From positions 1 through 64,000 of the forward strand of contig JAIGNY010000747.1 of assembly GCA_020152595.1 (NCBI GenBank): a stretch of DNA of 64,000 nucleotides, given 5' to 3'. The position numbers and the translations under genes are program-made. This document shows, piece by piece, positions 1-64,000 of the stretch. The notes beneath the pieces are model-generated. The model was not told where the DNA came from. It worked only from the letters and a program-made list of their open reading frames with translations, and made no database searches. Every line of letters starts with the position of its first letter. Positions within the stretch are counted from its first letter, which is position 1. The stretch is from Chiridota heheva. Taxonomy: Eukaryota > Echinodermata > Holothuroidea > Apodida > Chiridotidae.

Positions 1-3000
1 TATTTTTGATCATCCCTTCAACAATTGATCCCATTTACTAGCAGCACTACATGTTCATATGCTTTTGCTATTTTTGATCATCCCTTCAACAATTGATCCC
101 ATTCACTAGCAGCACCACATGTTCACATGCTTTTGCTATTTTTGATCATCCTTCAACAATTGATCCCATTCACTAGCAGCACTACATGTTCACATGCTTT
201 TGCTATTTTTGATCATCCTTCAACAATTGATCCCATTTACCAGCAGCACTACATGTTCACATGCTTTTGCTATTTTTGATCATCCCTTCAACAATTGATC
301 CCATTCACTAGCAGCACTACATGTTCACATGCATTTGCTATTTTTGATCATCCCTTTTCTTTGCTATTTTTGATCATCCTTCAACAATTGATCCCATTTA
401 CACAGCAGCACTACATGTTCACATGCTTTTGCTATTTTTGATCATTTCAACAATTGATCATCCCTTCAACAATTGATCCCATTTACTAGCAGCACTACAT
501 GTTCACATGCTTTTGCTATTTTTGATCATCCTTCAACAATTGATCCCATTTACCAGCAGCACTACATGTTCACATGCTTTTGCTATTTTTGATCATCCCT
601 TCAACAATTGATCCCATTTACCAGCAGCACTACATGTTCACATGCTTTTGCTATTTTTGATCATCCTTCAACAATTGATCCCATTTACTAGCAGCACTAC
701 ATGTTCACATGCTTTTGCTATTTTTGATCATCCTTCAACAATTGATCCCATTTACTAGCAGCACTACATGTTCACATGCTTTTGCTATTTTTGATCATCC
801 TTCAACAATTGATCCCATTCACTAGCAGCACTACATGTTCATATGCTTTTGCTATTTTTGATCATCCTTCAACAATTGATCCCATTCACTAGCAGCACTA
901 CATGTATCTTTTGCTATGCAATTGATCCCATTTGCTATGTTCATATGCTTTTGCTTTTTGATCATCCTTCAACAATTGATCCCATTCACTAGCAGCACTA
1001 CATGTTCATGCATGCTATTTTTGCTATTTTTGATCATCCTTCAACAATTGATCCCATTTACCAGCAGCACTACATGTTCATGTTCATGCTTTTGCTATTT
1101 TTGATCATCCTTCAACAATTGATCCCATTTACTAGCAGCACTACATGTTGCTATTTTTGATCATCCCTTCAACAATTGATCCCATGCTTTTGCTATTTTT
1201 GATCATCCTTCAACAATTGATCCCATTTTACAGCTAGCACTCAACATGTTCATATGCTTTTGCTATTTTTGATCATCCTTCAACAATTGATCCCATTTAC
1301 TAGCAGCACTACATGTTCACATGCTTTTGCTATTTTTGATCATCCCTTCAACAATTGATCCCATTTACTAGCAGCACTACATGTTCATATGCTTTTGCTA
1401 TTTTTGATCATCCTTCAACAATTGATCCCATTCACTAGCAGCACTACATGTTCACATGCTTTTGCTATTTTTGATCATCCTTCAACAATTGATCCCATTT
1501 ACTAGCAGCACTACATGTTCACATGCTTTTGCTATTTTTGATTATCTCTTCAACAATTGATCCCATTTACCAGCAGCACTACATGTTCACATGCTTTTGC
1601 TATTTTTGATCATCCTTCAACAATTGATCCCATTTACTAGCAGCACTACATGTTCACATGCTTTTGCTATTTTTGATCATCCCTTCAACAATTGATCCCA
1701 TTCACTAGCAGCACTACATGTTCACATGCTTTTGCTATTTTTGATCATCCCTTCAACAATTGATCCCATTTACCAGCAGCACTACATGTTCACATGCTTT
1801 TGCTATTTTTGATCATCCTTCAACAATTGATCCCATTTACTAGCAGCACTACATGTTCATATGCTTTTGCTATTTTTGATCATCCTTCAACAATTGATCC
1901 CATTTACTAGCAGCACTACATGTTCACATGCTTTTGCTATTTTTGATCATCCCTTCAACAATTGATCCCATTCCTATTTTTGATCATCCCTTCAACATTT
2001 ACAGCAGCACTACATGTTCACATGCTTTTGCTATTTTGATCATCCTTCAACAATTGATCCCTTTTAGCAGCACTACATGTTTACATGCTTTTGCTATTTT
2101 TGATCATCCCTTCAACAATTGATCCCATTTACCAGCAGCACTACATGTTCACATGCTTTTGCTATTTTTGATCATCCCTTCAACAATTGATCCCATTTAC
2201 CAGCAGCACTACATGTTCATATGCATTTGCTAGCATCCCTCAACATGTTTACATATGCTTTTGCTTTATTTTACATGTTCACATGCTTTTGCTAGGTTTT
2301 TGATCATTCAACAATTGATCCCATTTTGCTATTTTTGATCATCCCTTCAACAATTGATCCCATTCTTCATTTTTGTTCCCAATGCTTTTGCTATTTTTGA
2401 TCATCCTTCAACAATTGATCCCATTTACTAGCAGCACTACATGTTTCATGCTTTTGCTATTTTTGATCATCCCTTCAACAATTGATCCCATTTACTAGCA
2501 GCACTACATGTTCACATGCTTTTGCTATTTTTGATCATCCCTTCAACAAATTGAGCACTACATGTTCCCATTCATCCCTTCAACAATTGATCCCATTTAC
2601 CAGCAGCACTACATGTTCACATGCTTTTGCTATTTTTGATCATCCTTCAACAATTGATCCCATTTTCTAGCAGCACTACATGTTCATATGCTTTTGCTAT
2701 TTTTGATCATCCTTCAACAATTGATCCCATTTACTAGCAGCACTACATGTTCACATGCTACATGTTCACATGCTTTTGCTATTTTTGATCATCCCTTCAA
2801 CAATTGATCCCATTTACTAGCAGCACTACATGTTCACATGCTTTTGCTATTTTTGATCATCCCTTCAACAATTGATCCCATTCACTAGCAGCACTACATG
2901 TTCACACATGTTACATGTTCATGCTTTTGCTATTTTTGATCATCCTTCAACAATTGATCCCATTTACTAGCAGCACTACATGTTCACATGCTTTTGCTAT

Positions 3001-6000
3001 TTTTGATCATCCTTCAACAATTGATCCCATTTACTAGCAGCACTACATGTTCACATGCTTTTGCTATTTTTGATCATCCCTTCAACAATTGATCCCATTT
3101 ACTAGCAGCACTACATGTTCATATGCATTTGCTATTTTTGATCATCCCTTCAACAATTGATCCCATTTACCAGCAGCACTACATGTTCACATGCTTTTGC
3201 TATTTTTGATCATCCTTCAACAATTGATCCCATTTACTAGCAGCACTACATGTTCATATGCTTTTGCTATTTTTGATCATCCTTCAACAATTGATCCCAT
3301 TTACCAGCAGCACTACATGTTCATATGCTTTTGCTATTTTGATTTTCATCCCTTCAACAATTGATCCCATTCACTAGCAGCACTACATGTTTATATGCTT
3401 TTGCTATTTTTGATCATCCTTCAACAATTGATCCCATTTACTAGCAGCACTACATGTTTATATGCTTTTGCTATTTTAATCATCCCTTCAACAATTGATC
3501 CCATTTACTAGCAGCACTACATGTTCATATGCTTTTGCTATTTTTGATCATCCTTCAACAATTGATCCCATTCACTAGCAGCACTACATGTTCATATGCT
3601 TTTGCTATTTTTGATCATCCCTTCAACAATTGATCCCATTTACCAGCAGCACTACATGTTCACATGCTTTTGCTATTTTAATCATCCCTTCAACAATTGA
3701 TCCCATTTACTAGCAGCACTACATGTTCACATGCTTTTGCTATTTTGATCATCCCTTCAACAATTGATCCCATTTACTAGCAGCACTACATGTTCATATG
3801 CTTTTGCTATTTTTGATCATCCTTCAACAATTGATCCCATTTACCAGCAGCACTACATGTTCATATGCTTTTGCTATTTTTGATCATCCCTTCAACAATT
3901 GATCCCATTTACCAGCAGCACTACATGTTCACATGCTTTTGCTATTTTTGATCATCCCTTCAACAATTGATCCCATTTACTAGCAGCACTACATGTTCAC
4001 ATGCTTTTGCTATTTTGATCATCCCTTCAACAATTGATCCCATTTACTAGCAGCACTACATGTTCACATGCTTTTGCTATTTTTGATCATCCTTCAACAA
4101 TTGATCCCATTCACCAGCTATTTTTGATCACTACATGTTCACATGCTTTTGCTGCTATTTTTGATCATTTTCATCATGATCCCATTTACAGCAGCACTAC
4201 ATGTTCACATGCTTTTGCAGATCATCCTTCAACAATTGATCCCATTCACCAGCAGCACTACATGTTCATATGCTTTTGCTATTTTTGATCATCCTTCAAC
4301 AATTGATCCCATTTACTAGCAGCACTACATGTTCATATGCTTTTGCTATTTTTGATCATCCTTCAACAATTGATCCCATTTACTAGCAGCACTACATGTT
4401 CACATGCTTTTGCTATTTTTGATCATCCTTCAACAATTGATCCCATTTACTAGCAGCACTACATGTTCACATGCTTTTGCTATTTTTGATCATCCCTTCA
4501 ACAATTGATCCCATTTACCAGCAGCACTACATGTTCACATGCTTTTGCTATTTTTGATCATCCCTTCAACAATTGATCCCATTTACTAGCAGCACTACAT
4601 GTTCATATGCTTTTGCTATTTTTGATCATCCCTTCAACAATTGATCCCATTTACTAGCAGCACTACATGTTCACATGCTTTTGCTATTTTTGATCATCCT
4701 TCAACAATTGATCCCATTCACTAGCAGCACTACATGTTCACATGCTTTTGCTATTTTTGATCATCCTTCAACAATTGATCCCATTCACTAGCAGCACTAC
4801 ATGTTCACATGCTTTTGCTATTTTTGATCATCCTTCAACAATTGATCCCATTCACTAGCAGCACTACATGTTCATATGCTTTTGCTATTTTTGATCATCC
4901 TTCAACAATTGATCCCATTCACTAGCAGCACTACATGTTCACATGCTTTTGCTATTTTTGATCATCCTTCAACAATTGATCCCATTTACTAGCAGCACTA
5001 CATGTTCACATGCTTTTGCTATTTTTGATCATCCCTTCAACAATTGATCCCATTCACTAGCAGCACTACATGTTCACATGCTTTTGCTATTTTTGATCAT
5101 CATCCCTTCAACAATTGATCCCATCATCCCTTCAACAATTGCAGCAGCACTACATGTTCACATGCTTTTGCTATTTTGATCATCCCTTCAACAATTGATC
5201 CCATTTACTAGCAGCACTACATGTTCACTTTGATCATCCCTTCAACAATTGATTGCATGTTCACATTTTGCTATTTTTGATCATCCCTTCAACAATTGAT
5301 CCCATTTACTAGCAGCACTACATGTTCACATGCTTTTGCTATTTTTGATCATCCCTTCAACAATTGATCCCATTTACCAGCAGCACTACATGTTCACATG
5401 CTTTTGCTATTTTTGATCATCCTTCAACAATTGATCCCATTCACTAGCAGCACTACATGTTCACATGCTATTTTTGCTATTTTTGATCATCCCTTCAACA
5501 ATTGATCCCATTTACTAGCAGCATGTTTTGCTTTTGCTATTTTTGATCATCCTTCAACAATTGATCCCATTACTAGCAGCACATGTTCATATGCTTTTGC
5601 TATTTTTGATCATCCTTCAACAATTGATCCCATTTACTAGCAGCACTCAACATGTTCATATGCATGTTTGCATTTTTGATCATCCTTCAACAATTGATCC
5701 CATAGCAGCACTACATGTTCATATGCATTTGCTATTTTTGATCATCCTTCAACAATTGATCCCATTTTGCTCACATGCTTTTGCTTTTGATCATCCTTCA
5801 ACAATTGATCCCATTTACCAGCAGCACCACATGTTCACATGCTTTTGCTATTTTTGATCATCCCTTCAACAATTGATCCCATTTACTAGCAGCACTACAT
5901 GTTCATATGCTTTTGCTATTTTTGATCATCCTTCAACAATTGATCACATTTTCTAGCAGCACCACATGTTCACATGCTTTTGCTATTTTTGATCATCCCT

Positions 6001-7503
6001 TCAACAATTGATCCCATTTTCTAGCAGCACCCTTCAACATGTTCATATGCATGCTTTTGCTATTTTTGATCATCCTTCAACAATTGATCCCATTTACTAG
6101 CAGCACTACATGTTCACATGCTTTTGCTATTTTTGATCATCCTTCAACAATTGATCCCATTCACTAGCAGCACTACATGTTCATATGCTTTTGCTATTTT
6201 TGATCATCCCTTCAACAATTGATCCCATTTACTAGCAGCACTACATGTTCATATGCTTTTGCTATTTTTGATCATCCTTCAACAATTGATCCCATTTACT
6301 AGCAGCACTACATGTTCACATGCTTTTGCTATTTTTGATCATCCTTCAACAATTGATCCCATTTACCAGCAGCACTACATGTTCATATGCTTTTGCTATT
6401 TTTGATCATCCTTCAACAATTGATCCCATTTACTAGCAGCACTACATGTTCATATGCTTTTGCTATTTTTGATCATCCTTCAACAATTGATCCCATTCAC
6501 TAGCAGCACCACATGTTCATATGCTTTTGCTATTTTTGATCATCCTTCAACAATTGATCCCATTTACTAGCAGCACTACATGTTCATATGCTTTTGCTAT
6601 TTTTGATCATCCTTCAACAATTGATCCCATTTACTAGCAGCACTACATGTTCATATGCTTTTGCTATTTTTGATCATCCCTTCAACAATTGATCCCATTC
6701 ACTAGCAGCACTACATGTTCATATGCTTTTGCTATTTTTGATCATCCTTCAACAATTGATCCCATTCACTAGCAGCACTACATGTTCATGCTTTTTGCTA
6801 TTTTAGCACTACATGTTCATATGCTTTTGCTATTTTTGATCATCCTTCAACAATTGATCCCATTCACTAGCAGCACTACATGTTCATATGCATTTGCTAT
6901 TTTTGATCATCCTTCAACAATTGATCCCATTTACTAGCAGCACTACATGTTCATATGCTTTTGCTATTTTTGATCATCCCTTCAACAATTGATCCCATTT
7001 ACTAGCAGCACTACATGTTCATATGCTTTTGCTATTTTTGATCATCCTTCAACAATTGATCCCATTCACTAGCAGCACTACATGTTCACATGCTTTTGCT
7101 ATTTTTGATCATCCTTCAACAATTGATCCCATTCACTAGCAGCACTACATGTTCACATGCTTTTGCTATTTTTGATCATCCCTTCAACAATTGATCCCAA
7201 TTACCAGCAGCACTACATGTTCACATGCTTTTGCTATTTTTGATCATCCCTTCAACAATTGATCCCATTCACTAGCAGCACTACATGTTCACATGCTTTT
7301 GCTATTTTTGATCATCCTTCAACAATTGATCCCATTCACTAGCAGCACTACATGTTCATATGCTTTTGCTGTTTTGATCATCTCTTCAACAATTGATCCT
7401 ATTTACTAGCAGCACCACATGTTCACATGCTTTTGCTATTTTTGATCATCCTTCAACAATTGATCCCATTTACTAGCAGCACTACATGTTCACATGCTTT
7501 TCA
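1..7503. repeat. Satellite A, ~67 bp tandem unit, about 110 copies
   Basis: The unit reads roughly TTCAACAATTGATCCCATTT, then a TAGCAGCACTACATGTTCAC segment, then TTTTGCTATTTTTGATCATC. The repeat of GATCATC at 144 and 211 gives the 67 bp period; 68 bp units have one extra C (CATCCCTTC). Truncated and rearranged units occur around 900-1200, 1970-2350, 2540-2580, 4110-4220, 5100-5270 and 5520-5800. The array runs off the left edge. Its right edge is only about 14 nt from the 5' splice site of the dynein exon ending at 7518, so it fills the start of that intron. Short ORFs in it are by-products of the repeat. Confidence 0.97.
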
Positions 7504-7517
7504 TGTAACCCTCATAC

Positions 7518-7731
7518 CTGTGTATTCCACCTCTCATACTCCCCATCCAGCTTCGCAATCAGGTTTTCAGCGTTTGTGATGGTCTCTTGCTCTTTTTCAA
7601 GCTCCATTTTCAGTTTTGCTGCTTCCTCGTTGAGTTTCTGGAATCTTTTCTTGTATTCAGCAACTCTGTGATCAACCTCCTCCAATCCTTTCTGCAATTT
7701 TACAATCTTATTTGTGGACTTCTCAAGGTTC
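7518..7731 (-). CDS. DYNC2H1: Dynein-2 heavy chain exon 26 (stalk CC2)
   Basis: Last exon in the window, 214 bp. Acceptor ...TGCCTCAG precedes GAACCTTGAG and donor CAG|GTATGAG follows. The first base completes a codon from the previous exon; the remaining 71 codons are open and end in phase 0. It encodes a lysine- and glutamate-rich coiled coil ending NAENLIAKLDGEYERWNTQ, which matches the end of the second stalk helix just before AAA5. The next exon is not in the window: upstream coordinates are all satellite A. Confidence 0.95.
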
Positions 7732-8288
7732 CTGAGGCAATTGACAAGATATTATCATTGCAAAAATGACACCAAAAAATCAGTGATGAGAAAATCAATC
7801 AAATGGATTAAATACAAAATATTTTAACTCTCTTCAAATCTTACATGGAATATATGGTATTAAGGGAACTGGAAATCATCAGTAATCTAATCAATGCAGA
7901 CAAACAAAATCTGTTTTCTTTCCACATTATATTTTTTTTTTACTTGCACTATTGGTTTTAGTTTACCAGTTTTTATAACGTCCCAACAGACCTCCATTGG
8001 AGTATTTACGTCAAGACACCCACAACCGTTTTATGAAGTAGTCATGGAGCACTGGTTGCAATTGAACCCAAGACACTAGAATGGAAAGTCGAAGTTTGAC
8101 CACACTGCCACTGGTAAAAAAGGTGCACTAGTACAACTTGCCATTACGAATCCACGTAGCTGTGTGCATAATGATAGAAAGAGCATAGAAGACAATTGAC
8201 CTAAAATAGAATAAACAAATCAAGAAAAACGTTGATATGATAAAAAGATCATATTTTTCACGAACTTTTATCCTGGATTCATACTTAC
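7732..8288. other. Intron 25-26, no feature seen
   Basis: AT-rich intron sequence of 557 bp. I see no repeat array, RNA gene or coding stretch in it. Confidence 0.7.
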
Positions 8289-8409
8289 TTCTTCAGTTGA
8301 TTTTGCTCGGTTTCAAGAGGCTCGATTTTCTCAATGATGTATGAAAACTTTACATTTGCCTTCACCCATGCAGCAAGAGGAGCAGCCACAACACTAGCCC
8401 TTTTGCATT
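8289..8409 (-). CDS. DYNC2H1: Dynein-2 heavy chain exon 25 (CC2), one-base deletion
   Basis: 121 bp between acceptor TTCCAG and donor AA|GTAAGT. It encodes the family stretch around [20 protein letters not shown], at the base of the second stalk helix. The family frame starts at the acceptor but is lost a few codons later: a run of A at 8401-8404 is one base short of what the frame needs. With that base the exon is 122 bp and joins its neighbours in phase. This fits a homopolymer sequencing error, though a real mutation is possible. Confidence 0.9.
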
Positions 8410-8746
8410 CTGGAATGAAATTGAGAGAAACATGGTTCAGTTGCAGAAAACACATGACAGTTTGCTATACAATATATGATACACTCATAGCCATAGCGTT
8501 GCTTGAAGTAATCTTTTGAGGTCAACATTTTAGAATTTTGAATGGTTTCGATACAAATTTGATCAAAATAAAAAGTGAAATGGTTGACAAGCAAAAGCCA
8601 ACATAGTTTTATTATTATTATTCTTGTTTTAAGTTTATTCAGCAACCAACTAAAATATTTGAAGTCCCTCAACTTTGGCTTAGCTACTGCTTGGTTTCAT
8701 CAAATTTACAATAAAATTACAAGATGATTAATATGCAATTACTTAC

Positions 8747-8870
8747 TGCAGGATCAAATGAAGCGCTGTGTGAATTCAACAATTCCTCCACCATTTCTCG
8801 ATTGTGTGGATTGATGCGACGAGCGTCAAAGCCAGCTATGTCTTCTTTGATACTCCTTTTGGCCAGAAAG
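8747..8870 (-). CDS. DYNC2H1: Dynein-2 heavy chain exon 24 (microtubule-binding tip)
   Basis: 124 bp, acceptor CTCTTAG, donor GCA|GTAAGT. One base completes a serine codon, then 41 codons are open. The product begins SFLAKRSIKEDIAGFDARRI and ends SASFDPA, matching the distal part of the microtubule-binding domain and the start of CC2 in dynein-2. No indels seen. Confidence 0.94.
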
Positions 8871-9171
8871 CTAAGAGCACATGAAAGAACATACTGATGA
8901 AATTATACCGTATGAAAAAGGCTTGTTATCACATAAGCATGTCACAAAACTGAGATCAAATCCACACTAACTTTGTCAATTTTTTGATTTAGAAACTGAT
9001 TAAATATTTGTGAGTTGATTTGTAATTCTCCTTTCTCTACACTCCTGGCAGCCTCCAGCTTGACTGTGTGTTAATGATGCTGCTATCAGTAAAAATCATT
9101 TAATCAATTAGTCCTGATTGGGTGTAGTAAAAATGCAGCAGGAATGAAATCGCAACGGCTCAATTCTTTAC

Positions 9172-9446
9172 CTTTTCATGCTAACCCAGGAGGTGTCATG
9201 GATGCCCATTAACTTGAGTACACCTTCGAGAATGTCCCTGATGATGTCTGGGGGAGCTCTCAGTGATCGTATCTCACTGATACTCTTGGGCTTGATGCTC
9301 CCCACGGCGCTCTTGGCTTCTTGCACCAACGGTTCGATATTTGCCAGCTCAGCATCTATCACTACTTTGCGTTTTTCAAGTTTTACACTTTCTTCGTCAG
9401 CTTGCTGCTTCAAAATTTCAATCTCTCGTCTCTGCTCACCAGTTTT
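9172..9446 (-). CDS. DYNC2H1: Dynein-2 heavy chain exon 23 (stalk CC1 and tip)
   Basis: 275 bp, acceptor CAATGTAG, donor AAAAG|GTAAAG, 91 codons plus two bases, fully open. The first half is a charged coiled coil (first stalk helix). The second half holds [20 protein letters not shown] and [20 protein letters not shown], the most conserved part of the dynein microtubule-binding domain. This exon is the best single piece of evidence that the gene is of the DYNC2H1 type. Confidence 0.97.
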
Positions 9447-9784
9447 CTACATTGGATAAAAAATGGTGAAAAGTAGGTTTGGAGAAGAAGAGTCTGCAAA
9501 AAAGCTGTTTAAATTTAGTCAGTTGATTCCACAGCATACTTGTCTTACAGAGAGTGAAAAGAATAGTGTCTTTTAATTCACATAGAAAGCTTTTTGGAAT
9601 GTCAGAAGGTGATATACATTTGACTTCATTACATATTACCTGACTCTATGAACTTACAACAACATGTCTTAGTAAAATAACATGTTTGAATTACAGAAAT
9701 GAAAACAATCTTAACTTTTGATATCCTCTGACAGATATGAAGAAGAAGAATTACAAAAAAGAATACATGAAATGAAAGCTTTCA
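9447..9784. other. Intron 22-23, non-satellite end
   Basis: About 340 bp of AT-rich intron between the exon 23 acceptor and the satellite. I see nothing else in it. Confidence 0.6.
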
Positions 9785-12700
9785 GTGCTGTACATTGCTA
9801 GTTGTAACTAGTCAAGTTAAGTGTAACTAGTTGTTGCTAGATGTGACTAGTCATTGCTAGGTGTGACTCATTATTGCTGGGTGTGACTAGTCATTGCAGG
9901 GTGTGACTAGTCATTGCTAGGTGTGACTAGTCATTCTTAGGTGTGACTAGTCGTTGCTAGGTGTGACTAGTCGTTGCTAGGTGTGATTAGTCATTGCTTG
10001 TGTGACTAGTCATTGCTAGGTGTGATAAGTCGTTGCTTGGTGTGACTAGTCGTTGCTAGGTGTGACTAGTCGCTGCTAGGTGTGACTAGTCGTTGCTAGG
10101 TGTCACTAGTCATTGCTAGGTGTGACTAGTCGTTTCTAGGTGTCACTAGTCATTGCTAGGTGTTACTAGTCATTGCTAGGTGTCACTAGTCATTGCTAGT
10201 TGTGACTATAATCATTGCTATGTATCACTAGACATTGCTAGTTGGGACTATAATCATTGCGAGGTGTCACTGATCGTTGGTAATTGTGACTATAATCATT
10301 GCTATGCATCACTAGTCATTGCTAGGTGTCATTAGTCGTTGCTAGATGTCACTAGTCATTGCTAGGTGTCACTAGCTGCTAGTTGTGACTATAATCATTG
10401 CTATGTATAACTAGTCATTGCTTGCTAGGTGTCACTAGTCATTGCTAGTTGGGACTATATTCATTGCTATGTATCACTAGTCATTGCTAGGTATCACTAG
10501 TCATTGCTAGGTGTGACTAGTCATTGCTAGGTATCACTTATCACTAGTCATTGCTAGGTATCACTTATCACTAGTCATTGCTAGGTATCACTAGTCATTG
10601 CTAGGTATAACTAGTCATTGCTAGGTATCACTAGTCATTGCTACGTATCACTAATCATTGCTAAGTCTCTAGTCATTGATAGGTATCACTAGTCATTGCT
10701 AAGTCTACAGTCATTGCAATGTATCACTAGTCATTGCTAGATGTGACTAATCATTGCTAGTTATAACTAATCATTGCCAAGTCTCTAGTCATTCCAAAGT
10801 CTCTAGTCATTGCTAAGTCTTTAGTCATTGCTAGGTATCACTAGTCATTGCTAGGTTTGTTTGTTTGATGAGGGCTTTATAGCACCAAAACAACGAGGGT
10901 CAAATTCACTAGTCATTGCTAGGTATAGTCATCGCTAGGTGTGACTAATCATTGCTAAGTATCACTAGTCATTGCTAAGTCTCAAGTCATTGCGAAGTCT
11001 CTAGTTATTGCTAGGTATCACTAGTCATTGCTAGGTTTGTTTGTTTGTTTGATGAGGGCTTAACGACAACACAACAACGAGGATCAAATTCACTAGTCAT
11101 TGCTAGGTATCACTAGTCATTGCTAGGTATCACTAGTCATTACTAGGTATAACTAGTCATTGCTAGGTATCACTAGTCATTGCTAGGTATCACTAATCAT
11201 TGCTTAGTCTCTAGTCATTGATAGGTATCACTAGTCATTGCTAAGTCTACAGTCATTGCAATGTATCACTAGTCATTGCTTGATATGACTAATCATTGCT
11301 AGTTATCACTAATCATTGCTCAGTCTGTAGTCATTCCAAAGTCTCTAGTCATTGCTAGGTATCACTAGTCATTGCTATGTATCACTAGTCATTGCTATGT
11401 ATCACTAGTCATTGTTATGTATCACTAGTCATTGCTAGGTTTGTTTGTTTGTTTGATGAAGGCTTAACGGCACCACAACAACAAGGATCAAATTCACTAG
11501 TCATTGCTAGGTATCACTAGTCATTGCTAGGTATCACTAGTCATTACTAGGTATAACTAGTCATTGCTAGGTATCACTAGTTATTGCTAGGTATCACTAG
11601 TCATTGCTTAGTCTCTAGTCATTGATAGGTATCACTAGTCATTGCTAAGTCTACAGTCATTGCAATGTATCACTAGTCACATTGCTTGATATGACTAATC
11701 ATTGCTAGTTATCACTAATCATTGCTCAGTCTCTAGTCATTCCAAAGTCTCTAGTCATTGCTAGGTATCACTAGTCATTGCTATGTATCACTAGTCATTG
11801 CTAGGTTTGTTTGTTTGTCTGTTTGATGAGGGCTTAACGGCACCACAACAACGAGGGTCAAATTCACTAGTCATTGCTAGGTATAGTCATTGCTAGGTGT
11901 GACTAATAATTGCTAGGTATCAGTAGTCATTGCTAAGTTTCTAGTCATTGCTAAGTCTCTAGTCATTGCTAGGTATCACTAGTCATTGCTAGGTTTGTTT
12001 GTTTGTTTGATGAGGGCTTCATGGACACCACAACAACGAGGGTCAAATTCACAAGTCATTGCTAGGTATAATCATCGCTAGGTGTGACTAATCATTGCTA
12101 AGTATCACTAGTCATTGCTAGGTATAGTCATCGCTAGGTGTGACTAATCATTGCTAAGTATCACTAGTCAATGCTAAGTCTCTAGTCATTGCTAAGTCTC
12201 TCGTCATTGTTAGGTATCACTAGTCATTGCTAGATTTGTTTGTTTGTTTGATGAGGGCTTAACGGCACCACAACGAGGGTCAAATTCACTAGTCATTGCT
12301 AGGTATCACTAGTCATTGCTAGGTATCACTAGTCATTACTAGGTATAACTAGTCATTGCTAGGTATCACTAGTTATTGCTAGGTATTACTAATCATTGCT
12401 TAGTCTCTAGTCATTGATAGGTATCACTAGTCATTGCTAAGTCTACAGTCATTGCAATGTATCACTAGTCACATTGCTTGATATGACTAATCATTGCTAG
12501 TTATCACTAATCATTGCTCAGTCTCTAGTCATTCCAAAGTCTCTAGTCATTGCTAGGTATCACTAGTCATTGCTATGTATCACTAGTCATTGCTAGGTTT
12601 GTTTGTTTGTCTGTTTGATGAGGGCTTAACGGCACCACAACAACGAGGGTCAAATTAACTAGTCATTGCTAGGTATAGTCATTGCTAGGTGTGACTAATA

Positions 12701-14298
12701 ATTGCTAGGTATCAGTAGTCATTGCTAAGTTTCTAGTCATTGCTAAGTCTCTAGTCATTGCTAGGTATCACTAGTCATTGCTAGGTTTGTTTGTTTGTTT
12801 GATGAGGGCTTCATGGCACCACAACAACGAGGGTCAAATTCACAAGTCATTGCTTGGTATAATCATCGCTAGGTGTGACTAATCATTGCTAAGTATCACT
12901 AGTCATTGCTAGGTATAGTCATCGCTAGGTGTGACTAATCATTGCTAAGTATCACTAGTCAATGCTAAGTCTCTAGTCATTGCTAAGTCTCTCGTCATTG
13001 TTAGGTATCACTAGTCATTGCTAGATTTGTTTGTTTGTTTGATGAGGGCTTAACGGCACCACAACGAGGGTCAAATTCACTAGTCATTGCTAGGTATCAC
13101 TAGTCATTGCTAGGTATCACTAGTCATTACTAGGTATAACTAGTCATTGCTAGGTATCACTAGTTATTGCTAGGTATCACTAGTCATTGCTTAGTCTCTA
13201 GTCATTGATAGGTATCACTAGTCATTGCTAAGTCTACAGTCATTGCAATGTATCACTAGTCACATTGCTTGATATGACTAATCATTGCTAGTTATCACTA
13301 ATCATTGCTCAGTCTCTAGTCATTCCAAAGTCTCTAGTCATTGCTAGGTATCACTAGTCATTGCTATGTATCACTAGTCATTGCTAGGTTTGTTTGATTG
13401 TCTGTTTGATGAGGGCTTAACGGCACCACAACAACGAGGGTCAAATTCACTAGTCATTGCTAGGTGTGACTAATAATTGCTAGGTATCAGTAGTCATTGC
13501 TAAGTTTCTAGTCATTGCTAAGTCTCTAGTGATTGCTAGGTATCACTAGTCATTGCTAGGTTTGTTTGTTTGTTTGATGAGGGCTTCATGGCACCACAAC
13601 AACGAGGGTCAAATTCACAAGTCATTGCTAGGTATAATCATCGCTAGGTGTGACTAATCATTGCTAAGTATCACTAGTCATTGCTAGGTATAGTCATCGC
13701 TAGGTGTGACTAATCATTGCTAAGTATCACTAGTCAATGCTAAGTCTCTAGTCATTGCTAAGTCTCTCGTCATTGTTAGGTATCACTAGTCATTGCTAGA
13801 TTTGTTTGTTTGTTTGATGAGGGCTTAACGGCACCACAACGAGGGTCAAATTCACTAGTCATTGTTAGGTATAGTTATTGCTAGGTGTGACTAATCATTG
13901 CTAGGTATCACTAGTCATTGCTAAGTCTCTAGCCATTGCTAAGTCTCTAGTCATCGCTACGTATCACGAGTCATTGATAAGTCTCTAGTCATTGCTAGGT
14001 GTTTTTAGTCATTGCTAGATGTCTGTAGTCATTGCTAGGTGTCTCTAGTCATTGATAGGTGTTTCTAGTAATTGCTAGATGGCTCTAGTCATTGCTAGGT
14101 GTCTCTAGTCATGGCTAAATCTCTAGTCATTGCTAGGTGTCTCTAGTCATTGCTAAGTTTCTAGTCATTGCTAGGTGTCTTTAGTCATGGCTAAATCTCT
14201 AGTCATTGCTAAGTGTCTTTAGTCTTTGCTAAGTTTCTAGTCATTGCTAGGTGTCTCTAGTCATTGCCAAGTCTCTAGAAATTGCTAGGTGTCACTGG
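9785..14298. repeat. Satellite B, 20 bp unit, with ~790 bp higher-order repeats
   Basis: The unit is roughly AGTCATTGCTAGGTATCACT. The left part (to about 10200) is simple GTGTGACT-type units; the right part (about 13940-14298) drifts to GTCTCTAGTCATTG types. Between 10855 and 13850 the array is interrupted by 12 copies of a ~50 bp block, TTTGTTTGTTTGATGAGGGC onward, identical in kind to the 3' end of the LINE at 18500. Three block variants recur in order with a spacing of about 776-792 bp (for example 11808, 12597, 13387), which defines a higher-order repeat. The array ends about 10 nt from the 5' splice site of the exon ending at 14309. Confidence 0.96.
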
Positions 14299-14308
14299 AT
14301 GAGTATAC

Positions 14309-14446
14309 CTCCATGCTGGTCTGAATCTTCTTAAGGGCCTCATCCGCCTCCTTTTGTTTCTCTTCCAATACCTGTCTCTGTGTTGCTGCTTTTTGGTTCA
14401 ACTCGGCTACCATGTCCTTGGCTTCATTTAACTTAGCCACGCCAGC
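14309..14446 (-). CDS. DYNC2H1: Dynein-2 heavy chain exon 22 (stalk CC1)
   Basis: 138 bp, exactly 46 codons in phase 0. Acceptor GTTTAG, donor GAG|GTATAC. The product starts AGVAKLNEAKDMVAELNQKA and continues as a heptad-rich, charged helix: first stalk helix, next to the AAA4 small domain. No indels. Confidence 0.94.
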
Positions 14447-15501
14447 CTAAACAAAGCAGAAACTTCAGGTTTACCAGAATTTCTAAAATAACATGAAAAA
14501 CTAGAGAGAAGTTAGCTTGAATATTATGACTGGTTATGACCAACACTTCCAAGACACACAAATCCTGCACAAGTTAAGCGATATAAAACTTGATTGCATA
14601 TCATTAGTAGTTAGTTTTCTTCTTATTCTTTTTATCTAATTTATGAATAAAACTATTGACAGAAATGACACCAACCTGAGGCTATAAGAAATTAACCAAG
14701 CAATTTAATTGCATAACAAATAATAAGTATAAATGTATGAATGAATAGACGAGTACATGATGTAAGCAAAGGGTTGATTAGAAATCAATCAAACAGCAAC
14801 TATCTCCTGGTAAGTTCAAGTCTTAGATGTTAACAATACATAAAGCACCTCCATGCTCCCAGTCACCTTAACTAATGTATCATACATCAAGTTGAAGAAT
14901 AATATTTATTAACAGAAATTCCTGTGAGGACCTTGCAGACATTGAATATTAATAAATAAAACAAGTCAAGTATTGTAAGTGTAATCAAATGATATTTTTC
15001 TAACAAATAACTATACCTTTCCAAGATTTCATACTGGATGGTGGTGAATAAAGTAGTGTTCCAATAATTACACTGTAATGGGTTATGCCAATTACCGTAC
15101 ATATTTTGTCAATATCGGCCCGATCCCAACCAATTTCCGATTATTTTTCATGACAGTACTAATTGTGATAAACATGCTGTGGGCTGTGCTAGTGATCATA
15201 GATAATTAATTAAATCAACATGGATGTATAAGATAATATTGAGGAGAATACATGTTGAAAAGTAAAACGAAAAATACATTTTTCGTCATCAACATATTTT
15301 TGCTTTTTTTAATTCTTAGCTTTTCATGTTTTAACGTTTGAAAAAGACATAAAATAAGTTAAATGAATAATAAATAAAAATAAAAAATTGCAATAATCGG
15401 ATTGGCGATTCACGGGCACTTCACCAAATCCAATTATTCTAAGCTTTTGACTTCATAATATTCAATGGCATAACTTATGTTGAACATCATTCATTCAATA
15501 C
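14447..15501. other. Intron 21-22, no feature seen
   Basis: About 1.05 kb of AT-rich intron. I found no tandem array, RNA gene or transposon-like protein. Confidence 0.6.
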
Positions 15502-15708
15502 CTGCAGATGCTTTTGCTTCTCCTCCACCTTGTCCCGCTTCTTCTCATAGACGGTCAAGTACGTGCTGAGGAAGTTCATGTACTGCCTTGGGGTGGAGTC
15601 TTTAGCAGGACACGACTTATGAATCTCTAAGAAAAGCTTGTACAACGTCTTATTTTCCTCCTGTTTTTCTTTTGACTTGTGTGTCTTTCCTAGCAACATT
15701 CTTGGTAT
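15502..15708 (-). CDS. DYNC2H1: Dynein-2 heavy chain exon 21 (AAA4 end, stalk start)
   Basis: 207 bp, 69 codons in phase 0, acceptor CCTTCAG, donor CAG|GTATTG. It encodes IPRMLLGKTHKSKEKQEENK and later PRQYMNFLSTYLTVYEKKRD, matching the helical end of AAA4 that leads into the stalk. No indels. Confidence 0.94.
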
Positions 15709-16107
15709 CTGAAGGAAAAATCAAGAACTCAACAAATGCCCAATCCTGTGAGGAAAGATGGTTCAAAGCTCCAACAAAAAGTATTATAATTAAACCTGCC
15801 ATTTATGACATGCTTATCATGACTAAATGTTATCCAAACCACCTAAAAACAAAACAGAACAATTCCATTCACAAACTAAACATAAAAAAATAGTGATTTT
15901 TAAGCCCAAATTTGGAAAATAACAGAACTCTTCCATCTTTCTGTACATGCTTGTATACATTACCAAGTTATACATTAGTCTCCCTGCTTCAGAACAAAAT
16001 GAGAGTCACAGAATCTGAATTAGTGAGTGGCATTAGTGTTTGACATCTATGGTCAGACAGATATTCTGTGGTAGAACCCTAAATGCAGCAGAAGGATCTT
16101 TAGTTAT

Positions 16108-16925
16108 ATTCACAGCTCAAGCACCCAATGAAGAGCTAGTAGAGGGGTGCACCAAATGAAAAGCTAGTAGAGGGGTGCACCCAATGAAGAGCTAGTAGAG
16201 GGGTGCACCCAATGAAGAGCTAGTAGAGGGTTGCACCCAATGAAGAGCTAATGGAAGGGTGCACCAAATGAAGAGCTAGTAGAGGGGCGCACCCAATAAA
16301 GAGCTAGTAGAGGGCGCACCTAATAAAGAGCTGGTAGAGGGATGCACCCAATGAAGAGCTAGTAGAGGGGTGCACACAATGAAGAGCTAGTAGAGGGGCG
16401 CACCCAATAAAAAGCTAGTAGAGAGCAACCTAATAAAAAAGCTAGAAGGATGCACCCAATGAAGAGCTAGTAGAGGGGTGCACACAATGAAAAGCTAGTA
16501 GAGGGGCGCACCCAATAAAGAGCTAGTAGAGAGCAACCTAATAAAAAGCTAGTAGAGGGATGCACCCAATGAAGAGCTAGTAGAGGGGTGCACACAATGA
16601 AGAGCTAGTAGAGGGGTGCACCCAATGAAGAGCTAGTGGAGGGGTGCACCCAATGAAGAGCTAGAAAAGGGCGCACCCAATGAAGAGCTAGTAGAGGGGT
16701 GCACCCAATGAAGAGCTACTAAAGGGCACACCCAATTAAGAGTTAGTAGAGGGCGCACCCAATTAAGAGCTAGTAGAGGGGTACACCCAATGAAGAGCTA
16801 GTAGAGGGGTGCACCCAATGAAGAGCTAGTAGAAGGGTGCACACAATGAAGAGCTAGTAGAGGGGTGCACCCAATGAAGAGCTAGTAGAGGGGTGCACCC
16901 AATGAAGAGCTAGTAGAAAGGTGGT
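16108..16925. repeat. Satellite C, 28 bp unit, about 29 copies
   Basis: Unit CAATGAAGAGCTAGTAGAGG plus GGTGCACC, each with the palindromes GTGCAC and AGCT. Variants with GCGCACC or AGCAACC and AATAAAGAGC sit in the middle of the array. It lies in intron 20-21, about 1.1 kb from the 5' splice site. Confidence 0.96.
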
Positions 16926-17240
16926 TTTCTACCACTACAAGTTTAGTTTATATGAATGACAAGACAATCAACTTTTCAATTTAAAAAAGAGTCAAATTAA
17001 AGAAATTATCGACAAAAATCGCAAATTTGCACATTTTAGGCCAAATTAGGCCAATTTTTTGGAACTTTTTTTCTTCTTCTTGTGAACAATGAAAAATGGG
17101 GACTTTTTTTACATATTTAGATTGTTTGTGAGGTTTCCTTTCCATTGATACTAGTCTAAACTTTTTTCTCAAAGCAAAACATGCAAAAACAATGAAAATA
17201 AACAAAAAAATCACTGCTGTAATTACTAGCAGAAAAACTA

Positions 17241-17325
17241 AAGCCGTGTGTCCAATGCGGGGATCGAACGCGAGCCATCCGCTTGCTGTGCACACAGATT
17301 TGCCACTAGACCAAAGTGTCTACCT
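17241..17325 (-). mobile_element. tRNA-like SINE head (putative)
   Basis: On the minus strand there is an A-box-like TGGTCTAGTGGCA (17301-17313) and, at a tRNA-like distance, a B-box-like GCGTTCGATCCCCGC (17256-17270), with weak pairing around the T loop. The acceptor stem does not pair well, so a working tRNA is unlikely; a tRNA-derived SINE promoter is the better reading. The AT-rich body downstream (about 16980-17240) could be the rest of the element. Its ends and any target-site duplication were not identified. Confidence 0.5.
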
Positions 17326-18037
17326 GTGGAAAAAGGAGCTTTAAAATTACTTAAATTAAATGTGATGAGAGGGGGTATTTGCTCTTTTTGATATCAATCG
17401 AAAGTACATGGCTTGGCCTTTCTTATGCTATATTTCGCATACGGTAGGTGTATTGCAATCAGAAATTACAATTTTTTCAAAATTTTGGTCTCAAAAAGGC
17501 TAAAAAACATCAAATTTGGCAAAAACATGTTTGCCAATAATAGATATTATATTGATGCTAGGAGCAGTCAAAATACAACCGGTATTGGATACTTTGATGT
17601 CTTTGACAGTTATTCATGGCTTTTCAAGCAAAAGTTAGGTCTGGAAGTATAGCAAGGAAGCGTTTGAAGAACAAAAAGGTTTTTTTTTTTTCCTGTTAAA
17701 CTTTGTGAATTTTTTTTATTCTCTCTTTTGTCAATCCATTTTTTCACAAAATTCTGCAACATAGCCCCCATCAAAATGTTATATTTTCTGAAAGAACTAT
17801 TAGAGCGCTTTCAAATGATAGCAAGATCACTGCTATTTGACAAAGAACAAGATTTTTTGAAAAGTATGTCCCCAATGAAGCGTGACATGCTTGGTCTGGG
17901 TATTTGAGGGTTAATGCTACAAATAAAGTTAAACTCTTTCAGTTGAGGCAAACACAATAACCATCCAATCAAGTCATGTAAAACAATAACATCTTTTAAT
18001 TCCAAACAAAATTACATCACAATTTCTTCATACATAC
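17326..18037. other. Intron 20-21, right part, no clear feature
   Basis: About 700 bp of AT-rich intron with T runs near 17680-17720. Nothing recognisable beyond the SINE head to its left. Confidence 0.5.
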
Positions 18038-18180
18038 CTCTTTCATGCTTTCCTTACTCCATCCCTCCATCCACTGAACAGAGCAGTTCTTGTAGAAAGC
18101 TGGGTTGCTCTGGCAGTTGACCGCAAATGAAGCATTCTTGCAATCCATGATCAGGACAATGTGTAAGTTTACCTTGATAC
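18038..18180 (-). CDS. DYNC2H1: Dynein-2 heavy chain exon 20 (AAA4 sensor I region)
   Basis: 143 bp, acceptor TTTGCAG, donor GAG|GTATGT. Two bases complete an arginine codon, then 47 codons are open. VNLHIVLIMDCKNASFAVNC contains the AAA4 sensor-I strand; SNPAFYKNCSVQWMEGWS follows, as in other dyneins. No indels. Confidence 0.95.
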
Positions 18181-18499
18181 CTGCAAAGATGGGTTGTGGA
18201 AATAACAAGTGAATTCAAATGTTTTTACAGACTAGTTTTTGCAAATATAATCAATCACGATGTGTCAAATTGGCACAAGGGACATGCTACGATGCATAAA
18301 GTACCCGATCATCATTATAACTATTATTAATATAATTATTACTAATTCTATTTAGGTATTCTATGCGCAAAGTAGACTACAAAATACTAAAGATAACTAT
18401 TATAACAAAAGCAAATTCAAAGCATTAAAGAAATATCAAAGGCTGTAAAAAAACATGTAATGATAAGAATAATAACTTGGCAATAAATCATTAATGTTT

Positions 18500-21400
18500 G
18501 TTTGTTTGACGAGGGTTTATCGGCACTATGACAGCGAGGGTCAAATTGTGCCTGAGAGGTTAGATCATTCCAGAGGTAGAAAGGAAAGAAAACATGAGGA
18601 GATTGAGAGAAACATGAGAACTAAATGCCAGAAAGCTGGGATCGGGAGAGGTGGTGTATGGGTAGAAAAAACAAAGTAGAGAGAGGGGGTTGGAGAGGAG
18701 GACTACATATGGTTGATGAAGGAAGAAGATAATTTTATCTGGGGGGTTTTTCTTGAAGAGCTCGACTATTGAGTTGTGGGGAGCGAGGGAAGCTCTGGGA
18801 ATGTTGTACAGGGGACAAGCAAGAGAACATGATGGACTGTGAAGGTGCAATGGCAATTGTTGCAGAGGGGTTGGGGGGAGCCAATAAGGAAGTGGAAGAG
18901 AGTGAGGTGGGTGTGACCTATTCCAAGACGAGTAATGTAAACCTTGTCGACACAGGAGAGGTTGTGGATGGTGAGTTTGATCTGAATGGTGGGCTGGATG
19001 ACATGAAGTTTGTTATCAATTTGGTAGTCCCATGAGGTTTGCCAACGGTCACGAACAAGGGAGGTGATAAGTGGTTTGAAGTCAGGAAGGGTTTGGGGAA
19101 ATGGGGTAGGGGGAGGATGAGGGCAAGCTAAGCTGCTGCATCAGCCCTGTCATTGCCAGGGATGCCAACATGGCTGGGTATCCAGAAAAAAAGAATACTT
19201 TTCCTGCAGAGGGTGGGTGAAAGGAGTTTATGGAGGAGGTGGTGGGATGTGGGGTTATCTTACTTAAGATTGAGTAAAGAAGGACAGCCTTGGGGTTGGA
19301 GAAAATGGCAAAGTAGCTGAGCAGTGAGTACTCAATAAAGTTGAGGGCGTGGAGGATGGCCTTGGCCTTGGTCGAGAAGATGGACGAGTCGGGAAGCCTG
19401 CTACTGAGGGTGATGTCTTGGATGACAGCAACAGCAGCTGTCTTGTCGCCTTCGTTGGAGCCCTCAGTATAGATGGAGGTGTAGTTTGAGAGTTGGTCTT
19501 TGATTTGATTGTGGAGGTTGATGAAGAGGTTAGGGTGGGTTTGGGTTTTGTAATAAGTGGAGATGCCCAGGTGGATAGAAGGGAGAGGGTGGTCCAGGGA
19601 GGAAAAGTGGGCCAGGAGTAGGTGCCAAAAGTGGCGAGCTTGATGCCGAGATGGAAGAGGTCTGATTTGATGTGTAAGCTGAAGGAAGGGGATAGGGTTT
19701 TAGTCCTATCAAAGAATGTGGAGAAATTGGGGTACCTAATAAGATTGTAAACAGGGTTCTGGGTGTTGGTGAGGGCTTTAAAAGAATAGGAGAGGCGAAG
19801 CTTTTTACACCTTAACAGAAAGGGGGATTCGTTGGCTTCAACATGAAGGCTGGTGATTGGGGAGATCCTGCAGGCACCCAGACAAAGCCTGTGGGCTTCA
19901 TTTTGGATGGTGTTGATGTGGTTGAGGTAAGAGTTGTGAGCGACACAGTAGACAATATTACTGTAGTCGAGCTTGGCATGAATGGTGAGCCTGGGGGTAC
20001 GCGTCCCAATTGGTGTTGGAGAGGAGGCGGAGAAGGTTGAGGGAGTTGTTGCATTTCTGTTTCAGGTTGGTGATGTGTTGCTTGGTGGAGAGCTTGGGGT
20101 CTAGAGTTAAACCCAGGAACTTAGTGTGGTCAACTTTGGGGATGCAATTGCCATTGAGCACGAGGTTCAGGTTGGGGTGGAGGCTGTTGAAATGAAATAA
20201 GTGCATGCAGACTGTCTTGTCTTTGGATAATTTAAAACCGTTATTGTTTCAACAGTCTTGCAGCTGGATGAGGTTGAGTTGGAGCCTATTTTTGACAAGA
20301 GGAAAGCTAGGGGAGTAGAAGATGGTGAAGTCGTCCACGTAGAGGGCACGTTTGATGTTGGGGCCAAGGTTGTCCGCAATGTTGTTAATGCTCAGGTTGA
20401 AGAGAGTAGGGGGGGGGGGAGGCTGCTGCCTCAAACTTGGAGCTGTCTGGGTGAGAGGAAGTTTTGAACAAAGATGGGGAGGTGGCCTCTGAGGCCAATG
20501 GTGTAAAGTTTGTGGATAATGCAGTATTTCCAAGTAGTGTCAAAACCTTTCTCAAGGTCAAAAAAGATGGCAATAGATGTTCCTTTTTTTGTAAGGATTC
20601 CTGGATAGTGGTGTTGAGCGTATTTAAGTGGTCCAGGGTATTGCAATGTTTCCAAAAGCCGCTTTGGTGAGGGGATAGGTATGTTGGCCTCAAGGAACCA
20701 GTGTAGTCTCTGGTTAATGATCCTTTCCATAATTTTACAGAGACAGCAGGTGAGGGCGATGGGGCAGTAGCTGGAGGGGTCGGTACTGTCCTTTTCCAGT
20801 TTGGAGACGTGGGGTGATGATAGCTGTCCTCCAGATAGGGGGAAAGGAGTGTGGGGACCAAATGTGGTTGAGGATGGTGAGTAGGGTATTGGTGGCCTTG
20901 TTGGGGAGGTGTTTTAGGAACTGGTGAAGATGTTATCTGGGCCCTTGGAGGTGCAGCCAGCATCGTGGATGGCTTGGTTTAATTCAGAAAGGGTGAGAGG
21001 GGTGTTGTAGCTCTCGGTGTTGTCAGAGGGAAAGTGATACTCCGGGCTTCATTGCGAGCTTTTTTGGCTTTGAAAGCATTGAGGTAGTTGGCCGAGGATG
21101 AGATGTTGCTGAAAGAGGCGAGAGGTGGTTAATGATGTCCTTTTTTGCAGTGAGAAGGTCACCATTCCAGGAGAGATGGGAGACTTGCCCACCCTGCCGT
21201 GGAAGCTGTTAACCATTCTCCAAATCTTCTTAGTGTGGGTGTTGGTGGTGAGAGAAGAGATGAAGTTGTTCCAAGTGTTGGTTTTACTGTCCTTGATAGT
21301 GCACCTGGCTTTGGCATGGCTGATGCGAAAACGGGTTAGTTTTGAAGTTCCTGAGGGCCCTTTTTCTGTTCTTGAAGGCAGTTTTGCAGTTATCAGTGAG

Positions 21401-21665
21401 CCAGGGGTTGGAGGGTGTGGTTAGCGGGTTTAGAGGTTTTGGGAATGGAGCAGGTGGCAATGTTGATAAAGATGTTACTGAAGTTTGACATGGGATCTTT
21501 ACCCTAGAGGAGATAGGGGAGAGGTGTGATTCGCAGAGGGTTTCAAAAAGGGATCAGTCGGCCTTCTCGAGGTTCTAAATGGGGGTGTGGTCTGTGGGGG
21601 TTTGAAGGTTGGAGTGAATAAGAAGTGGGTAATGGTCACTATTGAAGTTATAAAAGGGTTTAATG
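18500..21665 (-). mobile_element. LINE copy 1, I/Nimb-like, 5'-truncated
   Basis: Non-LTR retrotransposon on the minus strand, 5' end near 21665 and 3' end near 18500. In 5'-3' order of the element: the end of the endonuclease (NSDHYPLLI, near 21640), a linker with NPWLTDNCKTAFKNRKRALR, reverse transcriptase with FFDLEKGFDTTW and catalytic YVDD (about 20330-20341), then FLGLTLDPKLS, an RNase H with WIPSHVGIPG, and a C-terminal stretch resembling RLRIGHTHLTHSHLL. It ends in a (CAAA)n-like tail (plus-strand TTTGTTTGTTTGA). Many frameshifts and stops mean it is dead. The order EN-RT-RNase H supports the I/Jockey-type superfamily; the exact clade is a judgement. Confidence 0.9.
20249..20730 (-). 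pseudogene. Reverse transcriptase remnant of LINE copy 1
   Basis: Two overlapping frames carry the RT core: one reads FFDLEKGFDTTWKYCIIHKL and GLRGHLPIFVQNFLS, the other LFNLSINNIADN and ALYVDDFTIFYS. The switch of frame between the palm motifs shows decay, or an indel of the type seen in the dynein exons. Confidence 0.85.
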
Positions 21666-22045
21666 TATTACATTGATTTATTTCAAAAAGGAGCTGTGCA
21701 TTCTGAATATAAGAGTTAGCCTCAGTGGCTTTGGTATGGGTGAGTATTGTAATGTAGCATATGGCAACCTATGAACTGACAGCACTTATTAGGGAATCAC
21801 TGGACGTGGCAATTCATAAATAAACCCTTTGCTCTAATAAGATTGCTCTTCATAAGGACTATATATAATTGGCCAATAAAACAATACTTTTGTTAAACAC
21901 CACTTATACGGAACAGGAAAATAACTATCTGGAGGAGAGACTATACTAAAGACTACCCGTAGAAGTATGACAGAGAAAAAAACAGAACAGACTCATGCAC
22001 TACAGTTTCAAATAAACAAAAAATAAATGACTATTCTGGACTTAC
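21666..22045. other. Intron 19-20, no feature seen
   Basis: About 380 bp between the LINE and the exon 19 donor; nothing recognisable. Confidence 0.5.
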
Positions 22046-22268
22046 GACTGGCAAAGTAATTGACAAGTGTACCCCTGAATCCCTCCTCTGATACCTGGTC
22101 TCTCAGGGGGGAAAGCAAGGGTTCTAGTTCCTCCGGGGTGTAGAGACCAGGGACTTCCCCTGATGACAGAAGGCTGTTAATAAGCTCCATAAACTCCTGC
22201 TCTACAAAATGATGATCCTCAATCAATAGGATTATCTGCTGACCTTCGACTCCTGCTGTTTGCATGAC
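22046..22268 (-). CDS. DYNC2H1: Dynein-2 heavy chain exon 19 (AAA4 Walker B)
   Basis: 223 bp, acceptor GTGTAG, donor C|GTAAGT, 74 codons plus one base, open. ILLIEDHHFV is the AAA4 Walker B strand and INSLLSSGEVPGLYTPEELE the conserved loop after it. No indels. Confidence 0.96.
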
Positions 22269-22720
22269 CTACACAGACGAAAGACAGTTGTGTCAGTGCT
22301 ATCCTCAATAAGTGGGGTATAGAAATGATGGAAACTGTTTTTTATAAACAGACCTTGCAGGGCAGAGGCACTGTAGTGCCTAAATGTCAATCTCAATCAC
22401 ATTAACCTTTGATGACAAATAAAATATGTTTGAGAGGATTTGCACAGATGTCATAAACAAACGGTTAACAACCTAAAACACCAGTTAGCATCTTCAGATT
22501 AAAAACTCTGCAAATGACATCATCTTAAGATCTGCTGTCTATTTTCTGCATAGAAGAGATTTGCTCCTCCATTGCTATGAGGCAAAAATCTAACACTAAA
22601 AAAATCATCTTTCTGCTCTTAGTTATTTCAATTGCAGATGACCATGTGCTAAACTTGTGAAAACATGAGCCCAACTTATCCAGTGACTGGATTTAAAAGA
22701 AATTAATAATAGAGTACTAC

Positions 22721-22876
22721 AATTAGAAGTATGTATGTTCTGGGAATACCTAGAGGTCAGTCCTAGGTGATCAACATCAAGCTGAACAAAGGTATATGCA
22801 GTTAGAAGTATGTATGTTCTGGAAATACCTCAAGGTCAGTCCTAAGTGATCAACATCAAAGTGAACAAAGGTATAT
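22721..22876. repeat. Tandem duplication, ~78 bp, two copies
   Basis: TTAGAAGTATGTATGTTCTG opens both copies, which continue through AGGTCAGTCCTA(G/A)GTGATC to GAACAAAGGTATATG. A few substitutions separate them. The surrounding intron 18-19 (22269-23187) holds nothing else I can name. Confidence 0.85.
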
Positions 22877-23187
22877 GTTAGCTGTTTTTCAAAATAATAG
22901 ATTTTTTCTATATATATGGCATGAAGATATACAATTCTTAATTTCATATTTAGGAGTTTCAACTTCTTTACAACAGTTGTAAAGGCTTCCCTACATTCTG
23001 AATACCTGATAGATGCAACCACACATTTACAAACCTTCGCTGCATAATCATTGTGTAACACTTAAATCATCACCGGTAAGGTCACCCAAAATAAATATTT
23101 TTGCTGTAAAATTGACTTCTTGTTATTTCACAATTATTTGCGAGTAATGAGTAGCCAACATCTACAAACAAAACCAATATAACTTAC

Positions 23188-23420
23188 TGTTTTCAAGTCT
23201 GCCTTGAAATGTTTGATGCCATAATTGCGAGACACCTTGGGCGTAAAAAGCTCTGTCCTATGCATGTGAGCTGCGAGAACAACAGCTGATCTTCGACCAA
23301 CGCCACTTCTTCCTGCCAATAAAAGTGAACCTCCGGGCTGAGTCAACACTCTGTCGAATCGAGCAATGTGATCTAAAACCTCACGGAACAACAGTAGTTT
23401 CAATTCTCTGTTTTCTCGAG
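23188..23420 (-). CDS. DYNC2H1: Dynein-2 heavy chain exon 18 (AAA4 Walker A)
   Basis: 233 bp, acceptor CTTGTAG, donor ACA|GTAAGT. Two bases complete a codon, then 77 codons are open. GGSLLLAGRSGVGRRSAVVL carries the AAA4 P-loop with the GRSGVGRR form typical of dynein AAA4. No indels. Confidence 0.96.
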
Positions 23421-23454
23421 CTACAAGAAATGACAAATAACAATCAAGTTCACA

Positions 23455-23660
23455 TTTATTGTGCTGCACTGTGTCCTTGAGCAAGACACTACTTGACTTG
23501 CTCCAGTCCATTCAGCTTTGAGTACCAGTACTGCTGGGGAGTTGATCTGTGATGGACTGGTGTCCTATCCAGGGGGAGTCATGTGCCCGCATTCGCTTAC
23601 AACAAGGGATAAATAAGCACTGGCCTCATAGGCCTTCATGGCTCTAGTATGGATTTAACT
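23455..23660. repeat. Dispersed repeat X, copy 1 (possible SINE)
   Basis: Contains GCACTGTGTCCTTGAGCAAG, then GATGGACTGGTGTCCTATCC and AGGGATAAATAAGCACTGGC ... GATTTAACTT. The last part recurs near 42740-42810, so it is a dispersed element. The first motif is of a kind I associate with common invertebrate retroelement tails. Ends were not defined. Confidence 0.55.
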
Positions 23661-23762
23661 TATAACAAAATTTATTTCTGAAATGGAAGTAAATTAACGA
23701 TATATATAAGATAAAAATAAAATATGCCAGAGAAATAGAAGCTTCTGCCTGAAGTGACTTAC

Positions 23763-23891
23763 CGTAAGTAATCTTTGCTTTCTTGATAACTTCTTTGAGG
23801 TCAGATGAGCTGAGACGTCCCACCGATTTGCCTACAGGGGGTATGCCTGGACCACCCTCTGATTTGCCTCCCCAAGTAACAAAATAGCTGC
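23763..23891 (-). CDS. DYNC2H1: Dynein-2 heavy chain exon 17 (AAA3-AAA4 link)
   Basis: 129 bp, acceptor TTTGCAG, donor TACG|GTAAGT, phase 1 in and phase 1 out. It encodes SYFVTWGGKSEGG, a short proline/glycine-rich insert, then GRLSSSDLKEVIKKAKITY. The insert between AAA3 and AAA4 varies within the family. No indels. Confidence 0.93.
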
Positions 23892-24279
23892 CTGCAAATT
23901 AAATATCTTTAACAAATCAATTGAGGACAAAGATGATAAGCATATGATCCATCTGACTGTGCGAGAAAACCATCATCACTGGTGGTAGTATGAGAAAACA
24001 ACAAGCATGTCAGAAGTTATACTTTTACAGAACAATTAATTAAAATCTTTGAAATTTTGCTGTACATTCAGAATCAAACCAAGCAACAACCTAACGACCT
24101 GCAACATCTGTTATGTATTATTTTTTACTTTCTTTATTATGTTTAAATGGGTAATTGATCTTAAGTCAAGGGAAAGAGTGTATGCTACAAAGAGGGTGCA
24201 GCACAGGAGAAAACAATTGATCTACTTGATAGATTGCATTCATTTTCATTTGAAATAGTAACAAGTTTTGCCTGTTTAC
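23892..24279. other. Intron 16-17, no feature seen
   Basis: 388 bp of AT-rich intron with no array or RNA gene that I can see. Confidence 0.6.
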
Positions 24280-24553
24280 CATTTAAGTTTTGCAGCACAT
24301 GTCCAGCATTCCATTCACCCTGCAAAGTTCCAGTCAAAATATTGTCAAAACGATTCCTGGCATCTTCTCCAACCAACCTATCCCTGAACAGCCTGCTCGC
24401 CTCATAAGCCCATATCTCCAGCAGGTGGTCTTGGGTGCTTTCGGAGGTGCTGGCATTGAGATCGTACCGCATTAAACTCAACACCCACTGAGTCAAGTCA
24501 CGGGTGGTGAAGAGATAGTGGCTGTGCTCGTCTACGGTGAATCGTGACCTCAC
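24280..24553 (-). CDS. DYNC2H1: Dynein-2 heavy chain exon 16 (end of AAA3)
   Basis: 274 bp, acceptor TCAG before GTGAGGTCACG, donor AATG|GTAAAC, 91 codons plus one base, open. HSHYLFTTRDLTQWVLSLMR is the conserved helical motif of the AAA small domain; LLEIWAYEASRLFRDRLVGE follows. It is the first exon after the 9.8 kb intron that holds the GC-rich island. No indels. Confidence 0.95.
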
Positions 24554-25785
24554 CTGATTACAAAATGACAAAAAAACAGTCTGATGGTTTAGGCATATAA
24601 GGTGATCCTTAAAGGAGAAACAAACCCACAGATTTATCTTATCTATTATGATGCAAACATATATTCTAAACACTATACCCACCTTGGGAGACTTAAAAAG
24701 TGTCTCATGATATTTTATTTTAATTAATAAATATCTAATAAATATATTAATCACTTGATATATAAGTCGTATGGGGGTGGCCCTCTTGTACACCCGCCCT
24801 CAATCGAAGTGACTTCAAGTGACGTCATTGAATCAGTTCCATTCCCACATGATATGTGTAAACACATCTAGGCAGATGCACCTTTAATGTACCACATAAC
24901 ATTCATGCAGGAGTTGATTTGTAAAAGTTTAGAAAATATTTTATTAGTAGCAAGAAAGTTTTTAGAAATCATGCCAGAATGTCAAGCAGATGGCTGTACA
25001 CATCATTGTTTTGGAACTTGTTCTCCATTTAGTAGTTATTATCCCACGTCAATAACATTAGGCCTAAACTAATGAAAACTATTACGATAAGCTTATGGTA
25101 ATAAAATAACCCAAAGTGGGCCTACTACAAGAGAGTTCCAATGAACTGGTTCCGAAATAGAGGCAAGAAAACAATTATATTATCCTCATGGAAAGAAAAC
25201 TATAATCTTTGATATACAGCAAACAATCTTTCAAATCCAAATTCAATTGCGCTTCGAAAGCAAGTGAAAACAGTGAAATCATTCACACTTAATCCTAATT
25301 CAGTGTTGTCCTTTCCTCAAAATACTATTGTCAATGCCAATACAAACGAGTGTATTAATATTTTGTAACCCGATCAAAATGTATTCTTTTTTACAATATA
25401 GCTATATTTTTTGGACAGAATTACGATAAAGCTTTACATTTTGGACAGAATTATATTATGGTAAAACACATTGAATTTAAGGGCACTTATCATGGAAATA
25501 AAAACCATATAACTATTTTATGGCAACATAAACCGGAACAGATTCTAAAACATCACTTCCGGACCTGAAAACCGGCAGTTTCAAAATATATCGAACAATA
25601 TGGTGACCTCCATACGGCCTCAAACTTTGAATACAATCGGGAAACTGGTTCATTTTGGGGGGGAAATGGTATCGATTTTGGAATCTTCATACATTTTTAC
25701 CCAAATTGAACCCAAATCATTCTGTGGATTTGTGTCTCCCTTAAGTAATAGATTGTTTGGTGGTACACAACTGGCTCAAAATGAT
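24554..25785. other. Intron 15-16, left part, no clear feature
   Basis: AT-rich intron of about 1.2 kb. A short direct repeat (TTTTGGACAGAATTA) sits at about 25411-25452. I see no gene. Confidence 0.5.
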
Positions 25786-25950
25786 GGGTCAAATTCAGAG
25801 TACAACAGTCAAATTCAGAGTACAACAGTCAAATTCAGAGTACAACAGTCAAATTTAGAGTACAACAGTCAAATTCAGAGTACAACAGTCAAATTCAGAG
25901 TACAACAGTCAAATTCAGAGTACAACAGTCAAATTTAGAGTACAACAGTC
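25786..25950. repeat. 20 bp minisatellite, 8 copies
   Basis: Unit GTCAAATTCAGAGTACAACA, almost invariant; two units have TTTAGAG in place of TTCAGAG. The short array ends at CCCTAAATTTGG. Confidence 0.95.
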
Positions 25951-26303
25951 CCTAAATTTGGTAAATGCTTCTGAAATATTTCAGAGTATGGGTGATCAAA
26001 GTTTCAGATTATTTTTTAATTTATGCAAAATTTGGGATACAGCAGAGCAGGCTAATATCTTTGCGCTACCCTTCAAACTTTATTATTCAAATTCAAAGAT
26101 CAGAAACCCCGAAAGTCAAAATCCTAGAAAAACACAAAAGTAAAAAAACTTTTCAAAGAAGTTGGACCAAATTATCATTCACGATCAAGCTCAATTAAAC
26201 TGTGCGAGTTACATCATGTTTACTCACAAACACTGCCCATCAAGTTTCTCTTTAACTTACAACACCACACCATAATATCCCACATAACTTTTAAAATCAA
26301 ATT

Positions 26304-26575
26304 AATTTACCCCGCTAAGCGTAGCGGGGATATTTACGAGAGTTATACTTACCTTCCATGCTATAATATGCAATCTGGTCACACGACCTGATTCTAACGC
26401 ACTTCTAACCGAACCTAAAAAACGCAGTAACCAGCCAAGCCCTGACCTCCATAATACCTCTGTACCACCTCACTCAACATTCCACCGAGGCCTGAACGAG
26501 AGGGGAGGCGGGCGGGATGCATGGAAGGTAAGTATAACTCTCGTAAATATCCCCGCCACGCTTAGCGGGTAAATT
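26304..26575. mobile_element. Foldback/MITE-like element, ~57 bp TIRs
   Basis: The left arm opens AATTTACCCCGCTAAGCGTA and runs to CTTACCTTCCATGC (26361). Its near-perfect reverse complement (two differences) lies at 26519-26575, ending CGCTTAGCGGGTAAATT. The arm starts with its own small hairpin (CCCCGCTAAGCGTAGCGGGG). The interior (26361-26476) is nearly identical, inverted, to the subterminal sequence at 33901-34015. A TTA on both sides may be a target-site duplication; not secure. No ORF. Confidence 0.85.
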
Positions 26576-26665
26576 TACTTCAAGTTATACCTTACCTTCC
26601 ATGCTATAATATGCAATCAGATTGCAACCGAGGATAGGAAGGAAGGAGTTCAGATCGCCGCACAT

Positions 26666-26689
26666 TTTTTTTTTTTTTTTTTTTTTTAA
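26666..26689. repeat. Poly-T tract
   Basis: About 24 T in a row just inside the left end of the island; it could be a retroposed tail or a replication-slippage tract. Confidence 0.9.
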
Positions 26690-28799
26690 TGGCTGGTACG
26701 AAAACTCACACGAACCGAATCCCGTTTAAAGGACGAAATTCCTTCACCTCGGAAGGATGAAAGACCTCAAGAGTGGGAGGAACTAAAACATAGGAAACCA
26801 CGGCGAGGTACAGTCAAACCGAACAAGGCACCATTCGTTGACAGTAACGGAGGCAAACCTCGAAAGAACCTGAGCGTAAAGCCCAGAAAAACAAGCCAAC
26901 CGGAAGAGCGTTTGGACACAACTACAGCAAAGTGTCCACAAAAACGCCATTACAAGCCACACCGGATTCGTCCACGAGACAGAACGGCGAGAAACTACGA
27001 TTGGGAACGGCGTGTACCAATGAAAACGAATTGAAGAAATCCCGGACAAGGAAAAATTCGTTAGCGCATAACCGCGTAAGAGCTAAAGTTAGCGGGGAAC
27101 ACGAACGTCGAAAAGTGAGTCAGACCAAAAACAAAGAGAAAAACCGCATAAAAAGCGGTTTTCGAAACGCCGCACGAGAGATCCCGTGAAAAGAGGTTAT
27201 GCCCGAACCCGAGTGCATACGCGGCCGTTCTATGAACAGTTCAGACTACTTTAACAGAAAGCCACTGGATGATCTATCGGAGGAAAATGTCACATGACAC
27301 ACTACGAAGAGATCTCCCAGAACTCACCAGTGGTCGCAAGTCAAAGACCGTAGACCCCACCGGAAAAACCCTGGTGGATAGCTGCAAGGTATCCCAGAGC
27401 TCATGACGGAACTATGACAAAAATCGTCCCTGACCCGAGGCTCGTACGTGAAGCCTGCAAGGTCTCGAGCAGCCAAAGTTCGTCCTGCGCCTATCAACAG
27501 CGAAACTTGTCTAAGAAGTTGACTGGAGAAAGTGTTAACGTACTCACGTATAGTAACAACCTTGAAACCGCGGAGCCTACGGCTCACGGGCGCGAGAAAA
27601 GCGAATACCGTATGTCTGTACGGGCAGTTAAGTAACAGGCCGTAAAACCGCAAGGAAGCAGCTGTAAGGTGTTAAAGTATGGAAGGAACCATACGTGCCG
27701 TTGTTGGTAATAGCTACCCCAAACGTAAGGTTGTCTACCAAAAGGCCACCTATGGTCAAGAAAAATCTCCTTCATGGAGGTAATATTGACAAGTAGGGGT
27801 AACGCATTACTCACGTCAACCATATGAGTCATAAACCCCAACACTGGGGTAGAAATCACGAAAGAGGTGGCGTCCTGTGTATACTACACGGACCGTTAAA
27901 CACCCTGCACCACGGAGCGGAAAAGCGTGTGGCTACTGGGGACTTACGCCGTACAAAGTCACGCAACCCGTTAAATATAATACATCCGTTATGGGTCTAC
28001 AAAGGTGTCAGCATGACAAGTAAAAACCACGAGTCCACCGCCAACGATGTCGCTGTGCACCACGGAGCAAAAGCTCGTGGCTACGCGAGGGGACAACTGG
28101 TACTGGATGCGTGTCCCGAACGAACTAGCTATCAGTACCAAAGGACCGTCTAGGTCCACGATAGCGTGAACGTACTACACCTGTAACGTGAGTCGTTATC
28201 TCATTATACCTCTATTCACCACGGGGCCACCGGTAAGTGGCGGCGTGGGGAAGAAGTACACAGTGCACGCGTTCCGTTGAGAATAGGTAAAAATATATAA
28301 ACTGAGGCCGTAAGAAATACGGAGGAGTTCACGTGCCACGCAAGCTATACGAGTCGTAAACTGAGTTTGTTCCATCAGAGCTCTGAAACCGGTAGCTGCG
28401 TGGGGAAGAGGGACAACCGTCGTACTCAGTACGTGTCCCGGTAAGAGAAACGGCCGCGGAACGCAGTAGTTCATGGCTACTGGTCCTCTACCACACAGCC
28501 GGCGCGCTGGTATGGCCGTTAACTCCGTTTGTATAAAATCACGGAGCCGCGGCCGGGCGGCTCTGGCGTGGGGACTGCCGTCGACGCTAAAAACGCCCCA
28601 GCAAAAAAGCGACCGCGGAACACTGCAACACGCGGCTAACGGTCGCAATATCCCGAAGTTCCGATACCGGGTTTATAAATGCGTTGTCGTAAAACGCGTT
28701 AATATCTGTAGAATGTGAGCGAGGGTCTCGTTCGACGCAAGAATCACATTCAGGGTATGCCTCCCGTAAAGAAGGAAATCTTATCACCCGAGCGCTAGG

Positions 28800-31190
28800 C
28801 CTCGAAAACCCGAGCAAGCGCTAACACGCGACGCATCCTGGGGCGTGGCGTACCGACAAAGCGGGGACTCGTCCTCGTGTCCATGAACTGGTGAAAAACT
28901 ATGCGGAACCGTGGCGTTCAAGCGAAAATCTCACCAAGTCAGCTCACACGGACGTGGGGATCTCGAAACTAACGGGTGTGGCGTCGTTATGCGTTACCTT
29001 GCTGTAGAACTAAGCAGTACTACAGACCCAAAGCGTCATCCCATGCCCCCCGGAGCCGCCAAGTTGTGTTACGGACCCGTGCGGGCCGTAAAACAAGCCG
29101 TGGGGCCGTATGGAACCGATGCGAGCCGTCACGGACCCTAATGGACCCGTGCAAGGAATCCAATGGCTCTACAACTAGCCGTAAAAAGGGGACTAACTCA
29201 CGTAAGACCCGTGAGGGCACGCCTCTTGTTGGCCGACGGTCCCATCAGCGGAACCGAAGACCACAGCGGTGTACACGGGTTTGAACAAGTCGATAACACC
29301 AAAGCGCAACCTAAGAAGCGTTTACATGCGACGCACCGCCCAGGACAGTCAAGGCGCGTAACGCACCGACACTAGGGCCCTGCCCGTCGTGCCGATGATA
29401 TAGCGCAAAACATCGCGGAACTGTGGCGTTCAACGCGGAAAATCCTACAGAGGCAGTTCACGGCCGTGGGACAGCGTAGCTATGACCAAGCAGCTTCCTA
29501 GCTAGCGAACTCAACCGGGGTTCATCGTGCAGTGTGCGTTATCCGTTGCAAAAACTCGAAGTCGTACAGGCCCGTGCGGTCTAGAGAAGCGTTTGCACGC
29601 TATGCAAAAGCGGGACCTCTGAGGTGCGTAGCGTACCCGGCCTTACGGAGGCCTGTCCTCCGTGCCTCACGATACTGGTGAAAGTAATTGCGGAAATGTA
29701 ACGTTCAACGCGGATAATCGTATAAATGGTGTTCACATGATCGTGGAACTGCGTAGCTAATGGCCACGGAACCATGAATAGAATAGCTCTCGCGGCGCTA
29801 TACTACTTGTGAAGATTATCACTTGTCACCTGGCCACATAGCTCGTAGCTAGCGGGTGCATATCCGGGTAAATCAATGCGGTGTGCGATATCCCGTTACA
29901 AAACTACGGAGCCATACACATCCGAACACCGGAGCCCGCGCTCTCGGTCGCACCTTGAAAAATACCGGTGGCGGTGGAGTCTGTGCTCCGACCACGCCGC
30001 TGGAACCCAATCGCTGCAAAGAGTACCACGAATGGACTCGCAGCATAATCTCTGCACGCGTAAGCGTGAGATGGATGTGACCGGGCGTAAAGCAAAGCGT
30101 TATCACGCTATGCCGGGTCATCAAGGGTGTGTAGAGCATCGGCGCCGAGGACCTGTCCTCCATGTCCATGATACTGGTGAAAATAATTACGGAACGGTAA
30201 TGTTCAAGCGCAGACAATCTTAATTGCGTTCACGAGTCGTGGAACTGCGTAGCTAATGGCTACGGGACCAAGAAGAAAATAGCTGTCCTGATGCTATACT
30301 TCTTGTAAAGAAAGTCATCTGTCACCTGACCACGTGGCGTAGTAGCTAGTGGGCGTATAACGGAGTGAACCGTACAGTGTACGTTATCCCATTAGAGATA
30401 AGTTCCGCTCACTGGAGCCGTCCAATGGAAGCGAAAGGACCCGTGAACGCGGACCGTGGACTCGTATGGAACCGTGCGGACCCGTAAATACGGGCGCGGA
30501 ACCGTCCAATGGAACCGTGCGGACCCGTAAAACACGGACCGTGGAACCGTGCGGACCCGTAAACATGGGCCGTGGAACCGTATAACTGTCGTAGCCGTTG
30601 GCTACAGGACCAAAAGAAAAATAGCTGTCTCAATGCTATACTTCCGGATGAACGTGCGGTGTACGTCTTTCAGAGCGCTCCGCTAGGAGTGGCGGCGGCC
30701 CCGCCTCCTGGCTTTGGGCCTGGGTGGCGGTGGGAGACGAAGAGGGCCTCTCAGACCGTCGCTTCTCCACTTTCTCCGCCGCTCTTTGAAAGTACGGTCG
30801 CGGTGGAGTCTGTGCTCCGACCACGCCGCTAGATCCCAATCGCTGCAAAGAGTACGGGATTTGACTCGCAGCATAATCTGCCGCAGCGTAACGCGTGAGA
30901 TGGATGTCACGGGCGTAATTTAAAGAAAGCGTTTGCACGCCACGCATCACGAGACATCCTGGGTGTGTAAAAACATCGACACTCGGGACCTGTCCTTCAT
31001 GTCCATGATACTGGTGAAAATAAATACGGAACTTGTAACGTTCAAGCGTAGACAGTCTTAATTGCGTTCACACGAGCCGTGGAACTGCGTAGCTAATGGC
31101 TACAGGACCAAGAAGAAAAATAACTGTCAATGCTATACTTCTTGTCAAGAATGTCACCTGTCACCTGACCACGTAGCTAGTGGGCGTATA
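28800..31190. repeat. Diverged long repeat module inside the island, at least five copies
   Basis: Each copy starts near an AGCGTTTGCACGC-like motif (28810, 29320, 29587, 30093, 30928), has CCTGTCC..CCATG..GATACTGGTGAAA, then GGAAC..TAACGTTCAA and GTGGAACTGCGTAGCTAATG. A second block, GTGGAGTCTGTGCTCCGACC to CGCAGCATAATCT, occurs at about 29974 and 30802, 828 bp apart. Copies at 30.1 and 30.9 kb are close to each other; those at 28.8-29.3 kb are much more diverged. Weaker traces continue left to about 27.6 kb. Confidence 0.85.
30390..30590. repeat. GGAACCGT-type short repeats
   Basis: A run of GTGCGGACCCGTAAA and GGAACCGT motifs; it looks like a relative, perhaps the seed, of the 51 bp satellite that begins at about 31205. 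Confidence 0.75.
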
Positions 31191-31204
31191 AGCGGATTAA
31201 ACCG

Positions 31205-32300
31205 TGCGATGTCGTGAACCCGTTAAATACGGACCCGTGTAAACACGGGCGCGGAACCGTCAATGGAACCGTCCGCCCGTAACAACGGGCGCGGAACCCG
31301 TATGGAACCGTCCGCCCCCATAACAACGGGCAGCGGAACCGTCCGCCCGTAACAACAGGCAGCGGAACCGTATGGATCACGGAACCGTCCAATGGAACCG
31401 TCCGCCCGTAACAACGGGCAGCGGAACCGTATGGACCGCGGAACCGTCCGCCCGTAACAACGGGCGCGGAACCGTATGGATCCCGAACCGTATGGATCCG
31501 TCCCGAACCGCACAATGCCGCACATAGGGCTGCGGAAGCGTCAGGGATGGTCCAAGCGGAACCGTATGGAACCGGCCGCCCGTAACAACGGGCGCGGAAC
31601 CCGTCTGGGGACCGTCCAATGGAACCGTCCGCCCGTAACGGGCGGCGGGACCGTATGGAACCGTCCAATGGAACCGTCCGCCCGTAACAGCGGGCGCGGA
31701 ACCGTATGGGACCGTCAATGGAACCGTCCGCCCGTAACAACGGGCGCGGAACCGTATGGAACTGTCCAATGGAACCGTCCGCCCGTAACAACGGGCGCGG
31801 AACCGTATGGAACCGTCCAATGGAACCGCCCGCCCGTAACGGGGCGCGGAACCGTATGGAACCGTCAATGGAACCGTCCGCCCGTAACAACGGGCAGCGG
31901 AACCGTATGGAACCGTCCAATGGAACCGTTCGCCCGTAACAACGGGCAGCGGAACCGTATGGAACCGTCCAATGGAACCGTTAAGCCCGTAACAACGGGC
32001 AGCGGAACCGTATGGAACCGTCCAATGGAACGTTAAGCCCGTAACAACGGGCAGCGGAACCGTATGGAACCGTCCAATGGAACCGTTAAGCCCGTAACAA
32101 CGGGCGCGGAACCGTATGGAACCGTCCAATGGAACCGTTAAGCCCCGTAACAACGGGCCGCGGAACCGTATGGAACCGTCCAATGGAACCGTTAAGCCCG
32201 TAACAACGGGCGCGGAACCTTATGGACTCACGGAACCGTCCAATGGAACCGTTAGCCCGTAACTTTTTACGGGCAGCGGAACCGTATGGACTCCCGGAAC
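31205..32300. repeat. 51-52 bp GC-rich satellite with a hairpin in each unit
   Basis: Unit: GGAACCGTATGGAACCGTCC, AATGGAACCGTCCG, CCCGTAACAACGGGCGC. GGGCGCGG recurs at 31742 and 31793 (51 bp). Each unit has the inverted repeat CCCGT-AACA-ACGGG. From about 31981 rightward TCCG changes to TTAAG in the units. Open frames on both strands are a consequence of the repeat. Confidence 0.95.
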
Positions 32301-32700
32301 TTTATGGAACTGTCCCTGAACTCACAACAACCGGCGCTCAGCGCGTTACAAAGGGTTGTGGAGTCGACGAGGACTGTCCAACCGTTTGGAACGTGTTTAC
32401 AACTTAGGCGGCGTTCGTTAACGTCCTAAGAGGTCTCTCTCTCTCTCTCTCACTTACCTTACGGAACCGTCCAATGGAACCGTTAAGCCCGTAACTTTTT
32501 ACGGGCGCGGAACCGTATGGACTCCCGGAACCTTATGGAACTGTCCTGAACTCACAACAACCGGCGCTCAGCGCGTTACAAGGGTTGTGGAGTCGACAGG
32601 GACTGTCCAATGGAACCGTTAGGAACGTGTTTACAACTTAGGCGGCGTTCGTTAACGCCCTAAGAGGATATCTCTCTCTCTCTTACCGTTACGCTCTAGG
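32232..32700. repeat. ~228 bp tandem duplication with (CT)n
   Basis: ACGGAACCGTCCAATGGAAC through CCGGCGCTCAGCGCGTTACA to GGCGGCGTTCGTTAACG occurs at 32232-32430 and again at 32459-32660, each followed by CTAAGAG and a (CT)n run. Confidence 0.9.
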
Positions 32701-32744
32701 TATAGCGCCTCTAAGAGCGTAACCTTCTCAGTGAATCTCTTTTA

Positions 32745-33015
32745 TATATCTGAAAAGAGAAGAACATATATCCATCGTACATACACAAATACGGCAAAGT
32801 AAGTATGAACTTACGGACACGCTAAAGAGAGCGAGGCCTAGCAGTCTAAACAGAACACCAAAACTCTCTTAAACAGAAAAAATTTTACTGAAAAATAAAT
32901 TTCTTAAGAGAAGAACGTAAGTCCAAGCGTACAAACCTAAACACGGCAAAGTAACTATGAACTTACGGACACGCTAAAGAGAGCGAGGCATAGCATTCTA
33001 AACAGAACAACAACA
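32745..33015. repeat. ~180 bp tandem duplication
   Basis: Both copies contain AAGAGAAGAAC, then ACGGCAAAGTAA, ATGAACTTACGGACACGCTA and AAGAGAGCGAGGC, followed by CTAAACAGAACA. Confidence 0.9.
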
Positions 33016-33900
33016 CTTGCTTTAACAGAAAAAATTTAAAACCAAAAAATTTTCTATCTGAAAAACTTTAGAAACCGAAAAACGCATCCAACGTAATGAC
33101 TTTACTAGCGCCGGGGTAGCGTGGGAAACACCGACCACTGTGTACTTGAGGTCTGTAAAGATAAAAGGAAAGATTATTTTCCTGTAATTAGGTCGTCGGA
33201 GAGACCCACCCACGGTCTCTCCGACACCCCAAGTTCAATCCTGAAAATTAAATATTTAATCTCCAAACTGTGTGAGAAAAATAAAAATATTCATATGCTC
33301 TTAACGTGAAAACGAAAATAAGCTCGCTAGTAACAACTGTAGCTCCTAGAGTTGTTACAGGGCGACCCACACTTACCCAGCGGTGACTAAGACCCAATGC
33401 GCATGCACCAAAATCGAAAAAGGAAATTGGCCTAATGCATACGAGAAGGTGTACTGAAATATCCTAACGTGTTAAACACTATACAGAGTATAACGCTAGG
33501 GTCACCTCGAGGCGGGTGGGGCTAAGGGAGAAAAGACTAATTCCCGGGCGAGAGGTCCCTAGACAGGCACAACCTGTGCTCTAGGACCTAAAACACCCAC
33601 CACGAGTAGGGCGCTCTCGTAACTAGCCACTCGCTATGCGAATGGAGACAAAAACCCGCTATCCTAAGTGTAGGCTACACGGGTAAAGTCGTGTAGGTCG
33701 GCCGAAGAAATCTCGGACCCATGGCTATCTCACCCTTCTCTCGGAAGACTTGAAAAGGCGAGCCAGATGAGAGCGGGCAGCGTAAAACCCTTCAGGTAGA
33801 AGCTGCGAAGAGAAAAAGAGTTAGAAAGGTTAATTAAAAATAAAATAAAAGTGACCAGTTTTCAGCGATGTTGTGAAACAAACAAGCGCTGAAAAAGAGT
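33016..33900. other. Right part of the island, no recognised feature
   Basis: GC-moderate, CpG-containing sequence inside the island. A small inverted repeat (GGTCGTCGGAGAGACC / GGTCTCTCCGAC) is at about 33190-33224. No ORF of interest. Confidence 0.5.
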
Positions 33901-34315
33901 GAGTGGTACAGAGGTATTATGGAGGTCAGGGCTTGGCTGGTTACTGCGTTTTTAGGTTCGGTTAGAAGTGCGTTAGAATCAGGTCGTGTGACCAGATTGC
34001 ATATTATAGCATGGAAGGTAAGGTATAACTTGAAGTAAATACAAGTTATTTATCTTACATCTAGCTGTCAGTTATTGCTTAATTGTAACATAAAGTAACT
34101 CCTATTCTTCTTTTCAGCAAGACATATGCAGGATGCTGTTAAGGAGAAAGGGTAAAGAATTGGACCTCACATTCTATGTGGTAGGCAGAATGATATCATT
34201 CCACACCTGTTTCATTGAGCTCAAACTTTCAAATTTACTTGAGCTACAGGTCAAAGCTCATTACTGAGAACAAACATGCTATCAAATGAGTGTAACATCT
34301 GATGTTTTTGTATAC

Positions 34316-34460
34316 CTGTGAATAAACCTCTAGCATTGAGCTGGCCAGCTGATTGACCTTAGAAGCTGACCCCCAAACTGGATGACTGTTGAGGCTGTGA
34401 TGCAGGATGGGCCTTAAGTATGCACTGTAAATTGCTTGCAACTCCTCTTGTTCTGCATAC
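34316..34460 (-). CDS. DYNC2H1: Dynein-2 heavy chain exon 15 (AAA3)
   Basis: 145 bp, acceptor ATTGCAG, donor CAG|GTATAC. One base completes a glycine codon, then 48 codons are open. EELQAIYSAYLRPILHHSLN and LASSMLEVYSQ match the AAA3 small domain. No indels. Confidence 0.94.
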
Positions 34461-34766
34461 CTGCAATTAGAATTTAAGATTTATTTTTTTTCTTCAAAGA
34501 TTTCAAAATTACTGGAAAAATAAAGATTAGTGGAATTAAACATTGGAATCCTGGATCACTTTTATTTGTGAAAAATGTAAGAAAGAAAGAAAAATGGATC
34601 AGGGGATGAACTGATCTAGTCCTATTGTTTTTTGGTATTTATTTCTTGAAAATAAACTAATCTCAAACAGATTAAATGGGCAAATGGAGAGGGCATAATA
34701 ATCATTATGAAAAGAATACATAGTGCTGTTTTAATCATGTTTATGATGATCTTAATGTTTACTCAC

Positions 34767-34918
34767 CCAATCGTACAAATGCGTACAATGGACGTAAATC
34801 TTGTAGTCAGCTGGTGGCGCCCAACCGTGTGAGCTGCACTCATACTAGCTACAATCTGCACACCTTCTAATCCGACCCACTCCAGGCTGGCATCATAAAA
34901 TCCGTTGTAGGTCAGCAC
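34767..34918 (-). CDS. DYNC2H1: Dynein-2 heavy chain exon 14 (AAA3 sensor I)
   Basis: 152 bp, acceptor CTTTAG, donor TTGG|GTGAGT, 50 codons plus two bases, open. VQIVASMSAAHTVGRHQLTT holds the AAA3 sensor-I strand and TTRFTSIVR the following conserved helix. No indels. Confidence 0.95.
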
Positions 34919-35280
34919 CTAAAGATTAAAGGCATAAGAATCAACATCATGTAATCTCTTGCAGACGTATTCACCTACTCTTACTTTTTCCTATGACTTC
35001 TGTCATTCCAACTAAGCCAGGCTTTTTAATCAACCTGGAAGTGTTTTTTGTCGGGGCTAAGAAATCTTACATTCCAACCATATCTTATCCCAGTAGTTTT
35101 ACCCCTCGAAAGAAAAACAAGTCTTCCAAATAAAAAACAACAACATTTGATATTGATAATTTAACATTGAAAAGTATAATTTGAACACCTTAATACACTT
35201 AAGAGGATGATTTCATCCTAGTAACTTGCTATGAATCCATCTAGAGCAATATCTAAAATTTAATCCATGTTCAGAAACAG
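34919..35280. other. Intron 13-14, right part, no feature seen
   Basis: About 360 bp of AT-rich intron before the LINE 3' tail. Confidence 0.5.
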
Positions 35281-37040
35281 TTTGTTTGTTTGTTTAATGA
35301 GGGTTTAATGGCATCACAACAGCGAGTTTCAAATTGTGCCTGAGAGGTCAGATCATTCCAGAGGTAGGAAGGAAAGAAAACAAGGGGAGATTGAGAGAAA
35401 CACACAAACTAAATGCCAGAAAGCTGGGATCGAGAGTGGAGATGCATGGGTGAAAAAAACAAAGTAAAGAGGGGGGGGTGGGAAAGGAGGACTAAATATG
35501 GTTGTAGAGGAAAGCATGATGAAGAAAGAAGATAATTTTATCCAGAGGGCTATTTTCGACAAGAAGAAAGCTTGTTCAGTTATTAAACAATCCATGCTCT
35601 CTTCAGTGTCATACGTGTGTGTTTAGATGGTGGACTGTTTGTTGATTGGTTGCTTGTTGGTTTGATGTTTGTTAGCTAGGCTGGCTTGAGTTTGATATTT
35701 GATAGCATTAGAGGTGTTGGGGTAGGGGACGGCGGGGGTCTTAGAGAAGGAAGGAACGTTGGGGAGAGAAGTGGTGGTGGATGTGGTTTGGGTAATGGGT
35801 GTGGTTGGGTTGTTGGCAATGGTGATGGGCTTACGACTGGGTAAGAAGAGCCAGGTGGTCAGTTTGGGCATGTGAGTCAGTTTTAGTTGTGTTAAGGGGG
35901 CAGTATTGGTATTAGAGGAGACTGCGCTCGAGTAGAAAGGTTTGGTGTGGAGGGAAGCAAGGAATTGCTTCCTGGCCTCTGGGTAAGTGATGTTGAGATT
36001 AAGGGTTTTCAGTTTGGATATCTGCTTTTCCTGCAGCCAGGTGGGGCAGTATTTTGAGGAGGGATGGTTGGCTGGGTGAGCACTGTCACAATTGTGGGAT
36101 GTTGGTGCAGGAGGCGCTGTCATGGTCCAGGGCTCCACAGTTGCCACAGTGTGCTTGGCTGCAGCAGGAGTTTTTTCCATGGCCATACCTCTGGCACTTA
36201 TGACAACGGAGGGAGTTGGGGATGTAAGGAGCGACTGGGATTCTCAGGTAGCCGGCAGTGATGTGGGAGGGTAGTGTTGGTGTGGCAAAAGTCAAGAAGA
36301 TGGTATTGGTGGGTGTTTCGGCACTGTCTTTCTTGAGGACGAGATGACGGGCTTCAGTAACATGATGGTTGGCAAGTTCCTCAACAAGGTCTTTATCGGT
36401 CAAGTAGGCAAGGTCTCGAGTTCTAATGATGCCTTTGCTGGAGTTCAAGGAACAGTGGGGGATGACTGTAACGTCAATACCAGTATTAGCTAGGGTTTTG
36501 GTAGTGCATGAGGAGGGTGGTGGCTTAAGTGTCCCTAGTGCAGTGCACCAGGAGATCGCCGGATCTGAGGGTAGAGACCTTGGGAGGGTACCGACAAGGC
36601 CATGGAGCGCCTTGTGTATGAGAAAAGGGGAACTCTTTTCAAACTTTCTGGTTTATTGGTGGCCTGTATGAATAGAATTTTGGAGACTGGGCTAAACAAT
36701 GGTCCATGGAGGTTGCAGGTGGGTCACGGGGAGGGGAGGGACGGTCAAGGCAGAAGCATTTCGTCCTGATGGAAAGAAAAAAACCAAGTGCCAAGAGACC
36801 CAAGGCAACTAGAAAAAAAATCGCAGAACTACTATAGGAGAACCGCTGTACAGGTATCACTAAGGTGTGAAAATTTGGTCACAACGGGAAGGGGAAAAAA
36901 AAGAAAAAAGAATGGTCTCATCGAAAGCAGATACTAATCCACAGAGAGAATCGGAAAACGAAGATACAAAACAAACATTTAGGTAGTAAAGTGCAAGGTA
37001 AAGTGTATCAGAATGAAGAGTTTGAGAGAAAAGAATAGAA
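35281..37040 (-). mobile_element. LINE copy 2, internally deleted (ORF1 joined to 3' end)
   Basis: The left 270 bp (35281-35550) match the 3' end of LINE copies 1 and 5, including the TTTGTTTGTTTG tail. The rest (35620-36860) is an ORF1 (gag-like) with a CCHC knuckle run: CHKCQRYGHGKNSC and CGNCGALDHDSASC, then after a frame switch YPEARKQFLASL. ORF2 (EN, RT, RNase H) is absent between them; a ~70 bp stretch I cannot place lies at the joint. Upstream of 36860 may be its 5' UTR. Same orientation as the gene. Confidence 0.8.
35623..36448 (-). pseudogene. LINE ORF1 (zinc-knuckle gag-like) remnant
   Basis: Two overlapping frames on the minus strand. The 5' one (120 aa) ends with two CCHC-type knuckles; the 3' one (187 aa) begins within the knuckles and carries the threonine/proline-rich tail. 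The frame break near 36100-36180 makes it non-functional as it stands. ORF1 proteins of this kind bind element RNA. Confidence 0.8.
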
Positions 37041-37139
37041 GTCACGTTGCTCTCAACACGAGTGTAACAGTAGCTGATTTTGTCAGCACAACCATCACCT
37101 CTACTTCATAGAGATTTGATACAACCAAAATAAACCTAC

Positions 37140-37387
37140 CTGCTGCAGGAACGCAATCAGTGGACACGTTCCCCACTTGTCGGGCTTGGGTAGGTTGAGG
37201 TCCTTGAGGTACAGCACCAGGGTCTCACAGTCCTTGGGTCTGTACACCCTCCCCTGTGTTGGTGCTGATGACCATGCAAGTCTGCTGAAGTTTCTGCACA
37301 ACGTTTTTGGGTGAGGTTTGAGCATTACAGTGGATGGTGGCTATCTGTGTTGACCTTAGCTGAGCAAAGCAGTACCTCAGTACCATC
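37140..37387 (-). CDS. DYNC2H1: Dynein-2 heavy chain exon 13 (AAA3 Walker B), one extra base
   Basis: 248 bp, acceptor TTTAAG, donor CAG|GTAGGT. The first part reads MVLRYCFAQLRSTQIATIHC and QQTCMVISTNTG; the second, in another frame, GRVYRPKDCETLVLYLKDLN, with LVLYLKDLNLP as the AAA3 Walker B region. The frames meet at a G run (about 37250-37254) that has one G too many. Without it the length (247 bp) fits both neighbours. Confidence 0.92.
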
Positions 37388-37930
37388 CTTAAACAAGATA
37401 GTAGACAAATACCAAATCAATAAGAAACTCTTATATCCATTCAATGTAACTCTTTTTTGCTTTTCTCAGTTCTGACTTCTGTGTATAATTTCCTACTCAC
37501 AATTATTTGTTGCATTTTACCAGTCTCTGGATCTTCTTGTCACATTTTTTATGGATACAATTATTCATTCTGTGCCAAATATCTTTGCGAGAGAGGTAGT
37601 TTTTAATGTATTTTAATCAGCTTTGAACGGAAATCCAATGAAATCATTCCATGGCTGGTAGAGCTGTGTTAGTGACAGTCAAATTCAAACAGCTAACATT
37701 TTGGAAGAGGTTTGTTGTTCATAAAAATGCAGCATAGCTTCCCATGACAACATGAAGTATGATTGATTGGTTAAACACAACACTGTATTAACACATAAGA
37801 GGACAATTGTATGAAATGAACAAACCTATAAAAAGTGCAGCAAGCAGTTATACATAGAGACAAATATATGAATTATACGAGTCAGTTATTGAAAGAACTA
37901 ATATTGGCAAAAATCTTTTTTGTTTCTCAC
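37388..37930. other. Intron 12-13, no feature seen
   Basis: 543 bp of AT-rich intron. Confidence 0.6.
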
Positions 37931-38091
37931 CCTTTTCCACATCCATCAGGTCCCACCAGAATGAACGGCTGTCTGTTTTCAGGTAGCAGCCACGGAGCAA
38001 AGTAGTCAAAACACCTCTGGATGCTCGGGGTGCGAATCACTGGCAGCTGCTCAGGATTGCTAAAATGATGTGGGGTCAGTTCTTCAGGATC
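37931..38091 (-). CDS. DYNC2H1: Dynein-2 heavy chain exon 12 (AAA3 Walker A)
   Basis: 161 bp, acceptor TTCCCAG, donor AAGG|GTGAGA, 53 codons plus two bases, open. FDYFAPWLLPENRQPFILVG precedes the AAA3 P-loop GPDGCGKG, the form seen in dynein-2 at this site. No indels. Confidence 0.96.
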
Positions 38092-38279
38092 CTGGGAAAA
38101 TGAAAAATACTCATTTTGTTTGTATCTGCATGTACACAAGCAAATTATTGCTGTTTGTAAACTATCTAAATAACCTTCAAAAAGTGTTGGTTTAAATCTT
38201 TTAAAGGATGCATCAGAAAAAATGTACTAGTTTATAATACTCTTTTCATTCTCAGCAAAATTCATCTTAGAATCAGATA

Positions 38280-38630
38280 CATAGTTTTGTCATTTTTATC
38301 AATTTTTTTAATTTTTTCACCCCAGGTTTCACCTTTTAATGCATTTTAATTGTTTGATAACTTTTTTATTTCTCTTATTGTTTTGTGTTTAAGATTGGTA
38401 ATTTTTACAGTTTTCTTAATTAACTGTTTTATCTTACTGCTTTAGCTTTTACCTATTATGGGGTTTTAGGTGTTGAATCATTTTTATTTTGTTTCTTTTA
38501 TGTATTGATAAGTAATTAACTTTTAATTTTTTCATGCTCAGGCTTGTAAAGCACTTAGAGCTTTTTTAGAATAAGTGCTATATAAACATAACTTAATAAC
38601 AATTTAATAATAATAATAATATTATTTTGA
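38280..38630 (+). mobile_element. L2/CR1-like retroelement 3' tail (putative)
   Basis: CAGGCTTGTAAAGCACTTAG and AATAAGTGCTATATAAAC followed by an (AAT)n run at 38605-38630 resemble the 3' ends of L2/CR1-type LINEs and their SINEs, which are common in animal genomes. T-rich sequence to the left may belong to it. Assignment rests on motif memory only. Confidence 0.55.
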
Positions 38631-39157
38631 ACTGTTGAAGCAGGTTGCTGCAATATGATGCCTTCTTTTTAAATTATTTTGTACGTAGTTCATTGCTGCA
38701 AATAGTTACTTTTACTTTCTAATAACATGCTAAAAATAGTGAATTCTCAAGGAGTATATTTTCAAATATCCTGTCTATCACCAACACAAAATACAAAGCA
38801 ACATATACATACCTACAAAACAAATCATGTTTTTCCCCGTCTGGATGCTCAAATGAGATATGTACCCCCGGCCCCTGCAGTTCAAAATTGCTTGGACAGA
38901 TTTGGTTTCGAAGCAGCATGTTTTATTCAACATCAGCTGAACAGTCCTTTAGAAATCCCTTAAAGGTCATTTGTATGACCTCACAAAAATGGTAGAGCAA
39001 GCACTGGTGCCTGAAACACACACTGGTGAAGTGCCTACATCACTTATGCCCTCATAGAATGGGCTTCTAACCTCGATTAAAGTTGGTGACAGCTGTTGTA
39101 GAAACATAAATGTTTTGGTTTTAAACCTTTATCACCATGCTACTTCCAAATACTTAC

Positions 39158-39258
39158 CTCTAATTCATACGCCATCAATGAGCCTGAACGCATACGTCAT
39201 AGTATGTGTCCAATGGTCTACGTGAGTCAGGAGGATTTTCACGAGCCCAGTGAAGTAC
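39158..39258 (-). CDS. DYNC2H1: Dynein-2 heavy chain exon 11 (AAA2-AAA3), one-base deletion
   Basis: 101 bp, acceptor CATAAG, donor GAG|GTAAGT. It reads VLHWARENPPDSRRPLDTYY and then, after a frame change near 39196, SLMAYELE. One missing base explains it: 102 bp is 34 codons and fits the phase on both sides. Confidence 0.9.
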
Positions 39259-39730
39259 CTTATGAGAAATGAAGGGTGATAATCAGACTTTTTAATAGAC
39301 AAAGATTAAGATTAAGATTAAGATCAAGATTTGACAAGAAACAAATGACGATGTCACATGATTATGTACCTGCTGCCTGAGAGGTGCACATTTATGATGT
39401 GAATATCCAGGACCTGATCTTGAGGAGCTGCTTAGCTGGTTCATACCTCTAACAGCACTTGTGTCTTAAAAGTATAGTGTATATTTCTATCATTGTCAAT
39501 ACTATTAAAAGGGAATAAACATGATTAAGGTACAGGATGATGATAATCATGGATATCAATTGTTAGAAGTAATGTCAAATCTGAATACACACAACACTAT
39601 TATAAAATAGGAAACTTGTTCCAACATGCAAGTAGAAAGTTCATTTCCAAAACTATTACAAAGGTAATTGTTATTCATGGAGAAATAGAATTCAGAATCT
39701 TTTGAATTGATACGTTAAGCAATGCTCTAC

Positions 39731-40013
39731 CTCTTTGCAAAATTAGCTCTGGTTTCCTCAGCTAGATTTCCTCCCAATCCACGGATAAGCTTGACTGCAA
39801 AATGGGTCTTGTTTTCAGCTCCACCTATATGGGAGAGGCCATTCATGACCACACCCACCAAACTCGTATCCACAACAAAGTCATTCTGCTTCATCACCCA
39901 CTCAAGTCCCTTGTAGAAGAAGTCTTGATCCATGAATGAAGATGGGATGAAACTCTTCTGGTTGCTTTGAGAGCCAGGCTTGCACCAACGACTTCACCTC
40001 AGTATCTTCATCA
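39731..40013 (-). CDS. DYNC2H1: Dynein-2 heavy chain exon 10 (end of AAA2), two indels
   Basis: 283 bp, acceptor ACATAG, donor GAG|GTAGAG. The 5' part reads DEDTEVKSLVQAWLSKQPEE; the 3' part, in another frame, GLEWVMKQNDFVVDTSLVGV and LIRGLGGNLAEE. The change lies at about 39936-39950 (one extra or two missing bases). A second site, an A run at about 39733-39737, is one base short for the lysine-glutamate pair that should bridge to the next exon. Confidence 0.9.
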
Positions 40014-40084
40014 CTATGTCAATGATAATGAAGATTACAAAAAAACTTTTATTTCTTTTTTGAAGCTTTTAGTGTCTTAAAATG

Positions 40085-40420
40085 GGCAGAAAGTTGGACA
40101 GTAACCAAATCAACCCAGACTTGACTTGCAGCAATTACACCCAGACTACTAAGGGCATCGCTGAATATCTCCTGCAGAGACCTCAGACCCAATACTAAGT
40201 TGTATGGTGAATTAAGCCTAAGAATCTGTGAGACTCAAATATATTGGTCACTGCTGGAGAAGAAAAGATGAAACAGTGCATCAGCTGCTACACTGGGAAC
40301 CCACCAAAGGAAAAAGATATCATGCACGTGCTACACATACTTGGACCAGCTGATCGATGACACAGGACTGGAGAAGCAAAACCTACCAGCATCCATGGAG
40401 AACCGGATGGAGTAGGGGAA
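40085..40420 (+). pseudogene. RTE-like LINE ORF2 C-terminus remnant
   Basis: Plus strand. ESVRLKYIGHCWRRKDETVH and LLHWEPTKGKRYHARATHT, then after a frameshift TYLDQLIDDTGLEKQN and SMENRMEW. This is the C-terminal signature common in RTE-type LINEs (GHCWR, a WEP..G.R stretch, a TY..L..DTGL stretch). Stops upstream and the frameshift mark it as a fossil. Antisense to the dynein gene. Confidence 0.75.
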
Positions 40421-41135
40421 ATTAATCTATGATGTCCGAGTTTGTTCGACATGATTTAGAAGATGAATTTGTTACATTTGTCACCATTTTGCTTCTAATT
40501 ATTAATGAGGAAAAGCTGATAATGTTGCTACTTCATGAATCTTACTCTATTTACTATAATAATATTTACTCTATTAAGAATCAGGTTCTGAATTATTCAT
40601 TGACTGATCATGCTTGTTGCGATGTTAACAGCACAGCTTTGAAATGAAGATGGGCAATACTAACACAATGGAAGATGTCTATCTGGCACTCTGTCATGAC
40701 ATCCACCTAGGATTCAACAATTGCTCAGAAAATCTCACTTTAAAGAATAGAAGCAGCTAAAGCAGAATTATCATTTCTGACTCACTTTTAATTTTTGTGA
40801 TACTTAATTATTCAACTGAATAATTAGTTTGTTGATGTTTAACGGCACTGCATCGACAGTCAGTCAAATGTGCCAAGAAGTGAAATATATTTAATTAAGT
40901 ACAAATATCTATGAATTCATACATCCTAAGCACATTACATTGATGAAAAAGAGGTTTTCAAAATCATGCTTTCAAATTTAAGTTCATGTTGTTAAGCTGG
41001 ACATACACATCTAAAGTTTATAGTGCCAGAATCTAATCAATCTCATGGTGCAAAAAAAAGAATAATACGAGATATATCAATACAAGATAAAATGATGGAA
41101 GTTTAGAGTAAATTAAAAACATAAATCATTTGGTC
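40421..41135. other. Intron 9-10, unassigned
   Basis: AT-rich intron. A sequence at 40826-40885 (GTTTAACGGCACTGCATCGA) may be a very diverged LINE 3' end. Nothing else seen. Confidence 0.4.
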
Positions 41136-41139
41136 CAAC

Positions 41140-41255
41140 AAACATTTAAAATAAAATTGTTTGAAATAAAATTAACTTTGCACTCCTTTTCACATTAAGC
41201 ATTTAAAATGACATTGTTTGAAATAAAATGAACTTTGCACTCCTTTTCATTGAGT
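41140..41255. repeat. ~69 bp tandem duplication
   Basis: TGTTTGAAATAAAATTAACT and TTTGCACTCCTTTTCA occur twice, separated by AAGCATTTAAAATGACAT. Confidence 0.85.
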
Positions 41256-41401
41256 CAACAATGGGGAAAACTGCGATTTTGGTGACTCATCAAATGCATT
41301 TTGGCTTCCTCGCTATCACAGGAGCCAACGGGAGCTTAGCCTTCTCAGGTTATTTAGTTCCATGACAAGGATTAAGATAAACAGTAAAGGTGAAAGGTTA
41401 C

Positions 41402-41609
41402 CTCATAAAGATCATTCCCATTCGTGAGATTGTAGCTGGAGAGGCACAGCTCAGGTCATGAGTCTCAAACAGAAAGTTGACGTTGGGTCCAAACTGAATT
41501 CTTTCTCCGGAGGGCATGGTTAGCAGTCTGTTGTCATCCAGCACAGAGTTGAGGGATTCAATCCACTCTGGGTCAATGTCACCATCACAGACAATCCAAG
41601 ACTGGATTT
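41402..41609 (-). CDS. DYNC2H1: Dynein-2 heavy chain exon 9 (AAA2 Walker B to sensor II)
   Basis: 208 bp, acceptor CAAAG, donor [30 protein letters not shown] is the AAA2 Walker B segment; [20 protein letters not shown] has the sensor-I strand and the arginine-bearing loop continues RMGMIFM. Phase 1 in, phase 2 out, no indels. Confidence 0.97.
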
Positions 41610-41654
41610 CTTTGATAAGGAAGATAATGATTGAATGGTTAATTGATTGATGAG

Positions 41655-41712
41655 GCTTGTTGGTACATTGATAAACATGTCATTTGTTGGTACATTGATA
41701 AACATGTCATTT
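41655..41712. repeat. 30 bp direct duplication
   Basis: TTGGTACATTGATAAACATG plus TCATTTG occurs twice in a row in intron 8-9. Confidence 0.9.
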
Positions 41713-41759
41713 GTGCCAGAGGTTAAATAGTACCAAAATAGTTAGAAGCTAGAACTCAC

Positions 41760-41847
41760 CTTGAGGCTCTCTAACCACCTGTCTCGCACTGGATGTAAGA
41801 ACACCATCTGACCACTCTCTTGTGTCCATGTCAATATGTCCCAGCAG
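41760..41847 (-). CDS. DYNC2H1: Dynein-2 heavy chain exon 8 (AAA2)
   Basis: 88 bp, acceptor TTTTCAG, donor CAAG|GTGAGT. LLGHIDMDTREWSDGVLTSS and ARQVVREPQ lie between AAA2 Walker A and Walker B. No indels. Confidence 0.96.
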
Positions 41848-42369
41848 CTGAAAAATATTAAGAAACCATGTTAGGAATACCACACAACAAGCAATCCATG
41901 ACAAACATCAAACATTCCCATTACACATCCTCACCCCAATTAGTAACACCATTTCTGAGGTGTTATGTCATTATTGAAGCAATAATGCAAGAAGCCCTCC
42001 ATCTTAACTTGAAATGATGGTACATGTATTTATCTAATTCAGTATCATGAAGATGAAGTGTGAAACAGGAAATCATATTTTAAAGCTCTTTCATTTTGCA
42101 AAATCAAGCTATTTTATCTGTCTGGCTCTATGTCCTCTACAGTAATATAATATGTAATATAATATTATATAGCAGAATTAGTTTGTATGTAATACATTAT
42201 CTCATGGTATAGTACAGTAACAAAGAATAGAATGCTAACATCATGCAGGAAATATATGACAATTGTGCTGAATAAATAAAGTAAAATATAAAATATAATA
42301 TTCAATATATTCCAACATGGGATGTCTGACATATTAAATAATCAGAAAGCTTATTTAAAAAACACTTAC
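41848..42369. other. Intron 7-8, no feature seen
   Basis: 522 bp of AT-rich intron. Confidence 0.6.
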
Positions 42370-42546
42370 TTGTGTTCTGGGCATCGCCTTAGGATTCATG
42401 GTGTACTGTTTTACTACTTGCCCCATCTTGCTCAAGCCCGCCCTTAAGATCTGCCATGTGGTGGATTTACCAGAACCACTTGGTCCCACAATCACAACTC
42501 CCATTCTCTGACGAAGCTGTTCATAAAGCTCAAGTGCCTTCTTTAT
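42370..42546 (-). CDS. DYNC2H1: Dynein-2 heavy chain exon 7 (AAA2 Walker A)
   Basis: 177 bp, 59 codons, phase 0 on both sides; acceptor TTTACAG, donor CAA|GTAAGT. ALELYEQLRQRMGVVIVGPS runs into the P-loop GPSGSGKST; VVKQYTMNPKAMPRTQ follows. No indels. Confidence 0.97.
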
Positions 42547-42689
42547 CTGTAAAAAAAATACCAAACAATAAAAATGTTAAGAAATTTCATCACAGAAATT
42601 ACACAATCTATTAGTGAATACATTTCATAACGATTACAAATTCGGTCTATCATTTCTTCAAAACAAATGACACATTGGGGTGGACTAAA

Positions 42690-42812
42690 ACAATCCCCAA
42701 AAGGGAAAGAGTCAGGGTCAGGTCTCAGCTCTCTTCCGCTTGCCCCATGGGAGACGAGGGATAAGCACCGGCCTCATGAGCCTAATGGCTTGGATAGATT
42801 TAACTTTCAACT
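42690..42812. repeat. Dispersed repeat X, copy 2
   Basis: GAGGGATAAGCACCGGCCTC and GGCTTGGATAGATTTAACTT match the right part of the repeat at 23455-23660. It is fragmentary and without clear ends. Confidence 0.5.
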
Positions 42813-42899
42813 TCCTGTTTCACGTTTTGATATATTGGGGGTGTCAGACCTGCCCAGCCTGTGCCTTTCAGCAAAACCAATATCATCAAATATACTAAC

Positions 42900-43106
42900 C
42901 TGTGCCTCCATGACAACCTTGTCTAGCTCTTTGCAAACCTCCCTCAATGCTTTCTCCAGGTGCTCATATTCAATGTCTTTTAGTTCCACACCAGGAAACA
43001 CATCGCTCACGAGTGAATCAAACCTCACTCCATCAGCAAATGTAAGTTTTGAAAGTGTGTTCACCATGCAGGGCTTGGACTACCAGTTTGCTTTCATTAA
43101 TTTTAC
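42900..43106 (-). CDS. DYNC2H1: Dynein-2 heavy chain exon 6 (AAA1-AAA2), one-base insertion
   Basis: 207 bp, acceptor GCTTTCAG, donor CAG|GTTAGT. It reads KINESKLVVQAL, then in a shifted frame VNTLSKLTFADGVRFDSLVS and VFPGVELKDIEYEHLEKALR. One extra base at about 43064-43070 explains the shift; 206 bp fits both neighbouring phases. Confidence 0.92.
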
Positions 43107-43878
43107 CTGAAAGCAACGAATAGGATATGTGCATATAAGAAGCTGATTCGAAGGTTTATATGATATGTATGATAGAAGATATTCAGCCTATAAAGACACC
43201 TTATTCAATATCACTTCACAGCAGAGCTATATGATCTTCTGAGTCTTGCTAAAAAACTAAAATGCTTTATTCAGGTTACAAAAAGGGTGATCACTGACTG
43301 GTATACTGTCAAAATGTTTCTTCAAACTTTGATTTGCAATAACCCAGAAAAAACGGGTGATTTTGTCATAATCTAAGACTATTCAGAATTCAGATTTATT
43401 TTGGTTCAAAAATCAGCTTAATATCATATTCTGTTCAGGAGATATAGATTTTTTTAAGAAAATGACGATGTCACAGAGATAATTCCATTGCAAATGTTTA
43501 TGTATTTCTTTGAACGTTAATTGATTGTTTCTGTATGATTAGAAACAATTTTCCAAAAGTTATTGAAGTAGGATATATTTGGCAATGTATATAAATACCT
43601 AACTTTCATCCATTTAGTTTTCTACCAAGTTTTACAAACAAAAAAGGATAGATTTTAATGAAATACATCAACTTTGTGGGAGAATGTGGTGCTGTGATGT
43701 CATACTGAGCCTTTTCTATTCGTTTATTGGCATTTTTTGTAAACCTTAAAAATTGAATATCTCCTTGTAGGAATAACATATCAACATGAATTTTGTACTA
43801 AATTGTTTCTAAATTGTTTCTCTTTCTTATGAAAGGTTACGAAAAAACATGGGAATATTCTTGCACATGCAAACTTAC
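43107..43878. other. Intron 5-6, no feature seen
   Basis: 772 bp of AT-rich intron. Confidence 0.6.
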
Positions 43879-44000
43879 CACTTTCTGAGTTGGCGGACTG
43901 TTGCTTTCTTGCATTCTGTAAAAGATTCCCAGAGCCTCTGAGAACAGTCTTTAATGCCCTCAGACCCCAGTCATAGTGCTGTTGAGGGGTCAACAATTCC
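43879..44000 (-). CDS. DYNC2H1: Dynein-2 heavy chain exon 5 (AAA1 small domain)
   Basis: 122 bp, acceptor TATTCAG, donor AGTG|GTAAGT. ELLTPQQHYDWGLRALKTVL and RGSGNLL form the conserved C-terminal helices of AAA1, followed by a variable linker (QNARKQQSANSES). No indels. Confidence 0.96.
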
Positions 44001-45040
44001 CTGAATAAATCAAAAGAACAAGAATAATTTACTCTCCGCACTTACTTAAGTAACCTCTCCAATTAAGGAAATAAGCCACACATAGCAACGTGGTATCAAT
44101 GTGGGGCAAACAAACCGCAAATCTGCAATCAAGCTTCATTATGCATAATCAATTAAATAACATTTAGATGTTCATGTGGCCTGCCACTAGCTTTGATCCA
44201 TTTATAGCACTTCGCCATAACTTTAAAGATTTTATCAAAAGGAATTTGTTTTGTGCAGTATATTGCATTGGCTGCATGAGTGCACACCACTAGCTAGCTG
44301 TACTGTAACAGTACTGTGTAATATTTTTGCCCCACTTAGTTATGCACATTTTGTTGCTAGGCAAATTTGTGCAGTGATTGGTTGAAAAAGCTGTCAATCA
44401 ACTAATTCAGTGAGGTTAATTCTCTTCACTCCTAGAACTATTACATTAAGTATCCCCAATTTCAGCTTGAACCAATGAAATGCTGTAACCTGAAAAGACA
44501 CTTTAAAGTGTAGCTTTTATGCCAGCTCTTTCTTCTTACATTTCTTATAGCTTTCATATGCAAGAAGTTCACACAAAGCCTGCATAAATTTATTCATGCT
44601 TCATTTTTCTTATTTCTACCTTTGACAACTAATTTCATTTAACAGCATGTGAATATATTGTTCAAGAACCGCAATATTTGATCAAAGTGGCATCAAGATA
44701 ACAAAATTAAAGGAAAGGACTGAGGGCAACATATTCAACTGGATAGCTAAAAGTTATTGTACAGTGCATGCGCCTATTAAAGGCTCACCCAACCCCCCCT
44801 CCCAGCACACACACACACACTCCTGCAAATATGGAACAGGACCTTTTATTTCATATACGCCTGGAAATCACAAATGGATCATATTAAAGGAATATTCTCA
44901 CAGTCATGACATCACTGACACTTTAACTACAAAGTCACTATTCAACACACTGGTGAATCTTTAAAATGTAATTCACTCCTAAACGGAATAAGATAGCAAC
45001 ACTTTTTCCACCAATTTTTCTTTAAAAGTCCTCTTATCAC
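44001..45040. other. Intron 4-5, left part
   Basis: About 1 kb of AT-rich intron with a short (CA)n run at 44806-44820. No gene or array seen. Confidence 0.6.
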
Positions 45041-45563
45041 ATATAAAATTCAGGAATATTCCTATAAAATTCAGAATATTCCTTTAAATTCAGGTAATAT
45101 TCCTTTAAATTGGGTAATATTCCTTTAAATTCAGGGAATATTCCTTTAAATTCAGGAATATTCCTTTAAATTTAGGGAATATTCTTTTAAATTCAGGGTA
45201 TATTCCTTTAAATTCAGGGAATATTCCTTTAAATTCACGGAACATTCCTTTAAATTCAGGAATATTCCTTTAAATTTAGGAATATTCCTTTAAATTTAGA
45301 AATATTCCTTTAAATTCAGGGAATATTCCTTTAAATTCATAAAATATTCCTTTAAATTCATAAAATTTTCCTTTAAATTTAGGAATATTCCTTTAAAAAT
45401 TCAGGGAATATTCCTTTAAATTCAGAAAATATTCCTTTAAATTCAGGAATATTCCTTTAAAAATTCAGGAATATTCCTTTAAATTCAAGGAATATTCCTT
45501 TAAATTCAGGGAATATTCCTTTAAATTCAGGGAATATTCCTTTAAATTCAGGGAATATTCCTT
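45041..45563. repeat. Satellite D, 20-21 bp unit, about 26 copies
   Basis: Unit GGGAATATTCCTTTAAATTC plus A, spaced 21 bp at 45512, 45533 and 45554 and 20 bp in the left part. Each unit contains the 10 bp palindrome GGAATATTCC. The array ends about 40 nt from the 5' splice site of exon 4. Confidence 0.96.
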
Positions 45564-45602
45564 CAAAATCAATGTTGAACTGGGATTTTTCCCCTAACTC
45601 AC

Positions 45603-45826
45603 TTGGAGAGATTGAATATAGCAACCAGCTTCCTCCCAAGACTTTTGCCTTCCTTAAATCCCTCAGAAAACAAGATGACCTCCGCAATCTGCTCATTGTC
45701 AGGCCTTGACATCGCAACAGGACGGAACAGTTGCTTTAAGTTGTCGGGCAGCTTTTGACGACCCCCGTAACCTTTTCCAGCAGGATTCAAGGTGATGAAA
45801 ATGCCTGAATTGGGGTCAATATCAAT
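45603..45826 (-). CDS. DYNC2H1: Dynein-2 heavy chain exon 4 (AAA1 sensor I and II)
   Basis: 224 bp, acceptor TTTTCAG, donor CCAA|GTGAGT, 74 codons plus two bases. [20 protein letters not shown] carries AAA1 sensor [21 protein letters not shown] the arginine-containing segment; [10 protein letters not shown] follows. No indels. Confidence 0.97.
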
Positions 45827-46237
45827 CTGAAAAGAGAGAAAATAAACGACAGGATTGATACCTAATTAAAGGCAGAATAGAGTCAATAGAGTCAAAGTAT
45901 CAGACTCGAAAGCTTGATGTTCGTGACTGGTGCAATAGATAGCCTAGTACAGCAAACACTTTTCTCTGCATCACAAAGATATTCAAGCTGAAGGCTTTTC
46001 AGTTAAATCATCCAAGGGGAGATCCACAACTAATGCATTTCATTATACTTTGTTTTGAAAAGCTGCTTTTTGTAGAAAAGTAATTTCTCATAGGGTTAAC
46101 TCAGAACAAAAATACAGAGCTTACAATATTTATTATAAATGCAAAAGGCTCTGTTGTACTCTGCATAAAAACAGATACTGCAATTTGATATTTGAGTACC
46201 TGATCACAAATAATCAACACAGTTTAATTCTAACAGC

Positions 46238-46366
46238 GTAATGCTGAATGCTAAATGTTCCATGCTTAAATACGGAATGCTTCATGCTTAAATGCTTAAT
46301 GCGCAATTCTAAATTCTTAAATGCTAAATGCCCAATTCTAAATACTTAATGCTAAATCCTTTGATT
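46238..46366. repeat. Degenerate minisatellite (AAATGCTTAATGC-like)
   Basis: Irregular runs of AATGCTTAATGC, AATGCTAAATG and TGCTTAAATGC over about 130 bp in intron 3-4. Confidence 0.7.
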
Positions 46367-46505
46367 TTAAGCACAACTGATGCAACTCCCAAAAATAGAA
46401 GTGTCTCATCTTATTTAATCAAGGGTCAAAGAAGCAGCCAGCTCAAGGAGAGAATTGGAAAATTGCAAAAATTTGGAAAAAAGGAAAGACTAAAGGTGCA
46501 CTCAC

Positions 46506-46688
46506 TGTCCTCTCAAGTAGGTCACATGTAGGTTTTCTGCTCTTCAGTGTAGCCTGAATGGTCTGAATCTGCATGGAGACAGCTGAGAGCACCGCTTCCT
46601 CAAGACGATTGAACTCATCAAAACACCCCCAGGCACCGCACTTTACCAGACCAATGAAGATCCGACCCATGGACTTCACATCAATTCC
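46506..46688 (-). CDS. DYNC2H1: Dynein-2 heavy chain exon 3 (AAA1 Walker B)
   Basis: 183 bp, 61 codons, phase 0 on both sides; acceptor TTTTCAG, donor [29 protein letters not shown] and [20 protein letters not shown] contain the AAA1 Walker B (CFDEFNR), the main ATP-hydrolysis site. No indels. Confidence 0.98.
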
Positions 46689-46725
46689 CTGAAAAAATAA
46701 AGACAAGAATTTTAAAAGCTACTGA

Positions 46726-46816
46726 TGTTTGTTTGTTTGTTTGATGAGAGTTTAACGGCACCACAACAGCAAGGGTCAAATTGTGCCTGAGAGTTTAGAT
46801 CTTTCCAGAGGTAGGA
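46726..46816 (-). mobile_element. LINE 3' end fragment (copy 3)
   Basis: About 90 bp: TTTGTTTGTTTGTTTGATGA on the plus strand, then AACGGCACCACAACAGC and CAAATTGTGCCTGAGAG. It is a 5'-truncated insertion consisting only of the element's last bases. Confidence 0.9.
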
Positions 46817-47785
46817 TACTGATATTGTGAATAAAGATTTGAGGTTCAGGAAGAGTTTTTACATACATATTTGCACTGGACAAAGGAATTTGCCCGAATG
46901 GAAGGCCCGACTTATTTTGAGGGCAAAATCCTTTGAATAGTGCATTAAGTCAGATTTAAACAATTTTATAAAAATGAATAAAAATATCATAATTTTAAAA
47001 GTACAATTTTCATGATAAAATGTTTAAAATGCTTAAAAGAAAAACAACTGAAAAATTGACATATATTTTTTGCTTCATTAACAAATTTAACTGTTGTAAA
47101 AATGGGATAAACCATTTAGTCAAGGTAGTGCATTAACAGGATTTAATGCACTGATCATGACAATGCACAAACTCAAAGAAAATTTTATTAAAAGAATTTA
47201 AACAGTCAATGAGTGCCACACCTTAACTAGCAAGCAGAAAAAAACCTTGAAGTTGCAACCATGTTTTGGTGAGTTACATTTGGAAGGATTTTTCACCAAT
47301 TTTCTTCAAGATTATAGCTACAATGAAGATCCATGTGAAGATCCTCAACCTGAATAATTAGTTCTCAAAATGAAAAAATTGTATGAATGATTCTAACAGC
47401 TGAAATACAATTTTTGTGCAAATTTAAATCAAAACAAGAAAGAGGGGAACACTGAAGAAGGTAAGTAAGAGTAACTTTAATTTAACGCCTTTTGTAACTT
47501 TTAATGTTTTAGTTCAAATTATGTGTTGAAGTTTCAGAAGTATAATGGTGGGCCCAAAATCCCATTCATTATTCGTATTTTTTATGTAACCCATTCATCT
47601 TTATAATAAGCTAGTACTAACATACCACTTTTTAACAAAATGTGCTAAGAGTTATGAAGTATCTCCATTTATGGATTTTACATAAAGTTCATTAATATTC
47701 AAAATATCATCATTAATGTTCAAAGCATTATCACCAAAAATAATGTGTACAACATATGATGATACTACAATCTACCTAAAATTTC
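46817..47785. other. Intron 2-3, unassigned
   Basis: About 970 bp of AT-rich intron in which I see no repeat array or gene. Confidence 0.5.
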
Positions 47786-48285
47786 ATGTTTACAAATCAG
47801 AAAACTAAAAGTCAGAAAGCTGAGATCAAGAGAAGAGGTGCATGGGTGAAAAAACAAAGTAGAGAGAGGGGAGTGAAAGGGGAGGACTAAATATGATTGT
47901 AGAGGGAAGCATGATGAAGCAAGGAGATCAATTTTATTCGGAGGGTTTTCCTGAAAAAACTCGGCAATTGACTTGTGGGGAGCGAGGGAAGCTCTGGGAA
48001 GGTTGTACAGGGGACAAGCAAGGAGAACATGGTGGACTGTGAGAGAACAATGGCAAATGTTGCAGAGGGGTCTGGGGGAGCCAACAAGGAGGTGGGAGTG
48101 AGTGAGGTGAGTGTGACCTATTCTAAAATGGGTAATGTGAACGTTGTCGACATGAGAGAAATTGTTGGTGGGTTTGATCGGAATGGTGGGCTGGATGACG
48201 TGGAGTTTGTTATCAATTTGGGAGTTCCATGAGGTTTGCCAGCGGTCACAAACAAGGGAAGCGATAAGCGGTTTGATATCAGAAA
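47786..48285 (-). mobile_element. LINE 3' region fragment (copy 4)
   Basis: Matches the 3' third of LINE copy 1 (18620-19090): AAAGTCAGAAAGCTGAGATC on the plus strand, and on the minus strand THFRIGHTHLTHSHLLVGSP and LTVHHVLLACPLYNLPRASL, the C-terminal part after RNase H. It lacks the terminal ~100 bp and joins satellite F at its right. Confidence 0.9.
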
Positions 48286-48481
48286 GCCTTAAAGGTGAGG
48301 AACAACAGTAAACTTTAAAGGTGAGGAACAACAGTAAGCCTTAAAAGTGAGGAACAATAGTGAAGCCGAAGGAACAACAGTAAGCCTTAAAGGTAAGGAA
48401 CAACAGTAAGCCCTCAAGGTAAGGAACAACAGTAAGCCATAAAGGTACGGAACAGTAAGCCTTAAAGGTGCGAAGCAACAG

Positions 48482-48965
48482 TTTGTTTGTTTGATGAGGT
48501 CTTAACGGCACCATGACAACGAGGGTCAAATTGTGCCTGAGAGGTCAGATCATATTAGAGGTAGGAAGGAAAGAAAACAGGGGGAGAATGAGAGAAATTC
48601 AAGAACAAAAGTCAGAAAGCTGTAATCGAAAGAGGAGGTGCATAGGTGAAACAAAAACAAAGTAGAGAGGGGGTGGAAGAGGAGAGTTGAATATGGTTGT
48701 AGAGGGAAGTATGATGAAGGAAGGAGATAATTCTATCCGGAGGATTCTTCTGGAAGAACTCAGCAATTGAGTTGAGGGGAGCAAGAGAAGCTCTGGGAAG
48801 GTTGTACAGGGGCAAGCAAGGAGAACGTGATGGATAGTGAGGATGCAGTGGCAACTGTTACAGAGGGGTTGGGGTAATCCAAGGAGGTGGGAGTGAGTGA
48901 GGTGGGTGTGACCGATTCTAAGACGGGTAATATGAATGTTGTCGATACGAGAGAGGTTGTTGATG
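48482..48965 (-). mobile_element. LINE 3' end fragment inside satellite F (copy 4b)
   Basis: From TTTGTTTGTTTGATGAGGTC through GTGCCTGAGAGGTCAGATC to the RIGHTHLTHSHLL-coding part; satellite F units lie on both sides. Confidence 0.9.
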
Positions 48966-49111
48966 AAGCAACAGTAAACCTTAAAGGTGAGGAACAACAG
49001 TAAGCCTTAAGGTGAGGAACAACAGTAAGCCTTAATGGTGAGGAACAACAGTAAACCTTAAAGGTGAGGAACAACAATAAGCCTTAAAGGTGAGGAACAA
49101 CAGTAAACCTT

Positions 49112-49340
49112 ATGTTTGTTTGTTTAATGAGGGCTTAACGGCAACACAACAACAAGGGTCAAATTGTGCCTGAGAGGTTAGATCATTCTAGAGGTAGAAA
49201 GGAAAGAAAACAGGGGAGAATGAGAGAAATACAAGAAGTAAAAGTCAGAAAGCTTGGATCGAGAGAGGAGGTGCATGGGTGAAACAAAAATAAAGTAGAG
49301 AGAAGGGGGGTCGAAGTGGAGGACTAAATATGGTTGTAAA
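49112..49340 (-). mobile_element. LINE 3' end fragment inside satellite F (copy 4c)
   Basis: TGTTTGTTTGTTTAATGAGG through GATCATTCTAGAGGTAG to CTAAATATGGTTGTAAAGG, where it passes into satellite units; again the terminal part of the LINE in the same orientation. Confidence 0.9.
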
Positions 49341-49620
49341 GGTGAGGAACAACAGTAAACCTTAAAGGTGAGGAACAACAGTAAGCCTTAAGGTGAGAAA
49401 CAACAGTAAGCCTTAAAGGTGAGGAACAAGAGTAAGCCTTAAGGTGAGGAACAACAGTAAGCCTTAAGGTGAGGAACAACAGTAAGCCTTAAAGGTGAGG
49501 AACAACAGTAAGCCTTAAAGGTGAGGAACAGTAAGCCTTAAAAGTGAACAACAGTAAGCCTTAAAGGTGAGGAACAACAGTAAGCCCTAAGGTGAGGAAC
49601 ATCAGTAAGCCTTAAAGGTA

Positions 49621-51600
49621 AGTTTTAATTTGTATTCTTTTAATTTGTTAAAGGTATATTGACAGGTTGAAAAACAAAATCCAAGCATACAAACAAGAAA
49701 GCAAACATTTCACAACCATAAAACCAAAAAGTTGTGGCATTAGCAGTGAAGTGGGATGATAAATGTAGTTCATGGACTCCTGACATTATACAAAGACGTA
49801 GTAGCAACCGGGGTGTGGGGTGTCACACCCCAATCCAAATTTTGTCGGAAATTTGAATATCTGTCGGGAAGTTTGGGAGGATCTTCGATGTACAGGGATA
49901 ATTTCCTTGGCAACTTCTTATAAAACTTTCAACATTTTTGTGTGATGAATTAAGGTCGTGATACTGAGAAAAGAAAATATCACAAAGTAGATTATAACAC
50001 ACAAATGATTAAAATCAACACACATTTTATCTGAAAGAACTATTTTTAAACACCTGTACCTACAATCTTGGACAAAACTGTTGGAACACCAGCTTTTGAG
50101 AACAACATATGTTATAGTGTTATGTTTCATTAATATTTTTCCGAGAATTGTAACACCCTACCCCCTCCCCCCTTTTCAATGTTAAATTTATTTATTTCTT
50201 AACGTCATTTCCAGGAAAAACAGTAACAACGGCCAACATTGAATGGAGAGGGAGGGGGAGGGGAGGACAATTATTATAGTTAGGTAGGGGATGGGGACAT
50301 TGGCAGCATCAATGAAATTATAAATATGTCCTTAAAATTCTAAAATATTAAAAAAATTCCAGCATTTCTGATTTCTAAATGTGGAATAATTTACAATAGA
50401 AAAGTAGCTTCATAAAAGCATCACATATTTTCACTAAGTGTTTCAACGAAGTTTTGTCCAAGATCCGAAATTAAGAGATGCCGACGCATTAAAAGTTCAG
50501 TCAAGTTCACTTTGACCTCCAAAAAAAAAAAAAAATTAATAAAAAATAAAAAACGAGGTATGCCACTGATATAATTAAACATTGGAGGATATTGAGACCT
50601 ACTAAATTTCATTTTGTTAATCAGTTTTAGAGCAAATGCAACTGGGTTTCAACCAGTGGCATAGCTACAGGAGGTCTGGTCCTAAGTAAGAGCCACGCCC
50701 TCAGATGTGTGACGGTCTGAAACTATTTGAATTTCAAGTCAGCATGTTTCATGTCCCATTTCCCTTCAAAGAATAGACTTTGAACCCACTTTGAACCTTG
50801 ATTGTGGGAACGACTCTTTGAGAGTTTTAAGCTCAATTTGCGCCTCCCTAGTTGTGTAAATGCCTTTTTGGTAAAAGGTAATTATACATCACATATATCT
50901 TTGTTTTAAAATGATTTTTTTTTTTAATATATCAAAGAATTTCTTCCTTTTAACCTTTTAGTTTGTTTGTTTGCCTGGGTATTTTACATTCCTTTTTGAA
51001 CAGCCAATTAGGTTATTTGTGTCCACGGATATTTTATACATTTTGGGGACTCAAGCTGATGTTTAACCACCAGTTGAAGGTCACTTAAGATTTTAGATAA
51101 ATAAACAGCCCTATAATCTGCTATTAATAAGCAATCCATTAATCACCTGAATGATTGAATGAAAGAACTGAATATAGAGACATTGACCTGTGACTTCAGG
51201 AATTTTGAACTGCATAAAAAAAAAAGTTTTAATAAATATATTTCAACAGGTGGGAGGCGTTGAGCGTATTGAAAACGCAATGAATATTTATTGTACTTGA
51301 GGTATATGGGTAGAGTAATGAAATATAGTCAAGTTTGTCTTAAAATCAAATTAATATTATTCACCGCCATTAATATTCACTGTCATGGTATCTGTGTTTT
51401 AAAGTGACAAGTTGTACATGACATTGATGTACAATTGTTTGCGTGTTTTTTCAGCAATATCATATTAAGCCCTGCTCACTATGCAGATTAATGAAATTCA
51501 ACATTTTTATACTATAAACATGTACACAACAACTAACAATTTTTTCTTCTTCCATTATTCATTGTTCTCTTAAAACATATTTACATTAATTCATCATTGC
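49621..51600. other. Intron 2-3, middle part, no gene seen
   Basis: About 2 kb of AT-rich intron. A short palindrome (GGGGTGTGGGGTGTCACACCCC region) is at about 49811-49834 and a purine run at 50243-50300. I recognise no gene or mobile element. Confidence 0.5.
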
Positions 51601-51630
51601 AAAATAAAAAAAAAAAAAAAAAAAAAAAAA
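51601..51630. repeat. Poly-A tract
   Basis: About 25 A in a row, 60 bp left of satellite E. Confidence 0.9.
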
Positions 51631-51689
51631 TCAATATTTTCTTTATCAACAACAAAGTCAGCAAACTTATACACTTAAACATAAACATA

Positions 51690-54600
51690 AGAACATGACA
51701 GAATACAATGCTATTGGAAGCAGTAAGAACATGACAGAATACAATGCTATTGGAAGCAGTAAGAACATGACAGAATACAATGCTATTGGAAAAAGCAGTA
51801 AGAACATGACAGAATACCATGCTATAGGAAGCAGTAAGAACATGACAGAATACAATACTATTGGAAGCAGTAAGAACATGACAGAATACAATGCTATTGA
51901 AGCAGTAACAACATGACAGAATACAATGCTGTTGAAAGCAGTAAGAACATGACAGGATACAATGCTGTTGAAGCATGAACATGAATACAATACTATTGGA
52001 AGCAGTAAGAACATGACAGAATACAATGCTATTGTAAAAAACAGTACAAAGAACATGACAGAATACAATACTATTGGAAGCAGTAAGAACATGACAGAAT
52101 ACAATGCTATTGGAAAGCAGTAAAAACATGACAGAATACAATGCTATTGGAAGCAGTAAGAACATGACAGAATACAATGCTATTATTAAAAGCAGTAAGA
52201 ACATGACAGAATACAGAATACAATGCTATTGCAGTAAGAACATAAGAACATAAGAACATGACAGAATACAATGCTATTGGAAGCAGTAAGAACATGACAG
52301 AATACAATGCTATTGGAAGCAGTGAAGAACATGACAGAATACAATGCTATTGGAAGCAGTAAGAACATGACAGAATACAATGCTATTGGAAGCAGTAAGA
52401 ACATGACAGAATACAATGCTATTGGAAGCAGAACATAAGAACATGACAGAATACAATGCTATTGGAAGCAGTAAGAACATGACAGAATACAATGCTATTG
52501 GAAGCAGTAAAAACATGACAGAATACAATGCATGACAGAATACAATGCTATTGGAAGAACATGACAGTAAGAACATGACAGGATACAATGCTATTAGAAG
52601 CAGTAAGAACATGACAGAATACAATGCTATTGGAAGCAGTAAAACATGAAGCAGTAAGAACATGACAGAATACAATGTAATAACTATTGGAAGCATTGGT
52701 AAGAACATGACAGAATACAATGCTATTGAAGCAGTAAGAACATGACAGAATACAATGCTATTGGAAGCAGTAAGAACATGACATAAGAACATGACAGAAT
52801 ACAATGCTATAGGAAGCAGTAAGAATCATGACAGAATACAATGCTATTATTGACAGAAGCAGTAAGAACATGACAGAATACAATGCTATTGGAAGCAGTG
52901 AAGAACATGACAGAATACAAATGCTATTGGAAGCAGTAAGAACATGACAGAATACAATGGTATTGAAGCAGTAAGAACATGACTTAATACAATGCTATTA
53001 GGAAGCAGTAAGAACATGACAGAATACAATGCTATTGAAAGCAGTAAGAACATGACAGAATACAATGCTATTGGAAGCAGTAAGAACATGACAGAATACA
53101 ATGCTATTGGAAGCAGTAAGAACATGACAGAATACAATGCTGAAAGCAGTAAGAACATGAAGAAGTAAGAACATGACAGAATACAATGCTGTTGAAAGCA
53201 GTAAGAACATGACAGAATACAATGCTATTGGAAGCAGTGAGAACATGACAGAATACAATACTATTGAAGCAGTAAGAACATGACAGAATACAATGCTATT
53301 GGAAGCAGTAAGAACATGACAGAATACAATACAACTATTGGAAGCAGAAAGAACATGACAGAATACAATGCTATTAAAAGCAGTAAGAACATGACAGAAT
53401 ACAATGCTATTGGAAGCAGTAAGAACATGACAGAATACAATACTATTGGAAGCAGTAAGAACATGACAGAATACAATGCTATTGGAAGCAGTTAAAACAT
53501 GACAGAATACAATGCTATAGGAAGCAGTAAGAACATGACAGAATACAATGCTGTTGAAAGCAGTAATAACATGACAGAATACAATGCTATTGGAAGCAGT
53601 GAGGACATGACAGAATACAATACTATTGGAAGCAGTAAGAACATGACAGAATACAATGCTATTGGAAGCAGTGAAAACATGACAGAATACAATACTATTG
53701 GAAGCAGTAAGAACATGACAGAATACAATACTATTGGAAGCAGTAAGAACATGACAGAATACAATGCTATTGGAAGCAGTTAAAACATGACAGAATACAA
53801 TGCTATAGGAAGCAGTAAGAACATGACAGAATACAATGCTGTTGAAAGCAGTAATAACATGACAGAATACAATGCTATTGGAAGCAGTAAGAACATGACA
53901 GAATACAATGCTATTGAAAGCAGTACAACATGACAGAATACAATACTATTGAAGCAGTAAGAGCATGACAGAATACAATGCTATTGGAAGCAGTAAGAAC
54001 ATGACAGAATACAATACTAGAGGAAGCAGTAAGAACATGACAGAATACAATGCTATTGAAGCAGTAAGAACATGACAGAATACAATACTATTGGAAGCAG
54101 TAAGAACATGACAGAATACAATGCTATTGAAGCAGTAAGAACATGACAGAATACAATGGTATTGAAGCAGCAAGAACATGACTTAATACAATGCTATAGG
54201 AAGCAGTAAGAACATGACAGAATACAATGCTGTTGAAAGCAGTAAGAACATGACAGAATACAATGCTATTGGAAGCAGTAAGAACATGACAGAATACAAT
54301 GCTATTGGAAGCAGTAAGAACATGACAGAATACAATGCTATAGGAAGAAGTAAGAACATGACAGAATACAATGCTGTTGAAAGCAGTAAGAACATGACAG
54401 AATACAATGCTATTGGAAGCAGTGAGAACATGACAGAATACAATACTATTGAAGCAGTAAGAGCATGACAGAATACAATGCTATTGGAAGCAGTAAGAAC
54501 ATGACAGAATACAATACTATTGAAGCAGTAAGAACATGACAGAATACAATGCTATTGGAAGCAGTAAGAACATGACAGAATACAATACTATTGGAAGCAG

Positions 54601-57600
54601 TAAGAACATGACAGAATACAATGCTATTGGAAGCAGTTAAAACATGACAGAATACAATGCTATAGGAAGCAGTAAGAACATGACAGAATACAATGCTGTT
54701 GAAAGCAGTAATAACATGACAGAATACAATGCTATTGGAAGCAGTGAGGACATGACAGAATACAATACTATTGGAAGCAGTAAGAACATGACAGAATACA
54801 ATGCTATTGGAAGCAGTGAAAACATGACAGAATACAATGCTATTGGAAGCAGTAAGAACATGACAGAATACAATACTATTGGAAGCAGTAAGAACATGAC
54901 AGAATACAATGCTATTGGAAGCAGTTAAAACATGACAGAATACAATGCTATAGGAAGCAGTAAGAACATGACAGAATACAATGCTGTTGAAAGCAGTAAT
55001 AACATGACAGAATACAATGCTATTGGAAGCAGTAAGAACATGACAGAATACAATGCTATTGAAAGCAGTACAACATGACAGAATACAATACTATTGGAAG
55101 CAGTAAGAGCATGACAGAATACAATGCTATTGGAAGCAGTAAGAACATGACAGAATACAATACTATTGGAAGCAGTAAGAACATGACAGAATACAATGCT
55201 ATTGGAAGCAGTAAGAACATGACAGAATACAAAACTATTGGAAGCAGTAAGAACATGACAGAATACAATGCTATTGGAAGCAGTTAAACATGACAGAATA
55301 CAATGCTATAGGAAGCAGTAAGAACATGACAGAATACAATGCTGTTGAAAGCAGTAATAACATGACAGAATACAATGCTATTGGAAGCAGTGAGGACATG
55401 ACAGAATACAATACTATTGGAAGCAGTAAGAACATGACAGAATACAATGCTATTGGAAGCAGTGAAAAACATGACAGAATACAATGCTATTGGAAGCAGT
55501 AAGAACATGACAGAATACAATGCTATAGGAAGCAGTAAGAACATGACAGAATACAATGCTGTTGAAAGCAGTAAGAACATGACAGAATACAATGCTATTG
55601 GAAGCAGTAAGAACATGACAGAATACAATGCTATTGGAAATGGAACATGAAGCAGTAAGAACATGACAGAATACAATGCTATTGGAAGCAGCAAGAACAT
55701 GACAGAATACAATGCTATTGGAAGCAGTAAGAACATGACAGAATACAATGCTATTGGAAGCAGTAAGAACATGACAGAATACAATGCTATTGAAGCAGTA
55801 AGAACATGACAGAATACAATGCTATTGGAAGCAGTAAAGAACATGACAGAATACAATGCTATTGGAAGCAGTTAAAACATGACAGAATACAATGCTATAG
55901 GAAGCAGTAAGAACATGACAGAATACAATGCTGTTGAAAGCAGTAATAACATGACAGAATACAATGCTATTGGAAGCAGTAAGAACATGACAGAATACAA
56001 TGTGAGGACATGACAGAATACAATACTATTGGAAGCAGTAAGAACATGACAGAATACAATGCTATTGGAAGCAGTGAAAACATGACAGAATACAATACTA
56101 TTGGAAGCAGTAAGAACATGACAGAATACAATACTATTGGAAGCAGTAAGAACATGACAGAATACAATGCTATTGGAAGCAGTTAAAACATGACAGAATA
56201 CAATGCTACAGGAAGCAGTAAGAACATGACAGAATACAATGCTGTTGAAAGCAGTAATAACATGACAGAATACAATGCTATTGGAAGCAGTAAGAACATG
56301 ACAGAATACAATGCTATTGAAAGCAGTACAACATGACAGAATACAATACTATTGGAAGCAGTAAGAGCATGACAGAATACAATGCTATTGGAAGCAGTAA
56401 GAACATGACAGAATACAATGCTATAGGAAGCAGTGAGAACATGACAGAATACAATGCTATTGGAAGCAGTGAGAACATGACAGAATACAATACTATTGGA
56501 AGCAGTGAGAACATGACAGAATACAATGCTATTGGAAGCAGTAAGAACATGACAGAATACAATGCTATAGGAAGCAGTGAGAACATGACATAATACAATG
56601 CTATTGGAAGCAGTAAGAACATGACAGAATACAATGCTATTGATAGCAGTAAAAACATGACAGAATACAATGCTATTGGAAGCAGTAAGAACATGACAGG
56701 ATACAATGCTATTGGAAGCAGTAAGAACATGACAGAATACAATACTATAGGAAGCAGTAAGAACATGACAGAATACAATGCAGTAAGAACATGACAGAAT
56801 ACAATGCTATTGGAAGCAGTGAGAACATGACAGAATACAATACTATTGGAAGCAGTAAGAGCATGACAGAATACAATGCTATTGGAAGCAGTAAGAACAT
56901 GACAGAATACAATACTATTGGAAGCAGTAAGAACATGACAGAATACAATGCTATTGGAAGCAGTAAGAACATGACAGAATACAATACTATTGGAAGCAGT
57001 AAGAACATGACAGAATACAATGCTATTGGAAGCAGTTAAAACATGACAGAATACAATGCTATAGGAAGCAGTAAGAACATGACAGAATACAATGCTGTTG
57101 AAAGCAGTAAGAACATGACAGAATACAATGCTATTGGAAGCAGTGAGGACATGACAGAATACAATACTATTGGAAGCAGTAAGAACATGACAGAATACAA
57201 TGCTATTGGAAGCAGTGAAAACATGACAGAATACAATGCTATTGGAAGCAGTAAGAACATGACAGAATACAATGCTATTGGAAGCAGTAAGAACATGACA
57301 GAATACAATGCTATTGGAAGCAGTTAAAACATGACAGAATACAATGCTATAGGAAGCAGTAAGAACATGACAGAATACAATGCTGTTGGAAAGCAGTAAT
57401 AACATGACAGAATACAATGCTATTGGAAGCAGTAAGAACATGACAGAATACAATGCTATTGAAAGCAGTACAACATGACAGAATACAATACTATTGGAAG
57501 CAGTAAGAGCATGACAGAATACAATGCTATTGGAAGCAGTAAGAACATGACAGAATACAATACTATTGGAAGCAGTAAGAACATGACAGAATACAATGCT

Positions 57601-59068
57601 ATTGGAAGCAGTAAGAACATGACAGAATACAAAACTATTGGAAGCAGTAAGAACATGACAGAATACAATGCTATTGGAAGCAGTTAAACATGACAGAATA
57701 CAATGCTATAGGAAGCAGTAAGAACATGACAGAATACAATGCTGTTGAAAGCAGTAATAACATGACAGAATACAATGCGCTATTGGAAGCAGTGAGGACA
57801 TGACAGAATACAATACTATTGGAAGCAGTAAGAACATGACAGAATACAATGCTATTGAAGCAGTGAAAACATGACAGAATACAATGCTATTGGAAGCAGT
57901 AAGAACATGACAGAATACAATGCTATAGGAAGCAGTAAGAACATGACAGAATACAATGCTGTTGAAAGCAGTAAGAACATGACAGAATACAATGCTATTG
58001 GAAGCAGTAAGAACATGACAGAATACAATGCTATTGGAAGCAGTAAGAACATGACAGAATACAATGCTATTGGAAGCAGCAAGAACATGACAGAATACAA
58101 TGCTATTATAAGAACATGACAGAATACAATGCTAGTAAGAACATGACAGAATACAATGCTATTGGAAGCAGTAAGAACATGACAGAATACAATGCTATTG
58201 GAAGCAGTAAGAACATGACAGAATACAATGCTATTGGAACATGAAGCAGTAAGAACATGACAGAATACAATGCTATTGATAGCAGTAAAAACATGACAGA
58301 ATACAAATACAATGCTATTGGAAGCAGTAAGAACATGACAGTAAGAATACAATGCTATTGGAAGCAGTAAGAACATGACAGAATACAATGCTATTGAAGC
58401 AGAATACAATTATTGGAAGTAAGAACATGACAGAATACAATACTATAGGAAGCAGTAAGAACATGACAGAATACAATGCTATTGAAGCAGCAGTAAGAAC
58501 ATGACAGAATACAATGCTATTGGAAGCAGTAAGAACATGACAGAATACAATGCTATTATAAGAAAGCAGTACAAGCTATTGGAACATGAACATGACAGAA
58601 TACAGAATACAATGCTATTGGAAGCAGTAAGAACATGACAGAATACAATGCTATTGGAAGCAGTAAGAACATGACAGAATACAATGCTATTGGAAGCAGT
58701 AAGAACATGACAGAATACAATGCTATTGGAAGCAGTAAGAACATGACAGAATACAATAAGAAGCAGTAAGAACATGACAGAATACAATGCTAGTGAACAT
58801 GACAGCTATTGGAAAGTAAGAACATGACAGAATACAATGCTATTGGAAGCAGTAAGAACATGACAGAATACAATGCTATTGGAAGCAGTAAGAACATGAC
58901 AGAATACAATGCTATTGGAAGCAGTAAGAACATGACAGAATACAATGCTATTGGAAGCAGTAAGAACATGACAGAATACAATGCTATTGGAAGCAGTAAG
59001 AACATGACAGAATACAATGCTATAGGAAGCAGTAAGAACATGACAGAATACAATGCTATTGGAAGCAG
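51690..59068. repeat. Satellite E, 36 bp unit, about 205 copies, 2.4 kb higher-order repeat
   Basis: Unit AGTAAGAACATGACAGAATA plus CAATGCTATTGGAAGC. The ends of the array (51.7-53.2 and 58.1-58.8 kb) have many truncated units; the middle is regular. Variants such as GTTAAAACATG (53491, 53779, 54633, 54922, 55870, 57033, 57322) recur with spacings of 288-289 and 360, and whole blocks match at 2,400 bp: 55021-55380 against 57421-57780 differ at hardly any position. Because 36 is a multiple of three the array is open in several frames on both strands (MTEYNAIGSSKN on plus, ALYSVMFLLLPI on minus); I do not regard these as genes. Confidence 0.98.
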
Positions 59069-60046
59069 TACAACATACATTTTAGGTCTGAGTAATATTA
59101 TGAAATTCATGTGGAAAAAGCACATTCAGCTTTGCCAAGAGATTGGTGTCATTATTTTTGAAGGCGATGTAATACTACGACATGAACTTTGATTTAATTT
59201 ACTAATAAAAACCACATTAAAGTAGGAAGGGGTATTGTGGATTTTACATAAGTAAAAGAAAGGCTTAGCATAGAAGATAATAAAATTATATCTTTGCAAC
59301 TTCTTGTTGTAAAGCCAAAGGAAACTACAGTGCGAAATAACATCAACCATTGATGACGATGTAGATAATTACAAAAAAGCAAACCCAGAATGAATAGCTG
59401 GGTACATGACCAGAAAAGGTGCTCGACAGCTAACATAATAATTATACCAAATATGAAATGAAACAGACACACAGCGGTTTAAATATGAGCATTTCAAGAT
59501 TTTACATTAAGTCCTGCTGTGTCTTATCCTGAATATAAAGAAAATTACGAAATCCTGAGAGCATGAGCACTTCACCCCATCAAAACAGAGTCACGTGCCC
59601 ACTTAAGTGTGGGACCCAGGGGCAAAAGGTCCCCATAAGCTCCTGCATTAGGTGTCATTTTGTTGCACTTTTAATAGCATGTTAACTTAAAAATGTATAA
59701 AAAATATCAATACTCAAATACCCAAAAATCTGGACTTCTGGGAAAATCCAGAAGCCTTACATCCTAATCTTATGTTCAATCCTCAAGCATTATATTTCCT
59801 CCTGTTTATTCTGCGTATGAATTTTCTATTTTGAACAATAGATTCCCATAAAATTACACTTTCTTCTTCAAATAAAAGAATTTTCCTAACCTGTGCGGTA
59901 GTAACCACTTGGTACAAAGATGTACTGTGTCGAGATGTTCATGTAACTTGGTACATGCTAACAATATCATCATTATATCCAACCAACCAACGCTTCTCTC
60001 AAACATTAGATCATAATACATAAAGTACCCACAACCATAAACTCAC
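59069..60046. other. Intron 2-3, right end, no feature seen
   Basis: About 980 bp of AT-rich intron between satellite E and the 5' splice site of exon 2. Confidence 0.6.
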
Positions 60047-60220
60047 CTCATCACAATTAAAGACCAGCACTTGTCTTCCAAGCAGCCCTCCCAGGGCCTT
60101 TACATTCGGTCTTCCTGTGCCAGCTGGTCATATGGGTTGCCACCCATCCCCACATGCATTCCTAGGGGTGAGTCAGGTAACACTTGTCTGTCAGGGTGTG
60201 TGGACCAGCTTTCAGTATGC
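60047..60220 (-). CDS. DYNC2H1: Dynein-2 heavy chain exon 2 (AAA1 Walker A), badly broken
   Basis: 174 bp with intact splice sites (acceptor TTTACAG, donor GAG|GTGAGT). Pieces of the family sequence can be read in different frames: [21 protein letters not shown], the P-loop region, [17 protein letters not shown]. No single frame is open. By comparison with the family the exon is about 28 bases short: about 22 near its 5' end and at least four small deletions further on, two flanking the P-loop. Neighbouring exons 1 and 3 are intact. This could be a poorly read stretch or real damage to the main ATPase site. Confidence 0.85.
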
Positions 60221-60719
60221 CTGTAAACAAACACAAAACAAAATCATTTGTATTAGTAATACAGGAATTGACAATAGCCCATCAGGTGAAAGGTTAAGAC
60301 CTTTTGAAAATTATTGCTGTGTAAATTATTTGGGCATGTCACCCCTCCCCCTCCTTGATGCCAGGGGCCCTAAAAGAGTCCTACAGGAGATGGTCTTAAG
60401 ATTCCATAAAACAATTTAACCATATGATCATTCTCATGTAATTTAAATGTTACTTTAAGGTATATGAAATCTGTTTCTCTCATGAAAGAAGTTCTGGAAT
60501 GTTGCACTGATGTTGAAAATAAAACTATAAATACAGAATTAAAGACACTTTCTTCATGCCATAGACACCCCATAGTTAAAACATGCTCAAAACCGCCAAT
60601 ATCCCAATTACAAAGGACTTGAGGGTTTCACCCTTTGCAAATTATGACATCTGTCCCACTATTTTTCTTCTCATATTCGAGTCTCATGGTTTTATTGTTT
60701 CTTGACAAGAACTTTGTCA
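60221..60719. other. Intron 1-2, left part, no feature seen
   Basis: About 500 bp of intron between exon 2 and LINE copy 5. Confidence 0.5.
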
Positions 60720-62480
60720 ATTTGTTTGTTTGTTTGATGAGGGCTTAACGGCACCACGGCAATGAGGGTCAAATTGTGCCCGAGAGGTTAGATCATTCTA
60801 GAGGTAGGAAGGAAAGAAATGGGGAGATTAAGATAATGACGAGAACTAAAAGTCAGAAAGCTGGGATCAAGAGAGGTACATGGGTGAAAAAAAACAAAGT
60901 AGCGAGAGGAGGGTGGGAGAGGAGGACTAAATATGGCTGTAGAGGGAAGCATGATGAAGGAAGGAGATCATTTTATCTGGAGGATTTTTCTGGAAGAACT
61001 CAGCAATTGAGTTGTGAGGAGCGAGGGAAGCTCTGGGAAGGTTGTACAGAGGGCAAGCAAGGAGAACATGATGGACTGTGAGGGTGCAATGGCAATTGTT
61101 GCAGAGGGGCTGGGGGAGCCAATAAGGAGGTGGGAGTGAGTGAGGTGGGTGTGACCTAATCTAAGATGGGTAATATGAACGTTGTCGACACGAGAGAGGT
61201 TGTGGATGGTGGCTTTGATGGGAATGGTGGGCTGGATGACTTGGAGCTTGTTATCAATTTGGGAATCCCATAAGGTTTGCCAGCGGTCACGAACAAGGGA
61301 AGCGATAAGCGGTTTGATGTCAGAGAAGGTTTTGGGAAATGGGGTAGGGGGAGGTTGAGGGCAAGCTTGGCGGCTGCATCAGCCCTGTTATTGCCAGGGA
61401 TGCCAACATGGCTGGGTATCCAGAAGAAAAGAATACTTTTCCTGCAGAGGGTGGGCAAAAGGAGTTTTTGTCAGAGGTGGGATGTGGAGTTATCCCATTT
61501 AAGATTGAGTAAAGAACTAAGGACAGCCTTGGGAGTCGAAGAAGTTGGCAAAGTGGCTGAGCAGAGAGTACTTAATAAAGTTGAGGGCGAGGAAGATGGC
61601 CTTTGCCTCGGCTGAAAAGATGGACGAGTAGTCGGGATGCCTGCTACTGAGGGTGATATCTTGGATGATTGCAGCAGCAGCTGTCTTGTCCCCTTCCTTG
61701 GAGCCATCAGTATCGATGGAGGTGTAGTTTGAGAGTTGGTCTTTGATTTAATTGTGGAGATTGATGAAAAGGTTAGGGTGGGTTTGGGTTTTGTGATGAG
61801 TGGAGAGGCCCAGGTGGATAGAAGAGAGGGGGTGGCCCAGGGAGGGAAGGTGGGCCAGGAGAAGGTGCTAAGAGTGGCGGGGTTGATGCTGAGATGGAGG
61901 TCTGATTTGATGCGTAAGCTAAAGGGATGGGATAGGGTTTTAATCCTATCAAAGAGGGTGGAGAAATTGAGGTACCTATTGAGGTTGTAAAGGAAAGGTT
62001 GGGAACTGTTGCATTTCTGTTTCAGCTTGGTGATGTGTTGCTTGTAGGAAGCTTGGGGTCTGAGTTAAACCCAGGAACTAAGTATGTTCCAGCTTTAGGG
62101 ATGCAATTGACATTGAGCATGAGGTTTGGGTTGGGTGGAGGTTGTTGAAATAACAGAAGTGCATGCAGACTCGTGTCTTTGGAGAATTTAAAACCGTTAT
62201 TGTTGCACCAGACTTGCAGCTGGTTGAGGCTGGTTGGAGCCTATTTTCAGCGAGAGGAAAACTAGGGAGGAGTAGAAGATGGTGAAGTCATCCATGTAGA
62301 GGGTATGTTTGATGTTGGGCCAAGGTTGTCTGATGTGGGTTGTGCTCAGGTTGAAGAGAGTGGGAAGAGGATGCTGCCCTGGGAATGCCCTCTTCTTGGG
62401 GTAGGGGTTGAAAGTGTGGACGATACAAACTTGGGAACTTCTGGGTGAGAGGAAGTTTTGAATAAAGATGGTAAGGTGGC

Positions 62481-62493
62481 CTCTGAGGCCGAT
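62481..62493. repeat. Target-site duplication of the SINE, left copy
   Basis: CTCTGAGGCCGAT, repeated exactly at 62764-62776. LINE copy 1 has a single version of this site (CTCTGAGGCCAAT at about 20485). Confidence 0.95.
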
Positions 62494-62763
62494 ATCTACC
62501 TACTGTGGTGTGGCCCGGTTATCATACTTGTCTACAGACCCGAGGCCCCAGGTTCAATCCTGGGGTGGGTAGTACGCCAGTGCACCACAACTGGTTATCA
62601 AGGCCGTGGGCGTTGACTTGGTTATCGATGTTATGTCTGTCGTCGTCATTACCTTGTGTTCTTATCCGGATTACGTATTAAAGTTTCGTGATAGCATTTG
62701 TACTATCATAACCGAATAGGCGACGACCCGTCATTGTAATTGTGTGTTCAACTCTCTCTCTCT
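62494..62763 (+). mobile_element. tRNA-derived SINE, 270 bp, with (CT)n tail
   Basis: The head (62496-62572, 77 nt) folds like a tRNA: CTACCTA pairs with TGGGTAG as acceptor stem, and CCAGGTTCAATCCTGG is a T arm with B box. The A box (TGGCCCGGTTA) is weaker. A ~180 bp body follows, then a (CT)n tail. A 13 bp target-site duplication flanks it, and LINE copy 1 shows the empty site, so both ends are secure. Confidence 0.93.
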
Positions 62764-62776
62764 CTCTGAGGCCGAT
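62764..62776. repeat. Target-site duplication of the SINE, right copy
   Basis: CTCTGAGGCCGAT, identical to 62481-62493; the LINE sequence resumes with GGTATGC. Confidence 0.95.
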
Positions 62777-62960
62777 GGTATGCAAATTTGCGGATAATGC
62801 GTATTTCCAAGTAGTATCAAAAGCTTTCTAAGAGGTGAAAAAGATGGCAATGGTGTTCCTTTTGCAAAAAATTTCGGATAGCAGTGTCGGCGTAATTAAC
62901 TGGGGTAATGACGTTTCGGAGAAACCGCTTTGGTGAGGGAGAGGAATGTTTTTGTGACTT

Positions 62961-63697
62961 CAGAATGGGTTAATAGAACATTGTTCATGTTAACTATTGT
63001 CTTTCTGTCCTTCCCCAAATATTTTGAATGGGAGAAGATGGCTATAGTAAACAGGAAGTTGGATATTATCACCTTGACCCATATTTAGGAGTAGAATGCA
63101 CTAATTGAGAAACTTTGATATTTGAAATTTGGAAAAGAAATATAAAAAATTACATTAAATTTTAGATATTCCTGTTCTACATCATCCACTTTTTATGAAT
63201 GCTGAAAATTGATGCAAAACTTTGATTTCTCATAACTTAAAAGTAAGTAATAGTGCTAGTGTTACCATTTAAAACTGTTCTGCTCAGAATGTCATGCTTT
63301 ATCTGAGAAAAAATATTTGTTGTCCATATACCTATAAAGCATTACCTGTTACAACCAGACATCTAAAATGATACAAAATCCACAGCTATTATCATCACTT
63401 TCCACCCTCTGTCCCATATGTCATCCACACACTCTGTTCCATATGCCATCCTACATCCCTCCCAACAGGAAATCATACATGAAATCAGATGTCAATCCAC
63501 AACATGACCCATATACCACCACACATGCATCAGATGACATCCCGAGCATATGCCTTGCTGCCCTGTCATGCACATCTCCCCTCCATGTACTGTGTGCAAA
63601 CCCACCCTGTCCCACAGGCCTCTTCCCAGGGTGGCTGTGGGATAATTACACCAGATTATACAAAATTAAAACCAACCTTGATATTCATAGGTATTAC
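62961..63697. other. Intron 1-2, right part, no feature seen
   Basis: About 740 bp of intron. The right third is CCA-rich (63390-63620) but holds no recognisable gene. Confidence 0.6.
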
Positions 63698-63807
63698 TGA
63701 AACTCTGCATCCACCATCCTCATGATGGCCAGGTCTTTATTGTCTACATAATAGCGAAGCTGTTTCTGCCACAGCCATTCATCCAGTGAGTCATGACCTT
63801 CTTGTAA
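63698..63807 (-). CDS. DYNC2H1: Dynein-2 heavy chain exon 1 in window (start of AAA1)
   Basis: 110 bp, acceptor TTCACCAG, donor TTTCA|GTAATA, 36 codons plus two bases, open. LDEWLWQKQLRYYVDNKD and MRMVDAEF match the segment that leads from the linker into AAA1, just before the P-loop exon. Earlier exons lie beyond 64000. Confidence 0.93.
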
Positions 63808-64000
63808 CTGGTGAACAACATCAAATGGAATGAAAATTATCCAGAATAAGAGCCTGAGTTAAAATAATAAGTTCTTAGTATACAAAAAAGGCTTATCATT
63901 ATTCAAAATTCCTACCAATTAAGCACTCCACAGAAAAGTGAGAAGTTGTTTTGAAGGAGTTATTCAATTAAACAGCAGATGTCTTACACTATGTGCTATA

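What the first reader, a model, noticed from the sequence alone, without database searches (positions are those of the whole stretch)
26575..34041. GC-rich, repeat-built island with terminal inverted repeats and no transposase
The sequence shows a sharp compositional jump at both ends, inverted repeats at the two termini (26577-26620 against 33990-34034), and an interior made of diverged repeats rich in CpG, with no credible protein. Large non-autonomous DNA transposons usually keep traces of a transposase or a deleted parent; here the filling looks like self-made repeat. I infer a non-autonomous TIR element whose inside has grown by repeat expansion, or a captured foreign segment. It lies inside a DYNC2H1 intron, so it is transcribed.
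Basis: partly seen in the sequence, partly recalled or inferred. Interest (0 to 1): 0.75.

Follow-up and report, generated by a model that had tools for sequence, protein, structure and literature searches.

The report
Young noncoding inverted-repeat jumping element
A 7.5-kilobase jumping-DNA element in which no protein was recognised, filled partly with its own repeats, sits inside a dynein gene next to a tiny relative that shares its ends; it is real but belongs to a familiar kind of genomic parasite.

Summary
A 7,468-bp block (26573-34040) is bounded by a 46/46 perfect inverted repeat; CpG observed/expected is 1.27 inside and 0.32 in the compared flanks. No Pfam family reached its cut-off in 36 of 36 ORFs of at least 70 aa, and no Rfam family reached its gathering score and no tRNA was found. 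About 134 bp of it equal the element's right end, inverted, at 97.8%, so the ends belong to a mobile family. Tandem duplications of different ages (73-97% identity) cover 46% of the element; 26690-28400 resembles no other part. Between internal copies CpG is not hypermutable (23% transitions vs 27% at GpC), unlike in one neighbouring LINE pair (55% vs 26%). Best reading: a recently inserted non-autonomous TIR DNA transposon of undetermined superfamily, moved in trans, with an interior partly grown by duplication. Target-site duplication, transposase, copy number and host remain unknown, because no genome is held for this window.

The parts
26300..26580 (.). MITE-like palindromic small relative (arms 26300-26361 and 26519-26580; its arms overlap the large element's first bases by a few bp), opposite orientation to the large element
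   Evidence: 62-nt arms, 92% complementary; 26341-26475 matches 33897-34030 inverted at 97.8%; in the aligned shared part the differences are single-base indels, and the outermost bases differ
26573..26618 (+). left terminal inverted repeat of the large element
   Evidence: 46/46 complementary to 33995-34040
26665..26688 (+). run of 24 T close to the left end
   Evidence: sequence; outside the element matches only an A-run at 51.6 kb
26690..28400 (+). CpG-rich interior with no similarity to other parts of the element
   Evidence: best local scores do not exceed the largest of 20 shuffles against any other part
28840..28958 (+). diverged repeat unit U1
   Evidence: 73% identical to 29353-29470; five-copy alignment
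29353..29470 (+). diverged repeat unit U2
29587..29898 (+). diverged repeat unit B1 (contains U3)
   Evidence: 79% identical to 30095-30394
29942..30583 (+). first copy of a ~650-bp duplication (contains U4)
   Evidence: 85% identical, gaps left out, to 30773-31432; 89% over the part before the array
30773..31432 (+). second copy of the ~650-bp duplication (contains U5; runs into the array)
31200..32300 (+). ~52-bp tandem array (regular from 31566); units carry a GCCCGTAACAACGGGC-type hairpin
   Evidence: 31566-32226: 12.8 copies, 91% matches; perfect stems of 6 or more in 31200-32300: 17 observed vs 3.9 +/- 1.9 in shuffles; units printed
32227..32683 (+). 231-bp tandem duplication, the most alike pair
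   Evidence: 96.8% identity
32755..33037 (+). ~151-bp period duplication
   Evidence: 87.8% identity
33038..33896 (+). CpG-rich interior without detected internal repeats
   Evidence: tested as part of 32700-33890
33897..34030 (+). right subterminal segment shared with the small relative
33995..34040 (-). right terminal inverted repeat

Best explanation
A recently inserted, non-autonomous DNA transposon with 46-bp terminal inverted repeats. Its ends are presumably cut and joined in trans by a transposase from an autonomous relative elsewhere in the genome; the small copy beside it is a second, internally different member with a related end. No gene was recognised in the interior. A little under half of it arose by successive tandem duplications inside the element lineage, presumably before this copy jumped; the rest is of unknown origin. 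Shown: the ends, the shared 134 bp, the repeats, the lack of recognised genes, the absence of CpG-specific decay between internal copies. Inferred: movement in trans, order of events, recent insertion.
For: Perfect 46/46 inverted ends, the right one coinciding with a sharp fall in CpG. Related end plus 134 bp shared with an adjacent palindromic copy. Repeat pairs with a range of identities, 73-97%, all less alike than the two TIRs. CpG o/e 1.27 in a 0.32 neighbourhood. No Pfam, Rfam or tRNA recognised.
Against: No clean target-site duplication: of 14 end positions tried only AT and TA gave exact flanking repeats of 2 bp or more, and TA is self-complementary and so comes free with an extended inverted repeat; a 4-bp reading is AATT left and AATA right, one mismatch (by eye). 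On the left the composition jump is shared with the small copy. No second full-length copy or transposase was seen, and no genome could be searched. The small relative's outermost ~30 bp differ from the large element's end.
Confidence: 0.78

Rival explanations
1. A CpG-rich segment of other origin (host CpG island, satellite, or foreign DNA) was captured between transposon ends, and the repeats formed afterwards or came with it.
For: 26690-28400 shows no relation to the repeats, nor does 33040-33890; a piece at about 30667-30797 looks by eye like a different GC-rich insert.
Against: High CpG runs through the whole element. Exact-pattern scans of viral and prokaryote contigs and blastn against phages and plasmids gave no match, but these could not show host DNA.
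Confidence: 0.3
2. Two or more unrelated MITE insertions happen to flank a CpG-rich island.
For: A separate MITE-like copy does lie at the left boundary, and 134 bp of the right end equal part of it.
Against: After the complete small copy there is still a perfect left end facing a perfect right end, and the left end continues into sequence different from the MITE. CpG falls to 0 at the right boundary.
Confidence: 0.08
3. The interior specifies a long structured noncoding RNA on which selection acts.
For: Mean folding z by region (plus/minus strand): array -3.19/-2.05 (20 windows), right part -1.78/-1.64 (17), left part -0.66/-0.62 (61), against -0.34/-0.34 in 97 flank windows. Perfect hairpins exceed shuffles in the array (17 vs 3.9) and in 32690-33890 (6 vs 1.7).
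Against: The largest part (left, 61 of 98 windows) is near the flank level; both strands fold about equally well overall; hairpins also exceed shuffles in one flank (40 vs 27.8). The covariation term is unfavourable in the 3-copy (+1.35; 4 of 66 pairs with a two-sided change) and 5-copy (+0.8; 3 of 33) alignments. No Rfam family reached its gathering score. The better-folding right part was not tested for covariation.
Confidence: 0.07
4. A decayed autonomous element: a former transposase gene eroded beyond recognition.
For: Size would fit; no coding relative is available for comparison.
Against: No period-3 signal and no Pfam family over its cut-off (36 of 36 ORFs), while CpG has not decayed and the TIRs are identical, so there has been little time for erosion in this copy.
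Confidence: 0.07

Closest known systems
Tetris / DAIBAM pair of Drosophila virilis (PMC4079207; abstract and section list seen)
   Same: A large apparently non-autonomous DNA transposon sharing its terminal portions with a small MITE, both described as likely mobilised by the same autonomous element; internal tandem repeats, there about 220 bp.
   Different: Tetris carries the repeats within foldback-type TIRs; here the TIRs are 46 bp and the repeats are interior and direct. Relation by sequence was not tested.
Ordinary MITEs and deletion-derivative non-autonomous TIR elements (recalled)
   Same: TIRs, no recognised coding capacity, shared ends between long and short members.
   Different: Interior about 7.4 kb long, CpG-rich, with no recognisable remnant of a parent gene.
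Galileo (P superfamily, Drosophila; starts of abstracts seen in the search listing)
   Same: TIR element with internal repetition and structural variation.
   Different: Galileo has long, internally repetitive TIRs and a transposase-coding sequence; neither is seen here.

Membership tests
Non-autonomous TIR DNA transposon | terminal inverted repeats | tested here: met
   46/46
Non-autonomous TIR DNA transposon | target-site duplication | tested here: inconclusive
   only AT or TA among 14 end positions, TA being automatic with a palindromic border; 4-bp AATT/AATA has one mismatch (by eye)
Non-autonomous TIR DNA transposon | no own transposase | tested here: met
   no Pfam family over its cut-off in 36 of 36 ORFs of at least 70 aa; no period 3. 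Shorter exons were not tested
Non-autonomous TIR DNA transposon | several copies sharing the ends | tested here: inconclusive
   one small relative in the window; no genome to search
Non-autonomous TIR DNA transposon | autonomous partner with the same ends | not testable with these tools
   no genome held for this window
Foldback element (Tetris/Galileo type) | long TIRs that contain the tandem repeats | tested here: not met
   the inverted match between the element's two ends is 46 bp; repeats are interior and direct
Known superfamily (Tc1/mariner, hAT, PIF/Harbinger, etc.) | transposase homology or diagnostic TIR plus TSD | not testable with these tools
   no transposase recognised; TSD unresolved

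The most novel reading that the evidence does not exclude
The element arrived recently by horizontal transfer from, or lives in, a compartment without CpG methylation. Its internal repeats diverged by up to 27% without CpG-specific decay, while LINE copies compared in the same window do show it. It would be a large mobile carrier of unmethylated, island-like, self-amplifying noncoding DNA that sets a 7-kb CpG island inside a host gene.
Probability: 0.22. Interest if true: 0.55.

Novelty: new member of a known kind. Interest (0 to 1): 0.35.

Why it matters
A complete large member and a small member of one TIR family lie side by side, so the family's ends are defined and can be searched in the host genome. 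The lack of CpG-specific decay between old internal repeats is a usable clue to where the element evolved (another host, or an unmethylated compartment). If it stays unmethylated, such an element would place a 7-kb CpG island in a ciliary dynein gene.

Tried and rejected
Structured-RNA idea: folding, hairpin counts and covariation tried. The array and the right part (32.7-33.9 kb) do fold better than shuffles, the left part hardly; covariation was not favourable where tested, so the idea is kept only as a weak rival. Coding idea: period-3 and Pfam negative; six weak Pfam matches (Abi_C E 0.039, MINT_RAM7 0.05, DUF3561 0.051, T2SSppdC 0.063, LEA_2 0.1, pKID 0.42) are all under their cut-offs. 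Stop codons in 26690-31200: 50 to 77 per frame against 57.6 or 67.2 expected, three frames below and one above by 10 or more; not taken as coding without period 3. Rfam: one match at E 3.8, 19.6 bits against a gathering score of 80, taken as chance. Exact patterns in viral and prokaryote contigs and blastn against phages, plasmids and, for 401 bases only, E. coli: no match. TIR letters in papers: 0 papers. Literature searches by words: from titles and abstract starts no paper on this element was noticed; one search returned none; Tetris was the closest parallel. A retro-inserted origin suggested by the T24 was considered only by eye; no flanking duplication was noticed.

Pairs A and B12 still share 30095-30364, so the five pairs are not fully independent. 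The LINE control is three blocks of one pair (L1/L4). Over all 11 LINE blocks, which overlap, my sum is 53 of 103 CpG and 56 of 185 GpC sites with the transition (51% vs 30%), a smaller contrast. The ts/tv difference (1.11 vs 1.79, p=0.03) is weak after several tests and is not relied on. Clustering of differences within pairs was tested as a sign of constraint: scattered p-values of 0.03-0.9, no clear result.

Full report
What is there. The window holds a 7,468-bp block, 26573-34040, whose two ends are a perfect 46-bp inverted repeat. GC is 0.516 inside and 0.381 in the compared flanks; CpG observed/expected is 1.27 and 0.32. The right boundary is sharp. The left boundary is masked because a second CpG-rich element touches it.

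The neighbour. Arms 26300-26361 and 26519-26580 are 92% complementary: a palindromic, MITE-like copy of about 270 bp. Its segment 26341-26475 matches 33897-34030 of the large element in inverted orientation at 97.8%. In the alignment the differences within the shared part are single-base indels. The outermost ~30 bp of the small copy differ from the end of the large one, and its other half is not alike. The two are therefore relatives in opposite orientation, not parts of one palindrome. This is the best evidence in the window that the ends belong to a mobile family.

Target site. Trying 14 possible end positions of the large element gave only AT and TA as exact flanking direct repeats of 2 bp or more. 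TA is its own complement and comes free with any longer inverted repeat, so it proves nothing. Read by eye, the start TACTTC gives AATT on the left and AATA on the right. The small copy gives AATT on both sides if one extra C on its left is allowed for; the script printed AATTT for ends at 26309 and 26571. The duplication is left open.

Interior. Between 28840 and about 33040 it holds direct repeats covering 3,429 of the element's 7,468 bases. They are a unit present five times in diverged form, a ~650-bp duplication (85% overall, 89% before the array), a ~52-bp array (12.8 copies, 91% matches), a 231-bp duplication (96.8%) and a ~151-bp one (87.8%). In one search (20 shuffles) 26690-28400 matched no other part above the largest shuffle score, and neither did 32700-33890. 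So the statement that the interior is self-made repeat is a little under half right.

No genes recognised. In all 36 stop-to-stop ORFs of at least 70 aa listed for 26300-34100, no Pfam family reached its cut-off. Period-3 power was at most 1.9 times the mean in 21 blocks. No Rfam match reached its gathering score and ARAGORN found no tRNA. Folding is better than shuffles in the array (mean z -3.19 plus, -2.05 minus) and in the right part (-1.78, -1.64), but little so in the left part (-0.66, -0.62), with flanks at -0.34. Alignments of three and five internal copies gave no favourable covariation term; the right part was not tested that way.

Where the repeats diverged. In five pairs of internal copies (1,208 compared sites; two pairs share 270 bp) 27 of 116 CpG sites differ by the deamination-type transition (23%), against 26 of 96 GpC control sites (27%), p=0.53. 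In three blocks of one pair of LINE copies in the same window the figures are 22 of 40 (55%) and 24 of 92 (26%), p=0.0026; element against LINE at CpG, p=0.0003. Summed over all 11 overlapping LINE blocks the contrast is smaller, 53 of 103 and 56 of 185. CpG was thus not decaying preferentially while these internal copies diverged, whereas it was in old insertions of the surrounding gene. This fits a recent arrival of an element that evolved in an unmethylated setting: another host, or the same host if its methylation is confined to gene bodies, as in many invertebrates (recalled). The host is unknown, so the two cannot be separated. The pairs were chosen after the repeats had been seen, and the counts are small.

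Setting. Exon-like ORFs on the minus strand, joined into two queries, match human cytoplasmic dynein 2 heavy chain (E 5.7e-93; 2.2e-93), in colinear order from 46.4 kb to 8.7 kb. The element lies between exon ORFs at 24.2-24.8 kb and 41.8 kb. About 430 residues of the protein fall in that gap, so exons not located here should lie there and the exact intron is not delimited. That the element is transcribed as part of the pre-mRNA is inference.

Relatives. No exact match to four short patterns of the element and its neighbour was found in IMG/VR viral contigs, nor to two of them in GTDB prokaryote contigs. Blastn found nothing in phage records and plasmids or, for 26300-26700, in E. coli genomes. 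These collections are not made of animal genomes, so this says little. The closest printed parallel seen is Tetris with its MITE DAIBAM in Drosophila virilis (PMC4079207; abstract and section list): a large non-autonomous element sharing its ends with a MITE and carrying internal tandem repeats, but there within foldback-type TIRs.

Verdict. A real, apparently young, non-autonomous TIR element with a partly self-amplified noncoding interior: a family not matched in what could be searched, but of a known kind. The undecayed CpG between old internal repeats is the one feature that could become more interesting once the host genome can be searched.

Noticed in passing
window 18494-20685, 35273-35548, 47800-49342, 60900-62950: Blocks of a repeated LINE-like element (77-89% alike); an ORF nearby (36089-36652, minus) has a CCHC zinc-knuckle-like stretch, by eye like an I/Nimb-type ORF1 (recalled, not tested).
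   Followed up: partly
window 1-7501 and 51688-59070: Two long tandem arrays (67-68-bp and 36-bp units) of 7 kb or more each, with strong strand skew.
   Followed up: no
window 9793-14296: A 4.5-kb array of a degenerate 20-bp unit.
   Followed up: no
window 26690-33890: Excess of A over T on the plus strand through the element (A 0.285, T 0.191 in 26690-31200; A 0.365, T 0.209 in 32690-33890) with C and G about equal.
   Followed up: partly
window 30667-30797: Very GC-rich stretch between the two copies of the ~650-bp duplication, with short inverted ends (CTTTCAGAGCG / CGCTCTTTGAAAG, by eye); perhaps a small nested insertion.
   Followed up: no
window 26665-26688: T24 run next to the left end; on the opposite strand it reads as a poly(A).
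   Followed up: no
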